From an uncultured Clostridia bacterium (lineage in GTDB: Bacteria; Bacillota; Clostridia; Christensenellales; UBA1242), in NCBI GenBank assembly GCA_947062475.1, contig CAMSQA010000008.1, forward strand, positions 1 through 64,000: DNA of 64,000 bases, in the 5' to 3' direction. Of the stretch, positions 1 to 64,000 are shown one piece after another. Position 1 is the stretch's first letter. The number at the start of each line of letters is the position of its first letter. The notes under the pieces were generated by a model, which saw nothing but the letters and a program-made list of their open reading frames with translations, had not been told where the DNA came from and searched no databases. Made by a program: the position numbers and the translations under genes.

Positions 1-180
1 GGACCTGTAATGCCTTGTATTCCTTGAAGTCCTTGAATACCTTGAGGGCCTGTAGTACCAGTTGGACCAGTAGCACCAGTAGCTCCTGTTGGACCTGTAA
101 TGCCTTGTATTCCTTGAAGTCCTTGAATACCTTGAGGGCCTGTAGTACCAGTTGGACCAGTAGCACCAGTAGCACCAGTT
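1..180. repeat. Two near-identical tandem 90-bp units (1-90, 91-180) inside the collagen-like CDS
   Basis: ggacctgtaatgccttgtattccttgaagtccttgaataccttgagggcctgtagtaccagttggaccagtagcaccagtagc repeats with period 90; the copies differ only near the end of the unit (agctcctgtt vs agcaccagtt). Confidence 0.95.
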
Positions 181-650
181 GGACCTGTTAAACCTGTAGT
201 TCCAGTTGCACCAGTAGAGCCAGTTGCACCAGCAGGACCAATGTTTCCTTGAAGTCCTTGAATGCCTTGTGGACCAGTAGGACCAGTAGGACCAGTTGCT
301 CCTGTTGGGCCTATTATACTTGAACCTGTCGCTCCAGTAGCACCTGTCGCTCCTGTAGGACCAGTAGGCCCTTGAGGTCCAGTATTACCTTGAAGTCCCT
401 GAACACCTTGAGGACCAGTAGGTCCAATTAAGCCAGTTGCGCCTGTAGGGCCAGTAGCTCCAGTAACGCCTGTTATACTTGGACCAGTTGGGCCAGTAGC
501 TCCAGTTGCACCAACAGGACCTGCAGGACCAGTAGGGCCTTGAGGGCCTCTAGGACCTGGTATAGGTTGTGTTGGTATATTGCAATGATTGTGGTGACAT
601 GGATTTGGATGCCAACCACAACATCTATTATTTCCATAAAAAAAAGTCAT
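1..650 (-). CDS. Collagen-like (Gly-X-Y) repeat protein, C-terminal part outside the window; possibly exosporium/spore surface
   Basis: Reverse-strand translation from ATG at 650: [57 protein letters not shown]..., with uninterrupted GXY triplets to base 1. Shine-Dalgarno AAGAGGA just upstream. Missing from the ORF track because it is open at the window edge. Confidence 0.9.
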
Positions 651-886
651 AGTATTTTATCCTCTTAGGCAAGACAAAAGTCTGCCTATTCACATCATAT
701 TCAAAAGTAAAGTAAAATGTTTCGGTAAAATAATAAAATAATTTAGACATATTTAATAAAAAAATTTGATAAATTATTAATAAAATTCAATATATGCCTA
801 TTATGAATTTAGCAATAAAAATAATACAAAATCAAAATTTATTTTTGAGTAATTTGAAGAAGTCTAATCTTCAATTTCTTTAAAAT

Positions 887-932
887 AAAAAATAACAGGA
901 CAAACCTGTTATAATGGTAGCCTCAAGGGGAA
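887..932. repeat. 46-bp direct repeat copy A (tRNA-Glu 3' end plus terminator)
   Basis: aaaaaataacaggacaaacctgttataatggtagcctcaaggggaa, identical to 1003-1048 (offset 116). Confidence 0.95.
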
Positions 933-995
933 CCTCACCCTAAAAATCATACGATTTTCAGGGAACCTGAACGAACCCAGTGGTTCGATTCCTGT
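915..995 (-). pseudogene. tRNA-like relic (degenerate 5' part joined to an intact tRNA-Glu 3' end and CCA)
   Basis: Minus strand ACAGGAATCGAACCACTGGG...CCCTGAAAATCGTATGATTTTTAGGG...GGTTCCCCTTGAGGCTACCA. The 3' 18 nt match the real tRNA; the 5' part does not fold as a normal cloverleaf. Confidence 0.5.
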
Positions 996-1002
996 AAAAA
1001 CA

Positions 1003-1027
1003 AAAAAATAACAGGACAAACCTGTTA
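1003..1027 (-). terminator. Rho-independent terminator after tRNA-Glu
   Basis: Minus strand ACAGG-TTTGT-CCTGT followed by TATTTTTT. Confidence 0.6.
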
Positions 1028-1030
1028 TAA

Positions 1031-1105
1031 TGGTAGCCTCAAGGGGAATCGAACCCCTGATTCCGCCGTGAAAGGGCGATGTCTTAACCGCTTGACCATG
1101 AGGCC
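1031..1105 (-). tRNA. tRNA-Glu(TTC), CCA encoded
   Basis: GGCCTCATGGTCAAGCGGTTAAGACATCGCCCTTTCACGGCGGAATCAGGGGTTCGATTCCCCTTGAGGCTACCA: acceptor pairs GGCCTCA/TGAGGCT, anticodon loop CTTTCAC, T loop GGTTCGATTCC. Confidence 0.95.
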
Positions 1106-1240
1106 TTACAAAAATATTTTTGATACTTTTTAAGTATAGTCAAATTAATTTCTCTTGTCAAGGGTTTTTTATATATTTTTCATAAAAATGTCAAAATTTT
1201 TGGGCAGGTAACAATAAAAATTATTGATATGATAAGATTT

Positions 1241-1954
1241 TCAAGTTCTTCTTGCAACAGCACAAGCATAAATGTTTTTTGCTTTATTGCAAAGTTTTGC
1301 ACATGTTTCAATAGTTGCTCCAGTTGTGATAATGTCATCAATCAGTAAAATATTTTTATTTTTGATTACTGAATTATTTAAAAGCATAATTGAATTTTCT
1401 AGATTTGTCTGCCTTTCATTGTAATTTAAAAGTTTTTGATTTTTAGTTTGAGTGACTTTATAAAGCACATCAACCACTGGTTTTGAGGTTATTTTACTAA
1501 GTTCTTCAGCAAGGACTTTTGCAGGATTATAACCTCTTTTTCTTATCGTCTTTTTATGTGAGGGAATAGGTATTATCACATCATATTCGAGTTGCTCAAC
1601 TTCAAGTCTTTGTGCTATAAATTCTGCAAAACCTTTTGCGAGGTATTTTGCACCATCACTTTTAAATTGCAGAATAGCTTTTCTGACGATCCCATCATAA
1701 CGAAATGGACTGTAAACTTTTTTAAAATGTCTTTTCATTTTTTGACAATGTTCGCAAACGATATTTCCTTCTTTAATAGAAGTATCACAGATTTCACAGC
1801 GATTGCCTTCATTAAAAATATCTTGTTTAAGACAATCTTTACATATAAAATCAGAGGGAATATCTTTGCCACAAAATATACACTTAAATTTATCTGGAAA
1901 AAGTGCGTCTAATATTAAATCTTTAATTTTTAGAAATTTTGTTTTTAAATTCAT
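1241..1954 (-). CDS. comF: ComF family phosphoribosyltransferase-like protein
   Basis: CxxC zinc fingers (CIFCGKDIP, CEICD) and a PRTase motif (NILLIDDIITTGATIETCAKLL-like); downstream of recD2. Confidence 0.88.
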   Translation of the reverse strand: MNLKTKFLKIKDLILDALFPDKFKCIFCGKDIPSDFICKDCLKQDIFNEGNRCEICDTSIKEGNIVCEHCQKMKRHFKKVYSPFRYDGIVRKAILQFKSDGAKYLAKGFAEFIAQRLEVEQLEYDVIIPIPSHKKTIRKRGYNPAKVLAEELSKITSKPVVDVLYKVTQTKNQKLLNYNERQTNLENSIMLLNNSVIKNKNILLIDDIITTGATIETCAKLCNKAKNIYACAVARRT

Positions 1955-1970
1955 ACAATCCTTAGTTTAA

Positions 1971-4208
1971 TTAATCAAAAAGTTCTCTAATTTTCTTTTC
2001 GCAAGCAATCAAAAAGTCTTTAAGAAGGGTAAATCTTTGCACTGTATAGTTGTTTGATACCATTCGTTTTAAGTTTTTCTGTTCGCCAACGATGACAACC
2101 ATTTTTTTTGCACGTGTGACAGCGGTATAGATCAGATTTCTTGTCAAAATCATGCTTGGCCCTGCAATAGCAGGAATAATAACAATATCAAATTCCGAGC
2201 CTTGACTTTTGTGAATTGTGATTGCATAAGCAAGAGAAAGTTGGCTAATCTCAGTGCGAGGGTAAAGGCAGCGTCTGCCATCTTCAAAAGAAACAACCAT
2301 TTCTCCTGTTTGAAAGTCAATTAATTCAACATATCCAATGTCTCCGTTGAAAACACCTTCGCCTTCTTCTTCAATAAATCCCACTCGTTTTTTCCAAATG
2401 AGGTTGTAGTTGTTGGTGGTTTGCATGACCTTGTCACCAGTTCTAAAAATAGTGTCACCAACTACCAATTCCATTTTTTGCATTGAAGGAGGGTTGATGG
2501 CTTCTTGCAAACTTTTATTAAGATTGTCGATTCCGCAAATTCCAGCTTTTAATGGTGCAAGCACTTGAATTTGTTGAGAAACAAGCCCTGTAAACTTTGG
2601 CAATCTTCGAACGACCATATCAACAATAGAATTTTTCATAGCACCAATGTCATTTCGTTCTTCAAAGAAAAAATCCTTTGAAGAGTTGTCAATATAAGGC
2701 ATTTTACCAGAATTTATAAGGTGAGCATTGGTAATAATTAGACTGTCATCACTTTGTCGAAAAATTTTGGTAAGCATTGAGACTTTTATAATTCCGCTTT
2801 TAATAATATCATCCAAAACATTTCCAGCACCCACACTTGGTAATTGATCCTTGTCGCCTACTAAGATTAATTTGCAATCGCGTGGCAACGCCTTGCAAAG
2901 ATGATTCATGACAGCGACATCAACCATAGAGACTTCATCGACTATGACAGCATTGACCTTAAAAGTATTGTTTTCATTATAGACAAATCGACTAATAGCG
3001 TTTATATCACCACTGGCAACTTCAAGTGCCCTATGAATTGTTTTTCCTTCCTCGCCAGTGCTGTCTGAAAGTCGTTTTGATGCACGTCCTGTTGGTGCCA
3101 ACAGAAGATATTTTTGATCATTTTGTTTTAATATTTCAATTATGCATTTGATTATTGTGGTCTTACCTGTTCCTGGCCCTCCAGTGATAACAGAAACACC
3201 ACTGTTTATTGAATTTATGATAGCATTTTTTTGCTCTTGGTGAAAAGTGATATTAAATTTTTCCTCAAAATGCTTGATTTCGTCATCGATATTTTTTGTT
3301 TGATTGAGGATAGAACTATTTAAAAGTGCAAGTTTTTGTGCGATAGCATTTTCATAAAAATAATATTTTGAAGGTGCGACAATTTCATAATCGTTATGCC
3401 ATAATAGAATGACAGATTTATCAAGAGTAAGATTTGAAAGTGCATCATCAAAAAGTTGTTGATTGAGGTCATATTCAAGTTCAAGCAGCTGTGCAGATTG
3501 AGAAAGCAGCATATTTTTTGGCAGATAGGTGTTGCCAGTTTTTTCTACAGAAGTGTTGAGGGTGTGAATAATGCCTGCTCGCACTCTATATTCACTGTTT
3601 GAAGCAATTCCGATTGACTTTGCAATTTTATCAGCAGTAGAAAATCCAATACCTGAAATATCTTCAACTAGTCGATAAGGATTATTTTTGACAATTTCAA
3701 TGGTCTTGTTTCCATAAATCTCATAAATCTTTAAAGACATATTGGTTGTGATATTATATTTTTGTAGAAACATTACTGCATTTTGCATCTTTTTAAGTTC
3801 TTTAAATTTATCACCAATTTCAAGTGCTTTCTTCATTGAAATATTTTTTACTTCTGCAAGAGATGAAGGTGAAAATTCTATTACATCAAAAGTTTGCTCT
3901 TTGAAATGATTGACAATGTTTTTTGCCGTAGCTGGGCCAACGCCTTTGATAAGCCCTGAGGAAAGATATCTTTCAATTCCAGCAAGCGAAGTGGGCAAAA
4001 CCACTTCATAAGAGGTGAAGGCAAACTGATATCCATATTTTGAATTGTTTACATATTCTCCTTCTAAAGAAAGATTTTGACCAACATCAGCATTGACAAG
4101 TTTACCCACACAAGGCACAGGTGTGGATTTAAAATCAAGAATAAAAACTGTATAACCATTTTGGTCATTTCTAAAAATTATCTCTTCGATAGGTCCTTCA
4201 ATTTGCAT
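1971..4208 (-). CDS. recD2: RecD2-type ATP-dependent DNA helicase
   Basis: Walker A VITGGPGTGKTTIIK, DEVSMVD, AYAITIHKSQGSEFD, N-terminal helix-hairpin-helix region. Confidence 0.93.
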   Translation of the reverse strand: MQIEGPIEEIIFRNDQNGYTVFILDFKSTPVPCVGKLVNADVGQNLSLEGEYVNNSKYGYQFAFTSYEVVLPTSLAGIERYLSSGLIKGVGPATAKNIVNHFKEQTFDVIEFSPSSLAEVKNISMKKALEIGDKFKELKKMQNAVMFLQKYNITTNMSLKIYEIYGNKTIEIVKNNPYRLVEDISGIGFSTADKIAKSIGIASNSEYRVRAGIIHTLNTSVEKTGNTYLPKNMLLSQSAQLLELEYDLNQQLFDDALSNLTLDKSVILLWHNDYEIVAPSKYYFYENAIAQKLALLNSSILNQTKNIDDEIKHFEEKFNITFHQEQKNAIINSINSGVSVITGGPGTGKTTIIKCIIEILKQNDQKYLLLAPTGRASKRLSDSTGEEGKTIHRALEVASGDINAISRFVYNENNTFKVNAVIVDEVSMVDVAVMNHLCKALPRDCKLILVGDKDQLPSVGAGNVLDDIIKSGIIKVSMLTKIFRQSDDSLIITNAHLINSGKMPYIDNSSKDFFFEERNDIGAMKNSIVDMVVRRLPKFTGLVSQQIQVLAPLKAGICGIDNLNKSLQEAINPPSMQKMELVVGDTIFRTGDKVMQTTNNYNLIWKKRVGFIEEEGEGVFNGDIGYVELIDFQTGEMVVSFEDGRRCLYPRTEISQLSLAYAITIHKSQGSEFDIVIIPAIAGPSMILTRNLIYTAVTRAKKMVVIVGEQKNLKRMVSNNYTVQRFTLLKDFLIACEKKIRELFD

Positions 4209-4393
4209 GATTATATTTTAATATCAATCAACCTTAAAAATCAACTAAAAAACACTTGCAATTCAAAAAAATTTTTTATATACTATAAGAGCATTCAAAA
4301 GCAAAACAAAATTGCAAAAAGAAATATATTGGATAAAACTTTTGCAAACAGCAAGTCTTTTCCAAGCATAAAAATTATAAACAAGAGAGAACT

Positions 4394-4777
4394 ATGAAAA
4401 GAGCGAGTAATTTAATAGAAATTGAATCTTTACTTGAAAATTTAATGAAGAAAAATAGTAAGAGTGGTATTTTAAGAATGAAAATACTTTTCTTTAGTCG
4501 TCTTTATGAAAATCTATCAATAAGCATGATTATTGAAAAATTAGGTATTCAAAAGACAAATTTTGCACTCATGAGTTCATCACTTGAAAAAGAAGGATGT
4601 CTCATTATTAAAAAATCTAACCTTGATAGAAGATGTAGGGTGATAGAACTTACAGAAAAGGGAAATAAAGAGCTTGATGAATATTTAAAAGAAATCGATA
4701 AGATTTTGGCTGCGACTTCACCAGAGCTTGATTATGCAATTGAAATACTCGGCAAATATTTAAATAGAATAATATAA
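4394..4777 (+). CDS. MarR-like winged-helix transcriptional regulator
   Basis: LIEKLGIQKTNFALMSSSLEKEGCLIIKKSNLDRRCRVIELTEKGNKELDEYL is a typical MarR wing. Confidence 0.75.
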   Translation: MKRASNLIEIESLLENLMKKNSKSGILRMKILFFSRLYENLSISMIIEKLGIQKTNFALMSSSLEKEGCLIIKKSNLDRRCRVIELTEKGNKELDEYLKEIDKILAATSPELDYAIEILGKYLNRII

Positions 4778-4874
4778 AATTTATAAGAAAAATTTTGAAA
4801 ATACAAAATGAAATAATTTGATAAATAAAACAAAATTTTCAAAAAATTTAAGAAAAATTGAATAAAAAATTAAA

Positions 4875-4898
4875 AAAACAGTAAAAAAATACTGTTTT
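4875..4898 (+). terminator. Perfect 9-bp hairpin immediately upstream of cysS (terminator or leader element)
   Basis: AAAACAGTA-AAAAAA-TACTGTTTT. Confidence 0.5.
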
Positions 4899-4918
4899 GC
4901 TTGAAATTTGAGGGAAAT

Positions 4919-6316
4919 ATGATAAAATTTTACAACACTTTGACAAGACGCAAAGAAGAATTTAAACCAATTGAAGAAAATAAAGTCAAAATGTATGCTT
5001 GCGGAATTACTGTTTCTGGTAATGCTCACATTGGCCATCTTTATCAAGCCATGATATATGATATCATCAGAAAAGTTTTAGTCAGAAATGGTTATGAAGT
5101 TGCTTATGCAAGAAATTATACAGATATTGATGATAAAATTATTGCAAAGGCAAATGAACTTGGTGTCAATTCTGACGATTATGCAAAAGAAATGATTGAA
5201 AAAATAAATGAAGAAATGAAGTATTTTCAAGTTGATGAGCCTGATATTTGGCTGAAAGCGACAGAAAATATCGAAAATATAATCAATTTTATCCAAAAAT
5301 TGATAAATAAAGGCTTTGCCTATCCTACAAAAAAAGGTGATGTTTATTTTGCTGTTGAAAATTTCCATCGCTATGGTGCTCTTTCCAATAGAAATTTGGA
5401 AAATGCTAAGAATGGCTATCGTATCGATAATGATGAAGAAAAATTAAATCCACTTGATTTTGCTTTATGGAAAAGTGCAAAAGAGGGAGAACCTTTTTGG
5501 ATTTCGCCATGGGGAAAGGGTAGACCAGGTTGGCATATTGAATGTTCAACTATGAATATGCAGGCTTTTGGAGAGCAGATTGATATTCATGGCGGTGGTA
5601 GAGATTTAATTTTTCCACATCATGAAAATGAAATTGCTCAAACTGAAGCATTGACAGGAAAGCAATTTTCAAAATATTGGATTCATAATGGCCTTATAAA
5701 AGTTGAAGGTCAAAAGATGAGCAAAAGTCTTGGCAATACTATTACACTTGAAGAGCTTAGAAAGAAATATCACCCAGAAGTTGTAAAGTTTGCTCTTCTT
5801 CAAAATAGCTATCGAAGTGATATAAATATTACTGAAGCAAACTTCAAACAGGCAGAAAAACATATCAACAGTTTTTATCAAGTTTTAGCTGAAATTGAAG
5901 AAAAATTTGATATAAATCAAGAAAAAATGCAAGAAAAATATCAAAAAGACGTTTTTGATGCAATGAATGATGATTTCAACACTCCAAAAGCATTATCGTA
6001 TTTGTTTGAGATTTTTAAAGTTATGCAAAAGAAAATTGAAGAAAATGATGCAAGCGTGGTGGAAGATTACCATGGAGTAAAGAAAGCATATGAAGATTTA
6101 GGACTTTTTATCAATAATTCTTTAGATGTGCTTGATTTTATCAAACAAAAAAGTCAAGATGAAATTCCTCAAGAAATTAAACTTCTTGCAGAAAAAAGAT
6201 GGCAGTCAAAGATAGATAAAAACTTTGCTCTTGCAGATAATTTAAGAGGGCAGTTGCTTGAAAAAGGCTATGCTATAAAAGATAGTAAAGAAGGTTATGA
6301 AATTCAAAAAATTTGA
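4919..6316 (+). CDS. cysS: Cysteinyl-tRNA synthetase
   Basis: YACGITVSGNAHIGHLYQ, GWHIECSTMNMQAFG, KMSKSLGN. ATG at 4919 preceded by GAGGG; the 4901 ORF-track start is a TTG. Confidence 0.96.
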   Translation: MIKFYNTLTRRKEEFKPIEENKVKMYACGITVSGNAHIGHLYQAMIYDIIRKVLVRNGYEVAYARNYTDIDDKIIAKANELGVNSDDYAKEMIEKINEEMKYFQVDEPDIWLKATENIENIINFIQKLINKGFAYPTKKGDVYFAVENFHRYGALSNRNLENAKNGYRIDNDEEKLNPLDFALWKSAKEGEPFWISPWGKGRPGWHIECSTMNMQAFGEQIDIHGGGRDLIFPHHENEIAQTEALTGKQFSKYWIHNGLIKVEGQKMSKSLGNTITLEELRKKYHPEVVKFALLQNSYRSDINITEANFKQAEKHINSFYQVLAEIEEKFDINQEKMQEKYQKDVFDAMNDDFNTPKALSYLFEIFKVMQKKIEENDASVVEDYHGVKKAYEDLGLFINNSLDVLDFIKQKSQDEIPQEIKLLAEKRWQSKIDKNFALADNLRGQLLEKGYAIKDSKEGYEIQKI

Positions 6317-6379
6317 ATTTAACGTTTCTTAAATTGAAATAAAAAGTGCGAATTTCTCGTGCTTTTTTAAATATAGATA

Positions 6380-6408
6380 TTGACTATTTCCATGTTTTGG
6401 TATATAAT
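6380..6408 (+). promoter_or_regulatory. Sigma-A-like promoter for the ankyrin-repeat gene
   Basis: TTGACT-N17-TATAAT. Confidence 0.65.
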
Positions 6409-6432
6409 ATAAAGTATATAGTGGAGGATAAT

Positions 6433-8238
6433 ATGAAATTAGAAAAAATTTATTCAGCTGTTGAAAATTTTGATATTGATTTTTTGAAAAAGGTTGTTGA
6501 AAAAAATAAGATTGATATAAATATGTCTATCAATGAAAAATATGATACCTTGCTTATTTGGTCAATTGAAAATAATATTTGGGATTTGATTAAACCAATA
6601 TTAATAAATAAAAATCTTGATATTAATAAATTGAATTTTTTAAATGTCAATGCTGTTTCTTCTATGATTGTTAATATTCTTTCTGATAAAATTTCTATTG
6701 AGGATAAGAAAAAATATTCAAAAGTTGTCCAAAGTGTCCTTTATAGAAAAGGTATTGATTTGAATAACAACTATGTTGCACAAAAGCCATCTATTAAAAC
6801 ATCATGGCAATATGTATATGACGCGCGCAATCAAATGCCAACCAAAGAAGAAAATGCTATCATTGAAGAATTGGTTCAATCTTTTGCAAGAAAAGAAGGA
6901 TTGGTTACTAATGATGGACAAAATGAACTCATGTATGCCTGCCAAATATGCGATGAAGATTTAGTCAATAAGATTTTTGAATATGGTTATTATGATATCA
7001 ATGCAAAAGATAAAGATAATTTTACTGCACTTCATTATGCAATCATGGGCGGAAATGAAAATATTGTCAATACATTGCTTAGAGTGGATGGAATTGATTT
7101 AAGCATCAAGGCAAATGGCTTTGGTGAAGAAGCTTTTATATTCAGTTTACTAGAGGCTGCTGTTGAAAAAGATGAGACTAAGATTGAAGTTCGCATAAAT
7201 ATCGCTAAGAGATTGTCAAAGCTGAAAGGAATAGATATTAATAGCGAAGATGCAATGGGTTATATCCCTCTCCGCTATGCGGCTGATTTAAAAGATTTGA
7301 CAATTTTCAATGACCTTATTGAAAGAAAAGATTTGGATATCGACCTTGTAAATATGCATTTAACAGGCATAGCATATTCGTTGCTTGAAAAAAAGAATGC
7401 AGAAGGTTTAGACGCACTTGTTAAACTTTTCAATTTAGAAGGTATAAGTCAAAAAGAATTAAATTCTGCTCTCAAGGCATGCCTTGTAAAAGCTATAAAT
7501 AGTGAAGAAGATCAATATTCTGCTGCTTTTGACAGATTAATAGCAAGAAAGAATTTTGATATAAATGCAAAAAGCTTAAACGATAGCAATGTTTTACTTG
7601 AATCAATATTAGCAAAAAATGCTGAAGCAGTTGACAAAGTTTTGGAACGAGAAGAAGTTGATGTAAACAAACCTTTAGTTCATGGTTATCTTGACACAAC
7701 TTTCCAAATTCAAGACATTGAGAATGCACATAAATTAATAAGACATAAATCTTTTGATCCATCAACTGTAGATGAAAATGGTTCAAACATTTTTGGACAT
7801 ATTTTTAGTGATGTTACAGATGCTCTTGACACAGATTCTTTCAGTGCTGTTTGCTCTTTTGTAATGGATGAGTGTGATATCAATAATATTGAGACACTTT
7901 TAAATCATGTTGACAATAAAGGTAATGATGCAATGATGAATGCTGTTTTAAATAATATTGATGCCGATGATATTGAAGTTTTCCTTGCAAACTTAAAGAA
8001 ACATTTTGGTTATGTTGAAATTGATTTTGATAAGACAAACCAAGAAGGCAAGTCTTTAAAAGATATAGTTAAAGAACGCTTTGCTCACAAGACTGAAGTT
8101 GAAATCAATAGAGTTGTGAAAATATTCAAAGATTATAAAAATGCTAATTTCTTGAAAGAGGCAAAAGAGAAAGATCGTATTGATGACATTCAAACTATCG
8201 AACTTGAACCTGTCGTTATTGAAGATAATGAAATATAA
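6433..8238 (+). CDS. Ankyrin-repeat protein (cytoplasmic, about 600 aa)
   Basis: Multiple ANK-like units, e.g. DINAKDKDNFTALHYAIMGGNENIVNTLLRVDGIDL; no signal peptide; ATG at 6433 preceded by GGAGG. Confidence 0.82.
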   Translation: MKLEKIYSAVENFDIDFLKKVVEKNKIDINMSINEKYDTLLIWSIENNIWDLIKPILINKNLDINKLNFLNVNAVSSMIVNILSDKISIEDKKKYSKVVQSVLYRKGIDLNNNYVAQKPSIKTSWQYVYDARNQMPTKEENAIIEELVQSFARKEGLVTNDGQNELMYACQICDEDLVNKIFEYGYYDINAKDKDNFTALHYAIMGGNENIVNTLLRVDGIDLSIKANGFGEEAFIFSLLEAAVEKDETKIEVRINIAKRLSKLKGIDINSEDAMGYIPLRYAADLKDLTIFNDLIERKDLDIDLVNMHLTGIAYSLLEKKNAEGLDALVKLFNLEGISQKELNSALKACLVKAINSEEDQYSAAFDRLIARKNFDINAKSLNDSNVLLESILAKNAEAVDKVLEREEVDVNKPLVHGYLDTTFQIQDIENAHKLIRHKSFDPSTVDENGSNIFGHIFSDVTDALDTDSFSAVCSFVMDECDINNIETLLNHVDNKGNDAMMNAVLNNIDADDIEVFLANLKKHFGYVEIDFDKTNQEGKSLKDIVKERFAHKTEVEINRVVKIFKDYKNANFLKEAKEKDRIDDIQTIELEPVVIEDNEI

Positions 8239-8278
8239 CATGAAAATAGTTTTTAAAAATTTAAAAACTAATAAATAA

Positions 8279-8308
8279 AAATGCTCTGAAAATAGAGCAT
8301 TTTTTTTT
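8279..8308 (+). terminator. Rho-independent terminator
   Basis: ATGCTCT-GAAAAT-AGAGCAT followed by T8. Confidence 0.85.
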
Positions 8309-8372
8309 ATAAAGATATTGAAAAATGCTTTTATAAATGATATAATATTAAGGTAATAAGGAGATAGATAAA

Positions 8373-9770
8373 ATGGAAATAAGTATAAAACTACACACCA
8401 CATTTGGGGGAGGTAGTGAAAAAGGTTGTTTAAGTAAAGAGGAAATAAAGACAGAGCTTAAAGTAAGCAAGGAATATTTAGAATTTGTTGAATTTATGCA
8501 AAATGAGAAAATTTCAGAACAAGTTTCCTATCAAATCGATAAATTTATTGATAGTGTAGCAAATGAATATGCTGGGAAGATTCCTAGAAAATATGATTAT
8601 GAGTTCAACAGAATTGTAGCTGGTCTTATGGGCTCTACTTGTTATATGCCAGACAATTTTGAAAAACTTAATGCAAAACCTATTGAAAATATCTTAAAAA
8701 TAGCAACTCAAGTAGAAAATAGTGGTCATCATTCAACATTTGGACATTCATTTCTCACTCTTGAAATTTCAGGTTTGCCAAAAGCTCTTGCAATGGTTTT
8801 AAACAACGAACATGATTATAATACCAGTGAGAAATCAGCAAGATATACTGTGATGAAAGATATAGAGCCAAAACAGAATGAGCTTTACAATAAATGGATT
8901 GAAATTTTTCAAAGAGAAATTATGAAAAAATATCCAAACGGAAGCAATAAATTTTTCGATCCAGACGGGAAAAAGGCTAGAAAACTTGCTCAAGAAAATG
9001 CAAGATATCTTATTTCTGTTTTTACTCCTACAAATATGGAATATACAGTAAATTTCAGACAACTCAACTATATTTGTCACTGGTTTGAAAAAGAGATAGA
9101 AAAACCTAGTAATAATTTTTATGCAGAGCTTATTCCATCAATGAAAGAATTTGTTGCTTTTTGTAAGCAAATGAATTTATATTCTGAAAAACTTGAGGAT
9201 GGAAAGAACAGAACTCTTTCTCTATTTGATAAACCAATCTTAAAGAAAAATTATTCAAGCACCTTTCAAGGTATATACAAAATGAGTTTTGCATGTCTAG
9301 CTCAAAATCAAAGACATAGAACGATTGATTTATCGATAAATGAGCTTAGCTTTGTAAATGATTTCAGTAAAATTAAAGATTTCTACATTCCACCAATTAT
9401 TGCTGATAATGAAAAGCTTAAAGCTGAATACTTAAAGGATATCTCCTCAGTTGCATATGCCTTGCCTCAGGGGACTTTACTTGAAGTGAACGAATCGGGC
9501 AAATTTGATGACTTTGTTTTGGAACTTGATGAGAGATTGTGTGCTTGTGCTCAGAAGGAAATTAGAGACCTTGCGCTTAATCAAACAAAAGAATACAGAG
9601 ATGCTCTCAAAAAGGAAGCAGATCAACTTAAATCGCCAAATAAAGAGATTGCTCTTGATATGGCTGATAAACTTGATAAAAAATCAAAGGGCTCAAGATG
9701 TACTTCAGGCTATAAATGCAAAGCCCCTTGTGGATTTCCAGATGGAGTGACACTTGAAAGTGAAGTTTAA
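8373..9770 (+). CDS. ThyX-like (FAD-dependent thymidylate synthase) double-domain protein
   Basis: N-half HHSTFGHSFLTLEISGLPKALAMVL..SEKSARY; C-half QNQRHRTIDLSINELSF and LDERLCACAQKEIRDLA. SD AAGGAG; TTGAAA-N17-TATAAT upstream. Confidence 0.75.
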   Translation: MEISIKLHTTFGGGSEKGCLSKEEIKTELKVSKEYLEFVEFMQNEKISEQVSYQIDKFIDSVANEYAGKIPRKYDYEFNRIVAGLMGSTCYMPDNFEKLNAKPIENILKIATQVENSGHHSTFGHSFLTLEISGLPKALAMVLNNEHDYNTSEKSARYTVMKDIEPKQNELYNKWIEIFQREIMKKYPNGSNKFFDPDGKKARKLAQENARYLISVFTPTNMEYTVNFRQLNYICHWFEKEIEKPSNNFYAELIPSMKEFVAFCKQMNLYSEKLEDGKNRTLSLFDKPILKKNYSSTFQGIYKMSFACLAQNQRHRTIDLSINELSFVNDFSKIKDFYIPPIIADNEKLKAEYLKDISSVAYALPQGTLLEVNESGKFDDFVLELDERLCACAQKEIRDLALNQTKEYRDALKKEADQLKSPNKEIALDMADKLDKKSKGSRCTSGYKCKAPCGFPDGVTLESEV

Positions 9771-9772
9771 AA

Positions 9773-9799
9773 AAAGAAGGACTTAAAGGTCCTTTTTTT
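9773..9799 (+). terminator. Rho-independent terminator of the thyX-like gene
   Basis: AAGGAC-TTAAA-GGTCCTT-T5. Confidence 0.8.
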
Positions 9800-9820
9800 G
9801 TTGTGTGAATTTACATAATA

Positions 9821-9849
9821 AAAAAACTAGGGATAATCCTAGTTTTTTT
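9821..9849. terminator. Bidirectional terminator downstream of rplL
   Basis: AAAAAACTAGG-GATAAT-CCTAGTTTTTTT. Confidence 0.85.
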
Positions 9850-9879
9850 GTATGCACAATATTCTTTTTTATATTTGAT

Positions 9880-10251
9880 TTATTTAAGTTTAACAGTTGC
9901 ACCAGCTTCTTTAAGCTTAGCTTCAAGAGCTTTAGCTTCTTCAGTTGGAACGTTTTCTTTAACAGCCTTAGGAGCACTTTCAACCAAAGCCTTAGCTTCG
10001 CCAAGACCAAGTCCAGTGATTTCTCTTACAACTTTGATTACTGCAATTTTGTTTGCACCAGCTTCAACAAGTTCAACAGTAAATTCAGATTTTTCTTCAG
10101 CAGCAGGAGCAGCTCCAGCAGCAGGAGCAGCAACAGCTACAGGAGCAGCTGCACTTACACCAAAAGTTTCTTCAAGTTCTTTTACAAGTTCAGAAACTTC
10201 AAGAACGCTCATAGATTTAATTTCTTCAACTAATTTTTTAATATCAGCCAT
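9880..10251 (-). CDS. rplL: 50S ribosomal protein L7/L12
   Basis: Ala-rich hinge ([20 protein letters not shown]) and [20 protein letters not shown]. Confidence 0.98.
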
Positions 10252-10334
10252 TTTAAATTCCTCCTCAATAATTTGTGGGTTTTTCCCAATTTTTAATTTA
10301 AATTTTTTAATCTGCTTTTTCAGTAGGGCAGAGA

Positions 10335-10850
10335 CTACTTTGTTGCAATAGCGTTTAATGCTCTTGCAAGCCCTTCAACAGGGGCAATCGCAACTCTAGC
10401 AAGCCCAGTAATAGGAGCATTGAGTGTGCGAAGAAGAGTAGCAATAAGAACTTCTTTGCTTGGAAGTTTTGCCAGAGCTTCAATTTCCTTGCTTTCAACG
10501 AAATTACCATTAAGTAAACCAAATTTTACGGTTAATTTCTTTGTCTTTTCAGCAGTTTCGCAAGTGATTTTTGGACCACTTACTTCATCTTCATAACTGA
10601 AAGCAACCGCACTTGTGCCGTGTAAATATTTTTCGGCACCATTGATTCCAAGTTCGTTGAGTGCAAGGAGCAATAATTTGTTTTTGTAGACTTTATATTC
10701 GCCGCCATTCTTTTTAAATTCACGACGCATATTTCCATCTTCAGCAACAGTAAGTGCATTGTAGTCAACGAAAGTCACAGATTTGGCTCTTGAGAGTTTT
10801 TCTTTGATTTCTTCAACTATCAATTTTTTTGCTTCTAAATTAGCACCCAT
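10335..10850 (-). CDS. rplJ: 50S ribosomal protein L10
   Basis: L10 family features ([34 protein letters not shown]); upstream of rplL. Confidence 0.95.
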
Positions 10851-10890
10851 GAAATCTTTTCCTCCTTTATTGAATATTGTGCTATTAAAA

Positions 10891-11001
10891 CAAAATCTCT
10901 ATGCCTTCGGAAAAAAGCATAGAGAAAAATTCTATATATACTTCTTTCCTCGGCAAGCACATTTTAAAATGTTTATGATTGACGCTTGCTGTCTTTGGAT
11001 A
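10891..11001 (-). ncRNA. Ribosomal protein L10 leader with attenuator hairpin
   Basis: Minus strand CCAAAGACAGCAAGCG...GTGCTTGCCGAGG matches the L10-leader core; followed by CTCTATGC...GGCATAGAG-ATTTTGTTTT. Confidence 0.85.
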
Positions 11002-11022
11002 AGATTTTATTTCAACTCTTTT

Positions 11023-11050
11023 ATTATACATATTTTTTTGAAGATGTCAA
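11023..11050 (-). promoter_or_regulatory. Sigma-A-like promoter of rplJL
   Basis: TTGACA-N16-TATAAT on the minus strand. Confidence 0.75.
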
Positions 11051-11139
11051 CACTTTTTGCTTAAAAATTTGAATAAATTTCTCTCATTAATGCAAGACTT
11101 GACAAAATGGAGAGAAGTATAATTAAATAATGAGGAATT

Positions 11140-11181
11140 ATGGCTTATAAAAAAAAATTAAATCAAACAAAGAATTACTAA
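11140..11181 (+). CDS. Possible 13-aa short ORF (MAYKKKLNQTKNY)
   Basis: ATG preceded by TGAGGAATT; followed by a hairpin (11223-11251) before the leuS promoter. Confidence 0.2.
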   Translation: MAYKKKLNQTKNY

Positions 11182-11222
11182 CGGAAAAAATCAAACTCGA
11201 AGGCAGTAGGATAAATCTTATT

Positions 11223-11251
11223 AAAAAGTCTGTCATTTGATAGACTTTTTA
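11223..11251 (+). terminator. Terminator-like hairpin upstream of leuS
   Basis: AAAAAGTCT-GTCATTTGAT-AGACTTTTT. Confidence 0.6.
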
Positions 11252-11252
11252 T

Positions 11253-11281
11253 TTGACTTTTTTATATAATTTTGATAAAAT
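11253..11281 (+). promoter_or_regulatory. leuS promoter
   Basis: TTGACT-N17-TAAAAT, then GGAGGAAAG SD. Confidence 0.6.
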
Positions 11282-11306
11282 ATTCGCATAAAGCGGAGGA
11301 AAGACA

Positions 11307-13712
11307 ATGGATTTTAAAGCAAACGAAAAAAAATGGCAGAAGATTTGGGAAAAAGAAGAAAAGTTTAAAGCAATAGATTTTTCTAAAAAGCCTAAATACT
11401 ATATTTTGGTTGAATTTCCTTACCCAAGCGGGAGCGGTCTGCATGTAGGCCATACTCCAAGCCAAATTGCAATGGATATTATTGCAAGAAAAAGAAGGGC
11501 TGAGGGATATAATGTGCTTTATCCTATAGGTTGGGATGCTTTTGGCTTGCCAACAGAGAATTATGCTATTAAAAATGGTATTTCGCCAATAAAGGCAACT
11601 TCAGATAATATTGCAAATTTTACAAGACAAATTAAAAGTCTTGGTATTTCTTTTGATTGGTCGAGAGAGATAAATACAACAGCAGAAGATTATTACAAAT
11701 GGACACAGTGGATTTTCTTGCAATTCTATAAAAAAGGTCTTGCATACAAATCAACTGCAAATATCAATTGGTGTCCAAACTGCAAAATTGGTCTTTCAAA
11801 TGAAGAGAGTGAGGGTGGTGTTTGTGAAAGATGTGGCAGTCCAACAGTGCAAAAGCCAAAAACTCAATGGATGCTTAAAATGAGCGAATATTCAGAAAAA
11901 CTTCTTGATGGGCTTAATGAAACAAATTATTGGGAAAATATCAAAACTATGCAACGCAATTGGATAGGTAAAAGTAGTGGAACGCTTCTTCACTGCAAGC
12001 TTGAAAGTGGAGAAAAATTTGATGTTTTTACAACTTGTATCGAGACAGTTTGTGGAATAACATATTTTGTTCTTGCACCAGAGCATGAACTTATCGAAAA
12101 ACTGAAAGATAAAATCAAGAATTATGATGAAGTAAAAAAATATATAGAAAAAACTCAAAGCAAAACTGAATTTGAAAGAAGTCAAATGCTAAAAGAAAAA
12201 ACAGGTTGCATCTTGGAAGGAATTTATGCAATCAATCCAATAAATGGGAAAAAAGTGCCTGTATTTATTGGTGACTATGTTCTTGCAGGGTATGGTAGCG
12301 GTGCTGTCATGGCTGTTCCAACACATGACCAAAGAGATTATGATTTTGCAAAACTCTTCTCACTTCCAATGATAGAAGTTATCTCAGGTGGTGATGTTTC
12401 GACAAAGGCATTTGAAAAAGTTGATTATCTCGGGAAAGGGTGTCGTCTTATAAATTCTGGTGAATTTGACGGATTAACAGTTGAAGAGGCCAAAGACTCA
12501 ATCAATGCTTATCTTGAAAAAAATGGCTTAGGCGAAAAAATCAACACTTACAAGATGCGTGACTGGGTTTTCTCTCGTCAAAGATATTGGGGAGAACCTG
12601 TGCCAATCGTTTATTGCGAGAAGTGCGGTTTTGTGCCTGTGCCTGACGATCAACTTCCTGTTACTTTGCCAAAAGTTGAAAGTTATAAACCTACTGATGA
12701 CGGTGAAAGCCCTCTTTCATTAATAGAAGATTGGGTAAATACAACTTGCCCACATTGTGGCGGGAAGGCAAAACGCGAAACTGATGTTATGCCAAACTGG
12801 GCAGGATCTAGTTGGTATTGGCTACGATATATGGATCCTCATAACGACAAAGAATTTGCTTCACTTGATAAAATTAAATACTGGGATAAAGTTGATCTCT
12901 ATAATGGTGGAGGCGAACATGTGACAAGACACCTTCTTTATGCAAGATTTTGGCATAAATTCCTTTATGACAATGGGCTTGTTTCAAATTCAGAACCATT
13001 TGACAGAAGAGTGCAACAGGGGATTATTCTTGCGGCAGATGGCTCAAAGATGAGCAAATCTCGCGGTAATGTAGTTGACCCAATGAAATACGTTGAAGAA
13101 TATGGTGCAGATGTGACAAGAATTGCACATATGTTTATGGGTGATTATTGTGAAACAAAACCTTGGAGAGAAGATATTTTTAAACCTTGTGAAAGACTTT
13201 TAAATCGCATTGTCGCACTGGGTGACAAAGTTGACAAAAACATTAAGAGTGAGAATAAACTTATTTTGGCTCAAAGTATCAAAAAGGTTTCAGAGGATAT
13301 TGAAGGACTGAAGTTTAATACAGCTGTTTCACAAATAATGGTGCTTACAAATGCTCTTGAAAAAGTTGAAAAAATAAGCGAAGAAGATTATAAAGTATTG
13401 TTAAGTCTTACTTGTCCTTTCGCACCACATACAGCCGAAGAGCTATGGCAGGATAAGGGCTTTGAGGGTAGAGTAGATGATAAATGGCCAAGTTTTAATG
13501 AAAAAGATTTAATTGAAAATCTTGTAGAAATTGCAGTGCAAATAAACTCAAAGATTGTGACAAGATTGTTGATTGACCCAACTCTTTCTCAAGAAGAAAT
13601 TCTTACAAATGTTAAGTCAGATGAAACTGTCAAAAATTTGATTGAGGACAAGGAAATTGTCAAAGAAATCTATGTCCCAAAGAGAATAGTAAATATCATT
13701 ATAAAAGGATAA
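11307..13712 (+). CDS. leuS: Leucyl-tRNA synthetase
   Basis: FPYPSGSGLHVGHT, KMSKSRGN, editing domain; SD GGAGGAAAG. Confidence 0.98.
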   Translation: MDFKANEKKWQKIWEKEEKFKAIDFSKKPKYYILVEFPYPSGSGLHVGHTPSQIAMDIIARKRRAEGYNVLYPIGWDAFGLPTENYAIKNGISPIKATSDNIANFTRQIKSLGISFDWSREINTTAEDYYKWTQWIFLQFYKKGLAYKSTANINWCPNCKIGLSNEESEGGVCERCGSPTVQKPKTQWMLKMSEYSEKLLDGLNETNYWENIKTMQRNWIGKSSGTLLHCKLESGEKFDVFTTCIETVCGITYFVLAPEHELIEKLKDKIKNYDEVKKYIEKTQSKTEFERSQMLKEKTGCILEGIYAINPINGKKVPVFIGDYVLAGYGSGAVMAVPTHDQRDYDFAKLFSLPMIEVISGGDVSTKAFEKVDYLGKGCRLINSGEFDGLTVEEAKDSINAYLEKNGLGEKINTYKMRDWVFSRQRYWGEPVPIVYCEKCGFVPVPDDQLPVTLPKVESYKPTDDGESPLSLIEDWVNTTCPHCGGKAKRETDVMPNWAGSSWYWLRYMDPHNDKEFASLDKIKYWDKVDLYNGGGEHVTRHLLYARFWHKFLYDNGLVSNSEPFDRRVQQGIILAADGSKMSKSRGNVVDPMKYVEEYGADVTRIAHMFMGDYCETKPWREDIFKPCERLLNRIVALGDKVDKNIKSENKLILAQSIKKVSEDIEGLKFNTAVSQIMVLTNALEKVEKISEEDYKVLLSLTCPFAPHTAEELWQDKGFEGRVDDKWPSFNEKDLIENLVEIAVQINSKIVTRLLIDPTLSQEEILTNVKSDETVKNLIEDKEIVKEIYVPKRIVNIIIKG

Positions 13713-13749
13713 AAAAATCATAGAAAATCTATGCAAAATTTATTTATAA

Positions 13750-13786
13750 AAAAAATCTGCATATTTACATTGCAGATTTTTTTAAG
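13750..13786 (+). terminator. Rho-independent terminator of leuS
   Basis: AAAAAATCTGCA-TATTTACAT-TGCAGATTTTTTT. Confidence 0.85.
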
Positions 13787-13854
13787 CTTTAAAACTTAGA
13801 TTTGTAATATTTATTATAAATCTTTAGCAATCTTTTATCTAAATAAGACAAAGC

Positions 13855-13977
13855 TTATTTTTGATTTTCTTCCGGAATATCATAAAATGCTTCCGCAATA
13901 GCAAAAGTCATAATTATGTCATCTGTAAAGTTGCAAAAAGGATCAAAACGATGGAAATTTTTTCTTCTAATTTGCAA
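13855..13977 (-). pseudogene. Short ORF or gene remnant (40 aa from TTG)
   Basis: LQIRRKNFHRFDPFCNFTDDIIMTFAIAEAFYDIPEENQK*; no SD or promoter recognised. Confidence 0.25.
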
Positions 13978-13980
13978 ATA

Positions 13981-14011
13981 AAAAAACTAAACCATAGTTT
14001 GGCTTAGTTTT
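13981..14011 (-). terminator. Terminator of the downstream minus-strand gene
   Basis: AAAACTAA..CCATAG..TTAGTTTT imperfect hairpin with T-tract. Confidence 0.6.
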
Positions 14012-14016
14012 ATTTT

Positions 14017-14889
14017 TTATTTATTGTCATCATTGTTGTCAGAATCAACTTTTTTCTTAAGTTCTTCAATGAATTTATCAAATTCATCATCAAAATTTTC
14101 TTTAGTTTCATCTGTATCTTTGATTTCTTCTGCTACTTCTTCAGAAATTTCTTCTTCTATTTCATCACTTTCATTTTCTTCAACTGTTTCTTCAACAACT
14201 TCTTCGTTTTCAGTCTCTTCTTTAGCTTCTACTTCTTCAATTATTTCATCAGTAGTTTCATTTTCATCATTTTCTTCAACTTCTTCTACTAATTCATCGG
14301 AAATTGCAGTTTCTTCAACTGTTTCTTCAACAACTTCTTCGTTTTCAGTTTCGTTTTCTTCAATTTCTTCTTGTTCTTCAACTTCTTCAGTTTCTGCAAG
14401 TGCTACAATATCTTCAGCTTGGTTTTCTTCAACTTCTTCATCGTTTTCAATTTCAACTACATCTTCTTCAACATTTTCAAGAAAGAGAGGAGCAGCTGTC
14501 AAGCTTTCATTATTTTCAGTCAATTCTTCTTGATCGAGTTCATTATTTTCATTCATTTCGTCAACTGCTTCAAAGTCAGCACCATGTTTGCTGTATAGAG
14601 CTTTTGCAACGATAACGATCATTCCAAAAATAAATATAGAAAGTATAAGTGCAATTACAAGAGCTAATATTTCATTCTTTCTTAAACCGTCTATAAAACT
14701 TAAAATCAAATACATCCAAGAAGTGCAAGCGATAAAAGGTGCCAAAAGTGAAAGGGCAGCAGCCTTAGCAAAAGAGTTTAATTGTTTGGCATATTTAATA
14801 GCCAAAAGAGTTGTTGCAATTGAAATAACTGCGAAGATAATTCCTAAAGAAAGTGCAGCGATTTGAGATACTTTCATAAAATCTAACAT
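14017..14889 (-). CDS. Membrane protein with long Glu/Asp-rich cytoplasmic tail, unknown function
   Basis: Several N-terminal TM helices, then about 170 acidic residues with duplicated ETENEEVVEETVEE-type segments. Confidence 0.75.
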   Translation of the reverse strand: MLDFMKVSQIAALSLGIIFAVISIATTLLAIKYAKQLNSFAKAAALSLLAPFIACTSWMYLILSFIDGLRKNEILALVIALILSIFIFGMIVIVAKALYSKHGADFEAVDEMNENNELDQEELTENNESLTAAPLFLENVEEDVVEIENDEEVEENQAEDIVALAETEEVEEQEEIEENETENEEVVEETVEETAISDELVEEVEENDENETTDEIIEEVEAKEETENEEVVEETVEENESDEIEEEISEEVAEEIKDTDETKENFDDEFDKFIEELKKKVDSDNNDDNK

Positions 14890-15026
14890 AAATCCTCCAT
14901 AATTATCATTATTTTAGCACAATTGAAAATGTTTGTCAATAATGTTTTTTCTTTTATTTAAAAATGTTTTGAAATTTTATAATTTTAGGTTATACTAATA
15001 AAGAAGTTTAATTCATTATTTGGCTT

Positions 15027-15974
15027 ATGAATGCAAAAGTAAAAATTAGTAAACAAAAAATGTTGATAATTATTTCAACTATAATATTGTCGGTGCTTGC
15101 AATTATTGGTCTTGCAACAGCTTTTTTGCTTAGTTATAATGGTTATTCGCCAGCACAGCCTGTTGTTTTTGATGATGGTAAAAATATTTATATTTCATGT
15201 CAGGCAAACGAAAATTATAACGGATATCGTTTTAAATTTTCTTCAAGTGACAATGAAATAATAATTGACAGTAAGACAAATATTATTTCTTCTTCGGATG
15301 CCATTAAAAATAATGTCAAACTTGGTGTGACATATGATATTTCTGCATGTTATTTGGCTGATAAAGAGGGTAACAATAGTGAATATAGCAAAGAAATTAA
15401 ATGGCAATGTTGTCAATATCTTGCCTCTCCTAAAATTGAGTTTAAAGAAGAACAAAAACTTTTGATATGGGATGCAGTTGAAAATGCTGATTTCTATAAA
15501 GTTTTTATAAGTGGAATAACAGAACCATTTACAGTGACAGAGCAAAAGTTTGACTTAAACTCAATAGAGGGTGGTGAGCGGACTTTTTCTGTGATAGCTG
15601 ACGTAAATGAAAATAAAACATATCTTAAAGCTAGTGTATCATCAAATGAGATAAACATAAGATTAATTCAAACTTTGCCAAGTTTTAGCTCGAGTAGTTT
15701 TAATATAAATACAAAAATTCTTACTTCGCGTTGCAGCGAAAGATATGAAAATGTTGAAATTATCTTAAATACAACTCATTATTTTATTAAAAATCCAAAG
15801 GTAAGCTTTAGCAACGGATTTTATTCTTACAATATAGATTTAAGTTTGATTTATGACAACCAAACTTTGATAGGCATATTGCCAATGAGTAAAGATGAAT
15901 TTAATGTGGCAGACAGAGATAACATTTTGTATATTACTGTTCAATTGCCAGAAAGCTCTGAAACTGAAATATAA
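15027..15974 (+). CDS. Signal-anchored extracellular protein with possible fibronectin-III-like segment
   Basis: N-terminal TM (MLIIISTIILSVLAIIGLATAFLL); PKIEFKEEQKLLIWDAVENADFYKVFISGI resembles FnIII-type strands. Confidence 0.65.
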   Translation: MNAKVKISKQKMLIIISTIILSVLAIIGLATAFLLSYNGYSPAQPVVFDDGKNIYISCQANENYNGYRFKFSSSDNEIIIDSKTNIISSSDAIKNNVKLGVTYDISACYLADKEGNNSEYSKEIKWQCCQYLASPKIEFKEEQKLLIWDAVENADFYKVFISGITEPFTVTEQKFDLNSIEGGERTFSVIADVNENKTYLKASVSSNEINIRLIQTLPSFSSSSFNINTKILTSRCSERYENVEIILNTTHYFIKNPKVSFSNGFYSYNIDLSLIYDNQTLIGILPMSKDEFNVADRDNILYITVQLPESSETEI

Positions 15975-16066
15975 TTGCCAATATTAATATTTTTATAAAT
16001 TATTAGATATAAAGCATAGTATTAAAATAAAATCTTTAAGACATACTAACACAAAAAGGTGGATGT

Positions 16067-17491
16067 ATGTCTTATTTTAATTTAGATAAAAAAATTGAAG
16101 AATATAAAATGCTGCTTAATGACAGCATAGATTTTGCACATAGATTTTATGAAAAAGGTGATCAAAAAATTGCTTTCATTTTTTTAAAAAGTATTACAAG
16201 CCAAGAACTGCTTTCAGAGGCGGTATTTACTCCTTTACAATTTTATAATGGAAAACTTAGTATCGAAAATTTACAAAATAAAATCCTAAAGTGCTCTGAC
16301 ATAAAAGAAATTGAAGAAGATGAAATTATAAACGAAATATTGGGAGGGAAAATTATTCTTCTTACAAATTTTTCAGATAAAGTTATTGCAATTGATTTAC
16401 TAAAGTTTCCAACAAGACAACCAACCGAGCCTCCAACATCACCAGTTATACAAGGACCAAGAGAGGGCTTTGTTGAAGATTTGCAGACTAATATTACACT
16501 TATTAGACGCAGACTTAAAACCAAAAACTTGGTTCTAAAAAGCTTTCAAATAGGTTCTGAGTCTCAGACTAAAATAGCAGTGACTTATTTAAAAGATATT
16601 GCAAATGATGAAATTGTCCGAAAAGTGATAAAAAAACTTAAAAAAATCAAGATTGACGGCATAATTGATAGTTATTATATTTTATCCTTTTTGGAAGAAC
16701 GTCCAAATTCACTTTTTAAACAGATTGGCAATGCCGAAAAACCAGATATAATAGCTTCAAAAATGCTTGAAGGCAAAATTGCAATCATTGTTGATAATTC
16801 ACCAATTGTATTGACAGTTCCTTTTGCAATCATAGAAGATTTGCAAAATAGTAATGATTATTATACAAATCACCATTATTCAAGTGTAATAAGAGTAATC
16901 CGCTTGCTTGGTCTTTTAATAGCCATTCTTGCACCTGGATTTTATCTCTCTCTTCAGATTTTTCACTATAATATACTGCCTTTAAACTTTCTTGTCACCA
17001 TTGCAGATACAACACTAGGGCTTCCTTTTACGCCATTTATTGAAATTGCCTTTATATTTCTATTATTTCAAATTTTATATGAAGTTAGTTTGCGTTTACC
17101 AAGCTATTTAGGTCTTGCGACTTCTGTTGTCGGAGCGTTAATTCTTGGTGATACTGGTGTTAAAGCAGGGCTTATCTCGCCTCCAGGTGTTATTATTGTA
17201 GCACTAGCCAAGATTGCTCTTTACACAGTCCCTGAGCAAGCTTCTCAAATTACAGTGCTTCAAATTGTTTTCCTCATTCTGGGTGGCTCGCTTGGCATAA
17301 TGGGTATAATGGCAGGAATGGTTTATGTAGTCAATTATCTCAACAAACTTGACAGTTATGGCACACCTTATCTTGCACCATATAGCCCTCGTATTCCTAA
17401 GGATTTGAAAGATGCAATCATAACAAATTCCATCATTGAAATGGATGAGTTGCCGAAAACCTATTCGCCAAAAAAGGAGAAACGAAAATGA
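16067..17491 (+). CDS. Spore germination protein, GerA family (A subunit)
   Basis: GPREGFVEDLQTNITLIRRRLK, LPFTPFIEIAFIFLLFQILYEVSLRLP; TM domain. Confidence 0.96.
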   Translation: MSYFNLDKKIEEYKMLLNDSIDFAHRFYEKGDQKIAFIFLKSITSQELLSEAVFTPLQFYNGKLSIENLQNKILKCSDIKEIEEDEIINEILGGKIILLTNFSDKVIAIDLLKFPTRQPTEPPTSPVIQGPREGFVEDLQTNITLIRRRLKTKNLVLKSFQIGSESQTKIAVTYLKDIANDEIVRKVIKKLKKIKIDGIIDSYYILSFLEERPNSLFKQIGNAEKPDIIASKMLEGKIAIIVDNSPIVLTVPFAIIEDLQNSNDYYTNHHYSSVIRVIRLLGLLIAILAPGFYLSLQIFHYNILPLNFLVTIADTTLGLPFTPFIEIAFIFLLFQILYEVSLRLPSYLGLATSVVGALILGDTGVKAGLISPPGVIIVALAKIALYTVPEQASQITVLQIVFLILGGSLGIMGIMAGMVYVVNYLNKLDSYGTPYLAPYSPRIPKDLKDAIITNSIIEMDELPKTYSPKKEKRK

Positions 17492-18576
17492 AAGATCGTA
17501 TTTCTATGAGACAGGCGGGCATAATATCCCTTCTCATCATTTTTTCAAATAAAATTTTATTGTTGCCATCACTTATGCATGAATATATCAAGGCAGATGC
17601 TATGTTTGCTATTATCATGCTTTTTGCAATTGAATTTTTAGCTGTACCAATCTTTTTAAAATTGAAGAGAACCTTTCCGCAAGAAAGGCTTTATGACATT
17701 TTAAAAAGATATATTACTGTTGTAGGTGCAAAACTTTTATATATAGCCTCACTTGTATTTATGATTTTTAAAGCATTATTGGTCTTTAGTGTAGTTTATG
17801 TATATTTGAAAGAACAGATTTATCAGAATGAATTTGTTTGGATTGCGCTTATTTCATTTCTTCCTATTATGAATCATGCAGTTATGTCTGGCATTAAACC
17901 TACAGCTAGAACAATGGAACTATTTTTTGGAGTGCTTATTGCAGGTTTTGTTTTTTGTTTGATTATATCATTTTTCACCCCTATATCTACGCCATATTTC
18001 TTTGTTTCATCTGCAAAAGATATCTTCGCATCTATTTATAAATACGCTTTCACATTTGGTGATTCACTCTTTTTATATTTGATTATTGACAAAATAGATT
18101 ATAAAAAAAGCGAGGAAAAGAAGTTTTATTTTTATGTTGCTTTTGGTATGTTTTTAGTTGTAGCACTTTTCTTTCTCTTTTATTGCAAATATCAGCTTAC
18201 CTCTTTTATGCACAACAATGCACTTGCTGATTTGCTTGTGTTTTCCGTTCATTTTAATGCTATAGGTCGACTTGACATAGTCGCAATGCTTACAATTATG
18301 CTGTCAACATTATTTCAAATGGAATTATTTTGCTATGGTTTCTGCGAAAGTTTCATCAGTATATTCCCGCCTCTAAACAAAAAATATGCAATCATTCTTT
18401 TTGACTTAATGTTTTTAATTCTATATTATATTTTCATAGGTAAATATGAGATTATGGTCAAGTCAACAATCACATGGCTACCTGTTTTGGGTGTGATAAT
18501 GGGATATATTTTTCCTTTAGCATGTTATATTTTTACTTTCTTAAAAAGGAGGGGAAACAATGAGAAATCAGATTAA
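17488..18576 (+). CDS. Spore germination permease, GerAB/GerB family
   Basis: ISMRQAGIISLLIIFSNKILLLPSLMHEYIKADAMFAI; multi-TM; overlaps gerA end. Confidence 0.93.
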   Translation: MKDRISMRQAGIISLLIIFSNKILLLPSLMHEYIKADAMFAIIMLFAIEFLAVPIFLKLKRTFPQERLYDILKRYITVVGAKLLYIASLVFMIFKALLVFSVVYVYLKEQIYQNEFVWIALISFLPIMNHAVMSGIKPTARTMELFFGVLIAGFVFCLIISFFTPISTPYFFVSSAKDIFASIYKYAFTFGDSLFLYLIIDKIDYKKSEEKKFYFYVAFGMFLVVALFFLFYCKYQLTSFMHNNALADLLVFSVHFNAIGRLDIVAMLTIMLSTLFQMELFCYGFCESFISIFPPLNKKYAIILFDLMFLILYYIFIGKYEIMVKSTITWLPVLGVIMGYIFPLACYIFTFLKRRGNNEKSD

Positions 18577-19951
18577 AAATTTGTTTAAAAATCCTATGAT
18601 TTTGGTTTTTATAGCAATTTTAGTATGCTTTACTCCTCAAAGTCTCTATTCTCCTGGTCAAAATAGAGAGGTAGGAGTAGTTGTAGGCATAGGAATAGAT
18701 AAACAAGCTGATGAATTTGAAGTGTCTCTTTTGACATTCATTCCAACAGCTCAGCAGTCATACGAGCAGATGAATTCAGTCATTTCAGGCAAGGGTGAAA
18801 CGGTTGCAAAAGCACTTTATAATGCACAAATCGCTATGGGAAGAAAGGTTGGTTTGTCACATGCAAAAACCACCGTTGTCAATCAAGAACTCTTAAAAAA
18901 TGATGTTGCTGAATATATTGATTATTTAAGTAGAGTTGCATCACTTTCAGAAAATACTGTCTTTATTTGCACTGACTCTTCTGCTAAAGATCTTTTACAG
19001 GCTTCAATTTCTCTTGAAAGCACCGTTGGAATGCAACTTGAACAAATAATTGGTTATAATGCCAAAAATCTTTATGTTACAGATACCTCATTAGAGGCTT
19101 TTTATAAGGGCTATTACAGCAAAGCCAGTTCATCTTTAATCGGTTTTATTTCAGTTGAATGTGAAGATGGAGCTTGTCAAGATGGAGCAAGCGGTGCTTC
19201 TCAGAATATTGGACCAACTCAAATTAACACTGCAGGAACAGGAGCAAATGATATATCTTCTAGTAGTTCTATGTCAGGTTCTTCAAGGTCAGGAAGCGGA
19301 AGTGGAACTACGACAACAAATTCAACTAGTGGCGGTTCTGGTGGCGGAAGTGGCGGCAATTCTGGTTCAGACGGAGGTTCGGATAGTTCAGGTTCTGGTA
19401 GCTCTGGTGGTGGTAAGAAAATACTCAATGAAGGTAAAGCGGTATTATTGAAAAATGGTAAACTTATGGAAACTTTATCGGTTGATTTACTCAATGGCAT
19501 CAACCTATTAAATATTGAGTCAATAAATCAGATTATAACCATAAATGAGGATAAAGAGGAAAAACCTCTTAAGTTTTCCTATAGAATTAAAAATAAAAGA
19601 ATAAACATAGTTACAAAATTTGAAAATGGTTATCCCGTATATGGTGCACAGCTAATTTTAGGCTTAGAGCTTGTTGAAATTGACGGGTATCATGAAAATC
19701 TTAAAGTAAACACAGAATTTTCTGATATAAAACCTGAAATTCGAAAAAAAATAGACCAAAATCTCAAGAATCAATTTACTGAAGCAATAGAGGTTTTAAG
19801 AAAAAATAGGACTGATGTAATTGGTATAAATGAGGCATTTTTTAAGGCTCATCGCAAAGAATATCTCCATTTTATCGATGAAATTGGTGGCACAGATAAG
19901 TTTTTGGATTATGTAAACTTTAAAGTAAATTTTGTTCTGGAAAGTGATTGA
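18560..19951 (+). CDS. Ger(x)C-family spore germination protein with Gly/Ser-rich insert
   Basis: NREVGVVVGIGIDKQADEFEVSLLTFIPT, VGLSHAKTTVVNQELLKN; C-terminal GerAC domain. Confidence 0.9.
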   Translation: MRNQIKNLFKNPMILVFIAILVCFTPQSLYSPGQNREVGVVVGIGIDKQADEFEVSLLTFIPTAQQSYEQMNSVISGKGETVAKALYNAQIAMGRKVGLSHAKTTVVNQELLKNDVAEYIDYLSRVASLSENTVFICTDSSAKDLLQASISLESTVGMQLEQIIGYNAKNLYVTDTSLEAFYKGYYSKASSSLIGFISVECEDGACQDGASGASQNIGPTQINTAGTGANDISSSSSMSGSSRSGSGSGTTTTNSTSGGSGGGSGGNSGSDGGSDSSGSGSSGGGKKILNEGKAVLLKNGKLMETLSVDLLNGINLLNIESINQIITINEDKEEKPLKFSYRIKNKRINIVTKFENGYPVYGAQLILGLELVEIDGYHENLKVNTEFSDIKPEIRKKIDQNLKNQFTEAIEVLRKNRTDVIGINEAFFKAHRKEYLHFIDEIGGTDKFLDYVNFKVNFVLESD

Positions 19952-20064
19952 TTTTGTCGAATAAAAGCATAGAAATACAAAAAAATAACAAATTCATATT
20001 AATTTAAGTTGTCTTATTTTAATTTTTATGATACAATATTATGTATATAATTTAAGGAGGCAAC

Positions 20065-22446
20065 GTGAACGAACAAAAACCAAAATTTAGATATTCCTAT
20101 ATTGTGATTTTGTTGCTCATTATTTTATTGTTTGTTTTGATTTTTACAAACAATGGATATAAAGGTGAGTATATCGATAGAGGTATCTCCGAAGTAAAAG
20201 AACTTATTGGTGAGACACACCAAAATTCAAAAGGAGAAACAGAGCGACTTGTAAAAGTTTATTATAAAGATGACACAATGTTCTTTTTAGTGCAAACAAA
20301 AGACAAAGACACAGGAGAATGGAAGGACTCAAAATACAAAAATAATTTCCCTAAATATTCTGATTATTATATTCATTATGAATATGGAGATGGATTTGTC
20401 GCAGAAGTAAGAGAAGCACTTAAAGATACAGGTATCGTTTGTGAAGTTGGTGTTGATGGCATCAATTGGTGGAATATAATTTATCCTATACTTTATATTG
20501 GTTTTTCTGCATTTGTCATTTGGATGATTTTCAGAATGATAGGTTCAGCAAACAAAGGTGCAATGGGCTTTGGAAAAAGCAAGGCAAAGGCATATACTTC
20601 AAGTAAAGTAAGATTTAACGATATAGCTGGCACCGAAGAAGAGAAGGAAGAACTTCAAGAAATCGTTGAATTTTTAAAAGCTCCAAAGAAATTTACCGAT
20701 CTTGGTGCTAGGATTCCAAAAGGTGTGCTTTTGGTTGGCAGACCAGGAACGGGTAAAACACTTCTTGCAAGAGCAGTTGCAGGTGAAGCAAATGTTCCAT
20801 TCATTTCAATCAGCGGTTCTGACTTTGTTGAAATGTTTGTTGGTGTAGGTGCTTCAAGAGTAAGAGATTTGTTTGAACAGGCGAAGAAAAATAAACCTTG
20901 CATTATTTTCATTGATGAAATTGATGCAGTTGGTCGTCAAAGAGGTGCAGGTCTTGGTGGTGGAAATGATGAAAGAGAACAAACTCTCAACCAGCTTCTT
21001 GTTGAAATGGATGGATTTGAAGCGAATGAGGGGATAATAGTGCTTGCTGCAACAAACAGAAGCGATGTTCTTGATCCAGCTCTCATGCGTCCAGGCAGAT
21101 TTGATAGACAAATTTATGTAAATATTCCAGATATAAAAGGAAGAGAAGGAATTTTAAAAATTCACGCAAGAAACAAGCCAATTGATGAAAGTGTTGATTT
21201 CAATACACTTGCTAAAATCACTGTTGGTTTCACTGGTGCTGATATTGAAAATATGTTGAATGAGGCAGCAATTCTTGCAGCAAGAAACAACAGACCAAAG
21301 ATTATTATGGAAGATATCACAGAAGGTATCAATAAGGTGACAATGGGTCCTCAAAAGAAGAGCCGTTTAATTACTGAAAAAGACAGAAAGATCACCGCTT
21401 ATCATGAAGCAGGTCATGCTGTTCTTGCAAAACTTCTTAAATTCACTGACAAAGTGCAAGAGGTTTCTATTATTCCAAGAGGTTTAGCAGGTGGTTATAC
21501 TATGCAAAGACCTGAAAATGACAATTCTTACATGTCTTACAATCATTTAGTTGATGAAATTGCAGTTTGCATGGGTGGACGTATCGCAGAAGAACTCATT
21601 TTTGGAGATATTACAACTGGTGCTTCAAGTGATATAATGCAGGCGAGCAAGATTGCAAGAGGCATGGTGTTCAATTATGGTATGAGCAAAAAACTTGGAT
21701 TTTTAAGCCTCAACAGCCAAGAGCAGGTGTTTATAGGAAGAGACTATCAATCAAGATCAGACTATTCAGAAAAACTTGCAGCTGAAGCGGATGATGAAGT
21801 GAAAGAAATACTTGATGACAACTATGCAAGAGCTAAGAAAATCTTAAAAGATAATATCACATTCTTAAAAGAAATGGCAGAACTTTTACTTGAACAAGAA
21901 ACAATTTACTCTGAAGAGGTTGACCTTCTTGCTCAAGGCATGAGTGCAAGTGAAATAAGTGCCACTATGAAAGAACGTAGACAAAAACAAAAAGAGAAGG
22001 AAGAAGCTATCAGAAAACAGCAAGCTGAAGAAGAAAGACTTAAAGTAATTGATGGAAAAATCAAAGAAGGACAAAAACTTTTGGCTGCTGGCATTATTAC
22101 TCAAGAAGAATATGATGCCATTGTAAAAGATTTAGAAAATATAAAATCTGGAAAAGCTGATGAAGTGACTGTTGCAATAAGTCAAGGTAAATCAATTTCT
22201 TCCCCTGAAGTTAAGCCTGAAAGTGAAGTGAAGACAGAGTCTGAACAAATAATTAAGGAAAATTTAACTGAAAATAAGACAGAGGATGATAAAAATCAGG
22301 AAAATTTAGAAGAAAAACCAGAAGAAAAACAGTTGGAAGTTAAGCCAAAGGCTAAATCAACAAAAACAAAAGTTGCAAGTGATGAAAAACCTGTAAAAAA
22401 AGTTTCATCTAAAAAGTCTAGCAAAAATGACCAAGAAGATAAATAA
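20065..22446 (+). CDS. ftsH: ATP-dependent zinc metalloprotease FtsH with SHOCT-like C-terminal extension
   Basis: [27 protein letters not shown] start with GGAGG; promoter TTGTCT-N17-TACAAT. Confidence 0.97.
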
Positions 22447-22459
22447 GAGGAGGTAATAA

Positions 22460-23149
22460 ATGGAAGAAAACTTGTTGCAGCAAGAAAGCAATGAAAATGT
22501 TGAAAATGTATTAAATTCTGTCAGTGATGCATATCTTGCTAAGAAAAAACGATCAAGAATTATCTCTTTTTCAATTATCTCTGGTATTATTTTGGCTCTT
22601 GCTATTGCAATAATTGTCATGTCATGCATCAAAGTTGACTTGTATCCAAAATTTATGGGAAAAGTTTCAAGTTATCAAGTTAATATCTCTGGTTCAACTC
22701 CAATGACATTGGTTGAAAATACAGATGATTATGATGAGTTTAACAATATCTATCTTGAAACATTTCAAACCCAATATTTGACAGCACTTTTCACTGGTAG
22801 ACTTGGTGGTTACACTTTGCAGGATACTCAATATGATTTTTATGCAAAAAATTCACAAACAGTCATAAGTGATGAACTTCGCAAAAGATTGGGAGAAAAC
22901 TATGTCAAAGTTTCATTTGCTGAGGACAAACAAATTTTAAATTCAAATGGTTCAATTTTTAAGTCGTCTTTTAATACAGATAAATCATTCACTTTCAATG
23001 AAATGTATTTCAGCATTAATACAAAAAATAGTCAGAGTGATACAACGCTTTATCTTGGAGGAAAACTTGAAGGCACTGATGCTGTGAGAATTATTGAAAT
23101 AAACCTTCGCGCAAATACTTATGATCTTTATAAGTTTGCGACAAAATAA
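22460..23149 (+). CDS. Single-TM hypothetical protein in the ftsH operon
   Basis: SD GAGGAGG; one TM (IISFSIISGIILALAIAIIVMSC). Confidence 0.7.
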   Translation: MEENLLQQESNENVENVLNSVSDAYLAKKKRSRIISFSIISGIILALAIAIIVMSCIKVDLYPKFMGKVSSYQVNISGSTPMTLVENTDDYDEFNNIYLETFQTQYLTALFTGRLGGYTLQDTQYDFYAKNSQTVISDELRKRLGENYVKVSFAEDKQILNSNGSIFKSSFNTDKSFTFNEMYFSINTKNSQSDTTLYLGGKLEGTDAVRIIEINLRANTYDLYKFATK

Positions 23150-23150
23150 A

Positions 23151-23185
23151 AATAAAAAACATCAACATAAAGTTGGTGTTTTTTA
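23151..23185. terminator. Convergent terminator
   Basis: AAAAACATCAAC-ATAAA-GTTGGTGTTTTTT. Confidence 0.7.
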
Positions 23186-23219
23186 TTATCTTGAATAAAA
23201 AATATTTACATATTATTTA

Positions 23220-25820
23220 TCAGTTTTTTTGCAGCAATTTAATTATCTTTTCTCTAAGCTTATCAAGCCGTTTTTGATTGAGTTTGATAAGCACCATCAA
23301 TATGATAGTGACAAGTATAATAGCAAAGAAGGTGACAAGAACAGTTATATTACTTGATTTGATTTCAAACAGTTTTGGCATTGCAATGATTGCACATGTG
23401 GTAAAAATGAATGAGAATCCAGCTGTAAGCCCTTTTAATAGGGTAATTGGCCAGCATAGTGACGCTAAATTTAAAAATCCAGTATATGTCATAATAAGTA
23501 TGGCAAGAGTGATGTATTCATTGTCAGGAAGAAGAATTTTATTTGCTGGGTCTTGTGAATAGAATAGTGCCATAACAATAAGCACGTTTATAAGCATAAT
23601 AAGAGCACGTGGCAATGACCTTTTTAAAACCTGAGGCAGGAAATTTCCACTTATTGGTTTTGTGTTTGGTTCAAAGGTCAACATAAATGATGGTAAACCT
23701 ATCACAAATGCCTCTAAAAGCATCATCATACTTGGTTTAAATGGATATTGTAAATTTACAAAGAGGGTGATGATTGTCAATGAAATAGCGAAAAATGTTT
23801 TCATAAGAAATAGCGATGATGAGTTTTGCACATTGTTGACAACCTGACGGCCTTCTTTTACCACCGCTGGAAGTGAAGAAAAGTTGCTTTCAAGAAGGAC
23901 GAGTTTTGATATGTTTTTTGCCACCTCACTTCCGTCTGCCATAGCAATTGAACAGTCTGCTTCTTTAAGAGCAAGTGTATCATTTACGCCATCACCAGTC
24001 ATAGCCACAACTTTTCCTTTATTTTTGAGTGCCTTGATTATGGTGTATTTTTGTTCTGGTGTCACGCGACCAAAAACTGTAAATTGGTCGGCTATTTGTT
24101 CTACTTCTTTTAAGCTTACATTTTCAAGAGAGATGAATTTATCATAATTTTTCACGCCAACTCTTCCTGCTATTTTTGATACTGTTGCAGGATCATCACC
24201 TGAAATAATTTTGACATCAACTCCATTATCTTTAAACCATTGTATTGTTTCAATTGCGTCGTCACGAATATGTTCTTCAAGCACGATAAGTGCCAAAAGT
24301 TCTGCTTTTTTTCCATTCATCTTTTTATCAAAAGTGCCTTCATCTTGTTCGGCAAATGCAAGCACACGAAGTCCTTTTGAAAGATAACTTTTTATAAGTT
24401 GTTGTTGATCTTGGTCGATAGTGCAACCTATTCTTGTAGGTGCACCTAAAAAATAGATTTTTTTGTTTGAAAGTTGAGTAATTGAGTATTTACGTTCTGA
24501 CGAAAACTCTGCAATATTGAGTGCGTGCAAGTCATTGCTTCTTCCAAATTCTTGAATCATTGCGTTTGAAGTCGAGTTTGTGGTTTTCTGAAGGTTTAAC
24601 ACATTTGATAACAATTTTTTTATGCTTGCCTTTCTTTTCTTGGAATAGGTGAGAAAGTCAACAACTTTCATTGTCCCATCCGTTATTGTCCCAGTTTTGT
24701 CAAGACATAAAACATTGGTTCTTGCAAGCATTTCAATAGAGTATAAATCACGGACAAGAGTTTTCTTTTTGGAAAGTTTAACTACGCCAATTGAAAGTGA
24801 GATTGTGACAAGTAAAAACATTCCTGCAGGGATCATGCTTGTAAGAGCTCCACTTGTGTTTGTAATTTGAGTTTGAAGAGTGGAGTTTGGAAGTTTAAAT
24901 TCCTTTAAGAAGGTAAGTATACCAATTGGAACAAGTGCGATTCCTATATATTTAATAAGTCTATTTAAATCTTTAAAAAGGTTTGATTGAGGAGTTTTAA
25001 ATTCCTTTGCTTTTTTTGCCATTTGACATATATAATTATCACGACCAATTTTGTCGACTTTGGCATAACATTCGCCAGAAACGATAAAACTGCCTGAAAG
25101 AAGTGGCTTTCCAATTGACTTTTCTATAGCATTGCTTTCTCCTGTAAGCAAGCTTTCGTTGACTTCAACATTGCCGTCAACAATGACGCAGTCAGAAGGA
25201 ATTTGATTTCCGCTTGAAAGTTTTATAAGGTCATCAAGAAGAAGTTGGTCGGCAGGTATTTCATATTCTTTTCCACCCCGAATTGTTTTGACTAGAGGTG
25301 TGGTTACAATAGACAACTTTTCAACTGCAATCTTTGCTCTTATTTCTTGAATAATTGCGATTGCTGTGTTTGCAACAATTACAAAAATAAAAATTAAATC
25401 TTTATAAGAGCCTACAAGCAAGAGAGCAATTGCAATTATAAGCCAAAGCATGTTGAAAAAGGTAAATATATTTTTGAGGAAGATTGAAGCATATGATTTT
25501 GATGATTTCACTTTTGTGCTGTTGATAAGATTTGCTTCCTGTCTAAGTTTTACTTGTTCTTCTGATAAACCAGTTTTAATATCAATTGTATACCTTTCCA
25601 CATCTTGACAAACAGCAGGTTGCTCTTCTTTTTCTTTGTTGAATTTGTTTTTGAATTTTATTTTAAACTTTTCGATTATGCTTTTGTTGTTGTTTAAACT
25701 TTCTATTGAATAAAAAAGGATTTCCAAACTGTTATTGTGTGGAATATTTCTATAATATCTCTCTTTTGTTTTCAATATTGCCTTAGGCAAATCTATTATA
25801 TTTTCTTTTTTCTTATTCAT
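23220..25820 (-). CDS. HAD-IC P-type cation-transporting ATPase
   Basis: DKTGTITDGTMKV, TGES, MTGDGVNDTLALKEADCSIAMADGSEVAKNIS. Start chosen at 25820 because the 25847 ATG overlaps a TTGACA-N18-TATAAT promoter. Confidence 0.93.
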   Translation of the reverse strand: MNKKKENIIDLPKAILKTKERYYRNIPHNNSLEILFYSIESLNNNKSIIEKFKIKFKNKFNKEKEEQPAVCQDVERYTIDIKTGLSEEQVKLRQEANLINSTKVKSSKSYASIFLKNIFTFFNMLWLIIAIALLLVGSYKDLIFIFVIVANTAIAIIQEIRAKIAVEKLSIVTTPLVKTIRGGKEYEIPADQLLLDDLIKLSSGNQIPSDCVIVDGNVEVNESLLTGESNAIEKSIGKPLLSGSFIVSGECYAKVDKIGRDNYICQMAKKAKEFKTPQSNLFKDLNRLIKYIGIALVPIGILTFLKEFKLPNSTLQTQITNTSGALTSMIPAGMFLLVTISLSIGVVKLSKKKTLVRDLYSIEMLARTNVLCLDKTGTITDGTMKVVDFLTYSKKRKASIKKLLSNVLNLQKTTNSTSNAMIQEFGRSNDLHALNIAEFSSERKYSITQLSNKKIYFLGAPTRIGCTIDQDQQQLIKSYLSKGLRVLAFAEQDEGTFDKKMNGKKAELLALIVLEEHIRDDAIETIQWFKDNGVDVKIISGDDPATVSKIAGRVGVKNYDKFISLENVSLKEVEQIADQFTVFGRVTPEQKYTIIKALKNKGKVVAMTGDGVNDTLALKEADCSIAMADGSEVAKNISKLVLLESNFSSLPAVVKEGRQVVNNVQNSSSLFLMKTFFAISLTIITLFVNLQYPFKPSMMMLLEAFVIGLPSFMLTFEPNTKPISGNFLPQVLKRSLPRALIMLINVLIVMALFYSQDPANKILLPDNEYITLAILIMTYTGFLNLASLCWPITLLKGLTAGFSFIFTTCAIIAMPKLFEIKSSNITVLVTFFAIILVTIILMVLIKLNQKRLDKLREKIIKLLQKN

Positions 25821-25934
25821 AAAATATAAACCTATATTATTATACATTAAATTTTATCCCATTGTCAACATTATTATAAATTTGATTTGACAAGTCTGCA
25901 AAAATAGTTTAAAATTTAATTAAGAGGTAATATT

Positions 25935-27173
25935 ATGCTTTTCAATATTCCAAAATCATTGACAAAACTTGCTCAAATGTTTGATACCGAACTTTATGTT
26001 GTAGGTGGTTTTATACGTAATCAGCTTTTGGGAATTAAAAATGACGACATTGATATATGTTCTTCTCTTACGCTAAACGAAGTTGAAAAAATTGTAAAAG
26101 GCAGCGGATTTGAATTTAAAATTAAAAGCAAATTTTTGGGAACTGCAACGATTGGTATTGGAAATGAAAAATATGAGTATACAACATTTAGAAAGGAATT
26201 TTATCCAAATAATGGAAAACATTCTCCTGAAAGAGTTGAATTTATAAGTTCAATTGAAGAGGATGCAAAAAGAAGGGATTTTACTTGCAATGCATTATAT
26301 TATGATATAAAAAATGATAAAATGATTGATTTCTTCAATGGTAAAAAAGATATTGAGAAAAGAATTTTGAGAGCTGTGTATGATTGCGACGAAGTTTTTT
26401 GCCATGATGGGGTAAGGATATTAAGGCTATTTAGATTTCAAAGTGAATTAAACTTCAAAATTGATAAGGCTACGCTTGAAAGTGCTTATAAATATAAGGA
26501 AAATCTCCGTGATGTTTCTGGTGAACGTCTTGTTTATGAAATTACAAGAATTTTACACAGTCCGTCAAAATACAAAGGTCTGTCAAAATCAAAGGCATAT
26601 ATGTCAGCCTTAAATCATTTCAATAAAGGTGGTTTTTGGCATATTTTTGGCATTGATTGCCAAAAATTAAAATATAGAATGGTGAAAAAAGTCAGTCATA
26701 AATCTCAAGGACTATTAATAGATATAGTTGACACAGTCAATCCTATATCGGTTTCATATTATTTAAACTTAATTTTGTCCAATTCTTTTGGATTAAGCAA
26801 AAAGATGGTTGAAAATTATATCAACATTTTATCTGGATATTATGAAGCACTCAATAGGCAACAAAATAAGCCATATTTTTTCAAATATTTCAATAATTTC
26901 CCTCAAATTTATCTACTTTTAATACATAAGTCCAAATATCTCGCAAATAAATATCAATTTTTTTATAGATACATCATATCTCATAGATTGATTATGTCAG
27001 TAAGCGATCTTAAAATCAATGGAAATGACATAAAAAAGAATTATCCAACTGTAAAAGCAAATAGATATAAACCAATTCTAGAAAGTCTTTTAAGTGATGT
27101 TTTTGATGGCAAAATCAATAATGAAAAAGAAGAACTTATCAGTGCAGTGGAATCAAAACTAAAATATCTTTAA
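25935..27173 (+). CDS. cca: CCA tRNA nucleotidyltransferase
   Basis: ELYVVGGFIRNQLLGIKNDDIDICSS, RRDFTCNALYYD; promoter TTGACA-N17-TAAAAT; SD AGAGGT. Confidence 0.9.
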   Translation: MLFNIPKSLTKLAQMFDTELYVVGGFIRNQLLGIKNDDIDICSSLTLNEVEKIVKGSGFEFKIKSKFLGTATIGIGNEKYEYTTFRKEFYPNNGKHSPERVEFISSIEEDAKRRDFTCNALYYDIKNDKMIDFFNGKKDIEKRILRAVYDCDEVFCHDGVRILRLFRFQSELNFKIDKATLESAYKYKENLRDVSGERLVYEITRILHSPSKYKGLSKSKAYMSALNHFNKGGFWHIFGIDCQKLKYRMVKKVSHKSQGLLIDIVDTVNPISVSYYLNLILSNSFGLSKKMVENYINILSGYYEALNRQQNKPYFFKYFNNFPQIYLLLIHKSKYLANKYQFFYRYIISHRLIMSVSDLKINGNDIKKNYPTVKANRYKPILESLLSDVFDGKINNEKEELISAVESKLKYL

Positions 27174-27187
27174 AGCATACTTGGTCA

Positions 27188-27216
27188 AAAAAGAGGATAT
27201 AAATCCTCTTTTTTGA
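27188..27216. terminator. Bidirectional terminator
   Basis: AAAAAAGAGGAT-ATAA-ATCCTCTTTTTT. Confidence 0.85.
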
Positions 27217-27235
27217 TTCGCAAATTTTCAAGTTT

Positions 27236-28747
27236 TTAGTTTATTTTCCATTTTGTTTTTGCATTTTTTTCGGTGTCTTTTGTCACCTTTTGTGGCGAAA
27301 TATATCTGACTGAATTGCTAGGCAGAGTCATTCCTTCTTCAAGAGTGGAAACGCCTTCTACAATGATGCCATTTTGAGGAAGATATTTATCATGTCTTAT
27401 CTCTTTTGAAGAAATTATCTGTCCTTCTTTGATATAATCTATATATCCTTTGGATTCATAGCCTTCTTGAGGATATTTCAATCTATAATATTCACCTTTA
27501 TAAAGCACTTTATTTTCATATTCGCCTTTATAGTCTGTGATTATATCATCTCCACCGTGAGGCAAAACTTTTACAAGTTCTGCTCTTGTTTGCACGGAAA
27601 CTCCATCATCAAATGGCTGACCATAAATTTCAACTGTTGCCATTTGATCGTCACAGAAAGTTTTAATAAAAATAGGGGTATCAAGATTGTTTTTAAATTT
27701 TAAGTCTGCATATCCTTCGCTGACCATAGCATCAAAAGAAAGTGGCACGTATGAGGCTGGAAGTGTGTGATGATTGACTTGCAATATTTCTATATCTGAG
27801 CGGATAAGTGCATTATATAGAGTGGTTGATGCTTGACAAACACCACCGCCAACGCCATCAACATATTTTCCTCCCACAATTATTTTGGCTGTTTTATATC
27901 CATTTTCTTTATTTCTTGCTCCAGTAATTTTGTTGAATGATATTTCTTCATCAGGTTCAACAATCATTCCATTGAATTTTGATAAAGCGAGTTTGATATT
28001 TGATTTGCGGTCTGAAGAAGATGAAGAATAATTGGTTGAAAAGCTGGAACGAAGTGAAATTTTACTTATGAAATTTTCAAGATTTTCATCAGGCAAAATG
28101 TCGACAAATGGAATTTCAATTTCGCTTTCAATTTCTCCTGTGAAGAATTTTGCAAGTTCATCGTAAAGAGCCTGTCTATTTACAACTTTTCCTTTTAGAG
28201 CAGTCGCTTGTGTGAACATTATCGTTGCATTTGGATCAAAAATTATTCCTGCATTTTTAGGCTGAGTTTCGATTTGATTTATGATTGCTTCAATTTTCTC
28301 CTCCATGCCACTGTAAATATCAGCAAAAGGAACTGTTGCATAAAGTCCTTTTTTCTTTATTTCCTTTTCATATTTTTTCTTAGTAAAGATGTTTCCTTCA
28401 TGTCCATAATTGATCACTTCATCTAATGTAGGCTCTAAGTTTCCAACAAAGCCAAGTTCTTGTCCTGTGATTGTCCAAGTTTTATCCTGACTTTTTAGGG
28501 TAATGTTTAGTTTTTCTTTATTGTCGCTAAGACTGGTTAATAAAATATTGTTTGCTTCCTTTTTTGTAAGACCTGATACATCAATGCCATTTATATGAGT
28601 ATTATCATAGAAAGTTGTTTTACTGCTGATAGAGTCGCCAAAATAAAATTGGCAAAATAATAAAAGACTGACAGCAATAAATGCGACAGCAAGAAGCCAA
28701 ATCAAAGAACTTTTAGATTTTTTTACAGCATTTTCTTTCTTTTTCAA
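27236..28747 (-). CDS. VanW-family protein
   Basis: NKITGARNKENGYKTAKIIVGGKYVDGVGGGVCQASTTLYNALIRSDIEILQVNHHTLPASYVPLSFDA is the VanW motif; N-terminal TM. Confidence 0.93.
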   Translation of the reverse strand: MKKKENAVKKSKSSLIWLLAVAFIAVSLLLFCQFYFGDSISSKTTFYDNTHINGIDVSGLTKKEANNILLTSLSDNKEKLNITLKSQDKTWTITGQELGFVGNLEPTLDEVINYGHEGNIFTKKKYEKEIKKKGLYATVPFADIYSGMEEKIEAIINQIETQPKNAGIIFDPNATIMFTQATALKGKVVNRQALYDELAKFFTGEIESEIEIPFVDILPDENLENFISKISLRSSFSTNYSSSSSDRKSNIKLALSKFNGMIVEPDEEISFNKITGARNKENGYKTAKIIVGGKYVDGVGGGVCQASTTLYNALIRSDIEILQVNHHTLPASYVPLSFDAMVSEGYADLKFKNNLDTPIFIKTFCDDQMATVEIYGQPFDDGVSVQTRAELVKVLPHGGDDIITDYKGEYENKVLYKGEYYRLKYPQEGYESKGYIDYIKEGQIISSKEIRHDKYLPQNGIIVEGVSTLEEGMTLPSNSVRYISPQKVTKDTEKNAKTKWKIN

Positions 28748-28880
28748 TTTTTCCTCCTCTTTACAAACAAAAATTTTTATAAAAAATTGTTAATTCTATA
28801 AAAATAGTGTCTCTACTATAAACGAAAATATACTTTATATTTTTCAGAATAATTATATATTTTTTTATTTATACTAGATT

Positions 28881-29612
28881 ATGGAAATGTCTAAAAAGAA
28901 AAAGATACTAAGAATTAGTTTGGTTGTCATATTACTTGCATTAGGACTTGGTCTTATGTATTTTATCTTAAATATCACTGGTCTATGGGAAAAACTTAAC
29001 TCGGTTGAAAAATTGCAGGCTATTATTCTAGAACTTGGATTTTGGGGGAGATTTGCTTTTGTTTTTTTGCAATTTTTGCAGGTGACTTTCATTCCAATTC
29101 CATCACCGATATTGATTATTGCAGGCAGTTTGATTTATGGACCATTTGAAGCGGGATTACTTTCAATTGCAGGAATACTACTTGGCAGTGCTTTGGCATT
29201 TTTCTTGGGAAGGGTATTTGGAAAAAAACTTGTGATTTTTATGGTTGGAAAGGAGGCAGAAAAGAAGTGGAGAAGTTTTCTATCAAGCTGTAAATATACT
29301 TTTGTCCTTATGATGATTTTGCCATTTTTTCCTGATGATGTGCTTTGTATGGTGGCAGGGCTTACAGAGATGAGCTGGACATTTTTTATGGTTACTCAAC
29401 TTGTCACAAGACCAATCAGCATATTTTTAGTAAGTTATCTTTCAAGTGGTCAAGTTATTCCATATCATGGTTGGGGACTGATTGTTTGGGCAATAATAAT
29501 CATATCTTCACTTGTGCTTATATATTTATCAAGCAAATATAACGATAAAATTGAATCATTTATTAAAAATTTATTTAAAAAAGATAAAAAAATAGAGAAA
29601 AATCAAAAATAA
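28881..29612 (+). CDS. TVP38/TMEM64 (VTT domain) family membrane protein
   Basis: PIPSPILIIAGSLIYGPFEAGLLSIAGILLGSALAFFLGRVFGKK. Confidence 0.85.
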   Translation: MEMSKKKKILRISLVVILLALGLGLMYFILNITGLWEKLNSVEKLQAIILELGFWGRFAFVFLQFLQVTFIPIPSPILIIAGSLIYGPFEAGLLSIAGILLGSALAFFLGRVFGKKLVIFMVGKEAEKKWRSFLSSCKYTFVLMMILPFFPDDVLCMVAGLTEMSWTFFMVTQLVTRPISIFLVSYLSSGQVIPYHGWGLIVWAIIIISSLVLIYLSSKYNDKIESFIKNLFKKDKKIEKNQK

Positions 29613-29715
29613 ATAAATAATTAGTTAAAAAATTCATAAAAAAAAGAAAATATATATAATAAATCGATAAAATTAATAAAATAATACAAAAAAATCAATA
29701 AAAAATATCAAAAAA

Positions 29716-29871
29716 TTATTTTATTATTAAAATATATCCTTTTTTTATCATTGTTGGCAATATTGAATTGTTTATTAAAATAGTAATTTCGTTTTTTTTA
29801 TATTTTTTTGCAATGCCTTCAATTGTGTCACCTTCTTCAACAATGTATAATTTATTAAGTTCTTTTTTCAT
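29716..29871 (-). CDS. 51-aa LysM-domain-only protein
   Basis: MKKELNKLYIVEEGDTIEGIAKKYKKNEITILINNSILPTMIKKGYILIIK*, a LysM pattern (Y-V-x-x-GDT-x-x-x-IA-x-K); SD AAAGGAG 7 nt upstream. Below the ORF-track length cutoff. Confidence 0.8.
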   Translation of the reverse strand: MKKELNKLYIVEEGDTIEGIAKKYKKNEITILINNSILPTMIKKGYILIIK

Positions 29872-29931
29872 AATTTGCTCCTTTAGTATTAAATTGTATT
29901 CTTCACTAATATGTTATATGTGGAGAGAAGT

Positions 29932-31479
29932 ATGAAATCTTTATTTAAAACTGTCGTCCTTATCACTATTTTTTCCTTTTTGACTCGCCTTTTAGGTTTT
30001 GTTTTTCACATAATTTTATCGCGTGTTGTGGGTGCAGAAGGGGTAGGACTATATCAAGTAGCTGCTTCTGTTTTTATGGTTCTTATGACAGTCATTGCAA
30101 GTGGACTACCCCTAATTATTTCAAGAATATGTGCAAGCTATCATGCAAACAACCAGAAAAAAAGAGAGGCATCTTTGATAAGCGTTGCACTGATTTATGC
30201 AATCTTTTGTTCGGTGCTTTTGTGCTGTGTAGTGCTTGTATTTAAAAGTGTGTTTCAAAAGTTGCTTACAAATGAAGGGTGCATTTTAATACTTTTAATC
30301 ATGCTTCCAAGTCTTATTTTTTCTGCTGTTTATAGTGTATTTCGAGGTGCACTTTGGGGACGTGGAAATTATTTTGCACTTTGTGTAACAGAGTTTTATG
30401 AACAACTTGTAAGAATAATTTTAGGAGTTCTTGTTATTTCTTCATCATATTCAGCAATGAAAAATGCTTTGAATATTGGCTGGACAATGACACTCGCATG
30501 TTTTCTATCAATGATTTATGTCATCCTTTTGTTTTTCTATTATGGCGGAAAACTTGGAAAACTTAAAAGAGAGGAGTTTAAGCCTTTGATAAAACAGTCC
30601 TCTCCAATTACTCTTATGAGGGTGGTTGGCTCTTTTTCTCAACCTCTTATTGCATTTATTATTCCAGCTAGACTTAGAGCGATTGGATACACAAGTTCGC
30701 AAGCTATGAGTTTATATGGAATTGCAGTTGGAATGACAATGCCTTTGTTATTTATTCCTACAACAATCATTGGCTCTCTTTCCACTGCACTTGTGCCAGA
30801 TATTTCAACGGCGGTTGCACAAAACAATCAAAAGCATGTCCAAGAAAGGGTATCCTCTTCAATATTCTTTGCGCTTTTTATTTCAGCTTTGTTTGTCCCT
30901 CTTTTCATTGGGATGGGTGAGCAGATAGGATTGTTTTTATATAACAATATAATGAGCGGAACACTTTTACAATCGGCAGGTTGGGTGTTGTTGCCACTAG
31001 GGCTGACAAACATAACATCTGCACTTTTAAATTCGCTTGGTCTTGAGAAAAAGTCTTTTATAAATTTTATGTTTGGTGGAATTGCAATGTTTGTTTCAAT
31101 GTGGGTTCTTCCTCCACTTTTAGGAATAAATGCTCTTGTATGGGGACTTGGTTTAAATTATATAGTTGTCTCTTTTTTAAATTTCCTCTTAATAAAAAAA
31201 CATGTGAAAGCCGATTTAAAACTTACAAAAAAAGTTTTAAAAATCATTCTATTGATTATTCCTTGTTCTGCACTCACTTCTTTTGTTGTTAGCCTTGCAG
31301 AATATGTTCTTCCACTTTTCTTTACGTTAGTTTTAGGTGGGATTACTGGGGTGATAAGTTTTGCCTTGCTCTCTTCTGTTTTCAATCTATTTGATTTGCG
31401 TGCTTTTATCATCACCACTAAAAAGAGGATTAATTTCCCAAATTTCAAACTTAGAAAAAATGTAAAGAAGAATGTATAA
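29932..31479 (+). CDS. MATE/flippase-like SpoVB family (polysaccharide biosynthesis / stage V sporulation B)
   Basis: TIFSFLTRLLGFVFHIILSRVVGAEGVGLYQVAASVFMVLM; 14-TM pattern; ATG 29932 after GTGGAGAG. Confidence 0.9.
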   Translation: MKSLFKTVVLITIFSFLTRLLGFVFHIILSRVVGAEGVGLYQVAASVFMVLMTVIASGLPLIISRICASYHANNQKKREASLISVALIYAIFCSVLLCCVVLVFKSVFQKLLTNEGCILILLIMLPSLIFSAVYSVFRGALWGRGNYFALCVTEFYEQLVRIILGVLVISSSYSAMKNALNIGWTMTLACFLSMIYVILLFFYYGGKLGKLKREEFKPLIKQSSPITLMRVVGSFSQPLIAFIIPARLRAIGYTSSQAMSLYGIAVGMTMPLLFIPTTIIGSLSTALVPDISTAVAQNNQKHVQERVSSSIFFALFISALFVPLFIGMGEQIGLFLYNNIMSGTLLQSAGWVLLPLGLTNITSALLNSLGLEKKSFINFMFGGIAMFVSMWVLPPLLGINALVWGLGLNYIVVSFLNFLLIKKHVKADLKLTKKVLKIILLIIPCSALTSFVVSLAEYVLPLFFTLVLGGITGVISFALLSSVFNLFDLRAFIITTKKRINFPNFKLRKNVKKNV

Positions 31480-31505
31480 AATTTCCTTTTTGCACAAAAT
31501 AAAGT

Positions 31506-32222
31506 ATGCTTACAATTATTATTCGTTCTATTTTAATTTATTTTATAGTGCTTTTAGTATACAGATTGATGGGAAAACGCCAATTAGGTCAAATGCAACC
31601 ATTTGAGCTTGTTTTGACATTAATAATTGCAGATCTTGCAACAATTCCTATGGCTGAAGTATCAGTGCCTGTATTACATGGTGTTGTCCCACTTTTGACG
31701 CTTGTTGTCGTGCATTTTGTGTTGACACTTCTTACAAAAAGTAGTCAGATTTTAAGCAAATTTATCAGCGGAAAACCTAGTATAATTATCAACCCAAAAG
31801 GAATTGATTATAATGCAATGAAAAAACTCAATCTTTCAACTGATGATATTTTTGCTGCACTGAGAGAATGTGGCTATTTCAATATTTCACAAGTTCAATA
31901 TGCCATTATGGAAACTAATGGAAAGGTCAGTGTTATGCCAAAAGCGGAAAATGCACCTGTGACTGCCAGCGATCTTAAACTTGAAATTGATGACAGCTTC
32001 ATTCCAATTGTTTTAATTAGTGAAGGTAAATATATGAAGGATAATTTGGCACTTGCTGGTTTAGAGGAAGAAGATGTAAATAATTTGGTAGTAGAAAATG
32101 GATTTAAAGGCAAACTCAAACAGGTACTTATTCTTACTATTGACCAATTAGGCAATGGATATATTCAACTTAAAGAGCAGGAAGGGAAAAGCTTTCAAAC
32201 CCAAAGGTTGGTGAAACAATGA
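31506..32222 (+). CDS. DUF421 (YetF-like) membrane protein
   Basis: RLMGKRQLGQMQPFELVLTLIIADLATIPM. Confidence 0.9.
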   Translation: MLTIIIRSILIYFIVLLVYRLMGKRQLGQMQPFELVLTLIIADLATIPMAEVSVPVLHGVVPLLTLVVVHFVLTLLTKSSQILSKFISGKPSIIINPKGIDYNAMKKLNLSTDDIFAALRECGYFNISQVQYAIMETNGKVSVMPKAENAPVTASDLKLEIDDSFIPIVLISEGKYMKDNLALAGLEEEDVNNLVVENGFKGKLKQVLILTIDQLGNGYIQLKEQEGKSFQTQRLVKQ

Positions 32223-32614
32223 AAGTTTTTCATATCGTAAATTTATTCTTAATAATAGCACTTTTGGTAGGTATTTGTGTTGCTGAAGAACTTGTAGTCT
32301 CAAATTCGCTTAGAGATATTCAAGATAGATGTCTCTATATAGAGCAGATAGTTGAGAAAGATGATACCTTAAAAACGATGAAAATGGTGCTTGCTGTTGA
32401 CAATTTAGAGGACAATTGGAATAAAGACGAATCAAAATTGTGTTTTATGGTTCATCATAAAAACATTCAAGAGATTGGTCAGGAGATTGCAAAGATAAAA
32501 CAATATATTGCAAGTGATGATATTGAGGCTTTTAGAGTTTCAATAGAAAGTATAAAGATGTATTGTCATGGTTATCTTCATTTCATGGGTGCAAATCTCC
32601 ATAATGTGCTTTAA
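32219..32614 (+). CDS. DUF4363-like protein
   Basis: About 130 aa, N-terminal TM, overlaps the DUF421 gene (established neighbour pairing). Confidence 0.7.
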   Translation: MKVFHIVNLFLIIALLVGICVAEELVVSNSLRDIQDRCLYIEQIVEKDDTLKTMKMVLAVDNLEDNWNKDESKLCFMVHHKNIQEIGQEIAKIKQYIASDDIEAFRVSIESIKMYCHGYLHFMGANLHNVL

Positions 32615-32661
32615 TATAATTTTTTATAAAAATTTCAACTTATCGTTAAAATTCAGTAAAT

Positions 32662-32693
32662 AAAAAAGATGCTTTTTAAGGCATCTTTTTTTA
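32662..32693. terminator. Bidirectional terminator
   Basis: AAAAAAGATGC-TTTTTAAG-GCATCTTTTTTT. Confidence 0.85.
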
Positions 32694-33794
32694 ATAAACT
32701 TTTTCTTTCTTTTTGCGATGCAATCCAATTCCAATTGTAGTTCCAATAGCAATTAAGGCAACACCAACACAAATTAATATGATGTAAATATAGTTTATTG
32801 CCATTTTTGTTTCTATTTGAATATGATTGCTTGGCAAAAGAGTTGCATTTTCATCAGCCTGATATTCGCACCAAATGTCCCATTTTCCATACTTGCCATT
32901 ATCATCAAATTTAAAGGTCAGACCTGTTTGTTCTTTATTTCCGCTATAAAGTGGAATACTTCCTTTAAATTCTTCTTTGTTTTCAATATAATTTGAGGTA
33001 TATGAATAAAGCTTTCCATCCTGTGTTTGACCTTTTGCATACCAAATAAGTTTTGATTTGTCAATATAACGATATTCTTCTTCATTTTCTAAGGTAAAAA
33101 GATATGCTGTTCGAAGAGCTGAATCACTTGTGGTGACTTTCATATTTGGTTTAGGAGTGCTGAAACTTATTTTTGTAGGCTCAATGATGATAAAATTTGA
33201 TTCATTCAACGCACCATTGATTGAAAGGGTAAACTTATATATTCCCCATTCTTTTGCCGAGCGAGTTTCTCCACCCACGACTGCTGAAACACCCTTGTCA
33301 ATATTAAACTCAGGTTTGAATTTGCTTGATAATGTCAAATGACTGTCAGTCCCACGAACGGTAGTTGAAAAATCATCAAGAGTTTCAAAATGCACACGAT
33401 ATTCAGCATCCCATATTGCTTTTTCAGCATAACCGTTTACATAGTCTATAATAATTGAAACATCATAATAAGGATTTCTTTCTTCATCATATTTTATAGG
33501 AGGGGTGTAAGATGAAGTGTCAATATTAAAAACAAATTTTTCAGCCTCTTCCCATTTATAAATTTGTGCTTCTTCACCATTAAAACTTCCAGTAGTTGAG
33601 TTGAATAAAAGTTTTCCATTTCGACCAATTACATCAATAGAAAAAATACTATCTGAAAGAGCTAATTCGCTTTGATTATTTTTTTCGTCCGCAGAAGAAT
33701 TTTTAAATAAACTCATAGGAAGAAAAGCGAATAATAGGCATGCGAGCAAAATCATTGAAATTAAATAAATAAAATTTATTTTTTTGACTTTCAT
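32691..33794 (-). CDS. Secreted, C-terminally membrane-anchored hypothetical protein
   Basis: N-terminal signal (INFIYLISMILLACLLFAFLPMS) and C-terminal TM followed by KKKEK. Start at 33794 chosen over 33824. Confidence 0.65.
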   Translation of the reverse strand: MKVKKINFIYLISMILLACLLFAFLPMSLFKNSSADEKNNQSELALSDSIFSIDVIGRNGKLLFNSTTGSFNGEEAQIYKWEEAEKFVFNIDTSSYTPPIKYDEERNPYYDVSIIIDYVNGYAEKAIWDAEYRVHFETLDDFSTTVRGTDSHLTLSSKFKPEFNIDKGVSAVVGGETRSAKEWGIYKFTLSINGALNESNFIIIEPTKISFSTPKPNMKVTTSDSALRTAYLFTLENEEEYRYIDKSKLIWYAKGQTQDGKLYSYTSNYIENKEEFKGSIPLYSGNKEQTGLTFKFDDNGKYGKWDIWCEYQADENATLLPSNHIQIETKMAINYIYIILICVGVALIAIGTTIGIGLHRKKKEKVY

Positions 33795-33890
33795 TTTTAC
33801 CTCACTTTCAATTGATTTTAACATAAAAATATAAAATAAAAAAATGATTTTTAAAAGAAATTTAATTATATTTGAATTTTTATTAAATTG

Positions 33891-33919
33891 TTGACAAAAA
33901 AATGCAAAAATTATATAAT
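33891..33919 (+). promoter_or_regulatory. Consensus promoter TTGACA-N17-TATAAT
   Basis: Hexamers at 33891-33896 and 33914-33919; expected +1 at 33926, the A of an in-frame ATG. Confidence 0.8.
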
Positions 33920-33925
33920 CTTTAT

Positions 33926-34783
33926 ATGGAAAATATTGAAATAGAAAATTTAGTGCTTGAAAATCAAATTGCTTTTGATTTTGGTGATTTGGAGGAAAAG
34001 GAAGAAAGCCTTATATTTACTGATAATCTTATAAAACCGCTTAATCATGACTATGTCAAAGATGAGGTTTTATTTGTTGCTGTCAGAGCTTATAATGATG
34101 AAGTTGCAAAAAATCTTCCTAATTTAAAAATTTGTGGTAAAAAGATGGTGGATTGGGTGCTTCTTGCAGGATCTTGTTGTGAGCAACTTGTCATAGAAGA
34201 TTGTGAGGATATACTTGAGAAGATTAGGGCAATAAAAACTGATAAAAAATATATTGCTGTTTTTTATAGTGATACCCCTCTTTTTGATAAAACTTCTTTC
34301 TTTAAAGTAATGGATTATTTTGCTTCTAAAAGTATGAATTTTCTTCAGTTGTCACGTGGATTTATTGTAAAGAATGAATTTTTGAAAAACAGTCCAAATT
34401 TTATTTCAAGTGCAACTGGAGGCAACGAAGTGCCATCTCTTTTAAGGTGTGATAGCTCTTCAGTTTTATCTTACATTTATCAAGTTTTAAATGAACGTAT
34501 TGTTGACTATCATATCAGAAATGGTGTTTCTATTTTTGGAAAATCAACAGTTTTTATTGATGCAGATGTTGAAATTGATAGTGGAGTAATAATTTATCCA
34601 AACAATGTTTTGCAGGGAGAAAGTGTGATTTCTGCAGGCACAATTTTGGAAAGTGGAAATATCATTGACAATAGTGTTGTTTTAAATGATTGCCAAATAA
34701 AAGGAACAATGATAAAAAATTCAAAGATTTCTGCTGGATCGATTATTGAGTTTGAAGGCAAGATTTTGAGTGAGGCTCGATAA
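33926..34783 (+). CDS. Degenerate GlmU-like protein (NTP-transferase-like fold lacking the GxGTRM loop, plus short left-handed beta-helix)
   Basis: LPNLKICGKKMVDWVL and KYIAVFYSDTPLFD align with GlmU LPKVLHxxxGKPM and GDTPL; RIVDYHIRNGVSIFGKSTVFIDADVEIDSGVIIYPN aligns with the GlmU linker and LbH start; next to pth-mfd. Confidence 0.72.
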   Translation: MENIEIENLVLENQIAFDFGDLEEKEESLIFTDNLIKPLNHDYVKDEVLFVAVRAYNDEVAKNLPNLKICGKKMVDWVLLAGSCCEQLVIEDCEDILEKIRAIKTDKKYIAVFYSDTPLFDKTSFFKVMDYFASKSMNFLQLSRGFIVKNEFLKNSPNFISSATGGNEVPSLLRCDSSSVLSYIYQVLNERIVDYHIRNGVSIFGKSTVFIDADVEIDSGVIIYPNNVLQGESVISAGTILESGNIIDNSVVLNDCQIKGTMIKNSKISAGSIIEFEGKILSEAR

Positions 34784-35295
34784 TGATTATTATTGTAGGT
34801 CTTGGTAATATAGGCAAAGAATATGAAAACACCTTTCATAACATAGGCTTTGAGGTCGCTGACATGTTGGCAGAGAAACTGGGTTTGGTCTTTTCAAAAG
34901 AAAATAATAAATCGTTACTCGCAGAAGGTAGATATGGTGGACAGGCAATTAAAATTTGCAAGCCAACTACTTTTATGAACAACAGTGGTGAAGCAGTAAG
35001 TCTTTTAAAACGTAAGTATAAAGATGCCCGAATTATAGTTGCTGTAGATGATATTGACCTGCCAAAAGGCGTAGTCAGATATAGAGAACATGGCAGTGCT
35101 GGCACTCATAATGGTCTGCGTTCTATCCTTTCATATATTGGCCAGGAGTTTGAGAGAGTGAAGATTGGAATTGGAAGAGATAAATCAGTTGATCTTGCAG
35201 ATTTTGTTTTATCAAAAATCAAGGGTGAGGACAGAATTATTTTAAACAAGTCTGTTGAAGAAGCAGTCAAACTGATACTCGATAAAATACAATAA
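34783..35295 (+). CDS. pth: Peptidyl-tRNA hydrolase
   Basis: IIVGLGNIGKEYENTFHNIGFEVAD, KPTTFMNNSGEAV, DDIDLPKGVVRYREHGSAGTHNGLRSI. Confidence 0.95.
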   Translation: MIIIVGLGNIGKEYENTFHNIGFEVADMLAEKLGLVFSKENNKSLLAEGRYGGQAIKICKPTTFMNNSGEAVSLLKRKYKDARIIVAVDDIDLPKGVVRYREHGSAGTHNGLRSILSYIGQEFERVKIGIGRDKSVDLADFVLSKIKGEDRIILNKSVEEAVKLILDKIQ

Positions 35296-35341
35296 ATTAA
35301 GTTTTAAATTTAAAATTTTGTTATCAAAAATTGGAGTGGAT

Positions 35342-38300
35342 ATGCAAATATCTGATTTAAACCCTATTAAAAATAAAAAAATAATTTCATCTTTAGGCGT
35401 GGGAGAAAAAGTGTTGTTAGCCTCAAATTCATCACGCCTAATTTTTTTGTCTAGCAATTTTGTAGCTGCAGGAAAACTTAAAAGAGGGCTTGAAGCAATA
35501 GGAAAAAGAGTAGAAATAGTCTCAAATGCCCGTGAAAATAATGATGAAAATGATAAAAACTTATTACCTTTTGTGCAAAGTTTAAATCGGTATATGTCAG
35601 GCCAAATAGATGTACTTATCTTTTTGCCATGTTCGGCAATCGTAAAATTTGATAAGAATAAAATACAAGCATTTAGACTTTCAAAAGGTCAAACAATTAG
35701 TCTTGAACAGGTGACAAAAAAGCTTGTTGAGTTTGGGTATGAGAGGACTGGCCTTGTTGAAATGGGTGGTCAATTTGCCCTTCGAGGGGACATTCTTGAT
35801 ATATTTTCAATTACAGATGATAAACCCATTAGAATTGAACTTTTTGATGATTTGATTGAAAATATATCAATTTTTGACCAATTAAGCATGAAAAACCTCG
35901 AAAAAATTGAATTTTGTGATATTTTTGCCTCATTCCTTCCTTTTGGTGAAGATTGTGCGTTTGACTTAATTGGCGATAAAATATTAGACGAACCTAAAAA
36001 AATCAATGATGAAATTGATTTATTAATTCAAAGTTATAAAGTCTCTTCAATTTACAAAAAAGAAAATTATATTTCATTTGATTATCTTTTTAGTAAAGCT
36101 GATTATATATTTGACAATTATCAAATTGTCAAAGCTGATTATATCAATCAGATGCTTCCATCGCGCAGTTATCTGACAGATTATATGGCACTTAAAAATG
36201 ATATAATTGATTTTAAAAACCTTCATCAAGCGGTGGTTCTTTTTGCGGGTGAGGAAAGATATAAAATTAATCTACAAAATTTCATGCATGAGCAAAATTT
36301 AGCGTACAAGGATTTTGATGATGAGGAAGAAGAGGAACTTGAAAGCGGCGGGGTTTATATTTCTTCAAAATCAATGCCTTACTCTTTTTCTTTTTTGAAA
36401 GAAGGAATTGTAGGAATAGGCTCTGATAGTTTATTTAGAAATTCAATTTCCACGTTTTCTAAAAATAAACATGCAACCTTCTATCTTCCAAAAGTTGGCG
36501 AATATGTAGTTCACACCTTTCATGGAGTTGGCAAATGTATAAGAATTGAGCGAATGAAAATTTCTGATATTGAAAAAGATTATTTTGTCATTGAATATAA
36601 AAAAGGTGATATTTTATATCTTCCTAGTGAAGAGGCGAACACAATTTCAGCATATGTTGGAAGTGAGATTACTCCAAAATTATCATCACTTGGTGGTGGT
36701 GAATTTTCTAGGCTTATTGATAGAGTAAAATCAAGCATAAAAGAGATGGCAATTTCTCTTGTTGATCTTTATAATGAGCGGGAAAAACTGAAAGGTTTTA
36801 AATTCAAAAGAGATGAATTTCTTGAAAAGCAATTTGCTGATGCTTTTGTCTATGGAGAGACTCCTGACCAGCTTCGTGCCATTGCAGATATTGATCGAGA
36901 TATGGAAAGTGACAAAGTCATGGATAGATTAATTTGTGGTGACGTTGGCTTTGGCAAAACAGAGGTTGCTCTTCGTGGTGCTTTCAAATGCGTGTATAAT
37001 GGCAGACAGGTTGCTCTTCTTTGCCCAACAACTATCCTCTCAGAACAACATTATCGCTCTGCAAAGGAAAGACTTGAACCTTTTGGTGTGAGAATTGCTG
37101 TGATAAATCGTTTTAGGACACCTCTTCAAGTTAAAGATATTTTAAGACGGGTAAAAGATGGAGAGATTGATATGCTTATTGGCACTCACAGAATTTTAAG
37201 TGATGATGTCATCTATAAGGATTTAGGGCTGTTAATATTTGATGAAGAACAAAGATTTGGTGTTGAACATAAAGAAAAAATTAAGGATAAATATAGAAAT
37301 ATTGATGTCATCACACTTTCAGCAACACCAATTCCAAGAACGTTGAATATGTCGCTTTCAGGCATTCGAGATATTTCAATTATTGAAACTCCGCCTCGAG
37401 ATAGATTACCTATTCAAACCTATCTTGCAGAGGAAAGTGAACAATTATATAAAGATGTCCTTTTACGTGAAATGGCAAGAGGTGGTCAGAGTTTTATTGT
37501 TTATAATAGGGTGGAAAGTATTGAAGAATTTGCAAATTATATTCGCAATCTTATTCCAGAAGCCAAAGTTGGAATAGCACATGGACAAATGCCTGAAAAA
37601 ATGCTTGAAAATATTATTACAAGACTTTTCAACAATGAGTATAACATCTTAATTGCAACAACCTTAATTGAAAATGGCATCAATCTTCCGCTTGCAAATA
37701 CCATGATAATTGTTGATGCTGACAGATTGGGACTAAGTCAACTTTATCAGCTTCGAGGCAGAATTGGAAGAAGTGACAAACTTAGCTATGCATATCTCAC
37801 TTTCACCAAAGATAAAGTGATAAATGAAGAAGCGTCAAAGAGACTTGAGACTATGAAGGAGTTTAGTCAACTTGGCAGTGGTTTTAAAATTGCTATGCGT
37901 GACCTTGAAATAAGAGGTGCTGGAAATATTTTTGGAAAAGAACAGCATGGTCATATTGAAAAGGTTGGATATGATATGTATGTCAAACTTTTAAATGAAC
38001 AGGTCAAAGAAATTAAAGGTGAGACAATCAAGAAAAAAAGTGATGTAAAACTTGAAATTTCTCTTTCTGCTTTCATCAGTGAAGATTATATTGAAGATGG
38101 AGAACAAAGAGTTGTTTATTATACAAGAATAGGCGATGTTCAATCAAGAGAGGAATTGGAAGAACTGATTACAAGCTTAAATGATGGATTTGGTATTATT
38201 CCGCAGGAAGTGAAAAATCTAGTTATGCTTGCTTATTTAAGAAATATCGCAGGACAATTTAATGTCAATAAAATTGTTTTAAATAAATTTGAAAATACAA

Positions 38301-38476
38301 TCTATCTTGAAAAAGAAGAAAAGCTTATTGATGAAAACTTGGCAAGAAATTTAGACAAATTTAAAGGCAGACTTTCTTTTGATAGTAAGATTAAAATAAA
38401 GTTTGATATTGTTGGAAGCGTTCAAGAAAGGTTGGAAAAAATCGTTGAATTTTTTGAACTTGCTCTCTTAAAATGA
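35342..38476 (+). CDS. mfd: Transcription-repair coupling factor
   Basis: CICGDVGFGKTEVALRGAFK-type Walker A, DEEQRFGVEHKEKIK, TRG motif; ATG 35342 after GGAGTGG. Confidence 0.96.
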   Translation: MQISDLNPIKNKKIISSLGVGEKVLLASNSSRLIFLSSNFVAAGKLKRGLEAIGKRVEIVSNARENNDENDKNLLPFVQSLNRYMSGQIDVLIFLPCSAIVKFDKNKIQAFRLSKGQTISLEQVTKKLVEFGYERTGLVEMGGQFALRGDILDIFSITDDKPIRIELFDDLIENISIFDQLSMKNLEKIEFCDIFASFLPFGEDCAFDLIGDKILDEPKKINDEIDLLIQSYKVSSIYKKENYISFDYLFSKADYIFDNYQIVKADYINQMLPSRSYLTDYMALKNDIIDFKNLHQAVVLFAGEERYKINLQNFMHEQNLAYKDFDDEEEEELESGGVYISSKSMPYSFSFLKEGIVGIGSDSLFRNSISTFSKNKHATFYLPKVGEYVVHTFHGVGKCIRIERMKISDIEKDYFVIEYKKGDILYLPSEEANTISAYVGSEITPKLSSLGGGEFSRLIDRVKSSIKEMAISLVDLYNEREKLKGFKFKRDEFLEKQFADAFVYGETPDQLRAIADIDRDMESDKVMDRLICGDVGFGKTEVALRGAFKCVYNGRQVALLCPTTILSEQHYRSAKERLEPFGVRIAVINRFRTPLQVKDILRRVKDGEIDMLIGTHRILSDDVIYKDLGLLIFDEEQRFGVEHKEKIKDKYRNIDVITLSATPIPRTLNMSLSGIRDISIIETPPRDRLPIQTYLAEESEQLYKDVLLREMARGGQSFIVYNRVESIEEFANYIRNLIPEAKVGIAHGQMPEKMLENIITRLFNNEYNILIATTLIENGINLPLANTMIIVDADRLGLSQLYQLRGRIGRSDKLSYAYLTFTKDKVINEEASKRLETMKEFSQLGSGFKIAMRDLEIRGAGNIFGKEQHGHIEKVGYDMYVKLLNEQVKEIKGETIKKKSDVKLEISLSAFISEDYIEDGEQRVVYYTRIGDVQSREELEELITSLNDGFGIIPQEVKNLVMLAYLRNIAGQFNVNKIVLNKFENTIYLEKEEKLIDENLARNLDKFKGRLSFDSKIKIKFDIVGSVQERLEKIVEFFELALLK

Positions 38477-38575
38477 AAATATTTTGATTTTAATTTAAAA
38501 ACAACATCATTTTAGTTGAAATTTTATGTTTTAATATGCTAAAATATGTTCATATTCATATTATATGGAGATAAA

Positions 38576-40357
38576 ATGAAAACCAAAATTAAAGTTTTTT
38601 TAATGTGTTTTGTTCTACTTTGCATGTCCCTTTTTACAGGATGCTCTTTAGTAGAAACAAACAATGGGGAATTATATAATAAAGTTGTTGCTGATATCTA
38701 TAACAAACAAGGCAAAAAGGTGGCGGAAATTACAAATCGCGACCTATTGGCTGGTTATGAAAGTTATGGTAGTGTTTATGTTCAATATTACAATTATTCA
38801 GTTTCACAAGCGGTCGATATGACTTTAAAACAACTTGAAAATAGAAAGATAACAATTCTTACCGCAGAAGGGCTTTTTGGATTTAATTTTTCTACAGGTG
38901 AAGGTATTTCAGAACTTGAAAAAACTTATTTATATGAGTCCACAGTAGAATCTTTAAACAGCAATTTAGAAAATTATTATAAAGAAATTTTAAATGAAAA
39001 AGATGAAGAAAGTTCAAGTGATGACATTAAATTCAATGGATATGAAAAAAATGTTATATTAGATAAGCGTGAAAATGATAAAGGTGAAATGGAAGTTTAT
39101 CTTAAAAAGCTTGATAAAAAAGATAAAATTCTTGACAATTTCCGTCCTTCAAATGGTCAAAAAAGCTTCTATAATGAAGATGACAAAGCAGAAATTTATT
39201 CAAACTTTTTAGTTAAAGCATTTTCAAGTGATAATTATATTAAAGCAATGAGATTTTATTTAAATGATTTGAAATCTGCTGAATATGGAATGAAGCTTTC
39301 AACTGATACTAAATCTATCTTTGAAAGAGAGATTGAAAGATTATTTAAAATAAACTATGAAAATTATATAATACAAAAATATTCTGAAAGCAATAAAGAT
39401 TCTTCTGATGTAGCAACTGTTTCAACTGATGATATTTTAAAACTTTATTCAAGTAAAGTCAGAGCAGGATATGCAAAATATGTTATCGAAAATAGCAGCA
39501 ACTATTCATCTGATGTAAGTGAAAAGCTTAATGAAGTTTATTATTTTAGAAATGATGAAGAAGCAAATAAATATTTCACTGTTGCAAATATTTTATTTCA
39601 GTTTACAGATGAGCAAAAAGCAAAATATGAAGAGATAAACAAAAAATTATCAGGTTCAGAGCCATATGAAAACTATGAAAGTGATATGAATACTCTTTAC
39701 TCACAAATTCAACCTGTCATTCGTAAATATAATGAAGACACCAAAATATATGAAGAGATTGAAAATGTAGATGATTTGTCAGTCAATGATATTATTTATA
39801 ATAAAATTCAAATAGCTTTAATAGCCGCACAAAATTCTGGTGATGTTAATTTTGTGGGGGATACAATCAACAACTTTATTTACACTTACAATCAAGATCC
39901 TGGCATGATGAATGCTGCCTCAAACTATGTTATTGGTGTTGACGGCGAGGGCAAAGCTGTTTCAAGTTTTGTAGAAGAATTTAATAATGCTGGTTTGAAA
40001 CTTTATAATAATGGCAATGGCAAGATAGGTGATATGGAAGTTGCAAGAAGTTCTTTCGGGATTCATGTGCTTGTTTACACTGGGAAATGCGAAAATCTTT
40101 TTGATGGAATTGATGAAAATTTTGAGCTTAGTGGTGCAGGTTCAAGCATTGCAAACTCAGATAGCGAAACTGCAATTAGCAAGCTTGCAAAAACAAGAGT
40201 TAATCTTTTGGTGGATAAATCATACCTAGATCTTTTATATGACCAAATTTATAAAGATACCTTTTCATATTTTGAACAGGCTAATATAAACTTTTTAAGA
40301 GAAGATTATCAAATCAAAGTTTACAAAGGAAGATTTCCTTCAGCTTTGAAAAAATAA
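38576..40357 (+). CDS. Lipoprotein, probably divergent PrsA/SurA-like foldase
   Basis: Lipobox LFTGC; RSSFGIHVLVYTGK resembles parvulin FGYHIIKVTG; follows pth-mfd as prsA does in many Clostridia. Confidence 0.5.
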   Translation: MKTKIKVFLMCFVLLCMSLFTGCSLVETNNGELYNKVVADIYNKQGKKVAEITNRDLLAGYESYGSVYVQYYNYSVSQAVDMTLKQLENRKITILTAEGLFGFNFSTGEGISELEKTYLYESTVESLNSNLENYYKEILNEKDEESSSDDIKFNGYEKNVILDKRENDKGEMEVYLKKLDKKDKILDNFRPSNGQKSFYNEDDKAEIYSNFLVKAFSSDNYIKAMRFYLNDLKSAEYGMKLSTDTKSIFEREIERLFKINYENYIIQKYSESNKDSSDVATVSTDDILKLYSSKVRAGYAKYVIENSSNYSSDVSEKLNEVYYFRNDEEANKYFTVANILFQFTDEQKAKYEEINKKLSGSEPYENYESDMNTLYSQIQPVIRKYNEDTKIYEEIENVDDLSVNDIIYNKIQIALIAAQNSGDVNFVGDTINNFIYTYNQDPGMMNAASNYVIGVDGEGKAVSSFVEEFNNAGLKLYNNGNGKIGDMEVARSSFGIHVLVYTGKCENLFDGIDENFELSGAGSSIANSDSETAISKLAKTRVNLLVDKSYLDLLYDQIYKDTFSYFEQANINFLREDYQIKVYKGRFPSALKK

Positions 40358-40406
40358 AAATTTTAACAACTTTTATTAAAAAGTTTACAAATAATTTTAG
40401 ATAGGG

Positions 40407-40448
40407 AAAAAAAGATGTTTAAAACTTGACATAAACATCTTTTTTTTG
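40407..40448 (+). terminator. Terminator whose loop contains the next gene's -35 box
   Basis: AAAAAGATGTTTA-AAACTTGACA-TAAACATCTTTTTTTT. Confidence 0.8.
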
Positions 40449-40455
40449 TTAAAAT
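40426..40455 (+). promoter_or_regulatory. Promoter TTGACA-N18-TAAAAT
   Basis: ATG of the next gene at 40465; predicted UTR only 2-3 nt. Confidence 0.6.
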
Positions 40456-40464
40456 TAATTATAT

Positions 40465-41841
40465 ATGGCTAAAATAAAAAAACAGCATTCTGAAATTGAA
40501 GCTTCAGATAATAAAGATGTAGAAATAAAAGAAAATACCTCACTTAAAAAGGAAGGTAATCTTTTTGATAATAAAGATAAAATACAAAATGAAGTAGAAT
40601 TGAAACAACTTCAAGAAGAAGCTATCATCCTTCAAAAAAGAAAGCTTGATGAGGTTGAACAATCTGTTTCTAAAAGAAACAGTAAAAAAAGTAAGATTTT
40701 AAATTTATTATTTTTTGTTTTAAATATTGTAGTTGTCGCAGGAATATTAGTTTATCAACTTCTCAAAGAAGATATGAAACCAATAGATGGAAAATTTCAT
40801 ATTGGTTCACTTTTTGTTGTTATACTTTTACTTGCATTAGTTGTTCTGACAGAATCAATTGCTGTAAGTTATCTATTAAAGCAAACTACTGGAAAATGGA
40901 AATTTGCCACCTCTTATAAAGTTGCACAACTTGGTAAATATTATGACAGTGTTACTCCAATGGCAACTGGCGGTCAACCTTTTCAAATAACATATCTCAA
41001 ATCTCATGGCATTCCTATTCATACAGCATTGTCAATTCCGCTTGCAAAATATGTTTTTTCACAAATTGCATGGGTAATTACAAGTTTTATTTGTCTTGTA
41101 ATATCTTGGTGTGATAGCAGTTATGGCACTTTTGTTTCTATTGCAAGTATTTTAGGATTTGTATTAAGCTCTATCATGCTTTTTGTGACATTATTTTTGT
41201 CAATTTGCAAAACTGTTGGGAAAAAGATAGTTGTTAAGTGTTTAAAACTTCTTCATAAAATGAAGATTATAAAGAATTACGATAAACAATATGAAAAAAT
41301 CACCAAATATATCAGTGATTTCCAAGATGTTATGAAACAGTATGCAAGCTCTCCAAAAGACTTTATTGTGATGTTGTTTTTGAGCTTGGCAAAAAATTTT
41401 ATAAATTATTCAATGCCTTTTTTTGTGACAAAGTTTTTTATTCCAGATCTTGCTGGCTCAATGTATATAAAACTTTTGGTCATGACCTGCCTTGTTGATT
41501 TATCTTCTTCCTTCTTTCCGCTTCCTGGTGGAACAGGCTTGAATGAAATTTCATTTACTGCTGCTTTTGGGGCTGTTATAGGTTCGGGGCATTCAGCTTA
41601 TCTTGCATGGGTTCTCATTTTTTGGAGAATATGCTCATATTATTTCTATCTTCTTCAAGGAGTTGTTGTTTTGTCATATGACTTTGCATATGGCTCTAAG
41701 AAATATAAATGGGAAGTTGTGCGTGATAATCTGGCACAGGAAAGTGCAGTTTTCAAGCAAGAACAGATTAATAGGTTTAGGGCAGAAAGAGCTAAACGAA
41801 GAAAATCTAAAAATAAATCTGGCATAAGAGAATATTTATAA
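40465..41841 (+). CDS. LPG-synthase-type flippase (YbhN/UPF0104) membrane protein
   Basis: YDSVTPMATGGQPFQITYLKSHGI, LPGGTGLNEISF; multi-TM. Confidence 0.88.
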   Translation: MAKIKKQHSEIEASDNKDVEIKENTSLKKEGNLFDNKDKIQNEVELKQLQEEAIILQKRKLDEVEQSVSKRNSKKSKILNLLFFVLNIVVVAGILVYQLLKEDMKPIDGKFHIGSLFVVILLLALVVLTESIAVSYLLKQTTGKWKFATSYKVAQLGKYYDSVTPMATGGQPFQITYLKSHGIPIHTALSIPLAKYVFSQIAWVITSFICLVISWCDSSYGTFVSIASILGFVLSSIMLFVTLFLSICKTVGKKIVVKCLKLLHKMKIIKNYDKQYEKITKYISDFQDVMKQYASSPKDFIVMLFLSLAKNFINYSMPFFVTKFFIPDLAGSMYIKLLVMTCLVDLSSSFFPLPGGTGLNEISFTAAFGAVIGSGHSAYLAWVLIFWRICSYYFYLLQGVVVLSYDFAYGSKKYKWEVVRDNLAQESAVFKQEQINRFRAERAKRRKSKNKSGIREYL

Positions 41842-41863
41842 CATCTTGTTGCAAAATAATTTT

Positions 41864-42421
41864 ATGAAGATTAAACGAGAAAATTATGGTTGGCTTTTTG
41901 TGACTGTATTGTTGGCAGTGCTTCTTGCATTGTCAATATATTTGGGCGTTTCTGGTTGGTATTTTAAAACAGATATTTCTTATACTACCGATTTAGAACT
42001 TGGAAAAAATGTGCAAATTGCTGTCAAAAAAAATGAAGCTAGTTCTGCCTCTATGAATATTGATGGCTCATATCTTTCTGGAGATAGGTTGCCACAAATA
42101 ATTTCTATAAAAAATGATGAGGATGATGCCTCAGTTTATATGCGAGCCAAAATTTTTATTTATTCAGGTGATAACCAAACTTATAAAATGGATATGGTGG
42201 AAACTGTCAACTGGAAATTTGATGAAGATGATGGTTATTATTATTTTGATGATTTGCTGACTATGCAGAATAAAGTTGCACTTTGCTCTCATATTATAAT
42301 TGATAAAGACACTCATTTGCAGACTGACACCAAATATATTTTTACTGTTGTTGTTGAAACACTAGGCTCTGATGAAGATGTTGTGAAAATTTGGGGCAAA
42401 AATCCAATTCAAAATAGTTGA
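41864..42421 (+). CDS. Signal-anchored protein with possible TasA/camelysin-like domain
   Basis: IKNDEDDASVYMRAKIFIYSGDN resembles the (N)xxxxxYVRAK pattern; N-terminal TM. Confidence 0.4.
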   Translation: MKIKRENYGWLFVTVLLAVLLALSIYLGVSGWYFKTDISYTTDLELGKNVQIAVKKNEASSASMNIDGSYLSGDRLPQIISIKNDEDDASVYMRAKIFIYSGDNQTYKMDMVETVNWKFDEDDGYYYFDDLLTMQNKVALCSHIIIDKDTHLQTDTKYIFTVVVETLGSDEDVVKIWGKNPIQNS

Positions 42422-42488
42422 AATACATTTGACAATAATTTTTTACAATGATAAAATAATATAAAATTATAAACTAAAGGAGGGTAAT

Positions 42489-42704
42489 ATGGAAGAAAAT
42501 TTGACACCAAAACGTCCGATTCCTCCTAGACCTATTTTACAAAAAGTTCAAGATACAAAACAGGAAGAAGTCCTTGAAAATGAAACATCAAAAAGCAAAA
42601 GAGAACCATTGTCAGATCAATCAAAATCAATAATATTTGCTCTTTTGGGTTTGTTTGCACTTCTTGGTGGCATTGCAGTTTTGATTGTGATGTTGGTATT
42701 GTAA
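42489..42704 (+). CDS. Small C-tail-anchored membrane protein (71 aa)
   Basis: SD AAAGGAGGG, promoter TTGACA-N17-TAAAAT, C-terminal TM. Confidence 0.75.
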   Translation: MEENLTPKRPIPPRPILQKVQDTKQEEVLENETSKSKREPLSDQSKSIIFALLGLFALLGGIAVLIVMLVL

Positions 42705-42858
42705 TAAAATAAAAATAAGCATGATATCAAAAGGTATTGTGCTTTTTTTATCTTTCAAAAAATATAATTAAATGAAGATTTTTGATTTTTGCTTTAAAAT
42801 CGATAATCTTCGACAAATAAAAAATTCTTAAATCAATTAATTGGGCAATCATTTTTTT

Positions 42859-43317
42859 ATGAAAAGAATGATTGCTTTTATATTTATTGTTGTTATGATG
42901 CTTGGAATTGCTTATTTTAAAGACGCTATGCCTAAGGCAGAAAGTTTTGAAAGAGCGGTTATTGTTTCTGACTTTGGGGATTTGGATATACAAGGCGAAA
43001 TTTTAAAAAACGGAAAAGATTTTTATTATTATGTTGATTATGCTCAATGCAAAATTGCTTTAAACAGAAATGGCAATGATAAGATAAAAGGCATTGTTTA
43101 TTATTATAATAAAAATTTAGATTTAAATTACTTTACTCGTAAGTTTAACTATTCAATCTCAGATAAAACAACAATTGAGGATCGTGATGTTTATTATGGT
43201 TATGACGAGGATTATTATGATTTTAGATTTATTAGTGGGAAGAAGATAAATTTTCAACTTGCATATGATGGAAATAATTGGATTTTGGGATATCCAATGA
43301 TAATAACTGGTTTTTAA
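42859..43317 (+). CDS. Secreted/anchored hypothetical protein
   Basis: N-terminal TM MKRMIAFIFIVVMMLGIAYF; just upstream of the spoIIQ-like gene. Confidence 0.65.
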   Translation: MKRMIAFIFIVVMMLGIAYFKDAMPKAESFERAVIVSDFGDLDIQGEILKNGKDFYYYVDYAQCKIALNRNGNDKIKGIVYYYNKNLDLNYFTRKFNYSISDKTTIEDRDVYYGYDEDYYDFRFISGKKINFQLAYDGNNWILGYPMIITGF

Positions 43318-43370
43318 AAATTAATGTATAAATATCTGCAAATTGTCAATAAATTTCTAGGAGGTATACA

Positions 43371-43934
43371 ATGGAAATAGAAAAAAGAAATGGATTTGTT
43401 GAATTTGTAAAAAAATATGGTATGTTTGTGGTTGTAGGAATTGTTATATTTGCAGTTGCTTTGACATTCACATTGATGGCAACAATTGGGAAGAGCGTGC
43501 CTACAGGAAATACCAATCTTAATTTTAGATTGCCTATGAATGAAGCAAACATTATTAAAGATTTTTCAAATACAGAACTTCAAAATAATGAAACTCTCAA
43601 TCAATGGGAAGCTCACTTGTATGTAGATTTTGCTTCTGAAAATTCTGATGTTTTTGCAGTTCTTGGCGGAACTGTGGCAAGTGTAGAGAATAAATATCTT
43701 GATGGATATACAATTACTATTAAACATGCAAACGGATTTGAGTCTATTTATTCTTCTTTAAATGAAAATATGCTTGTCAAAGCAGGTGACAAAGTTGAAG
43801 CAGGACAAAAGATTGGAACTGCCGACAATACTGCAGAAGGTGAACTTAAAATGGGCTCACATCTTCATTTTGCAATGAAATTGAATAATAATTTTGTAGA
43901 TCCAAACAATTATCTAGATTTGCAGGAAAAATAA
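43371..43934 (+). CDS. M23/LytM metallopeptidase, probable SpoIIQ
   Basis: AHLYVDF (HxxxD) and GSHLHFAMKL (HxH); N-terminal TM; near spoIIID. Confidence 0.8.
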   Translation: MEIEKRNGFVEFVKKYGMFVVVGIVIFAVALTFTLMATIGKSVPTGNTNLNFRLPMNEANIIKDFSNTELQNNETLNQWEAHLYVDFASENSDVFAVLGGTVASVENKYLDGYTITIKHANGFESIYSSLNENMLVKAGDKVEAGQKIGTADNTAEGELKMGSHLHFAMKLNNNFVDPNNYLDLQEK

Positions 43935-43992
43935 TATTTAATAAACATTTATTGATATTAAATTTACTTATACAAATTCAACTCCAAATAAA

Positions 43993-44020
43993 ATTGCGAC
44001 AAAAAATTGTCGCAATTTTA
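43993..44020 (+). terminator. Rho-independent terminator
   Basis: ATTGCGACA-AAAAAT-TGTCGCAATTTTA. Confidence 0.8.
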
Positions 44021-44049
44021 TTTACATATTATTTATTTTATGTTATAAT
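44021..44049 (+). promoter_or_regulatory. acpP promoter
   Basis: TTTACA-N17-TATAAT. Confidence 0.65.
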
Positions 44050-44067
44050 TTAAAATATGGAGGTAAT

Positions 44068-44304
44068 ATGAACACTATCGACACAGTAAAAAAAATAATA
44101 GCTGAACAACTTTGTATATCAACTGATGATATTAAAGATGATGCAAATATTCTTGAAGATTTAGGTGCTGATTCTCTTGATGTTGTTGAGCTTTTAATGA
44201 CATTTGAAGATGAATTTAAAGTTTCAATTCCTGATGATAAACTTGAAGAATTGAAAACAATTCCTCAAATTGTCAAAATAATAGATGAAAATATTAAAAA
44301 ATAA
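44068..44304 (+). CDS. acpP: Acyl carrier protein
   Basis: LGADSLDVVELLMTFEDEFKVSIPD (DSL phosphopantetheine site); SD GGAGG. Confidence 0.96.
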   Translation: MNTIDTVKKIIAEQLCISTDDIKDDANILEDLGADSLDVVELLMTFEDEFKVSIPDDKLEELKTIPQIVKIIDENIKK

Positions 44305-44411
44305 GCGGCAGCTTATTTTTTTATAATATTATCCAAAATATAAACCAAATTTCTACAAATTATGACATAATTCGCAATTCCACCACATAGATTTAAAGGG
44401 TGGAGGCAGAT

Positions 44412-44660
44412 ATGAAAGAAGATTTAGTGGAAAGGGTACTTTCGGCATCAGAGCATATAATAAATACACATGATACAATTAGAAAGACTGCTGAGGTTTT
44501 AGGCTTTAGTAAAAGCACAATTCATAATGACGTTTCAATAAAACTTAGAGTAATCGATTATGATTTATATTTGACTACAAAAAAAATTTTAGATGAAAAT
44601 TTTGCCGAAAAACATATTCGAGGTGGTCAGGCAACTAAGCTTAAATATTTGCATGAATAG
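44412..44660 (+). CDS. spoIIID: Sporulation transcriptional regulator SpoIIID
   Basis: TIRKTAEVLGFSKSTIHNDVSIKLRVIDYDL...HIRGGQATKLKY; ATG 44412 after GTGGAGG. Confidence 0.93.
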   Translation: MKEDLVERVLSASEHIINTHDTIRKTAEVLGFSKSTIHNDVSIKLRVIDYDLYLTTKKILDENFAEKHIRGGQATKLKYLHE

Positions 44661-44741
44661 AATATTTGTTTTAAATCTATTTAATTTGAAATTATTTTAA
44701 TAATATAAATATTGCCAGCATAGATATAAAAAGAGGTGATT

Positions 44742-45393
44742 GATGAAAAAATTTCTTTTAGTGTTTATGTTGGCAATTTTGTCTTTATCTATGGTGGGAT
44801 GCAACAAAAAAGTCAAAATTGAAGATTGTATAAGTGAGCAAACGCAAATTTATTTTCAAGCTAGTTCTGAGAATGTAAATGGAAATTTATGCGTAGGAAA
44901 AAGAGAAGAGACATTTATCTATGATGGCAATCACACAAAGAATGTAGATTTCTCTTTAATTACATTGAAATTTAAAGTTCAACCTTTAAAAAATGAAGTG
45001 GAAGCTAAATTAAGTGTGAATAATGTCGAAAGTGATATATTGTTTGAATTAAATCCTATGGATCATTCTTATATGGTGGATTTAGGTTATGCTTTAAAAG
45101 AAGATGATACCATTCTATTGACATTTCTTGATTATAATTTAAAATTTGAAAATGTCAGCAAGAATTTTGGTATTCAGTATGATGAAGCAATAAATATTGC
45201 AATAACAGAGTTTGGTGACGATTTAAAAGAATTTTACAATAAAGGTAGTTTTGATGGTGAATGTTATTTGCAAATATATGATTTTAATAAAGATAATAAT
45301 TTATATTGGACATTCACAGTTATGGGGAAAAATAAAAAGGTATTAAATGTCATAATAGATACAAAAGATGGATCAATTTATTTAAAATTTTAA
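44742..45393 (+). CDS. Lipoprotein of unknown function
   Basis: Lipobox LSMVGC; SD AGAGGTG. Confidence 0.75.
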
Positions 45394-45449
45394 AGAATAT
45401 TGACGATTTTTATCAAAAATAATGTAAAAAACAAAATAATCATAAATTT

Positions 45450-45497
45450 AAAGTAATATAGCGGCAATTAATTTTGCTTATATATTACTTTTTTTTC
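45450..45497 (+). terminator. Terminator upstream of hflX
   Basis: AAAGTAATATA ... TATATTACTTTTTTTT. Confidence 0.65.
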
Positions 45498-45504
45498 TTT
45501 TTGG

Positions 45505-45533
45505 TTGTGATAAGCGTAAAAATGTGTTATTAT
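45505..45533 (+). promoter_or_regulatory. hflX promoter
   Basis: TTGTGA-N17-TATTAT; 6 nt later is the hflX ATG. Confidence 0.5.
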
Positions 45534-45539
45534 AACACT

Positions 45540-46643
45540 ATGAAAAATAATATAGTGGAAAAAGAAAATGCGGTTGTCATTGTAATTGCAGTTAAAAAAG
45601 AGGACAACATTGAAAGAAAAACAAAGGAGATAAACAAACTTTGTTATTCTGCCGAACTTAATGTAGTTGAAAACTTTTATCAAAAAGTGAAAGATTTCAA
45701 CAAACGCACAGTCATTGGAAGCGGAAAGGTGGAAGAAATTAAGTCATATATTACTTCTTGTGAAGAGATTATCGATGTTGTCATTGTGGATTATCCACTG
45801 ACTGGTTCGCAAATGAAAAATCTCGCAGATGAATTTAAAGTTAAGGTCATTGATAGAGTGGGACTTATCATTGATATTTTTGCACGCGGTGCAAAGTCGA
45901 GAGAGGCAAAGTTGCAGGTTAAACTTGCACAAGACCTTTATGTATTGCCAAGACTTTCACAAATGCAGGGAACAAGCGGAAGGTTTGGAAGTGCGGGTGT
46001 TGGAATGAGAGGGCCTGGCGAGACAAAGCTAGAACTTAATAGACGAATACTTGAGCGTGAAATGGACAACCTTAAAGCCCAAATAGAAAAAATTAAAACT
46101 CAAAGACAATCGACAAGGCGAGAACGATTGAAATCAAATCTGCCAAAGATTGCATTAGTGGGATATACAAACTCAGGTAAGTCCTCACTCTTAAACACTC
46201 TTGTCAAAGAAAACATTTATGCCGATGACAAATTTTTTGCCACCCTTGATACAACCACAAGAAAACTTTATCTTGGGGAGGGAAAATATTCTGTGCTTAC
46301 AGATACAGTTGGTTTCATCTCAGATCTTCCGCATCAACTTGTAGATGCATTCTCTTCAACTTTGGAAGAAGCTGCTGATGCAGACCTATTGCTTCATGTG
46401 GTAGATGTTTCACTTGATAAACTTATTGATGGCAAAAAGGAATATGAAATCAATATGCAGGTCACTGAAAAGCTTCTTGATGAACTTGGAGCTTCGCAAA
46501 ATCGAATTGTCATATTAAATAAATGTGACCTTCTTACTAAACCTATAGAAATTAAGGAAAATCAAATTTTATTATCTGCAAAAAAAGGGCAGGGATTAAA
46601 TCGTCTGCTTGAGATGATAAAGGATAAATTAAACTTGAATTAA
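45540..46643 (+). CDS. hflX: GTPase HflX
   Basis: GRFGSAGVGMRGPGETKLELNRR, ALVGYTNSGKSSLLN, DTVGFISDLPHQLVDAF. ATG 45540; the ORF-track start at 45474 lies upstream of the promoter. Confidence 0.96.
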   Translation: MKNNIVEKENAVVIVIAVKKEDNIERKTKEINKLCYSAELNVVENFYQKVKDFNKRTVIGSGKVEEIKSYITSCEEIIDVVIVDYPLTGSQMKNLADEFKVKVIDRVGLIIDIFARGAKSREAKLQVKLAQDLYVLPRLSQMQGTSGRFGSAGVGMRGPGETKLELNRRILEREMDNLKAQIEKIKTQRQSTRRERLKSNLPKIALVGYTNSGKSSLLNTLVKENIYADDKFFATLDTTTRKLYLGEGKYSVLTDTVGFISDLPHQLVDAFSSTLEEAADADLLLHVVDVSLDKLIDGKKEYEINMQVTEKLLDELGASQNRIVILNKCDLLTKPIEIKENQILLSAKKGQGLNRLLEMIKDKLNLN

Positions 46644-46657
46644 ACTCAATTTAAAAT

Positions 46658-46882
46658 TTATTTTGATTTATTGTAAGCTTCATTTAATTTTTCGATCAAA
46701 AAGTCGACATCAACTTGATGCACATAAGCCGCTTCTTCAATTGTTTCTTCAAGTCCTAAATGACAAAAAATGCAATGCATACCAAAGCCCATGAATATGT
46801 CGCCTAAACTTTCATCAAGCTTGATTACATCGTCTATAATCATATCTTTTGTAATAGGTTGTTTTAACTTTTTCTTTTTCAT
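46658..46882 (-). CDS. DUF1858-domain protein
   Basis: TKDMIIDDVIKLDESLGDIFMGFGMHCIFCHLGLEETIEEAA; start set at 46882 by promoter position. Confidence 0.88.
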   Translation of the reverse strand: MKKKKLKQPITKDMIIDDVIKLDESLGDIFMGFGMHCIFCHLGLEETIEEAAYVHQVDVDFLIEKLNEAYNKSK

Positions 46883-46888
46883 ATTTGG

Positions 46889-46917
46889 ATTATAATTCAT
46901 ATTCAAATTTTTGTCAA
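46889..46917 (-). promoter_or_regulatory. Consensus promoter TTGACA-N17-TATAAT
   Basis: Minus strand, followed by CCAAAT-ATG, so expected +1 is the start codon. Confidence 0.8.
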
Positions 46918-46979
46918 AAAAATTAATATATTTTTTCAAAATAAGTTCTATTTTTTATTTTGTGAAATAAATTAATACT

Positions 46980-47681
46980 ATGGAAAAGTTAAGCAATATT
47001 ATTTCAAAAAAAGTTATTTCACTTGAGTCAGCAAATCAAGTAGGATATGTCGTCAATATGATTTTTGACGAACGAGTAAAATTTTTCACAGGACTCATTA
47101 TTATCGATGATGAAAGTGAAAATTCATTTGTGCTGAAAAGAGAAGATATCTATTCTATCGGTGATGAGACCATCATGATAAAGTCAGAAGATTGTCTTCA
47201 ATATAACATTTCAAGCAATTCAAACAATCCAGTAGGAAAAACTGTTTATGACAGTAACGGAAACTGTTTAGGTGTGGTTTGTGATGTATTTTTAAGTGGT
47301 AAAGTTGTCAAAAAACTTGTCACAACTTTTTGTGAATTTCCTCAGAGGTTTGTGAGAAAATCTGGTGATAATTTTCTTATTTATGGAATTTATAAAAAGG
47401 AAAAAGAGAAAACTTTTAAAGAAAAGGTGGAAGTAGCAAATGCTACAACTTTGCCAAAAGCAACAATTGCACAATCATTGAATAATGATGGGATAAAGCC
47501 TGAAAGCCCAACAAGAATTTTCGTAAATTCAAATCTTTTGTTAAACAAAATTGTAACAAATGAAATTTTAGGGTTTAATAATGAAATAATAGCAAAAAAG
47601 AATGACGTAATAAGTCAAAAAATAATTAATAAAGCAAAGGCACATAATAAATTAAATTTGTTAAATTATTATAGCAAATAA
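46980..47681 (+). CDS. PRC-barrel-like domain protein
   Basis: ISKKVISLESANQVGYVVNMIFDERVKFFTGLIIIDDE. Confidence 0.65.
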   Translation: MEKLSNIISKKVISLESANQVGYVVNMIFDERVKFFTGLIIIDDESENSFVLKREDIYSIGDETIMIKSEDCLQYNISSNSNNPVGKTVYDSNGNCLGVVCDVFLSGKVVKKLVTTFCEFPQRFVRKSGDNFLIYGIYKKEKEKTFKEKVEVANATTLPKATIAQSLNNDGIKPESPTRIFVNSNLLLNKIVTNEILGFNNEIIAKKNDVISQKIINKAKAHNKLNLLNYYSK

Positions 47682-47686
47682 GAGAT

Positions 47687-47722
47687 AAAACAGTGATTTC
47701 AACAAAAAAATCGCTGTTTTTT
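47687..47722 (+). terminator. Rho-independent terminator
   Basis: AAAACAGTGATTT-CAACAAAA-AAATCGCTGTTTTTT. Confidence 0.75.
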
Positions 47723-47961
47723 AATATTTTCAAGTGTTTTTATCACAGAAATTTATCTTTTAAAGTTGATCAAATGATAAGCATTTTATTATTTATTTTA
47801 TTTACATATAAATAATTATTATTTTTAATAAAATATTTGTTTATTCGTTTGTATTTTTGATGTGATTTGTAGTAAAATAAATTTGAAAGAAATTTAAAAA
47901 CTTAATACTTTGTTTTTTCTGGCATATATTTCTTTGAAATGTTTTGTTTTGAGAGGTGAAA

Positions 47962-50640
47962 ATGGTTAGAGTTGTTCCTAGAAGAACGAAAGTTAAACTA
48001 GAATTTGTGAGAGGCTTTACAGGTATTGACCTGTTGGTTGCTGTTGTTGCTGTTGCCATTCTCGTTGTGCTTGCTGCTTCAAACTTTCCTGGACATATTT
48101 GGATTGCAATGGTTTGGGCTATTTTTGCTTTGTCACTTTTTTTCAAGATTGCTGATAGTGATAGATTTTATGTGACTATGGTGCATCTTGCAAGATATTC
48201 CATTCAAAAGAAAAAATATGAGAAAGCTCCAAAAAACGGAAAAGCAAACATGAAAGACATTATTCCTTTTGAGTCTATTCATGAAGATAGATTTATTTCT
48301 TATGGAAGTTATTATGCTGGAGTATTGGAAGTAAGTCCTATTCTATTTGGTCTGTTGAATGAATATAGTCAAAACAATGTAATTGATGTTGGTTTTGGAA
48401 ATGCTTTAAGAAGAATTGAAGAATCACAAGTTTGTGAACTTATAAAACTCAACAAAGCAATGGTGCTTGATAATTATGCATATCTTGAAAATAAAAAATA
48501 TGATAGACTTCTCGATCAGCTTTATGAAAAACAAATGTCTCAAAAAGAAATTGATGCAAGAGCTCCTATTTTTGAAGAAAGGGTAAACTTCCTTGAAAAT
48601 AAAAATAGAGAGGAAAAAATCTACAAAGATTTCTTCTATCTAGTTGTTATGGGAAAAGATCTAGATGCACTTGATAATACTTTAAACGGTATGGCAAGCA
48701 ATCTTGCTTCATGTCTGACACCTGTTGCAACAAAAAGATTGACAGGGCCAGATTTGGCTATATTTTTAAAAGCGAATTATAGCAGAGAGTTTAATGAACG
48801 TGATCTTGAAAATATACCTTATGCTGATTATATCAAGTGGGCAACACCTGATACTATTAAATTTTCTTCTGCAAAATACAAGGTGGATGGTGTTGGATAT
48901 AGGACTTTTGCGTTGAATGAATATCCACTTCAAGTAGGAAACGCATGGGGAGCATCTTTCTTTCTTCTTGACAGAACAAAAGTTGTAATGAAATTTCAAA
49001 AAGCACCAAAGTTTGAATCTGAAAAAAAGATTGATAAAGCCATTATGGATATGGAAACAAAGCTTTATAAGACTGGAAAAAGCAGTGCTCGTATTGAAAT
49101 TGAAACACATCTTGAAACTTTAAGAAATCTGCTTCAAGAACTTAAAACATCAAATCAACAGTTGTTTGATGTAAACACTTTTATCACATGCGAAGATGCT
49201 GCAAGAAAGGAAATTAAATCTATGCTAAAGCAAGAAGGATTCCGTTTCACTGAATTGTTTGCCCGCCAAATTGATGCTTTTATCAGCACTGGCGTTTCAA
49301 TGCGTGACAACATTAAAGAGCTTCAAAGAGGAATTCCAACATATACTCTTGCAGGGACTTTCCCTTTCATTTCATCAGAACTTCAAGATGAAGGTGGTGT
49401 TTATATTGGAGACAATGTTTATCCTGTGTTTGTCGATTTCTTTGTAAGAAATTCTCAGAGGGTAAACTCAAACATGATGATTATTGGAAAGTCAGGTTCA
49501 GGTAAGTCTTTCGCGACTAAGACTCTTCTTGCAAACTTTGCAGCCGACAACACAAAGATATTTATTGTAGACCCTGAAAAAGAATATGCAGAACTATCAG
49601 AAAGCTTACATGGAAAGATGATTGACGTAGGATCTTCCTTGCAGGGTATAATCAATCCATTTAATATTATTCGAGCTCTTGATAAAGATGACGATGAAGA
49701 TGAATTAGTCAATGATATTTCTGAAAAAGAAAAAATCAAGAAAGATGATTCATTCAATCAACATCTTCAATTCCTTGAACAGTTTTTTAGAACAATTTTG
49801 CAAGGCATTTCCTCTGATGCATTTGAAATGATTAATACCTTGATTCTTGAAATGTATGAAAGAGCGAATATAAACGAGTATACAGATCTTAAAAAATTGA
49901 AACCAACAGATTATCCAACTTTTGATGATCTTTATAAACTTCTTCAAGAAAAACTTGATGAAGCAAAAGAAGAGTTTGTGCTAAACAATTTGAGAATTGC
50001 CCAAGCATACATTAGAAAGTTTGCAAAGGGTGGTCGAAATTCAAACCTTTGGAATGGACCAACTTCGATTGAAACAAATGAAAATTTCGTATGTTTCAAT
50101 TTCCAATCATTGATCGCTGGAAATAACGAAATGCTTACAAATGCACAAATGCTTTTAGTGTTTAAATACATAGAAAGTGAAGTAATTAATAATAAAGATT
50201 ATAACGAACTTCATGCAACTAATCGAAAGATTATAGTCGTTGTTGATGAAGCACACTTGTTTATCAACCCTCGTTATCCAATCGCATTAAACTTTATGAC
50301 TAGTATGGCAAAACGTATCCGTAAGTATGGCGGAATGCAGATTGTAATTACTCAAAATATCAATGACTTTGTGGGCTCTGAAGAAATTAAGCGTCAATCG
50401 ACTGCGGTCATAAATGCCTGTCAATATTCATTGATTTTCTCCCTTTCACCAAATGACATAAATGACCTTGTTGAACTTTATAAAAACTCAGGCGGAATTA
50501 ATAAAGCAGAGAGAAATAGTATTGTAAGCGCTTCTGTCGGTCAGGCATTTATAATTACATCACCAACTGCAAGAACTATGGTGCAAATTAGACCTTTGCC
50601 TTATGTATTTTCTATCATTGAAAAGAAAAAGAAAAAATAA
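47962..50640 (+). CDS. VirB4/TraE-like ATPase with N-terminal PrgI-like two-TM domain
   Basis: Walker A MMIIGKSGSGKSFATKTLL, Walker B KIIVVVDEAHLFI, PrgI-like TM hairpin followed by ARYSIQKKKY; SD AGAGGTG. Confidence 0.88.
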   Translation: MVRVVPRRTKVKLEFVRGFTGIDLLVAVVAVAILVVLAASNFPGHIWIAMVWAIFALSLFFKIADSDRFYVTMVHLARYSIQKKKYEKAPKNGKANMKDIIPFESIHEDRFISYGSYYAGVLEVSPILFGLLNEYSQNNVIDVGFGNALRRIEESQVCELIKLNKAMVLDNYAYLENKKYDRLLDQLYEKQMSQKEIDARAPIFEERVNFLENKNREEKIYKDFFYLVVMGKDLDALDNTLNGMASNLASCLTPVATKRLTGPDLAIFLKANYSREFNERDLENIPYADYIKWATPDTIKFSSAKYKVDGVGYRTFALNEYPLQVGNAWGASFFLLDRTKVVMKFQKAPKFESEKKIDKAIMDMETKLYKTGKSSARIEIETHLETLRNLLQELKTSNQQLFDVNTFITCEDAARKEIKSMLKQEGFRFTELFARQIDAFISTGVSMRDNIKELQRGIPTYTLAGTFPFISSELQDEGGVYIGDNVYPVFVDFFVRNSQRVNSNMMIIGKSGSGKSFATKTLLANFAADNTKIFIVDPEKEYAELSESLHGKMIDVGSSLQGIINPFNIIRALDKDDDEDELVNDISEKEKIKKDDSFNQHLQFLEQFFRTILQGISSDAFEMINTLILEMYERANINEYTDLKKLKPTDYPTFDDLYKLLQEKLDEAKEEFVLNNLRIAQAYIRKFAKGGRNSNLWNGPTSIETNENFVCFNFQSLIAGNNEMLTNAQMLLVFKYIESEVINNKDYNELHATNRKIIVVVDEAHLFINPRYPIALNFMTSMAKRIRKYGGMQIVITQNINDFVGSEEIKRQSTAVINACQYSLIFSLSPNDINDLVELYKNSGGINKAERNSIVSASVGQAFIITSPTARTMVQIRPLPYVFSIIEKKKKK

Positions 50641-50784
50641 TTTATTGTCAGTCAAAATTTGAGATTTTCTTTAATTTTGGCTTGACAAATAAATTAAACA
50701 ATTTTAATTATTTAATCAATATTTTCGAAAAAAATCAAAAAAACATTGATTTTTCTTAAAAAAAATAAAAAAAAGGATATGTAA

Positions 50785-53700
50785 ATGATAAAATCAAGAA
50801 AACTTAGTATTTTTATATTCAGTTTACTGCTTGTCGTAACAAGTATTATTTTTGCATCCTGTGGCAAACTTGATTACTCAAAAACATATCTTTCTTCATC
50901 AATTGGAGATTATGTATCACTTTATGTAGATGATGAGCAAGAACTTTCAATAACTATACAAAATCCAGTTGATGAAATGAACAGGGGAATTACATTCTCT
51001 CAATCAAATCCTTTGGTTGCAAATATAACACAAATTGCAAATCAAAATAATACAACTTCATATTCAATCGTCGGTCTCTCTGGCGGAAAAACAATTGTTG
51101 ATTTTATTTCTATAGAGGGAAGAAAATCTATATCCATCACAATCGACGTAAAAGAATATTCAGACTTTTTGGAAAAAGGTGAAAATAGTTTATATCTTTC
51201 AAAAACAAAATCATTGCAGCCTACTTCTTCAGATTTTAAATTCAAAGAAAGTTCAACGGAAAGAAATCTTGAATTTTATTTCTATGGAAAGACTTCTGTT
51301 AATGCAACGTTGACAGAAGACGACATTTTATCAAATGATGGATATGTAAACAATTTTGTAAGCGTTGAAATCTTTTCTATTGAAAACAACGATTATCTCA
51401 TCTTTACAGACAAAGATGGGCTTTTGCATACTTTGGGTCATGAGACTATCGTGGCAGGATCAAACAACGTAAGATATGAATTTATTGATGTGACTAAAAC
51501 AGATAATGGATTTTTGTTTGACAATCAAAATGCAACTTCAGTAAATCTTGGAAATGAATTTACATTCATGGCAAAATATTTTAACAGCCAACTTGAAGAA
51601 AGCGAGGGGAATGGTAATATTTTCTGTGAAAGAAAATTCAATGTTTTAAAAAACATAGAAAAAGATGATTTTAGTCATGAATATGGTTATAAAATTGAAG
51701 GTGTTGATTTTGTAGCTGGAAATGAAATGACATCTTATAAAATCGACCAACTTAAAAATGGAAATGTAACTTTAATTCCTCAATATTCAACTATAATTTA
51801 TGATAATCCTATTTTAATAGGAAAGAAAGCAAATTATTTGACAGCTTATTTGCAATTGGAGTTACCTCAAAATGATTTGTTGAATTTTGATTTCAACACA
51901 AGAGATACTTCATTTGCAAATACAACTCTTTTAGATACTTTGCAAAATGGAGACAAAACGACCTATTATTTTGCGGTGAATTGTAGTATTGGGAATGCAA
52001 GACAAACTGTAATAGATTTCAATTTCTGGTATGAAGGCTTTAAAAACAGTAATGATTCAAATGTGAATTTTACATACAGTATTCCAGTTGATATTAGAAT
52101 TATTCCAGTGACATTGCTTATAAACAATATTGATTTTGAGCAGATGAATACTGTCTTTAAGTTTTATGATAGTTACGCCACTGAAAATTCTGGCTGGCAG
52201 GAATTTAATTTTTCTGTTGTGCCTGAGGGTGCTGAATATGATGTTTTAAAAATAGATTTGACCGCATCCAATCTTCAAATAAAATACAAAAATATTGTTT
52301 ATAGAGATATCGTTGTTGAAATTAATGATTTGAAAGAACCTGTGTTTATTAAAGGTGTTGAAAATGCACCATTAACTAATGATGTGAACATGCTTCCTGT
52401 TCAAATGGATTTCAACATTATTCAACAAGACAGTCTTGAGACAAGTATACAATATGAAATTCTTAAAGGTGTAAGAGAATTAAACTTTGAAACTGAAAAC
52501 TTTGAAAATGGTATTGCTCTAGAGCGTTATCAAGATGAAGTGTTGTTTGATGATATTTTTGCTGATGCTGAATTTTATGGAATGAGTTTTGATCTTGAAT
52601 CTGGAAAAGATGTAGTCAGATTTAGATATGAAGATGGAAATGTTTTCAATGTTGAAGGAGATAAATATTATCTTAATATAAATTTGCTTCCTCGAGATGT
52701 TGGTTCTGGCACATATTTAGTCACTCTTGATAATGGTATAAGCACTTATTTGACAGTTGAAGTAAGAGAGGGGCTAAACAGTTTAAGTTTATCTACATCA
52801 AATGAAGATAATTCTGTTAGGTTTAAAGAAGACAAAGAAAATTATTCGATGGTCTATCTATTAAACCGCAATTCTCAATCCTATTTTGACGCAAAAATTA
52901 TTGCAAATGATGACATTAATTCAACAGCAATTATTGATATAGATACAATAAACAATTCATCATCAATTTTTACACGTGTTGGTGAAGATGGGAAATATTT
53001 GATTTATTCATCATTAAGTGGAAGAAATGAACTTATTTTTAATGTGAAAGGATACCAAATATCAAATTTTGTTAAGAGAGAAATAGTTGTTGAATATATC
53101 GTAGACCTCATAACTTATGAACTTGCTGAAGATATGTTTGTTTATAAAGTTTCTGATGCTTTCAATGAAGCATATCCAACACAAACAAATGCTAATTATG
53201 TAAATGTTTATGCAGGAACTAATAATATCGAAATTAAACAGGCAAAATTTGAGGTTGCAATTAAAAATCCAAATGCTTTCCTTTTCCAAAGTCAAAGTCA
53301 AGATGAATTAAGACGTGGATTTGTAGCTGAAACTTTTAAACTAGAATTTTTATATTTTGAAAGCGATAATACAATTTTAAAAGATGGGAAAAGAGTTAAT
53401 AGAATATTCTATTCTCCTTCTCAAAGCAATATCTTTACTATTGCAAATCTCGGAACTTTTGATGCTGAAAAGTTGATTTTTACTTCAATGGGAAGTGGAG
53501 AAGTTAAACTTATTGCTCATATTATGCAATATAATAAGCTTTATTCTTTTCCTATAAATATAAACATACTTCCATATGAAGAAGTGCAGAAAGTCACTCT
53601 TCAAGATACTGTTGATTCACTTGAATTTTCTGCTTTTAAGAGCGAACGCAGTTTGATCGCATACCCAACAAATCCTACTGCAACCAATAGTCAGTTGGTT

Positions 53701-56700
53701 GCTCTCATTGAAGGGGGACAGATAAGTAGAAATAAACAAATTTATAAAGTGCTTGACAAAAATTCGGTTAAATATATCGAAAGTGATGGAAAAACGCATA
53801 TTACCTTTAAAGTCAATGATGACTTTTTAAAGGCTGTAGTGACCTCAGATGAAGACACAAAAGAAGATGAAGTAATTGTAGGAAACATTCTCATAGTCGC
53901 AAAAGACTGGCTTGATGCAAATGGTGAATTAAGAAGTGGATACACAGAATATGCTTCTATAAGATTTGAATTTACCAAAGGCACAGAAAGCAGCAGATAT
54001 ATTATTGAAAATGCTGATGATTTAAATATGGTTCGAAAAAATCTTTCGTCTCATTTTAAAATTAAAACTACAATTGATATCTCAAATGTTTCTCTGCCAT
54101 TAGGCGAGCTTAAAGGTTCTATTATAGGAACAAGCGAATATGCTGAATTAACAGGACTTAACATTTCTGAAGCAGGAACAATAGGAAATGACAGCGTCTC
54201 TTATTATGGTCTTTTCACATCAATTGCTGATGGCGGATATTTGGAATATGTTAAATTTAGCGGTAAGTTTTCAATTAAAACGGACAAAAACTCATATATA
54301 GGATTTGTTGCTGGAATTAATAATGGTCGTTTGACAAATATTGGTGCTTCCATTTCAGCTTCAAGTATTTCTGTTTCAGAAGAATGTAATGTTTATTTTG
54401 GTGGCTTGGTTGGAGAAAACAATGGTTTAATAATCCAAGATTTTACCAAATTTGAAAAAGGTGACTTTAAGGGACTTAGCCCAAATATTGTAATGATGAA
54501 TGATTTTGTTGACATTAATTATGCTTTGAGTGGCAGATTTGAAAGAAGTATTGGCGGAGTTGTTGGCATAAATAATGGAGAAATTAGAAAAATAGATAGT
54601 GATAAATTGACATTTAGTGGTTATTCCAATTATATGGTTTATGCACGTATCAAAACTTCTTATAATGGTGACATTAATCAAGGACAAAATTATCAAGTCC
54701 ATGTTGGTGCACTAGCAGGACAAAATAAGAAGGGAAGATATCAACAAAATAAATTTGAATCAAAGATAATTGGTGGATATAAGAATGAGAATGACGAATT
54801 TGTTGCTTATCTTCAATATTCAGAAACGGGCTCAGGTTTCAAGGCAGGAAAAGGTATTATTGTAGGCGGTGAAATTTGGGGGCATGGCTATGTTGGTGGT
54901 GTTGTCGGCAAAAATGACGAAACTTCTTTAAACAATTTCTGTGGAATAACAGCTAGAACTTTTGTTCGTGGATATAATGTGTTTGATGGAGATCACTCTC
55001 AACTGACTTTACTTTCATATCTGAGTTCGTCGGAGGATTTTATCACCGAAACTGAAAATTCAGCATATGCAATACAGGCTGTTGACGATGGAAAAGTATT
55101 AGAAGAAAGTGCAATGGCTGTTTTGTATAGCAGTGAAGAGCTTAGCAGTAATTTTACATTAAATAATCTTGGTTTTGGTTCTAAAATTGGAAATCAAATT
55201 TCTGTTTTAAGTAATACAAATGTTTTATCTTATATAAATAGAAACTATCTGCAAAAGCCTGATGAAAATTCTGAATTTTTTATTTCAAATTCAAACAGAG
55301 CAAACTATTATGGTGATTTTGTTATTGTGGGAGAAAGTAGTAGCTCTCGTCAAAAAATTTTAATTCATCAAGAAAAATTTGGAAAAGGAAATCTAGATGA
55401 TTTATCAATTGAACAAAGATTTAATAATCTTCTTGTAAGTGAAAAAGGTAGTTCACAAATATTCTATACTTATTATTTTGATGTTGCTTCTGTTATAGGT
55501 GACGATATCGCAAGCTTGCAAGCACAAATTGATTTAGAGCTAAATAGACATACTTCAACAAGCAATTTTTATCCATTTGTTGCAAAAGGTGAGATGACAT
55601 TTGTTTCAAAATCACCTGACATTTTGACTATTGATCAAATGGGGAAAATTACAGTAAATGGCACAGGTCGTGCATTAATAATTGCATCAAGTATATTAAA
55701 TTCAAATGAATCCTTAAATTTCTATATCTATGTTGTAAATTATTTCAATTCTGAAGCATTAGAAGAAAATAATGAAAACAAAACATCGGTGGTTTATCCA
55801 ACTATATCTTCGACCTTAGCTATCAATAAGTCCACTATTGAACTTCGTGGAAATAATTCGACTTTGCTTTATGTAATTCCAAATTATCAGGCAAATATAA
55901 AGATTGATCAGGAGTCAAGTTTTGTATCTGATGATAGAGGTTTTGCTAGTTTTAAAAATGTTCATTTCTATCTTGCACAAAATACTGATTTGACGGCAAG
56001 TGTCAAGATATATAAAAATGAAAGTGAATTTTATGAAGAAAACGATAATCCGCTTGATGTGAGTGTTGTAGGTCAAATTATCACTATTCGCAGAAAAGAT
56101 ACAACTGAAGAAAATAATTATAATCTTTACATTCAAACTATTTTAAGACAAGTTGTGGATGGCGATATTTATACAATTTCGACAAATAAAACATTGAAAG
56201 AAGCTGTTGTTGACTACAAATTTGGTGCTTTAAGTCTGTTAAATAAAAATTATAACGATGTTCCTATTAGGACAAGCGGAATGGTCGCTGATGAAATTAC
56301 CTTGATTTCAACTGATGAAAATGAAGGTGAAGAAGATTTGCTTTATTATGTTATCGGTCTTGATGACAAACATTTGCAGGGGAACATTGATACAGATAAA
56401 ATAATGTATCAGCTCAGCGGTGAAGAAGAATTGTTTATTGTCAAATTTATCAAAACTTCATCCAAAGATTTGGGGAACGGAACATTCGAGCATAAATTTA
56501 GATTAGAAATAAGCATCAACACTGGTTGTCAGCTTTATAAAGATAGATATGAAAAAGAAATTTATGGTAAATATATTTTTCATATTCGTTCATCAAGTAA
56601 TTCTGCAATTTCAAGAAATATTGAAATATTTTTTGAAAAGACAGGCGTGCAATCAATTGTAATTGACAATTATACTTCGCTTAGTGAAAATCAATCGGGT

Positions 56701-59700
56701 TTGACAACTTCTTCAGAACTTGCTTATCCAGGTGAGGCGGGCATGCTCATTTTGACAATAAAGCCTTCAGACAGTGATTTTGATTTTATCATGATTGAAA
56801 ATGATGCAGAAAACTTTAATAATAATCGTGCAGTTGCTTCGTTTAGTTTGCTTGCAAGAGTTGACGGACAAACGGTAAAAATGTTTGACGAAGATATTAT
56901 TGCTGGTGCAACTATAGGAAACGGATATAGAATTACATTACAAGAAATTATTGATGCTTATGCAAAAAAAGATAATTACAAAAATTATGATGGTGTGATT
57001 TATATCAAATATAATTTGAGTTCAAGTGGTGTAAGCGATTTAAGCAAGACTAAAATCAATGTTTCTGTATGGAAAGACGGATCATCTTATTATACATCTA
57101 GCAAGGATTTGACTGTTAAATTGCAAAATTATGTTGCTGTTGAAATTGACGGAAAAGAACCTATATCTACAAATCAAAATGGGATTTATCAAACTTATGA
57201 AGTTGCTCGTGGTTTGAAATATAAGCTTAACATAAATTCTTATGGTTTTAGACAGGATAATATAAGCATTACTTCTAATAATTCTATAGGAAAGGTGACT
57301 TTTGAAAATGGTGATTATTATCTCAATATCACTGATGGTACAATAGATTATGCTTCAGCAAATAATGAGATTATTCTTACAACAAAGGCTATTCAAAATG
57401 ATGGCGATACTCTGAGAAGTGCTGAAAGTAAAACAAAAGTAATTGTTTTTGAGTATGTATTTAATTATAATAATGAACTTGATAGAAATTCTGATATAGT
57501 TAAAGGAATGGGAGAGGGCATTATTAATGTTCAAGTAGGTTCAAAACTCACACTTGGACTGGATATATATGACTATATTGAATATAATTCGTCCATAAGT
57601 GGAGTCAGAAATAAAATAGAAGAATTTATTTCTGAACTTGAAAGAGTGGGCAAATGGGAAGCTGTAACAAATCTCATTTCAGATAATCAACCTGACTATA
57701 AAATGGCAGGTTCAACTACTGAACCAAGAAAAAAATATCAAATTGGATTTGATTCAAATAATGTAATCATGAATCACAGCAACTATTATTTCAATTCTGA
57801 AGGACTTAATATAATTCCTAAGAGAACTCACCAGCCTGTTGAAAAATTCTACTATTTTGATTTTACTGTATCATATGATACTTCAAACGGAGTGTATGTA
57901 GTTAAGGCTGGAAATGAGCAAGATAGTGCAAGGAAGATTGAGACAACTTTTATTTTCAATGTTTATTCTTCAAGCAGTGAAGAAAGTCCAATTCCTATCT
58001 ATACTTATTCTGATCTTTTAAATATGCAAAGTGGTGGCTATTATATATTGTTGAATGATATTACACTTCCTTCTGTAAGCGAAGAAGGTGGCGCTAAAGC
58101 ATTCTCGCCTTTAAATGGTAATTTTGCTTCATTTGATGGAAATGGACATGCAATCAATTTTGCGGGTGTTTATGATATGGGAAATCTTAGTGAAATTGGT
58201 CTTTTCCATACTCTAAATGCCCAGTCAATTGTAAAGAACCTTGTTGTAAATTATACAACATTAAATGATGGCTCTGATCTTAATACTGACATAAATGATT
58301 CCGTTTATGCTTTGTATGGACTTAAAACCGTTAAATTTATCACAACCGCTGATAGCTTTGTGTTTGGCACTATAGCTGCACAAAACTTGGGTATCATTTC
58401 AAACTGTAGAGTTTATTCTGACGTATTGTCAGAAGATAAATTCTATCTTGCAGTCAAAGCAGATAATGCAATAACAAACAATAGTTATGTTGGCGGTCTT
58501 GTGGGGTATAACAGTGGATTTATTACAAACTGCGGTGTAAGTATCAATGCAAAAGTTCCATTCAATCTTGCAGGACTTGTTGCACAAAACAATGGTAAAA
58601 TCGCTGGTTGTTATTTCGAAAAAGGCATACTTTTAAACAATTCTCAATATGACCAACATATTGGGGGAATTGCAATCACAAATTCGGCTGAAGGTCAGAT
58701 TATTACAAGTTATGTTTCAGGAAGACAAACGAATACAAATCTTTTCAGTAAAGATAATCAGAGTCAGATTTCTTCTACTCTTGCTGGGGCAGGTTTTGTT
58801 TATAACAATGCAGGTCTTATCAAAGATTGTTATTCTGATATTGATCTGTCAAAAACATCATCTGATATGGCAGGTTTTGTGTTTAGAAATGGTGGCACTA
58901 TCAGAAATTCCTTCTCTCTTTCTATTCTAAGAAGCAATACAACAGCGTCTGCTGGTTTTGCAAAGGAAAACATATATGAAGGAAGTCAAGGCGTTTTTGA
59001 AAATTGTTATTATTTATATAATTTAGAGGCTGCAGATAATTTATCAGAAGCCGAAAAAGATAAATTAACCAAAGAGGGTCATTATATGATTGGAGAAAAC
59101 AACGTCAATATCAACGTTTCACTTTATGATGTGACTTTTGATGGTGTTATGAGATTGACTCAAGGACAATTTGCCGATGTTGAGACTTACTTTAAACATT
59201 ATTCATATGATGAAAATGTAAGCACTAAAGCTGTTTGGTTCTTCTCTCAGGGCTTTACTTCAGAGACATATATTGATTATATACCAACAACTGAAAAGAT
59301 TATTTTGCCAGGTGACGAGGGCAATAGTCAAAGCAATACTGTTTATAGAGAAGAGCTTATGACATTTGGTTTAAATAGACTTTCTCTTGTTTCTCCAAAT
59401 GTGAGAGCTCTTTCAGTGCGAAATTTTGATCGATCAGAAGTTGACGAAGTCACTGAAAATATTACTTATTTTTACACGGATGACATGAATTCTCCTTCAA
59501 GAGGATCTATTCATAATCCAAGACTTATTTATAATTCTAATACAATGGAAAATGAAATATTAAATCAGACTACTTCAAACAATCTCAATATGACAAATTA
59601 TCGTTTGATAAGTGATGTTAGTTATGTCGATTTTAATAGACATTCAAATCTGTTTACCGTAATTTATGCAGGCAATTTTGAAGGCAATGGAATGGAAATT

Positions 59701-61713
59701 TCAAGTATAGGTCTTGTTTATATGCAAAGCCGCACAAATGGTGGATTGTTCTCACAAATAGGTTATTCCGCAAGTAGAACAGGATCGGTTAAAAATCTTA
59801 CAATTTCACCAAAAGAGGTTGTATTCAATAATACAAATAATGTTGGAACTTTGGCAGGAACGCTTAAATATGGTTATATTTATGACATAACAATTGATGC
59901 TCGTAGTAATAATTTGACTTCTGTTGCAGGTCTCAACTTTGTTGGAGGTGTGATTGGGAAAGCTGTGAGTGCTTTCGAGGCAAAAGATATTTACAGCAAT
60001 GCAGATATATGGTCTGTTTATACTCCATCAAATGATGCAACATATATTGAAAACTCTTCAAATGATAGTGGGCATTCCTATGCTGGAGGGTTGATCGGCT
60101 TTGTAGGAAAAGGAAAAGTTCACAACGCTCATGTTTATGATGTTTCGACTATCACGGGCAGCAAAGTTGGTTTGGCTTTTGGTGGCATTGGAAATGGTGC
60201 TAATGTTGAATATGTATTCCCAATTGTCACAAAAAATCTTAAACTGAGATCAAATATGTATGCTGGTTATGTTGTTGGTGAACAATCTGGAAATTTAAGC
60301 TATGCTCACATTCCTGATAATGGTGCAGTTGAATATTCTTTTGTTGGTGCACCAAAATCGCCTCTTGCTGTTGGTGGTATTGCTGGTAAGTTTAGCGGCG
60401 GAAGAATATCAAACGTTTCAAATGAGCAAGATTTCAGTTTGATTATAGATGATAATCAAGAAGCTGTTGAAAATGTAGGTGGCATAATTGGCGTTGTCAA
60501 TGCAGAAGCTGGCAGACTGTCAGTGCTGGAAGATAGTGTTTTAAGTGCAAATATTATTGGTGCAATAAATTTAGGAGGGGCTGTAGGAACAGTTCATTCA
60601 GCTTTAAGAATAGATGGTGTTGCAGTCAAATCTGAAAGACTTTCTTTAAGAGGACGACAGGAAAATCCAAAACTTGGCGGAATTGTCGCTTTTGTTCGCG
60701 ACAATATAAATTCGTCAATAGAAATAAGAAATAGTTATTGCACTGCAAATCTTGATATTGAAACTTATACTATGGGAATAAGCTCAACTGCCCATGCTGG
60801 TGGTCTTATCGCATTCTCAGCGAAAATTCCTGCTCTTTCTTATTGCTATACTACATCCATTGTTCAAGCACAAGTTTATGATGTAAGGGCACTTGGAAGC
60901 AATCAAGACTTTGGTGAAATTTTCAGCGATGATAATGAGGGAAATACAGACCAAAACAATAGAAACTTATATTCTTATGGGCATATTATCACCAAAAATG
61001 CATACAATGTTGATCAAATTTATTATGATAATGTTTATTATTTTGGTTCAAGTGTTTCTGGAAATGACGCCGATAACAATCCTGTATACAAAGCAAATAA
61101 ATCATTTGCTCAATTTAAATCGAGAGCAAAAAATGCAAAGATGAGCTTTAATCTAAACAACTATGGAATGTCATCAATTGAATATATTCAAATGTTAGGC
61201 TTAGAAGTTTCAGATACAACGATTGATAGATTAAATAATTTATATGGTAACATTTATCAAATAAAACAAAACTTTGATGGCCAAGAAAGTGATTATCCAA
61301 CAGAAATTGGTGTAGGGACAGAACTGCATTATAATACTTCAAAAGATTTATTTACTACTGGCAAGGATGGAGTGAGGATTATACGAAATACAAATACTAC
61401 TGAAAGTTATATTTACACGCAAGTAAATAAAGATACTGAAGAAGATGATAAGATTTGGACTATGACTATCACTAAAAATTTGCTTCAAAATATTTTATTC
61501 AAAGGTAGTGATAAAGAAAGTTATCGTTATACTGTAAATGTAAGTGAAGATAAAACCGAAATTGGATATCTAAGAGTAAAAGATAATGTATTTATTAAAG
61601 AAAGTGAATTTGATAAAATGAATATATCTTTGCATGAAGTATGGAAAACAAGTTTTAATTCGTTGACCACACTCTATATTGAAGATGATTTTAATTGGAC
61701 AAATAAACTTTAA
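50785..61713 (+). CDS. Giant (3642 aa) secreted lipoprotein with Big2-like and GLUG/beta-helix modules
   Basis: Lipobox IIFASCGK; GLUG motifs (GGLVGYNSGFITNCGV, GGVVGINNGEIRKI, AGLVAQNNGKIAGCYF); Big2-like VSKSPDILTIDQMGKITVNGTGRALIIASS. Confidence 0.9.
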   Translation: MIKSRKLSIFIFSLLLVVTSIIFASCGKLDYSKTYLSSSIGDYVSLYVDDEQELSITIQNPVDEMNRGITFSQSNPLVANITQIANQNNTTSYSIVGLSGGKTIVDFISIEGRKSISITIDVKEYSDFLEKGENSLYLSKTKSLQPTSSDFKFKESSTERNLEFYFYGKTSVNATLTEDDILSNDGYVNNFVSVEIFSIENNDYLIFTDKDGLLHTLGHETIVAGSNNVRYEFIDVTKTDNGFLFDNQNATSVNLGNEFTFMAKYFNSQLEESEGNGNIFCERKFNVLKNIEKDDFSHEYGYKIEGVDFVAGNEMTSYKIDQLKNGNVTLIPQYSTIIYDNPILIGKKANYLTAYLQLELPQNDLLNFDFNTRDTSFANTTLLDTLQNGDKTTYYFAVNCSIGNARQTVIDFNFWYEGFKNSNDSNVNFTYSIPVDIRIIPVTLLINNIDFEQMNTVFKFYDSYATENSGWQEFNFSVVPEGAEYDVLKIDLTASNLQIKYKNIVYRDIVVEINDLKEPVFIKGVENAPLTNDVNMLPVQMDFNIIQQDSLETSIQYEILKGVRELNFETENFENGIALERYQDEVLFDDIFADAEFYGMSFDLESGKDVVRFRYEDGNVFNVEGDKYYLNINLLPRDVGSGTYLVTLDNGISTYLTVEVREGLNSLSLSTSNEDNSVRFKEDKENYSMVYLLNRNSQSYFDAKIIANDDINSTAIIDIDTINNSSSIFTRVGEDGKYLIYSSLSGRNELIFNVKGYQISNFVKREIVVEYIVDLITYELAEDMFVYKVSDAFNEAYPTQTNANYVNVYAGTNNIEIKQAKFEVAIKNPNAFLFQSQSQDELRRGFVAETFKLEFLYFESDNTILKDGKRVNRIFYSPSQSNIFTIANLGTFDAEKLIFTSMGSGEVKLIAHIMQYNKLYSFPININILPYEEVQKVTLQDTVDSLEFSAFKSERSLIAYPTNPTATNSQLVALIEGGQISRNKQIYKVLDKNSVKYIESDGKTHITFKVNDDFLKAVVTSDEDTKEDEVIVGNILIVAKDWLDANGELRSGYTEYASIRFEFTKGTESSRYIIENADDLNMVRKNLSSHFKIKTTIDISNVSLPLGELKGSIIGTSEYAELTGLNISEAGTIGNDSVSYYGLFTSIADGGYLEYVKFSGKFSIKTDKNSYIGFVAGINNGRLTNIGASISASSISVSEECNVYFGGLVGENNGLIIQDFTKFEKGDFKGLSPNIVMMNDFVDINYALSGRFERSIGGVVGINNGEIRKIDSDKLTFSGYSNYMVYARIKTSYNGDINQGQNYQVHVGALAGQNKKGRYQQNKFESKIIGGYKNENDEFVAYLQYSETGSGFKAGKGIIVGGEIWGHGYVGGVVGKNDETSLNNFCGITARTFVRGYNVFDGDHSQLTLLSYLSSSEDFITETENSAYAIQAVDDGKVLEESAMAVLYSSEELSSNFTLNNLGFGSKIGNQISVLSNTNVLSYINRNYLQKPDENSEFFISNSNRANYYGDFVIVGESSSSRQKILIHQEKFGKGNLDDLSIEQRFNNLLVSEKGSSQIFYTYYFDVASVIGDDIASLQAQIDLELNRHTSTSNFYPFVAKGEMTFVSKSPDILTIDQMGKITVNGTGRALIIASSILNSNESLNFYIYVVNYFNSEALEENNENKTSVVYPTISSTLAINKSTIELRGNNSTLLYVIPNYQANIKIDQESSFVSDDRGFASFKNVHFYLAQNTDLTASVKIYKNESEFYEENDNPLDVSVVGQIITIRRKDTTEENNYNLYIQTILRQVVDGDIYTISTNKTLKEAVVDYKFGALSLLNKNYNDVPIRTSGMVADEITLISTDENEGEEDLLYYVIGLDDKHLQGNIDTDKIMYQLSGEEELFIVKFIKTSSKDLGNGTFEHKFRLEISINTGCQLYKDRYEKEIYGKYIFHIRSSSNSAISRNIEIFFEKTGVQSIVIDNYTSLSENQSGLTTSSELAYPGEAGMLILTIKPSDSDFDFIMIENDAENFNNNRAVASFSLLARVDGQTVKMFDEDIIAGATIGNGYRITLQEIIDAYAKKDNYKNYDGVIYIKYNLSSSGVSDLSKTKINVSVWKDGSSYYTSSKDLTVKLQNYVAVEIDGKEPISTNQNGIYQTYEVARGLKYKLNINSYGFRQDNISITSNNSIGKVTFENGDYYLNITDGTIDYASANNEIILTTKAIQNDGDTLRSAESKTKVIVFEYVFNYNNELDRNSDIVKGMGEGIINVQVGSKLTLGLDIYDYIEYNSSISGVRNKIEEFISELERVGKWEAVTNLISDNQPDYKMAGSTTEPRKKYQIGFDSNNVIMNHSNYYFNSEGLNIIPKRTHQPVEKFYYFDFTVSYDTSNGVYVVKAGNEQDSARKIETTFIFNVYSSSSEESPIPIYTYSDLLNMQSGGYYILLNDITLPSVSEEGGAKAFSPLNGNFASFDGNGHAINFAGVYDMGNLSEIGLFHTLNAQSIVKNLVVNYTTLNDGSDLNTDINDSVYALYGLKTVKFITTADSFVFGTIAAQNLGIISNCRVYSDVLSEDKFYLAVKADNAITNNSYVGGLVGYNSGFITNCGVSINAKVPFNLAGLVAQNNGKIAGCYFEKGILLNNSQYDQHIGGIAITNSAEGQIITSYVSGRQTNTNLFSKDNQSQISSTLAGAGFVYNNAGLIKDCYSDIDLSKTSSDMAGFVFRNGGTIRNSFSLSILRSNTTASAGFAKENIYEGSQGVFENCYYLYNLEAADNLSEAEKDKLTKEGHYMIGENNVNINVSLYDVTFDGVMRLTQGQFADVETYFKHYSYDENVSTKAVWFFSQGFTSETYIDYIPTTEKIILPGDEGNSQSNTVYREELMTFGLNRLSLVSPNVRALSVRNFDRSEVDEVTENITYFYTDDMNSPSRGSIHNPRLIYNSNTMENEILNQTTSNNLNMTNYRLISDVSYVDFNRHSNLFTVIYAGNFEGNGMEISSIGLVYMQSRTNGGLFSQIGYSASRTGSVKNLTISPKEVVFNNTNNVGTLAGTLKYGYIYDITIDARSNNLTSVAGLNFVGGVIGKAVSAFEAKDIYSNADIWSVYTPSNDATYIENSSNDSGHSYAGGLIGFVGKGKVHNAHVYDVSTITGSKVGLAFGGIGNGANVEYVFPIVTKNLKLRSNMYAGYVVGEQSGNLSYAHIPDNGAVEYSFVGAPKSPLAVGGIAGKFSGGRISNVSNEQDFSLIIDDNQEAVENVGGIIGVVNAEAGRLSVLEDSVLSANIIGAINLGGAVGTVHSALRIDGVAVKSERLSLRGRQENPKLGGIVAFVRDNINSSIEIRNSYCTANLDIETYTMGISSTAHAGGLIAFSAKIPALSYCYTTSIVQAQVYDVRALGSNQDFGEIFSDDNEGNTDQNNRNLYSYGHIITKNAYNVDQIYYDNVYYFGSSVSGNDADNNPVYKANKSFAQFKSRAKNAKMSFNLNNYGMSSIEYIQMLGLEVSDTTIDRLNNLYGNIYQIKQNFDGQESDYPTEIGVGTELHYNTSKDLFTTGKDGVRIIRNTNTTESYIYTQVNKDTEEDDKIWTMTITKNLLQNILFKGSDKESYRYTVNVSEDKTEIGYLRVKDNVFIKESEFDKMNISLHEVWKTSFNSLTTLYIEDDFNWTNKL

Positions 61714-61716
61714 ATA

Positions 61717-61752
61717 AAAAAGTGCTAGGAAATCCTAGTACTTTTTTTATAT
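61717..61752 (+). terminator. Rho-independent terminator of the giant gene
   Basis: AAAGTGCTAGG-AAAT-CCTAGTACTTTTTTT. Confidence 0.85.
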
Positions 61753-61868
61753 AATAATATAAGTTTGAAATTAAAATTATAAAAATTTAAATTCGACAAA
61801 TTTTGCCAAGATTTGCATGATATTCGCAAAAAAAATGTATAATTCTTTTAAAAAATGTAAAAAAATTA

Positions 61869-61898
61869 TTGACATTGGTTCAATAAATTTGATATAAT
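61869..61898 (+). promoter_or_regulatory. rpoB promoter
   Basis: TTGACA-N18-TATAAT. Confidence 0.75.
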
Positions 61899-61953
61899 TA
61901 AACATATTCGTGACAGTGAAGCAAAAAAATTGTAATTAATTGAATAGATTATT

Positions 61954-61993
61954 GGCTATTATGGACTTTTTTTGTGCCATAAAAGCTTTTTTT
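61954..61993 (+). terminator. Terminator-like hairpin in the rpoB 5' leader (possible attenuator)
   Basis: GGCTATTATGG-ACTTTTTTTGTG-CCATAAAAGCT-TTTTTT. Confidence 0.6.
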
Positions 61994-62026
61994 GTGTATA
62001 TAAGGTCACTTAGTAAGGAGAGATAA

Positions 62027-64000
62027 ATGTCTGTTAATGTAAGAAAAGTTAAACAAGGCAAAGTAGAGAGAATGACTTTTGGTCAATGTGAAGAACTTAT
62101 CAAAGTCCCACCACTTCTCGAAATTCAAAAAAAGTCATATAAAGACTTTTTAACGAAGGGCATCAAGAAAACTCTTGATGAATTTTTCCCTGTTACAGAT
62201 TATTCAGGCAAGGCAAAATTGTATATTACTGAAATTTTACCTTTTCAAGAGCCTACTTATGATGTGAAGGAGTGCAAAAGAAGAAGTGCAACTTATTCTT
62301 CACCATTAAAAGTAAAGGCACGTTTTGTTGTTGAAGAAACTGGACAAGCGGTTGAACAAGAAGTATTCATGGGTGATGTGCCAATGATGACCGATCAAGG
62401 CTCTTTTATCTTCAATGGTATTGAGAGAGTTGTCATCAATCAAATTGTCAGAGCACCAAGTGTTTATCTTACAAGAGAAAAAGAAAATAATGCCACACTT
62501 AAAGCACAAATAATTCCTGTTCATGGAAACTGGATTGAAATCAAGCAGGGCGCTAATGAAAACTTAAAGATTGTTTTAGAACGTAAAAGTGTAATCAGTC
62601 TTGGTGTATTTTTAAAATGCTTTGGCTTCTCTAATGAAGAAATCATTAGACTTTTTGGTGACAATCGATATATCAAATATGTAATCGATAAAGAAACTCA
62701 AACAACACAAGAGGAATGTTTACTTGAATTTTCAAGAAAAACTAGACCTACGGACGTTCCTTCAGTTGAAAGCACTAGAAGCTTCTTAAATGCATCTTTC
62801 TTTACTGATGCTTATTATAATCTTTCTAAAGTTGGAAGATATAAGGTCAATAAAAAGCTTGCTCTTAGAGAGCGTCTTCCAGGACTTATCAATGCCGATA
62901 ATATTGTTTCAGAAGGTGAAATTCTAGTTAAAGCAGGAGAGGAGTTTACAGCAAAAACTGCCGATCTTATTCAAAATGCAGGCATAAATGAAGTTTGGAT
63001 TCAATTTAATGGCAAACGTCACCTTATTAGAGGAAACAATCGTGTTACTCTCTCAAAAGTTCTTGACTGCAACCAAGAAGAACTTGGTATTTTTGAGGAT
63101 GTTTATTATCCTGTTCTTAAACAAATTTTGGCTGAAGCATCTTCAAAAGAAGAAGCACTCAAAATAATAAAAGAAAATGCAAAAGATCTTGTCATCACAA
63201 CACTTACAATGGATGATATTTTGGCAACTGTTTCTGCATATCTTGATGTGCTTGAAGGATTTGCTGGAATAGATAAAATCGAGCATCTTTCAAATAAACG
63301 CGTTGCAACTGTTGGAGAACTTACTTGCAATGCATTTAGAACAGGCGTGACAAAACTCTCTGTAAATGTAAAAGAAACTTTGCAAGGACGTGAATTTGTT
63401 GAAGTTACACCTTCACAAATTATGAATCCAAAAGCTGTGAATAAAGCTCTTCGTGATTTCTTCTCTCAATCACAGTTGTCGCAAATCATGGATCAAAAGA
63501 ATCCTCTTTCTGGAATTACTCAGAAACGTCGTGTTTCTGCGATTGGACCTGGAGGTATAAAAAAGGAGAGAGCCGATCCTGAAATTCGTGATATTCACTT
63601 CACTCATTATGGCAGAATTTGTCCTATTGAAACTCCTGAAGGTCAATCAATTGGTCTTTTAAACACTCTTGCCACTTATGTAAGAATAAATGATTATGGC
63701 TTCCTTGAAACTCCTTATAGAGTAGTTGATAAAGAAAGAGGAGTTGTGACAAATGATGTTGTTTATAAAATGGCTGATGTTGAAAATGAAAGCTATATCG
63801 CACAGGCAATTGAGCCTTTAGATGAAGAAGGTCATTTCATAAACTCTCATATTATTTGCCGTCATGGTTCAACAAATATCGATGTTCCAGCAAGCAAAGT
63901 TGATTTTATGGATGTTTCTCCAAAACAACTTGTTTCTGTTGCTACAAGTTTAATTCCTTTTGTTGGCAGTGATGAAGCAAACCGTGCACTTATGGGTGCA
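62027..64000 (+). CDS. rpoB: DNA-directed RNA polymerase beta subunit (5' part, open at window end)
   Basis: MSVNVRKVKQGKVERMTFGQCEELIKVPPLLEIQKKSYKDFL..., DQGSFIFNGIERVVINQIVRAPSVYL; SD AAGGAG. Confidence 0.98.
   Translation, partial: MSVNVRKVKQGKVERMTFGQCEELIKVPPLLEIQKKSYKDFLTKGIKKTLDEFFPVTDYSGKAKLYITEILPFQEPTYDVKECKRRSATYSSPLKVKARFVVEETGQAVEQEVFMGDVPMMTDQGSFIFNGIERVVINQIVRAPSVYLTREKENNATLKAQIIPVHGNWIEIKQGANENLKIVLERKSVISLGVFLKCFGFSNEEIIRLFGDNRYIKYVIDKETQTTQEECLLEFSRKTRPTDVPSVESTRSFLNASFFTDAYYNLSKVGRYKVNKKLALRERLPGLINADNIVSEGEILVKAGEEFTAKTADLIQNAGINEVWIQFNGKRHLIRGNNRVTLSKVLDCNQEELGIFEDVYYPVLKQILAEASSKEEALKIIKENAKDLVITTLTMDDILATVSAYLDVLEGFAGIDKIEHLSNKRVATVGELTCNAFRTGVTKLSVNVKETLQGREFVEVTPSQIMNPKAVNKALRDFFSQSQLSQIMDQKNPLSGITQKRRVSAIGPGGIKKERADPEIRDIHFTHYGRICPIETPEGQSIGLLNTLATYVRINDYGFLETPYRVVDKERGVVTNDVVYKMADVENESYIAQAIEPLDEEGHFINSHIICRHGSTNIDVPASKVDFMDVSPKQLVSVATSLIPFVGSDEANRALMGA

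What the first reader, a model, noticed from the sequence alone, without database searches (positions are those of the whole stretch)
47962..61713. Orphan PrgI-VirB4 ATPase next to a 3642-aa lipoprotein: candidate uncharacterised export/assembly system
The ATPase is a full-length VirB4/TraE type with intact Walker A and B and a fused PrgI-like membrane hairpin, yet the window has no VirB6, VirD4, relaxase, integrase or other mobile genes; neighbours are housekeeping (hflX, rpoB). Immediately downstream, same strand, is a 10.9-kb lipoprotein gene. An adapted T4SS-derived motor serving a giant surface protein would be novel, but the link is based only on adjacency.
Basis: partly seen in the sequence, partly recalled or inferred. 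Interest (0 to 1): 0.7.

Follow-up and report, generated by a model that had tools for sequence, protein, structure and literature searches.

The report
Domesticated conjugation-type secretion machine with giant adhesin
A motor protein that looked like an orphan belongs to a DNA/protein-transfer machine whose genes are scattered around the chromosome and kept by nearly every member of a family of tiny-genome gut Clostridia; in this one genus the motor gene always sits beside a giant surface lipoprotein that probably helps it grip other cells.

Summary
An intact VirB4-type ATPase (47962-50640) is followed on the same strand by a 3642-aa lipoprotein gene (50785-61713), between hflX/PRC and rpoB, with no mobile genes in the window. 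"Orphan" is wrong. The same 1.05-Mb genome encodes VirD4, VirB6 and two VirB2-like pilins at three unlinked chromosomal loci. VirB4 and VirD4 occur in 112 and 115 of 118 sampled genomes, and in all 42 genera, of the family. VirB4 is under strong purifying selection (dN/dS 0.014-0.05) and core copies form one clade, next to ICE-borne copies. Early-branching genera keep a compact cluster (VirD4 / VirB2-lipoprotein-VirB6-VirB4); it was dispersed later. The relaxase family tested (PF03432) is absent. This is a domesticated Mycoplasma-ICE-type T4SS, much like that of Patescibacteria. The giant protein adjoins VirB4 in 65/65 genus loci but was not found in the family's other 41 genera, so it is not this ATPase's obligatory cargo. 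It carries an export lipobox, and two segments modelled with high confidence are an Ig-like stalk and a GLUG region. Its most likely role is a lineage-specific contact adhesin for the machine. That link is inferred: the flanking PRC and rpoB genes are equally syntenic. Substrate unknown.

The parts
47962..50640 (+). VirB4-type ATPase (892 aa from this ATG) with N-terminal two-TM (PrgI/VirB3-like) hairpin; Mbov_0397/MPF-FATA relative
   Evidence: (PDB 4ag5)
50785..61713 (+). Giant surface lipoprotein (3642 aa): signal peptide plus lipobox, Ig-like N-terminal stalk, GLUG motif region
47687..47720 (+). Terminator-like hairpin between the PRC gene and virB4 (13 pairs, followed by T-rich DNA); suggests virB4 begins a new transcription unit. 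No terminator-like site in the virB4-giant gap
   Evidence: consensus scan only
46980..47681 (+). PRC-barrel protein, conserved upstream neighbour (61/61 genus loci); housekeeping context
45474..46643 (+). hflX GTPase; its distances correlate with those of VirB4 (r=0.905), indicating vertical inheritance
62027..64000 (+). rpoB (continues beyond the window), conserved downstream neighbour of the giant gene (11 of 11 loci with sequence there)

Best explanation
The ATPase is the VirB4 motor of a minimal, relaxase-less type IV secretion system (VirD4, two VirB2-like pilins, VirB6, VirB3-like/VirB4) that was captured once from a Mycoplasma-ICE-like conjugative element by the ancestor of this family of small-genome Clostridia. 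It was fixed as core genome and, in the lineage leading to this genus, broken up over four chromosomal loci. The giant protein is exported by its own lipoprotein signal, is anchored in the membrane, and reaches outward with an Ig-like stalk and a GLUG region. It most likely acts as the lineage-specific contact adhesin of that machine, as CDS14 does in mycoplasma ICEs and PrgB in enterococcal pCF10. After contact, VirB4 and VirD4 power transfer of a macromolecule, most likely protein, between this cell and a neighbour. Shown: parts, conservation, purifying selection, vertical inheritance, modelled folds. Inferred: assembly of the four loci into one machine, the adhesin role, substrate and direction.
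For: VirB4 in 112/118 genomes and 42/42 genera of the family; VirD4 in 115/118 and 42/42. Against this, VirB4 occurs in only 29 of about 319 other genomes drawn from the order. In the window genome: VirD4 at G000:C1:60627-62111 (T4SS-DNA_transf 118 bits), VirB6 at C3:71282-72493 (NF045848 73 bits), pilins at C7:63689-64386 (NF045849 48.8 bits, cut-off 40) (places). Walker motifs of VirD4 are intact in nearly all genus copies inspected. Core VirB4s form one clade (SH-aLRT 99), next to a clade of mobile copies (96) that includes ICEs of congeners. Sister genera keep a compact cluster VirD4 <- / -> VirB2-lipoprotein-VirB6-VirB4 between housekeeping genes. VirB4 dN/dS 0.014-0.05; VirB4-HflX distance correlation 0.905, Mantel 0/2000. 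Relaxase PF03432 absent from the genome and from nearly all congeners. Giant: 65/65 downstream of VirB4, gap mostly under 60 bp, colinear in 13 full-length orthologues with lipoboxes. AlphaFold models at pLDDT 92; Ig-like matches include PrgB 8beg among many Ig strings. Literature: CDS14 lipoprotein essential for mycoplasma ICE transfer (PMC6030558); PrgB (PMC10588982).
Against: Dispersed genes have not been shown to form one complex. PRC and rpoB are as firmly syntenic as the giant gene, so adjacency may be plain synteny. Very long ORFs are not unusual in these genomes (12,732, 8,422 and 6,345 aa frames), which weakens the specificity of the pairing. NF045975 score lies just under its cut-off. 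VirB6 was weak or missing in 3 congeners (G006, G028, G031), and VirB4 was missing in G036 and in 6 of 118 family genomes. No VirB8 or VirB1 was identified. Only one relaxase family was tested genome-wide. A protein substrate is a guess.
Confidence: 0.55

Rival explanations
1. The T4SS is core as described, but the giant lipoprotein has nothing to do with it. It is an unrelated surface or S-layer-like protein that happens to lie between virB4 and rpoB.
For: PRC-virB4-giant-rpoB is conserved as a block, so the pairing is no tighter than that with housekeeping genes. The giant is detected only in this genus while VirB4 is family-wide. Other very long ORFs exist in these genomes.
Against: Short gaps, 8-60 bp in most species, suggest co-transcription. 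Lipoproteins also sit inside the intact clusters of sister genera, and large secreted proteins inside related ICEs. No terminator-like site in the gap.
Confidence: 0.35
2. The system is a working conjugation machine that exchanges chromosomal DNA between cells, using an unrecognised relaxase.
For: VirD4 coupling protein is intact and family-wide. The nearest relatives are ICE transfer genes. Mycoplasma ICEs of this type transfer DNA (PMC6030558).
Against: No PF03432 relaxase in this genome. No integrase or replication genes beside the core loci. Sister genera lack them too.
Confidence: 0.2
3. The ATPase alone, without a T4SS, was adapted to export or assemble the giant lipoprotein.
For: Invariant adjacency in the genus.
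Against: T4SS partners are present. VirB4 is conserved in 41 genera in which the giant was not detected. The giant has an N-terminal lipoprotein signal in the orthologues read from the true start.
Confidence: 0.04
4. Decaying remnant of an integrated conjugative element.
For: ICEs with a 42-43% identical VirB4 occur in congeners.
Against: dN/dS 0.014-0.05, 42/42 genera, separate clade, vertical signal.
Confidence: 0.01

Closest known systems
Mycoplasma/Spiroplasma ICE transfer module (Mbov_0395 pilin, Mbov_0396 VirB6, Mbov_0397 VirB4, Mbov_0399), MPF-FATA type
   Same: Same VirB4, VirB6, VirB2 and VirD4 families by NCBIfam; cluster order pilin-VirB6-VirB4-large protein is alike in M. hyopneumoniae; a surface lipoprotein (CDS14) is required for contact (PMC6030558)
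   Different: Here chromosomal, family-wide, dispersed, under purifying selection, no transposase or integrase alongside; only 28-31% identity to Mollicutes VirB4; the giant lipoprotein showed no match to any family model beyond GLUG
Chromosomal T4SS of Patescibacteria (PMC12102498)
   Same: Relaxase-less, chromosomal VirB4/VirB6/VirB2/T4CP set of monoderm conjugation origin, retained in reduced genomes; thought to be repurposed for host dependence
   Different: Different lineage (Clostridia); VirB3-like hairpin fused to VirB4 here, whereas no VirB3-VirB4 fusion was found there; genus-specific giant lipoprotein
PrgB and other conjugation adhesins (pCF10; pLS20 adhesin; IncHI Ig-like proteins)
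   Same: Surface proteins with Ig-like domains that serve mating contact of a T4SS (PMC10588982, PMC8092201, PMC6764697)
   Different: No sequence homology shown; fold similarity is generic Ig strings (8beg TM 0.18); lipoprotein anchor; adds a GLUG region
Dispersed T4SS of Rickettsia
   Same: T4SS genes scattered over the chromosome and vertically kept (mentioned in PMC12102498)
   Different: Diderm VirB/D4 type; not compared here

Membership tests
Minimal T4SS, MPF-FATA / Mycoplasma-ICE type | VirB4 ATPase with intact Walker A/B, aligned end to end | tested here: met
Minimal T4SS, MPF-FATA / Mycoplasma-ICE type | Equivalog cut-off of NF045975 (Mbov_0397) | tested here: not met
   581.8 against 590 bits: same superfamily, not the narrow equivalog
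Minimal T4SS, MPF-FATA / Mycoplasma-ICE type | VirB3/PrgI-like component | tested here: inconclusive
   Two-TM hairpin at the VirB4 N-terminus; no PrgI Pfam match
Minimal T4SS, MPF-FATA / Mycoplasma-ICE type | VirB6 polytopic channel protein in the same genome | tested here: met
   867-aa ORF L156:9073-11676, NF045848 73 bits, E 2e-20, though under the cut-off of 90
Minimal T4SS, MPF-FATA / Mycoplasma-ICE type | VirB2-like pilin in the same genome | tested here: met
   two tandem proteins, one above the NF045849 cut-off, one above the PF18895 cut-off
Minimal T4SS, MPF-FATA / Mycoplasma-ICE type | VirD4 coupling ATPase in the same genome | tested here: met
   L155:8475-10487, PF02534 118 bits, Walker motifs intact
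Minimal T4SS, MPF-FATA / Mycoplasma-ICE type | VirB8 and VirB1-type components | not tested
   no profile searched genome-wide; the M23 peptidase at 43371-43934 is most like SpoIIQ
Integrative conjugative element | Relaxase | tested here: not met
   PF03432 absent from the genome; other MOB families not searched
Integrative conjugative element | Patchy distribution and mobility | tested here: not met
   42/42 genera; distances track HflX
Integrative conjugative element | Integrase/recombinase beside the transfer genes | tested here: not met
   none recognised among the ORFs around the core loci read; not searched genome-wide
Patescibacterial T4SS | Falls in the patescibacterial VirB4 clade | not tested
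   no patescibacterial sequences placed in the tree
Gram-positive conjugation adhesin (PrgB-like) | Surface-anchored, Ig-like stalk | tested here: met
   lipobox and AlphaFold model of residues 27-560
Gram-positive conjugation adhesin (PrgB-like) | Sequence homology to PrgB | tested here: not met
   profiles of two segments found no PrgB in PDB sequences; no Pfam adhesin domain

The most novel reading that the evidence does not exclude
A whole family of ultra-small-genome Clostridia lives in obligate contact with other microbes, in convergence with Patescibacteria, using a domesticated T4SS to exchange macromolecules with the partner, while each genus supplies its own large surface protein (here a 3.4-3.9-thousand-residue Ig/GLUG lipoprotein) as the gripping device.
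Probability: 0.25. Interest if true: 0.85.

Novelty: new variant of a known kind. Interest (0 to 1): 0.62.

Why it matters
Retention of VirB4 and VirD4 by essentially every member of a family with 0.8-1.3 Mb genomes implies an important, probably lifestyle-defining function. It gives a second, independent case, besides Patescibacteria, in which a monoderm conjugation machine has become core equipment of genome-reduced bacteria. It also provides natural comparisons: intact clusters against dispersed genes, and genera with and without the giant lipoprotein. These make the question of what relaxase-less T4SSs do in reduced genomes testable in animal-gut Firmicutes.

Tried and rejected
(1) ICE remnant: rejected on conservation, dN/dS and tree. 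(2) Orphan motor: rejected after the genome-wide partner searches. (3) Search of the own genome with PF19597 TrbL_4 found nothing, but the control search rang nowhere either, so it was uninformative; NF045848 was used instead. (4) Giant as a Pfam-known adhesin: no whole-protein match; only GLUG above its cut-off in a sub-segment. (5) Fold of the GLUG region: matches are weak and partial (PL6 lyase, IgA1 protease, tailspikes), so no enzymatic role is proposed. (6) The pilin-like hit at G000:C1:127706 (19.5 bits) was judged chance. (7) Large cytosolic ORFs downstream of VirB4 in sister genera were tested as a single conserved substrate family: they fall into several families unrelated by sequence, so they remain only candidate substrates. 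(8) Promoter matches near virB4 are no more frequent than in shuffles. (10) No open-access paper on a T4SS in this clostridial lineage was found.

Full report
1. Observation. The window carries a VirB4-type ATPase at 47962-50640 and, 144 bases further on the same strand, a 3642-codon ORF at 50785-61713. VirB4 matches TraG_P-loop (71 bits) and aligns end to end with the Mycoplasma-ICE VirB4 model NF045975 at 581.8 bits, just under that model's cut-off of 590. Its solved relative is Thermoanaerobacter VirB4, 4ag5. The flanks are hflX, a PRC-barrel gene and rpoB. No mobile-element gene was seen in the window.

2. Not an orphan. The host genome is 1.05 Mb in 20 contigs, 97.7% complete. In it I found two tandem VirB2-like pilins on contig C7, a VirB6-like 867-aa membrane protein on C3 and a VirD4 coupling protein on C1. 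The VirD4 keeps Walker A (GTTGVGKT) and Walker B (LDEFGN). All lie among housekeeping genes (ksgA and tatD for VirB6, for instance; identified from sequence). The same parts recur in congeners: VirB4 in nearly all 37 genus genomes (G036 has only a weak 31% match); a VirD4 hit in all, though for G014 only a weak one that lies in its VirB4; pilins in nearly all, with only weak hits in G012 and G024. VirB6 was strong in most, missing in G028 and only weak in G006 and G031.

3. Family-wide core. In an even draw of 118 genomes of the family, VirB4 was found in 112 and in all 42 genera, VirD4 in 115 and all 42 genera. In an even draw of the order, only 29 of about 319 genomes outside the family have such a VirB4, at 28-44% identity. 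Those read by neighbourhood sit in ICE-like operons with VirD4, a large secreted protein, a pilin, VirB6 and, in some, integrases.

4. Origin and history. In a tree of 48 VirB4s, all family core copies form one group (SH-aLRT 99). Next to it is a group of mobile copies (96) that includes ICEs living in the same genus; Mollicutes copies lie further out (quick method, long outgroup branches). Early-branching genera keep a compact chromosomal cluster: VirD4 divergent from VirB2(s), a lipoprotein, VirB6 and VirB4, often followed by a large cytosolic protein (L212-L214, L216-L218, L080-L082). In genera g29 and g31 VirB4 stands beside ribosomal protein genes, or other housekeeping genes, with one 594-673-aa cytosolic ORF behind it. 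In the window's genus it stands between PRC and rpoB with the giant gene. So the simplest reading is one capture, then dispersal. Distances of VirB4 track those of HflX over 48 loci (r=0.905; Mantel 0/2000), and VirB4 dN/dS is 0.014-0.05, as low as or lower than that of HflX.

5. The giant lipoprotein. It follows VirB4 in 65 of 65 genus loci that have sequence there, and PRC precedes it in 61 of 61; the gap is mostly 8-60 bases. Thirteen full-length orthologues (3382-3872 aa) are colinear and carry lipoboxes where the true start is read. It evolves faster than VirB4 but still under constraint (dN/dS 0.07-0.23). With its first 1100 residues as query it was found in 5 of 5 genus members and 0 of 113 genomes of other genera; a very divergent homologue elsewhere is not excluded. 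AlphaFold models of residues 27-560 (pLDDT 92.4) show an all-beta string of Ig-like domains; Foldseek matches include ICAM-5, titin, S-layer proteins and the PrgB conjugation adhesin, all at low TM-scores. Residues 2380-3120 (pLDDT 92.0) form an all-beta region with GLUG motifs, with weak, partial matches to IgA1-protease fragments and PL6 lyases.

6. Mechanism. Shown: the parts, their family-wide retention, intact motifs, vertical inheritance, and an exported surface lipoprotein. Inferred: that VirB2, VirB4, VirB6 and VirD4 assemble into one envelope channel, that the giant lipoprotein provides contact, and that the substrate is protein. Precedents: a surface lipoprotein (CDS14) is essential for transfer of a mycoplasma ICE and can act from either partner cell (PMC6030558); PrgB serves mating contact of pCF10 (PMC10588982); relaxase-less chromosomal T4SSs of monoderm origin are common in Patescibacteria, essential for epibiotic growth in the one case tested, and proposed to import or export macromolecules (PMC12102498). 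No PF03432 relaxase is present here, which disfavours plain conjugation but does not exclude it.

7. Limits. The adjacency that prompted the finding is no stronger than that of PRC and rpoB. Very long ORFs are not rare in the group. Genomes are MAGs, so single absences mean little. The GTDB name of the family could not be read from the tools; records are titled 'uncultured Clostridia bacterium', two 'uncultured Christensenella sp.'.

Noticed in passing
L156:12343-15411 (G000:C3): 1022-aa secreted protein with C-terminal TM and a transglutaminase-like domain directly downstream of the VirB6 gene; resembles the MAG6410 mycoplasma lipoprotein family (44.7 bits, far below the cut-off).
   Followed up: partly
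G005, G010, G015, G020 (L159), G022, G025, G032: One subclade of the genus carries three tandem, diverged VirB6-like genes instead of one.
   Followed up: no
G029:C1:27264, G036:C12:25834, G036:C43:3669: Open frames of 12,732, 6,345 and 8,422 aa: extremely long proteins occur in this genus.
   Followed up: no
L226:12080-16471, L227:1330-5569, L229:1370-4574: In other families, tandem cytosolic proteins lie behind a related (mobile-clade) VirB4. They differ in length but share a region of about 80 residues; possibly substrates with a common docking module.
   Followed up: partly
L215:12447-14468, L219:9887-11728, L220:11136-12920, L221:11875-13803: In genera g29/g31 VirB4 sits beside ribosomal protein or other housekeeping genes, together with one homologous cytosolic ORF (594-673 aa) without any family match; it moved along with VirB4.
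   Followed up: partly
L241 (Mesomycoplasma hyopneumoniae NZ_LR214993.1): Pilin-VirB6-VirB4-Mbov_0399 cluster flanked by dprA, rpsT and aspS, i.e. also in a housekeeping context and without other ICE genes nearby.
   Followed up: no
window 18560-19951, 29911-31479, 43371-43934: GerC-like, SpoVB-like and SpoIIQ-like genes in a 1.05-Mb genome.
   Followed up: no
window 6346-8238: Protein with a weak partial match to the Legionella effector AnkG (43 bits against a cut-off of 500), presumably ankyrin-like repeats; no evidence that it is an effector.
   Followed up: no
L079:12703-22691: The giant gene is split into 363- and 2999-aa frames in one MAG; assembly error or frameshift.
   Followed up: no
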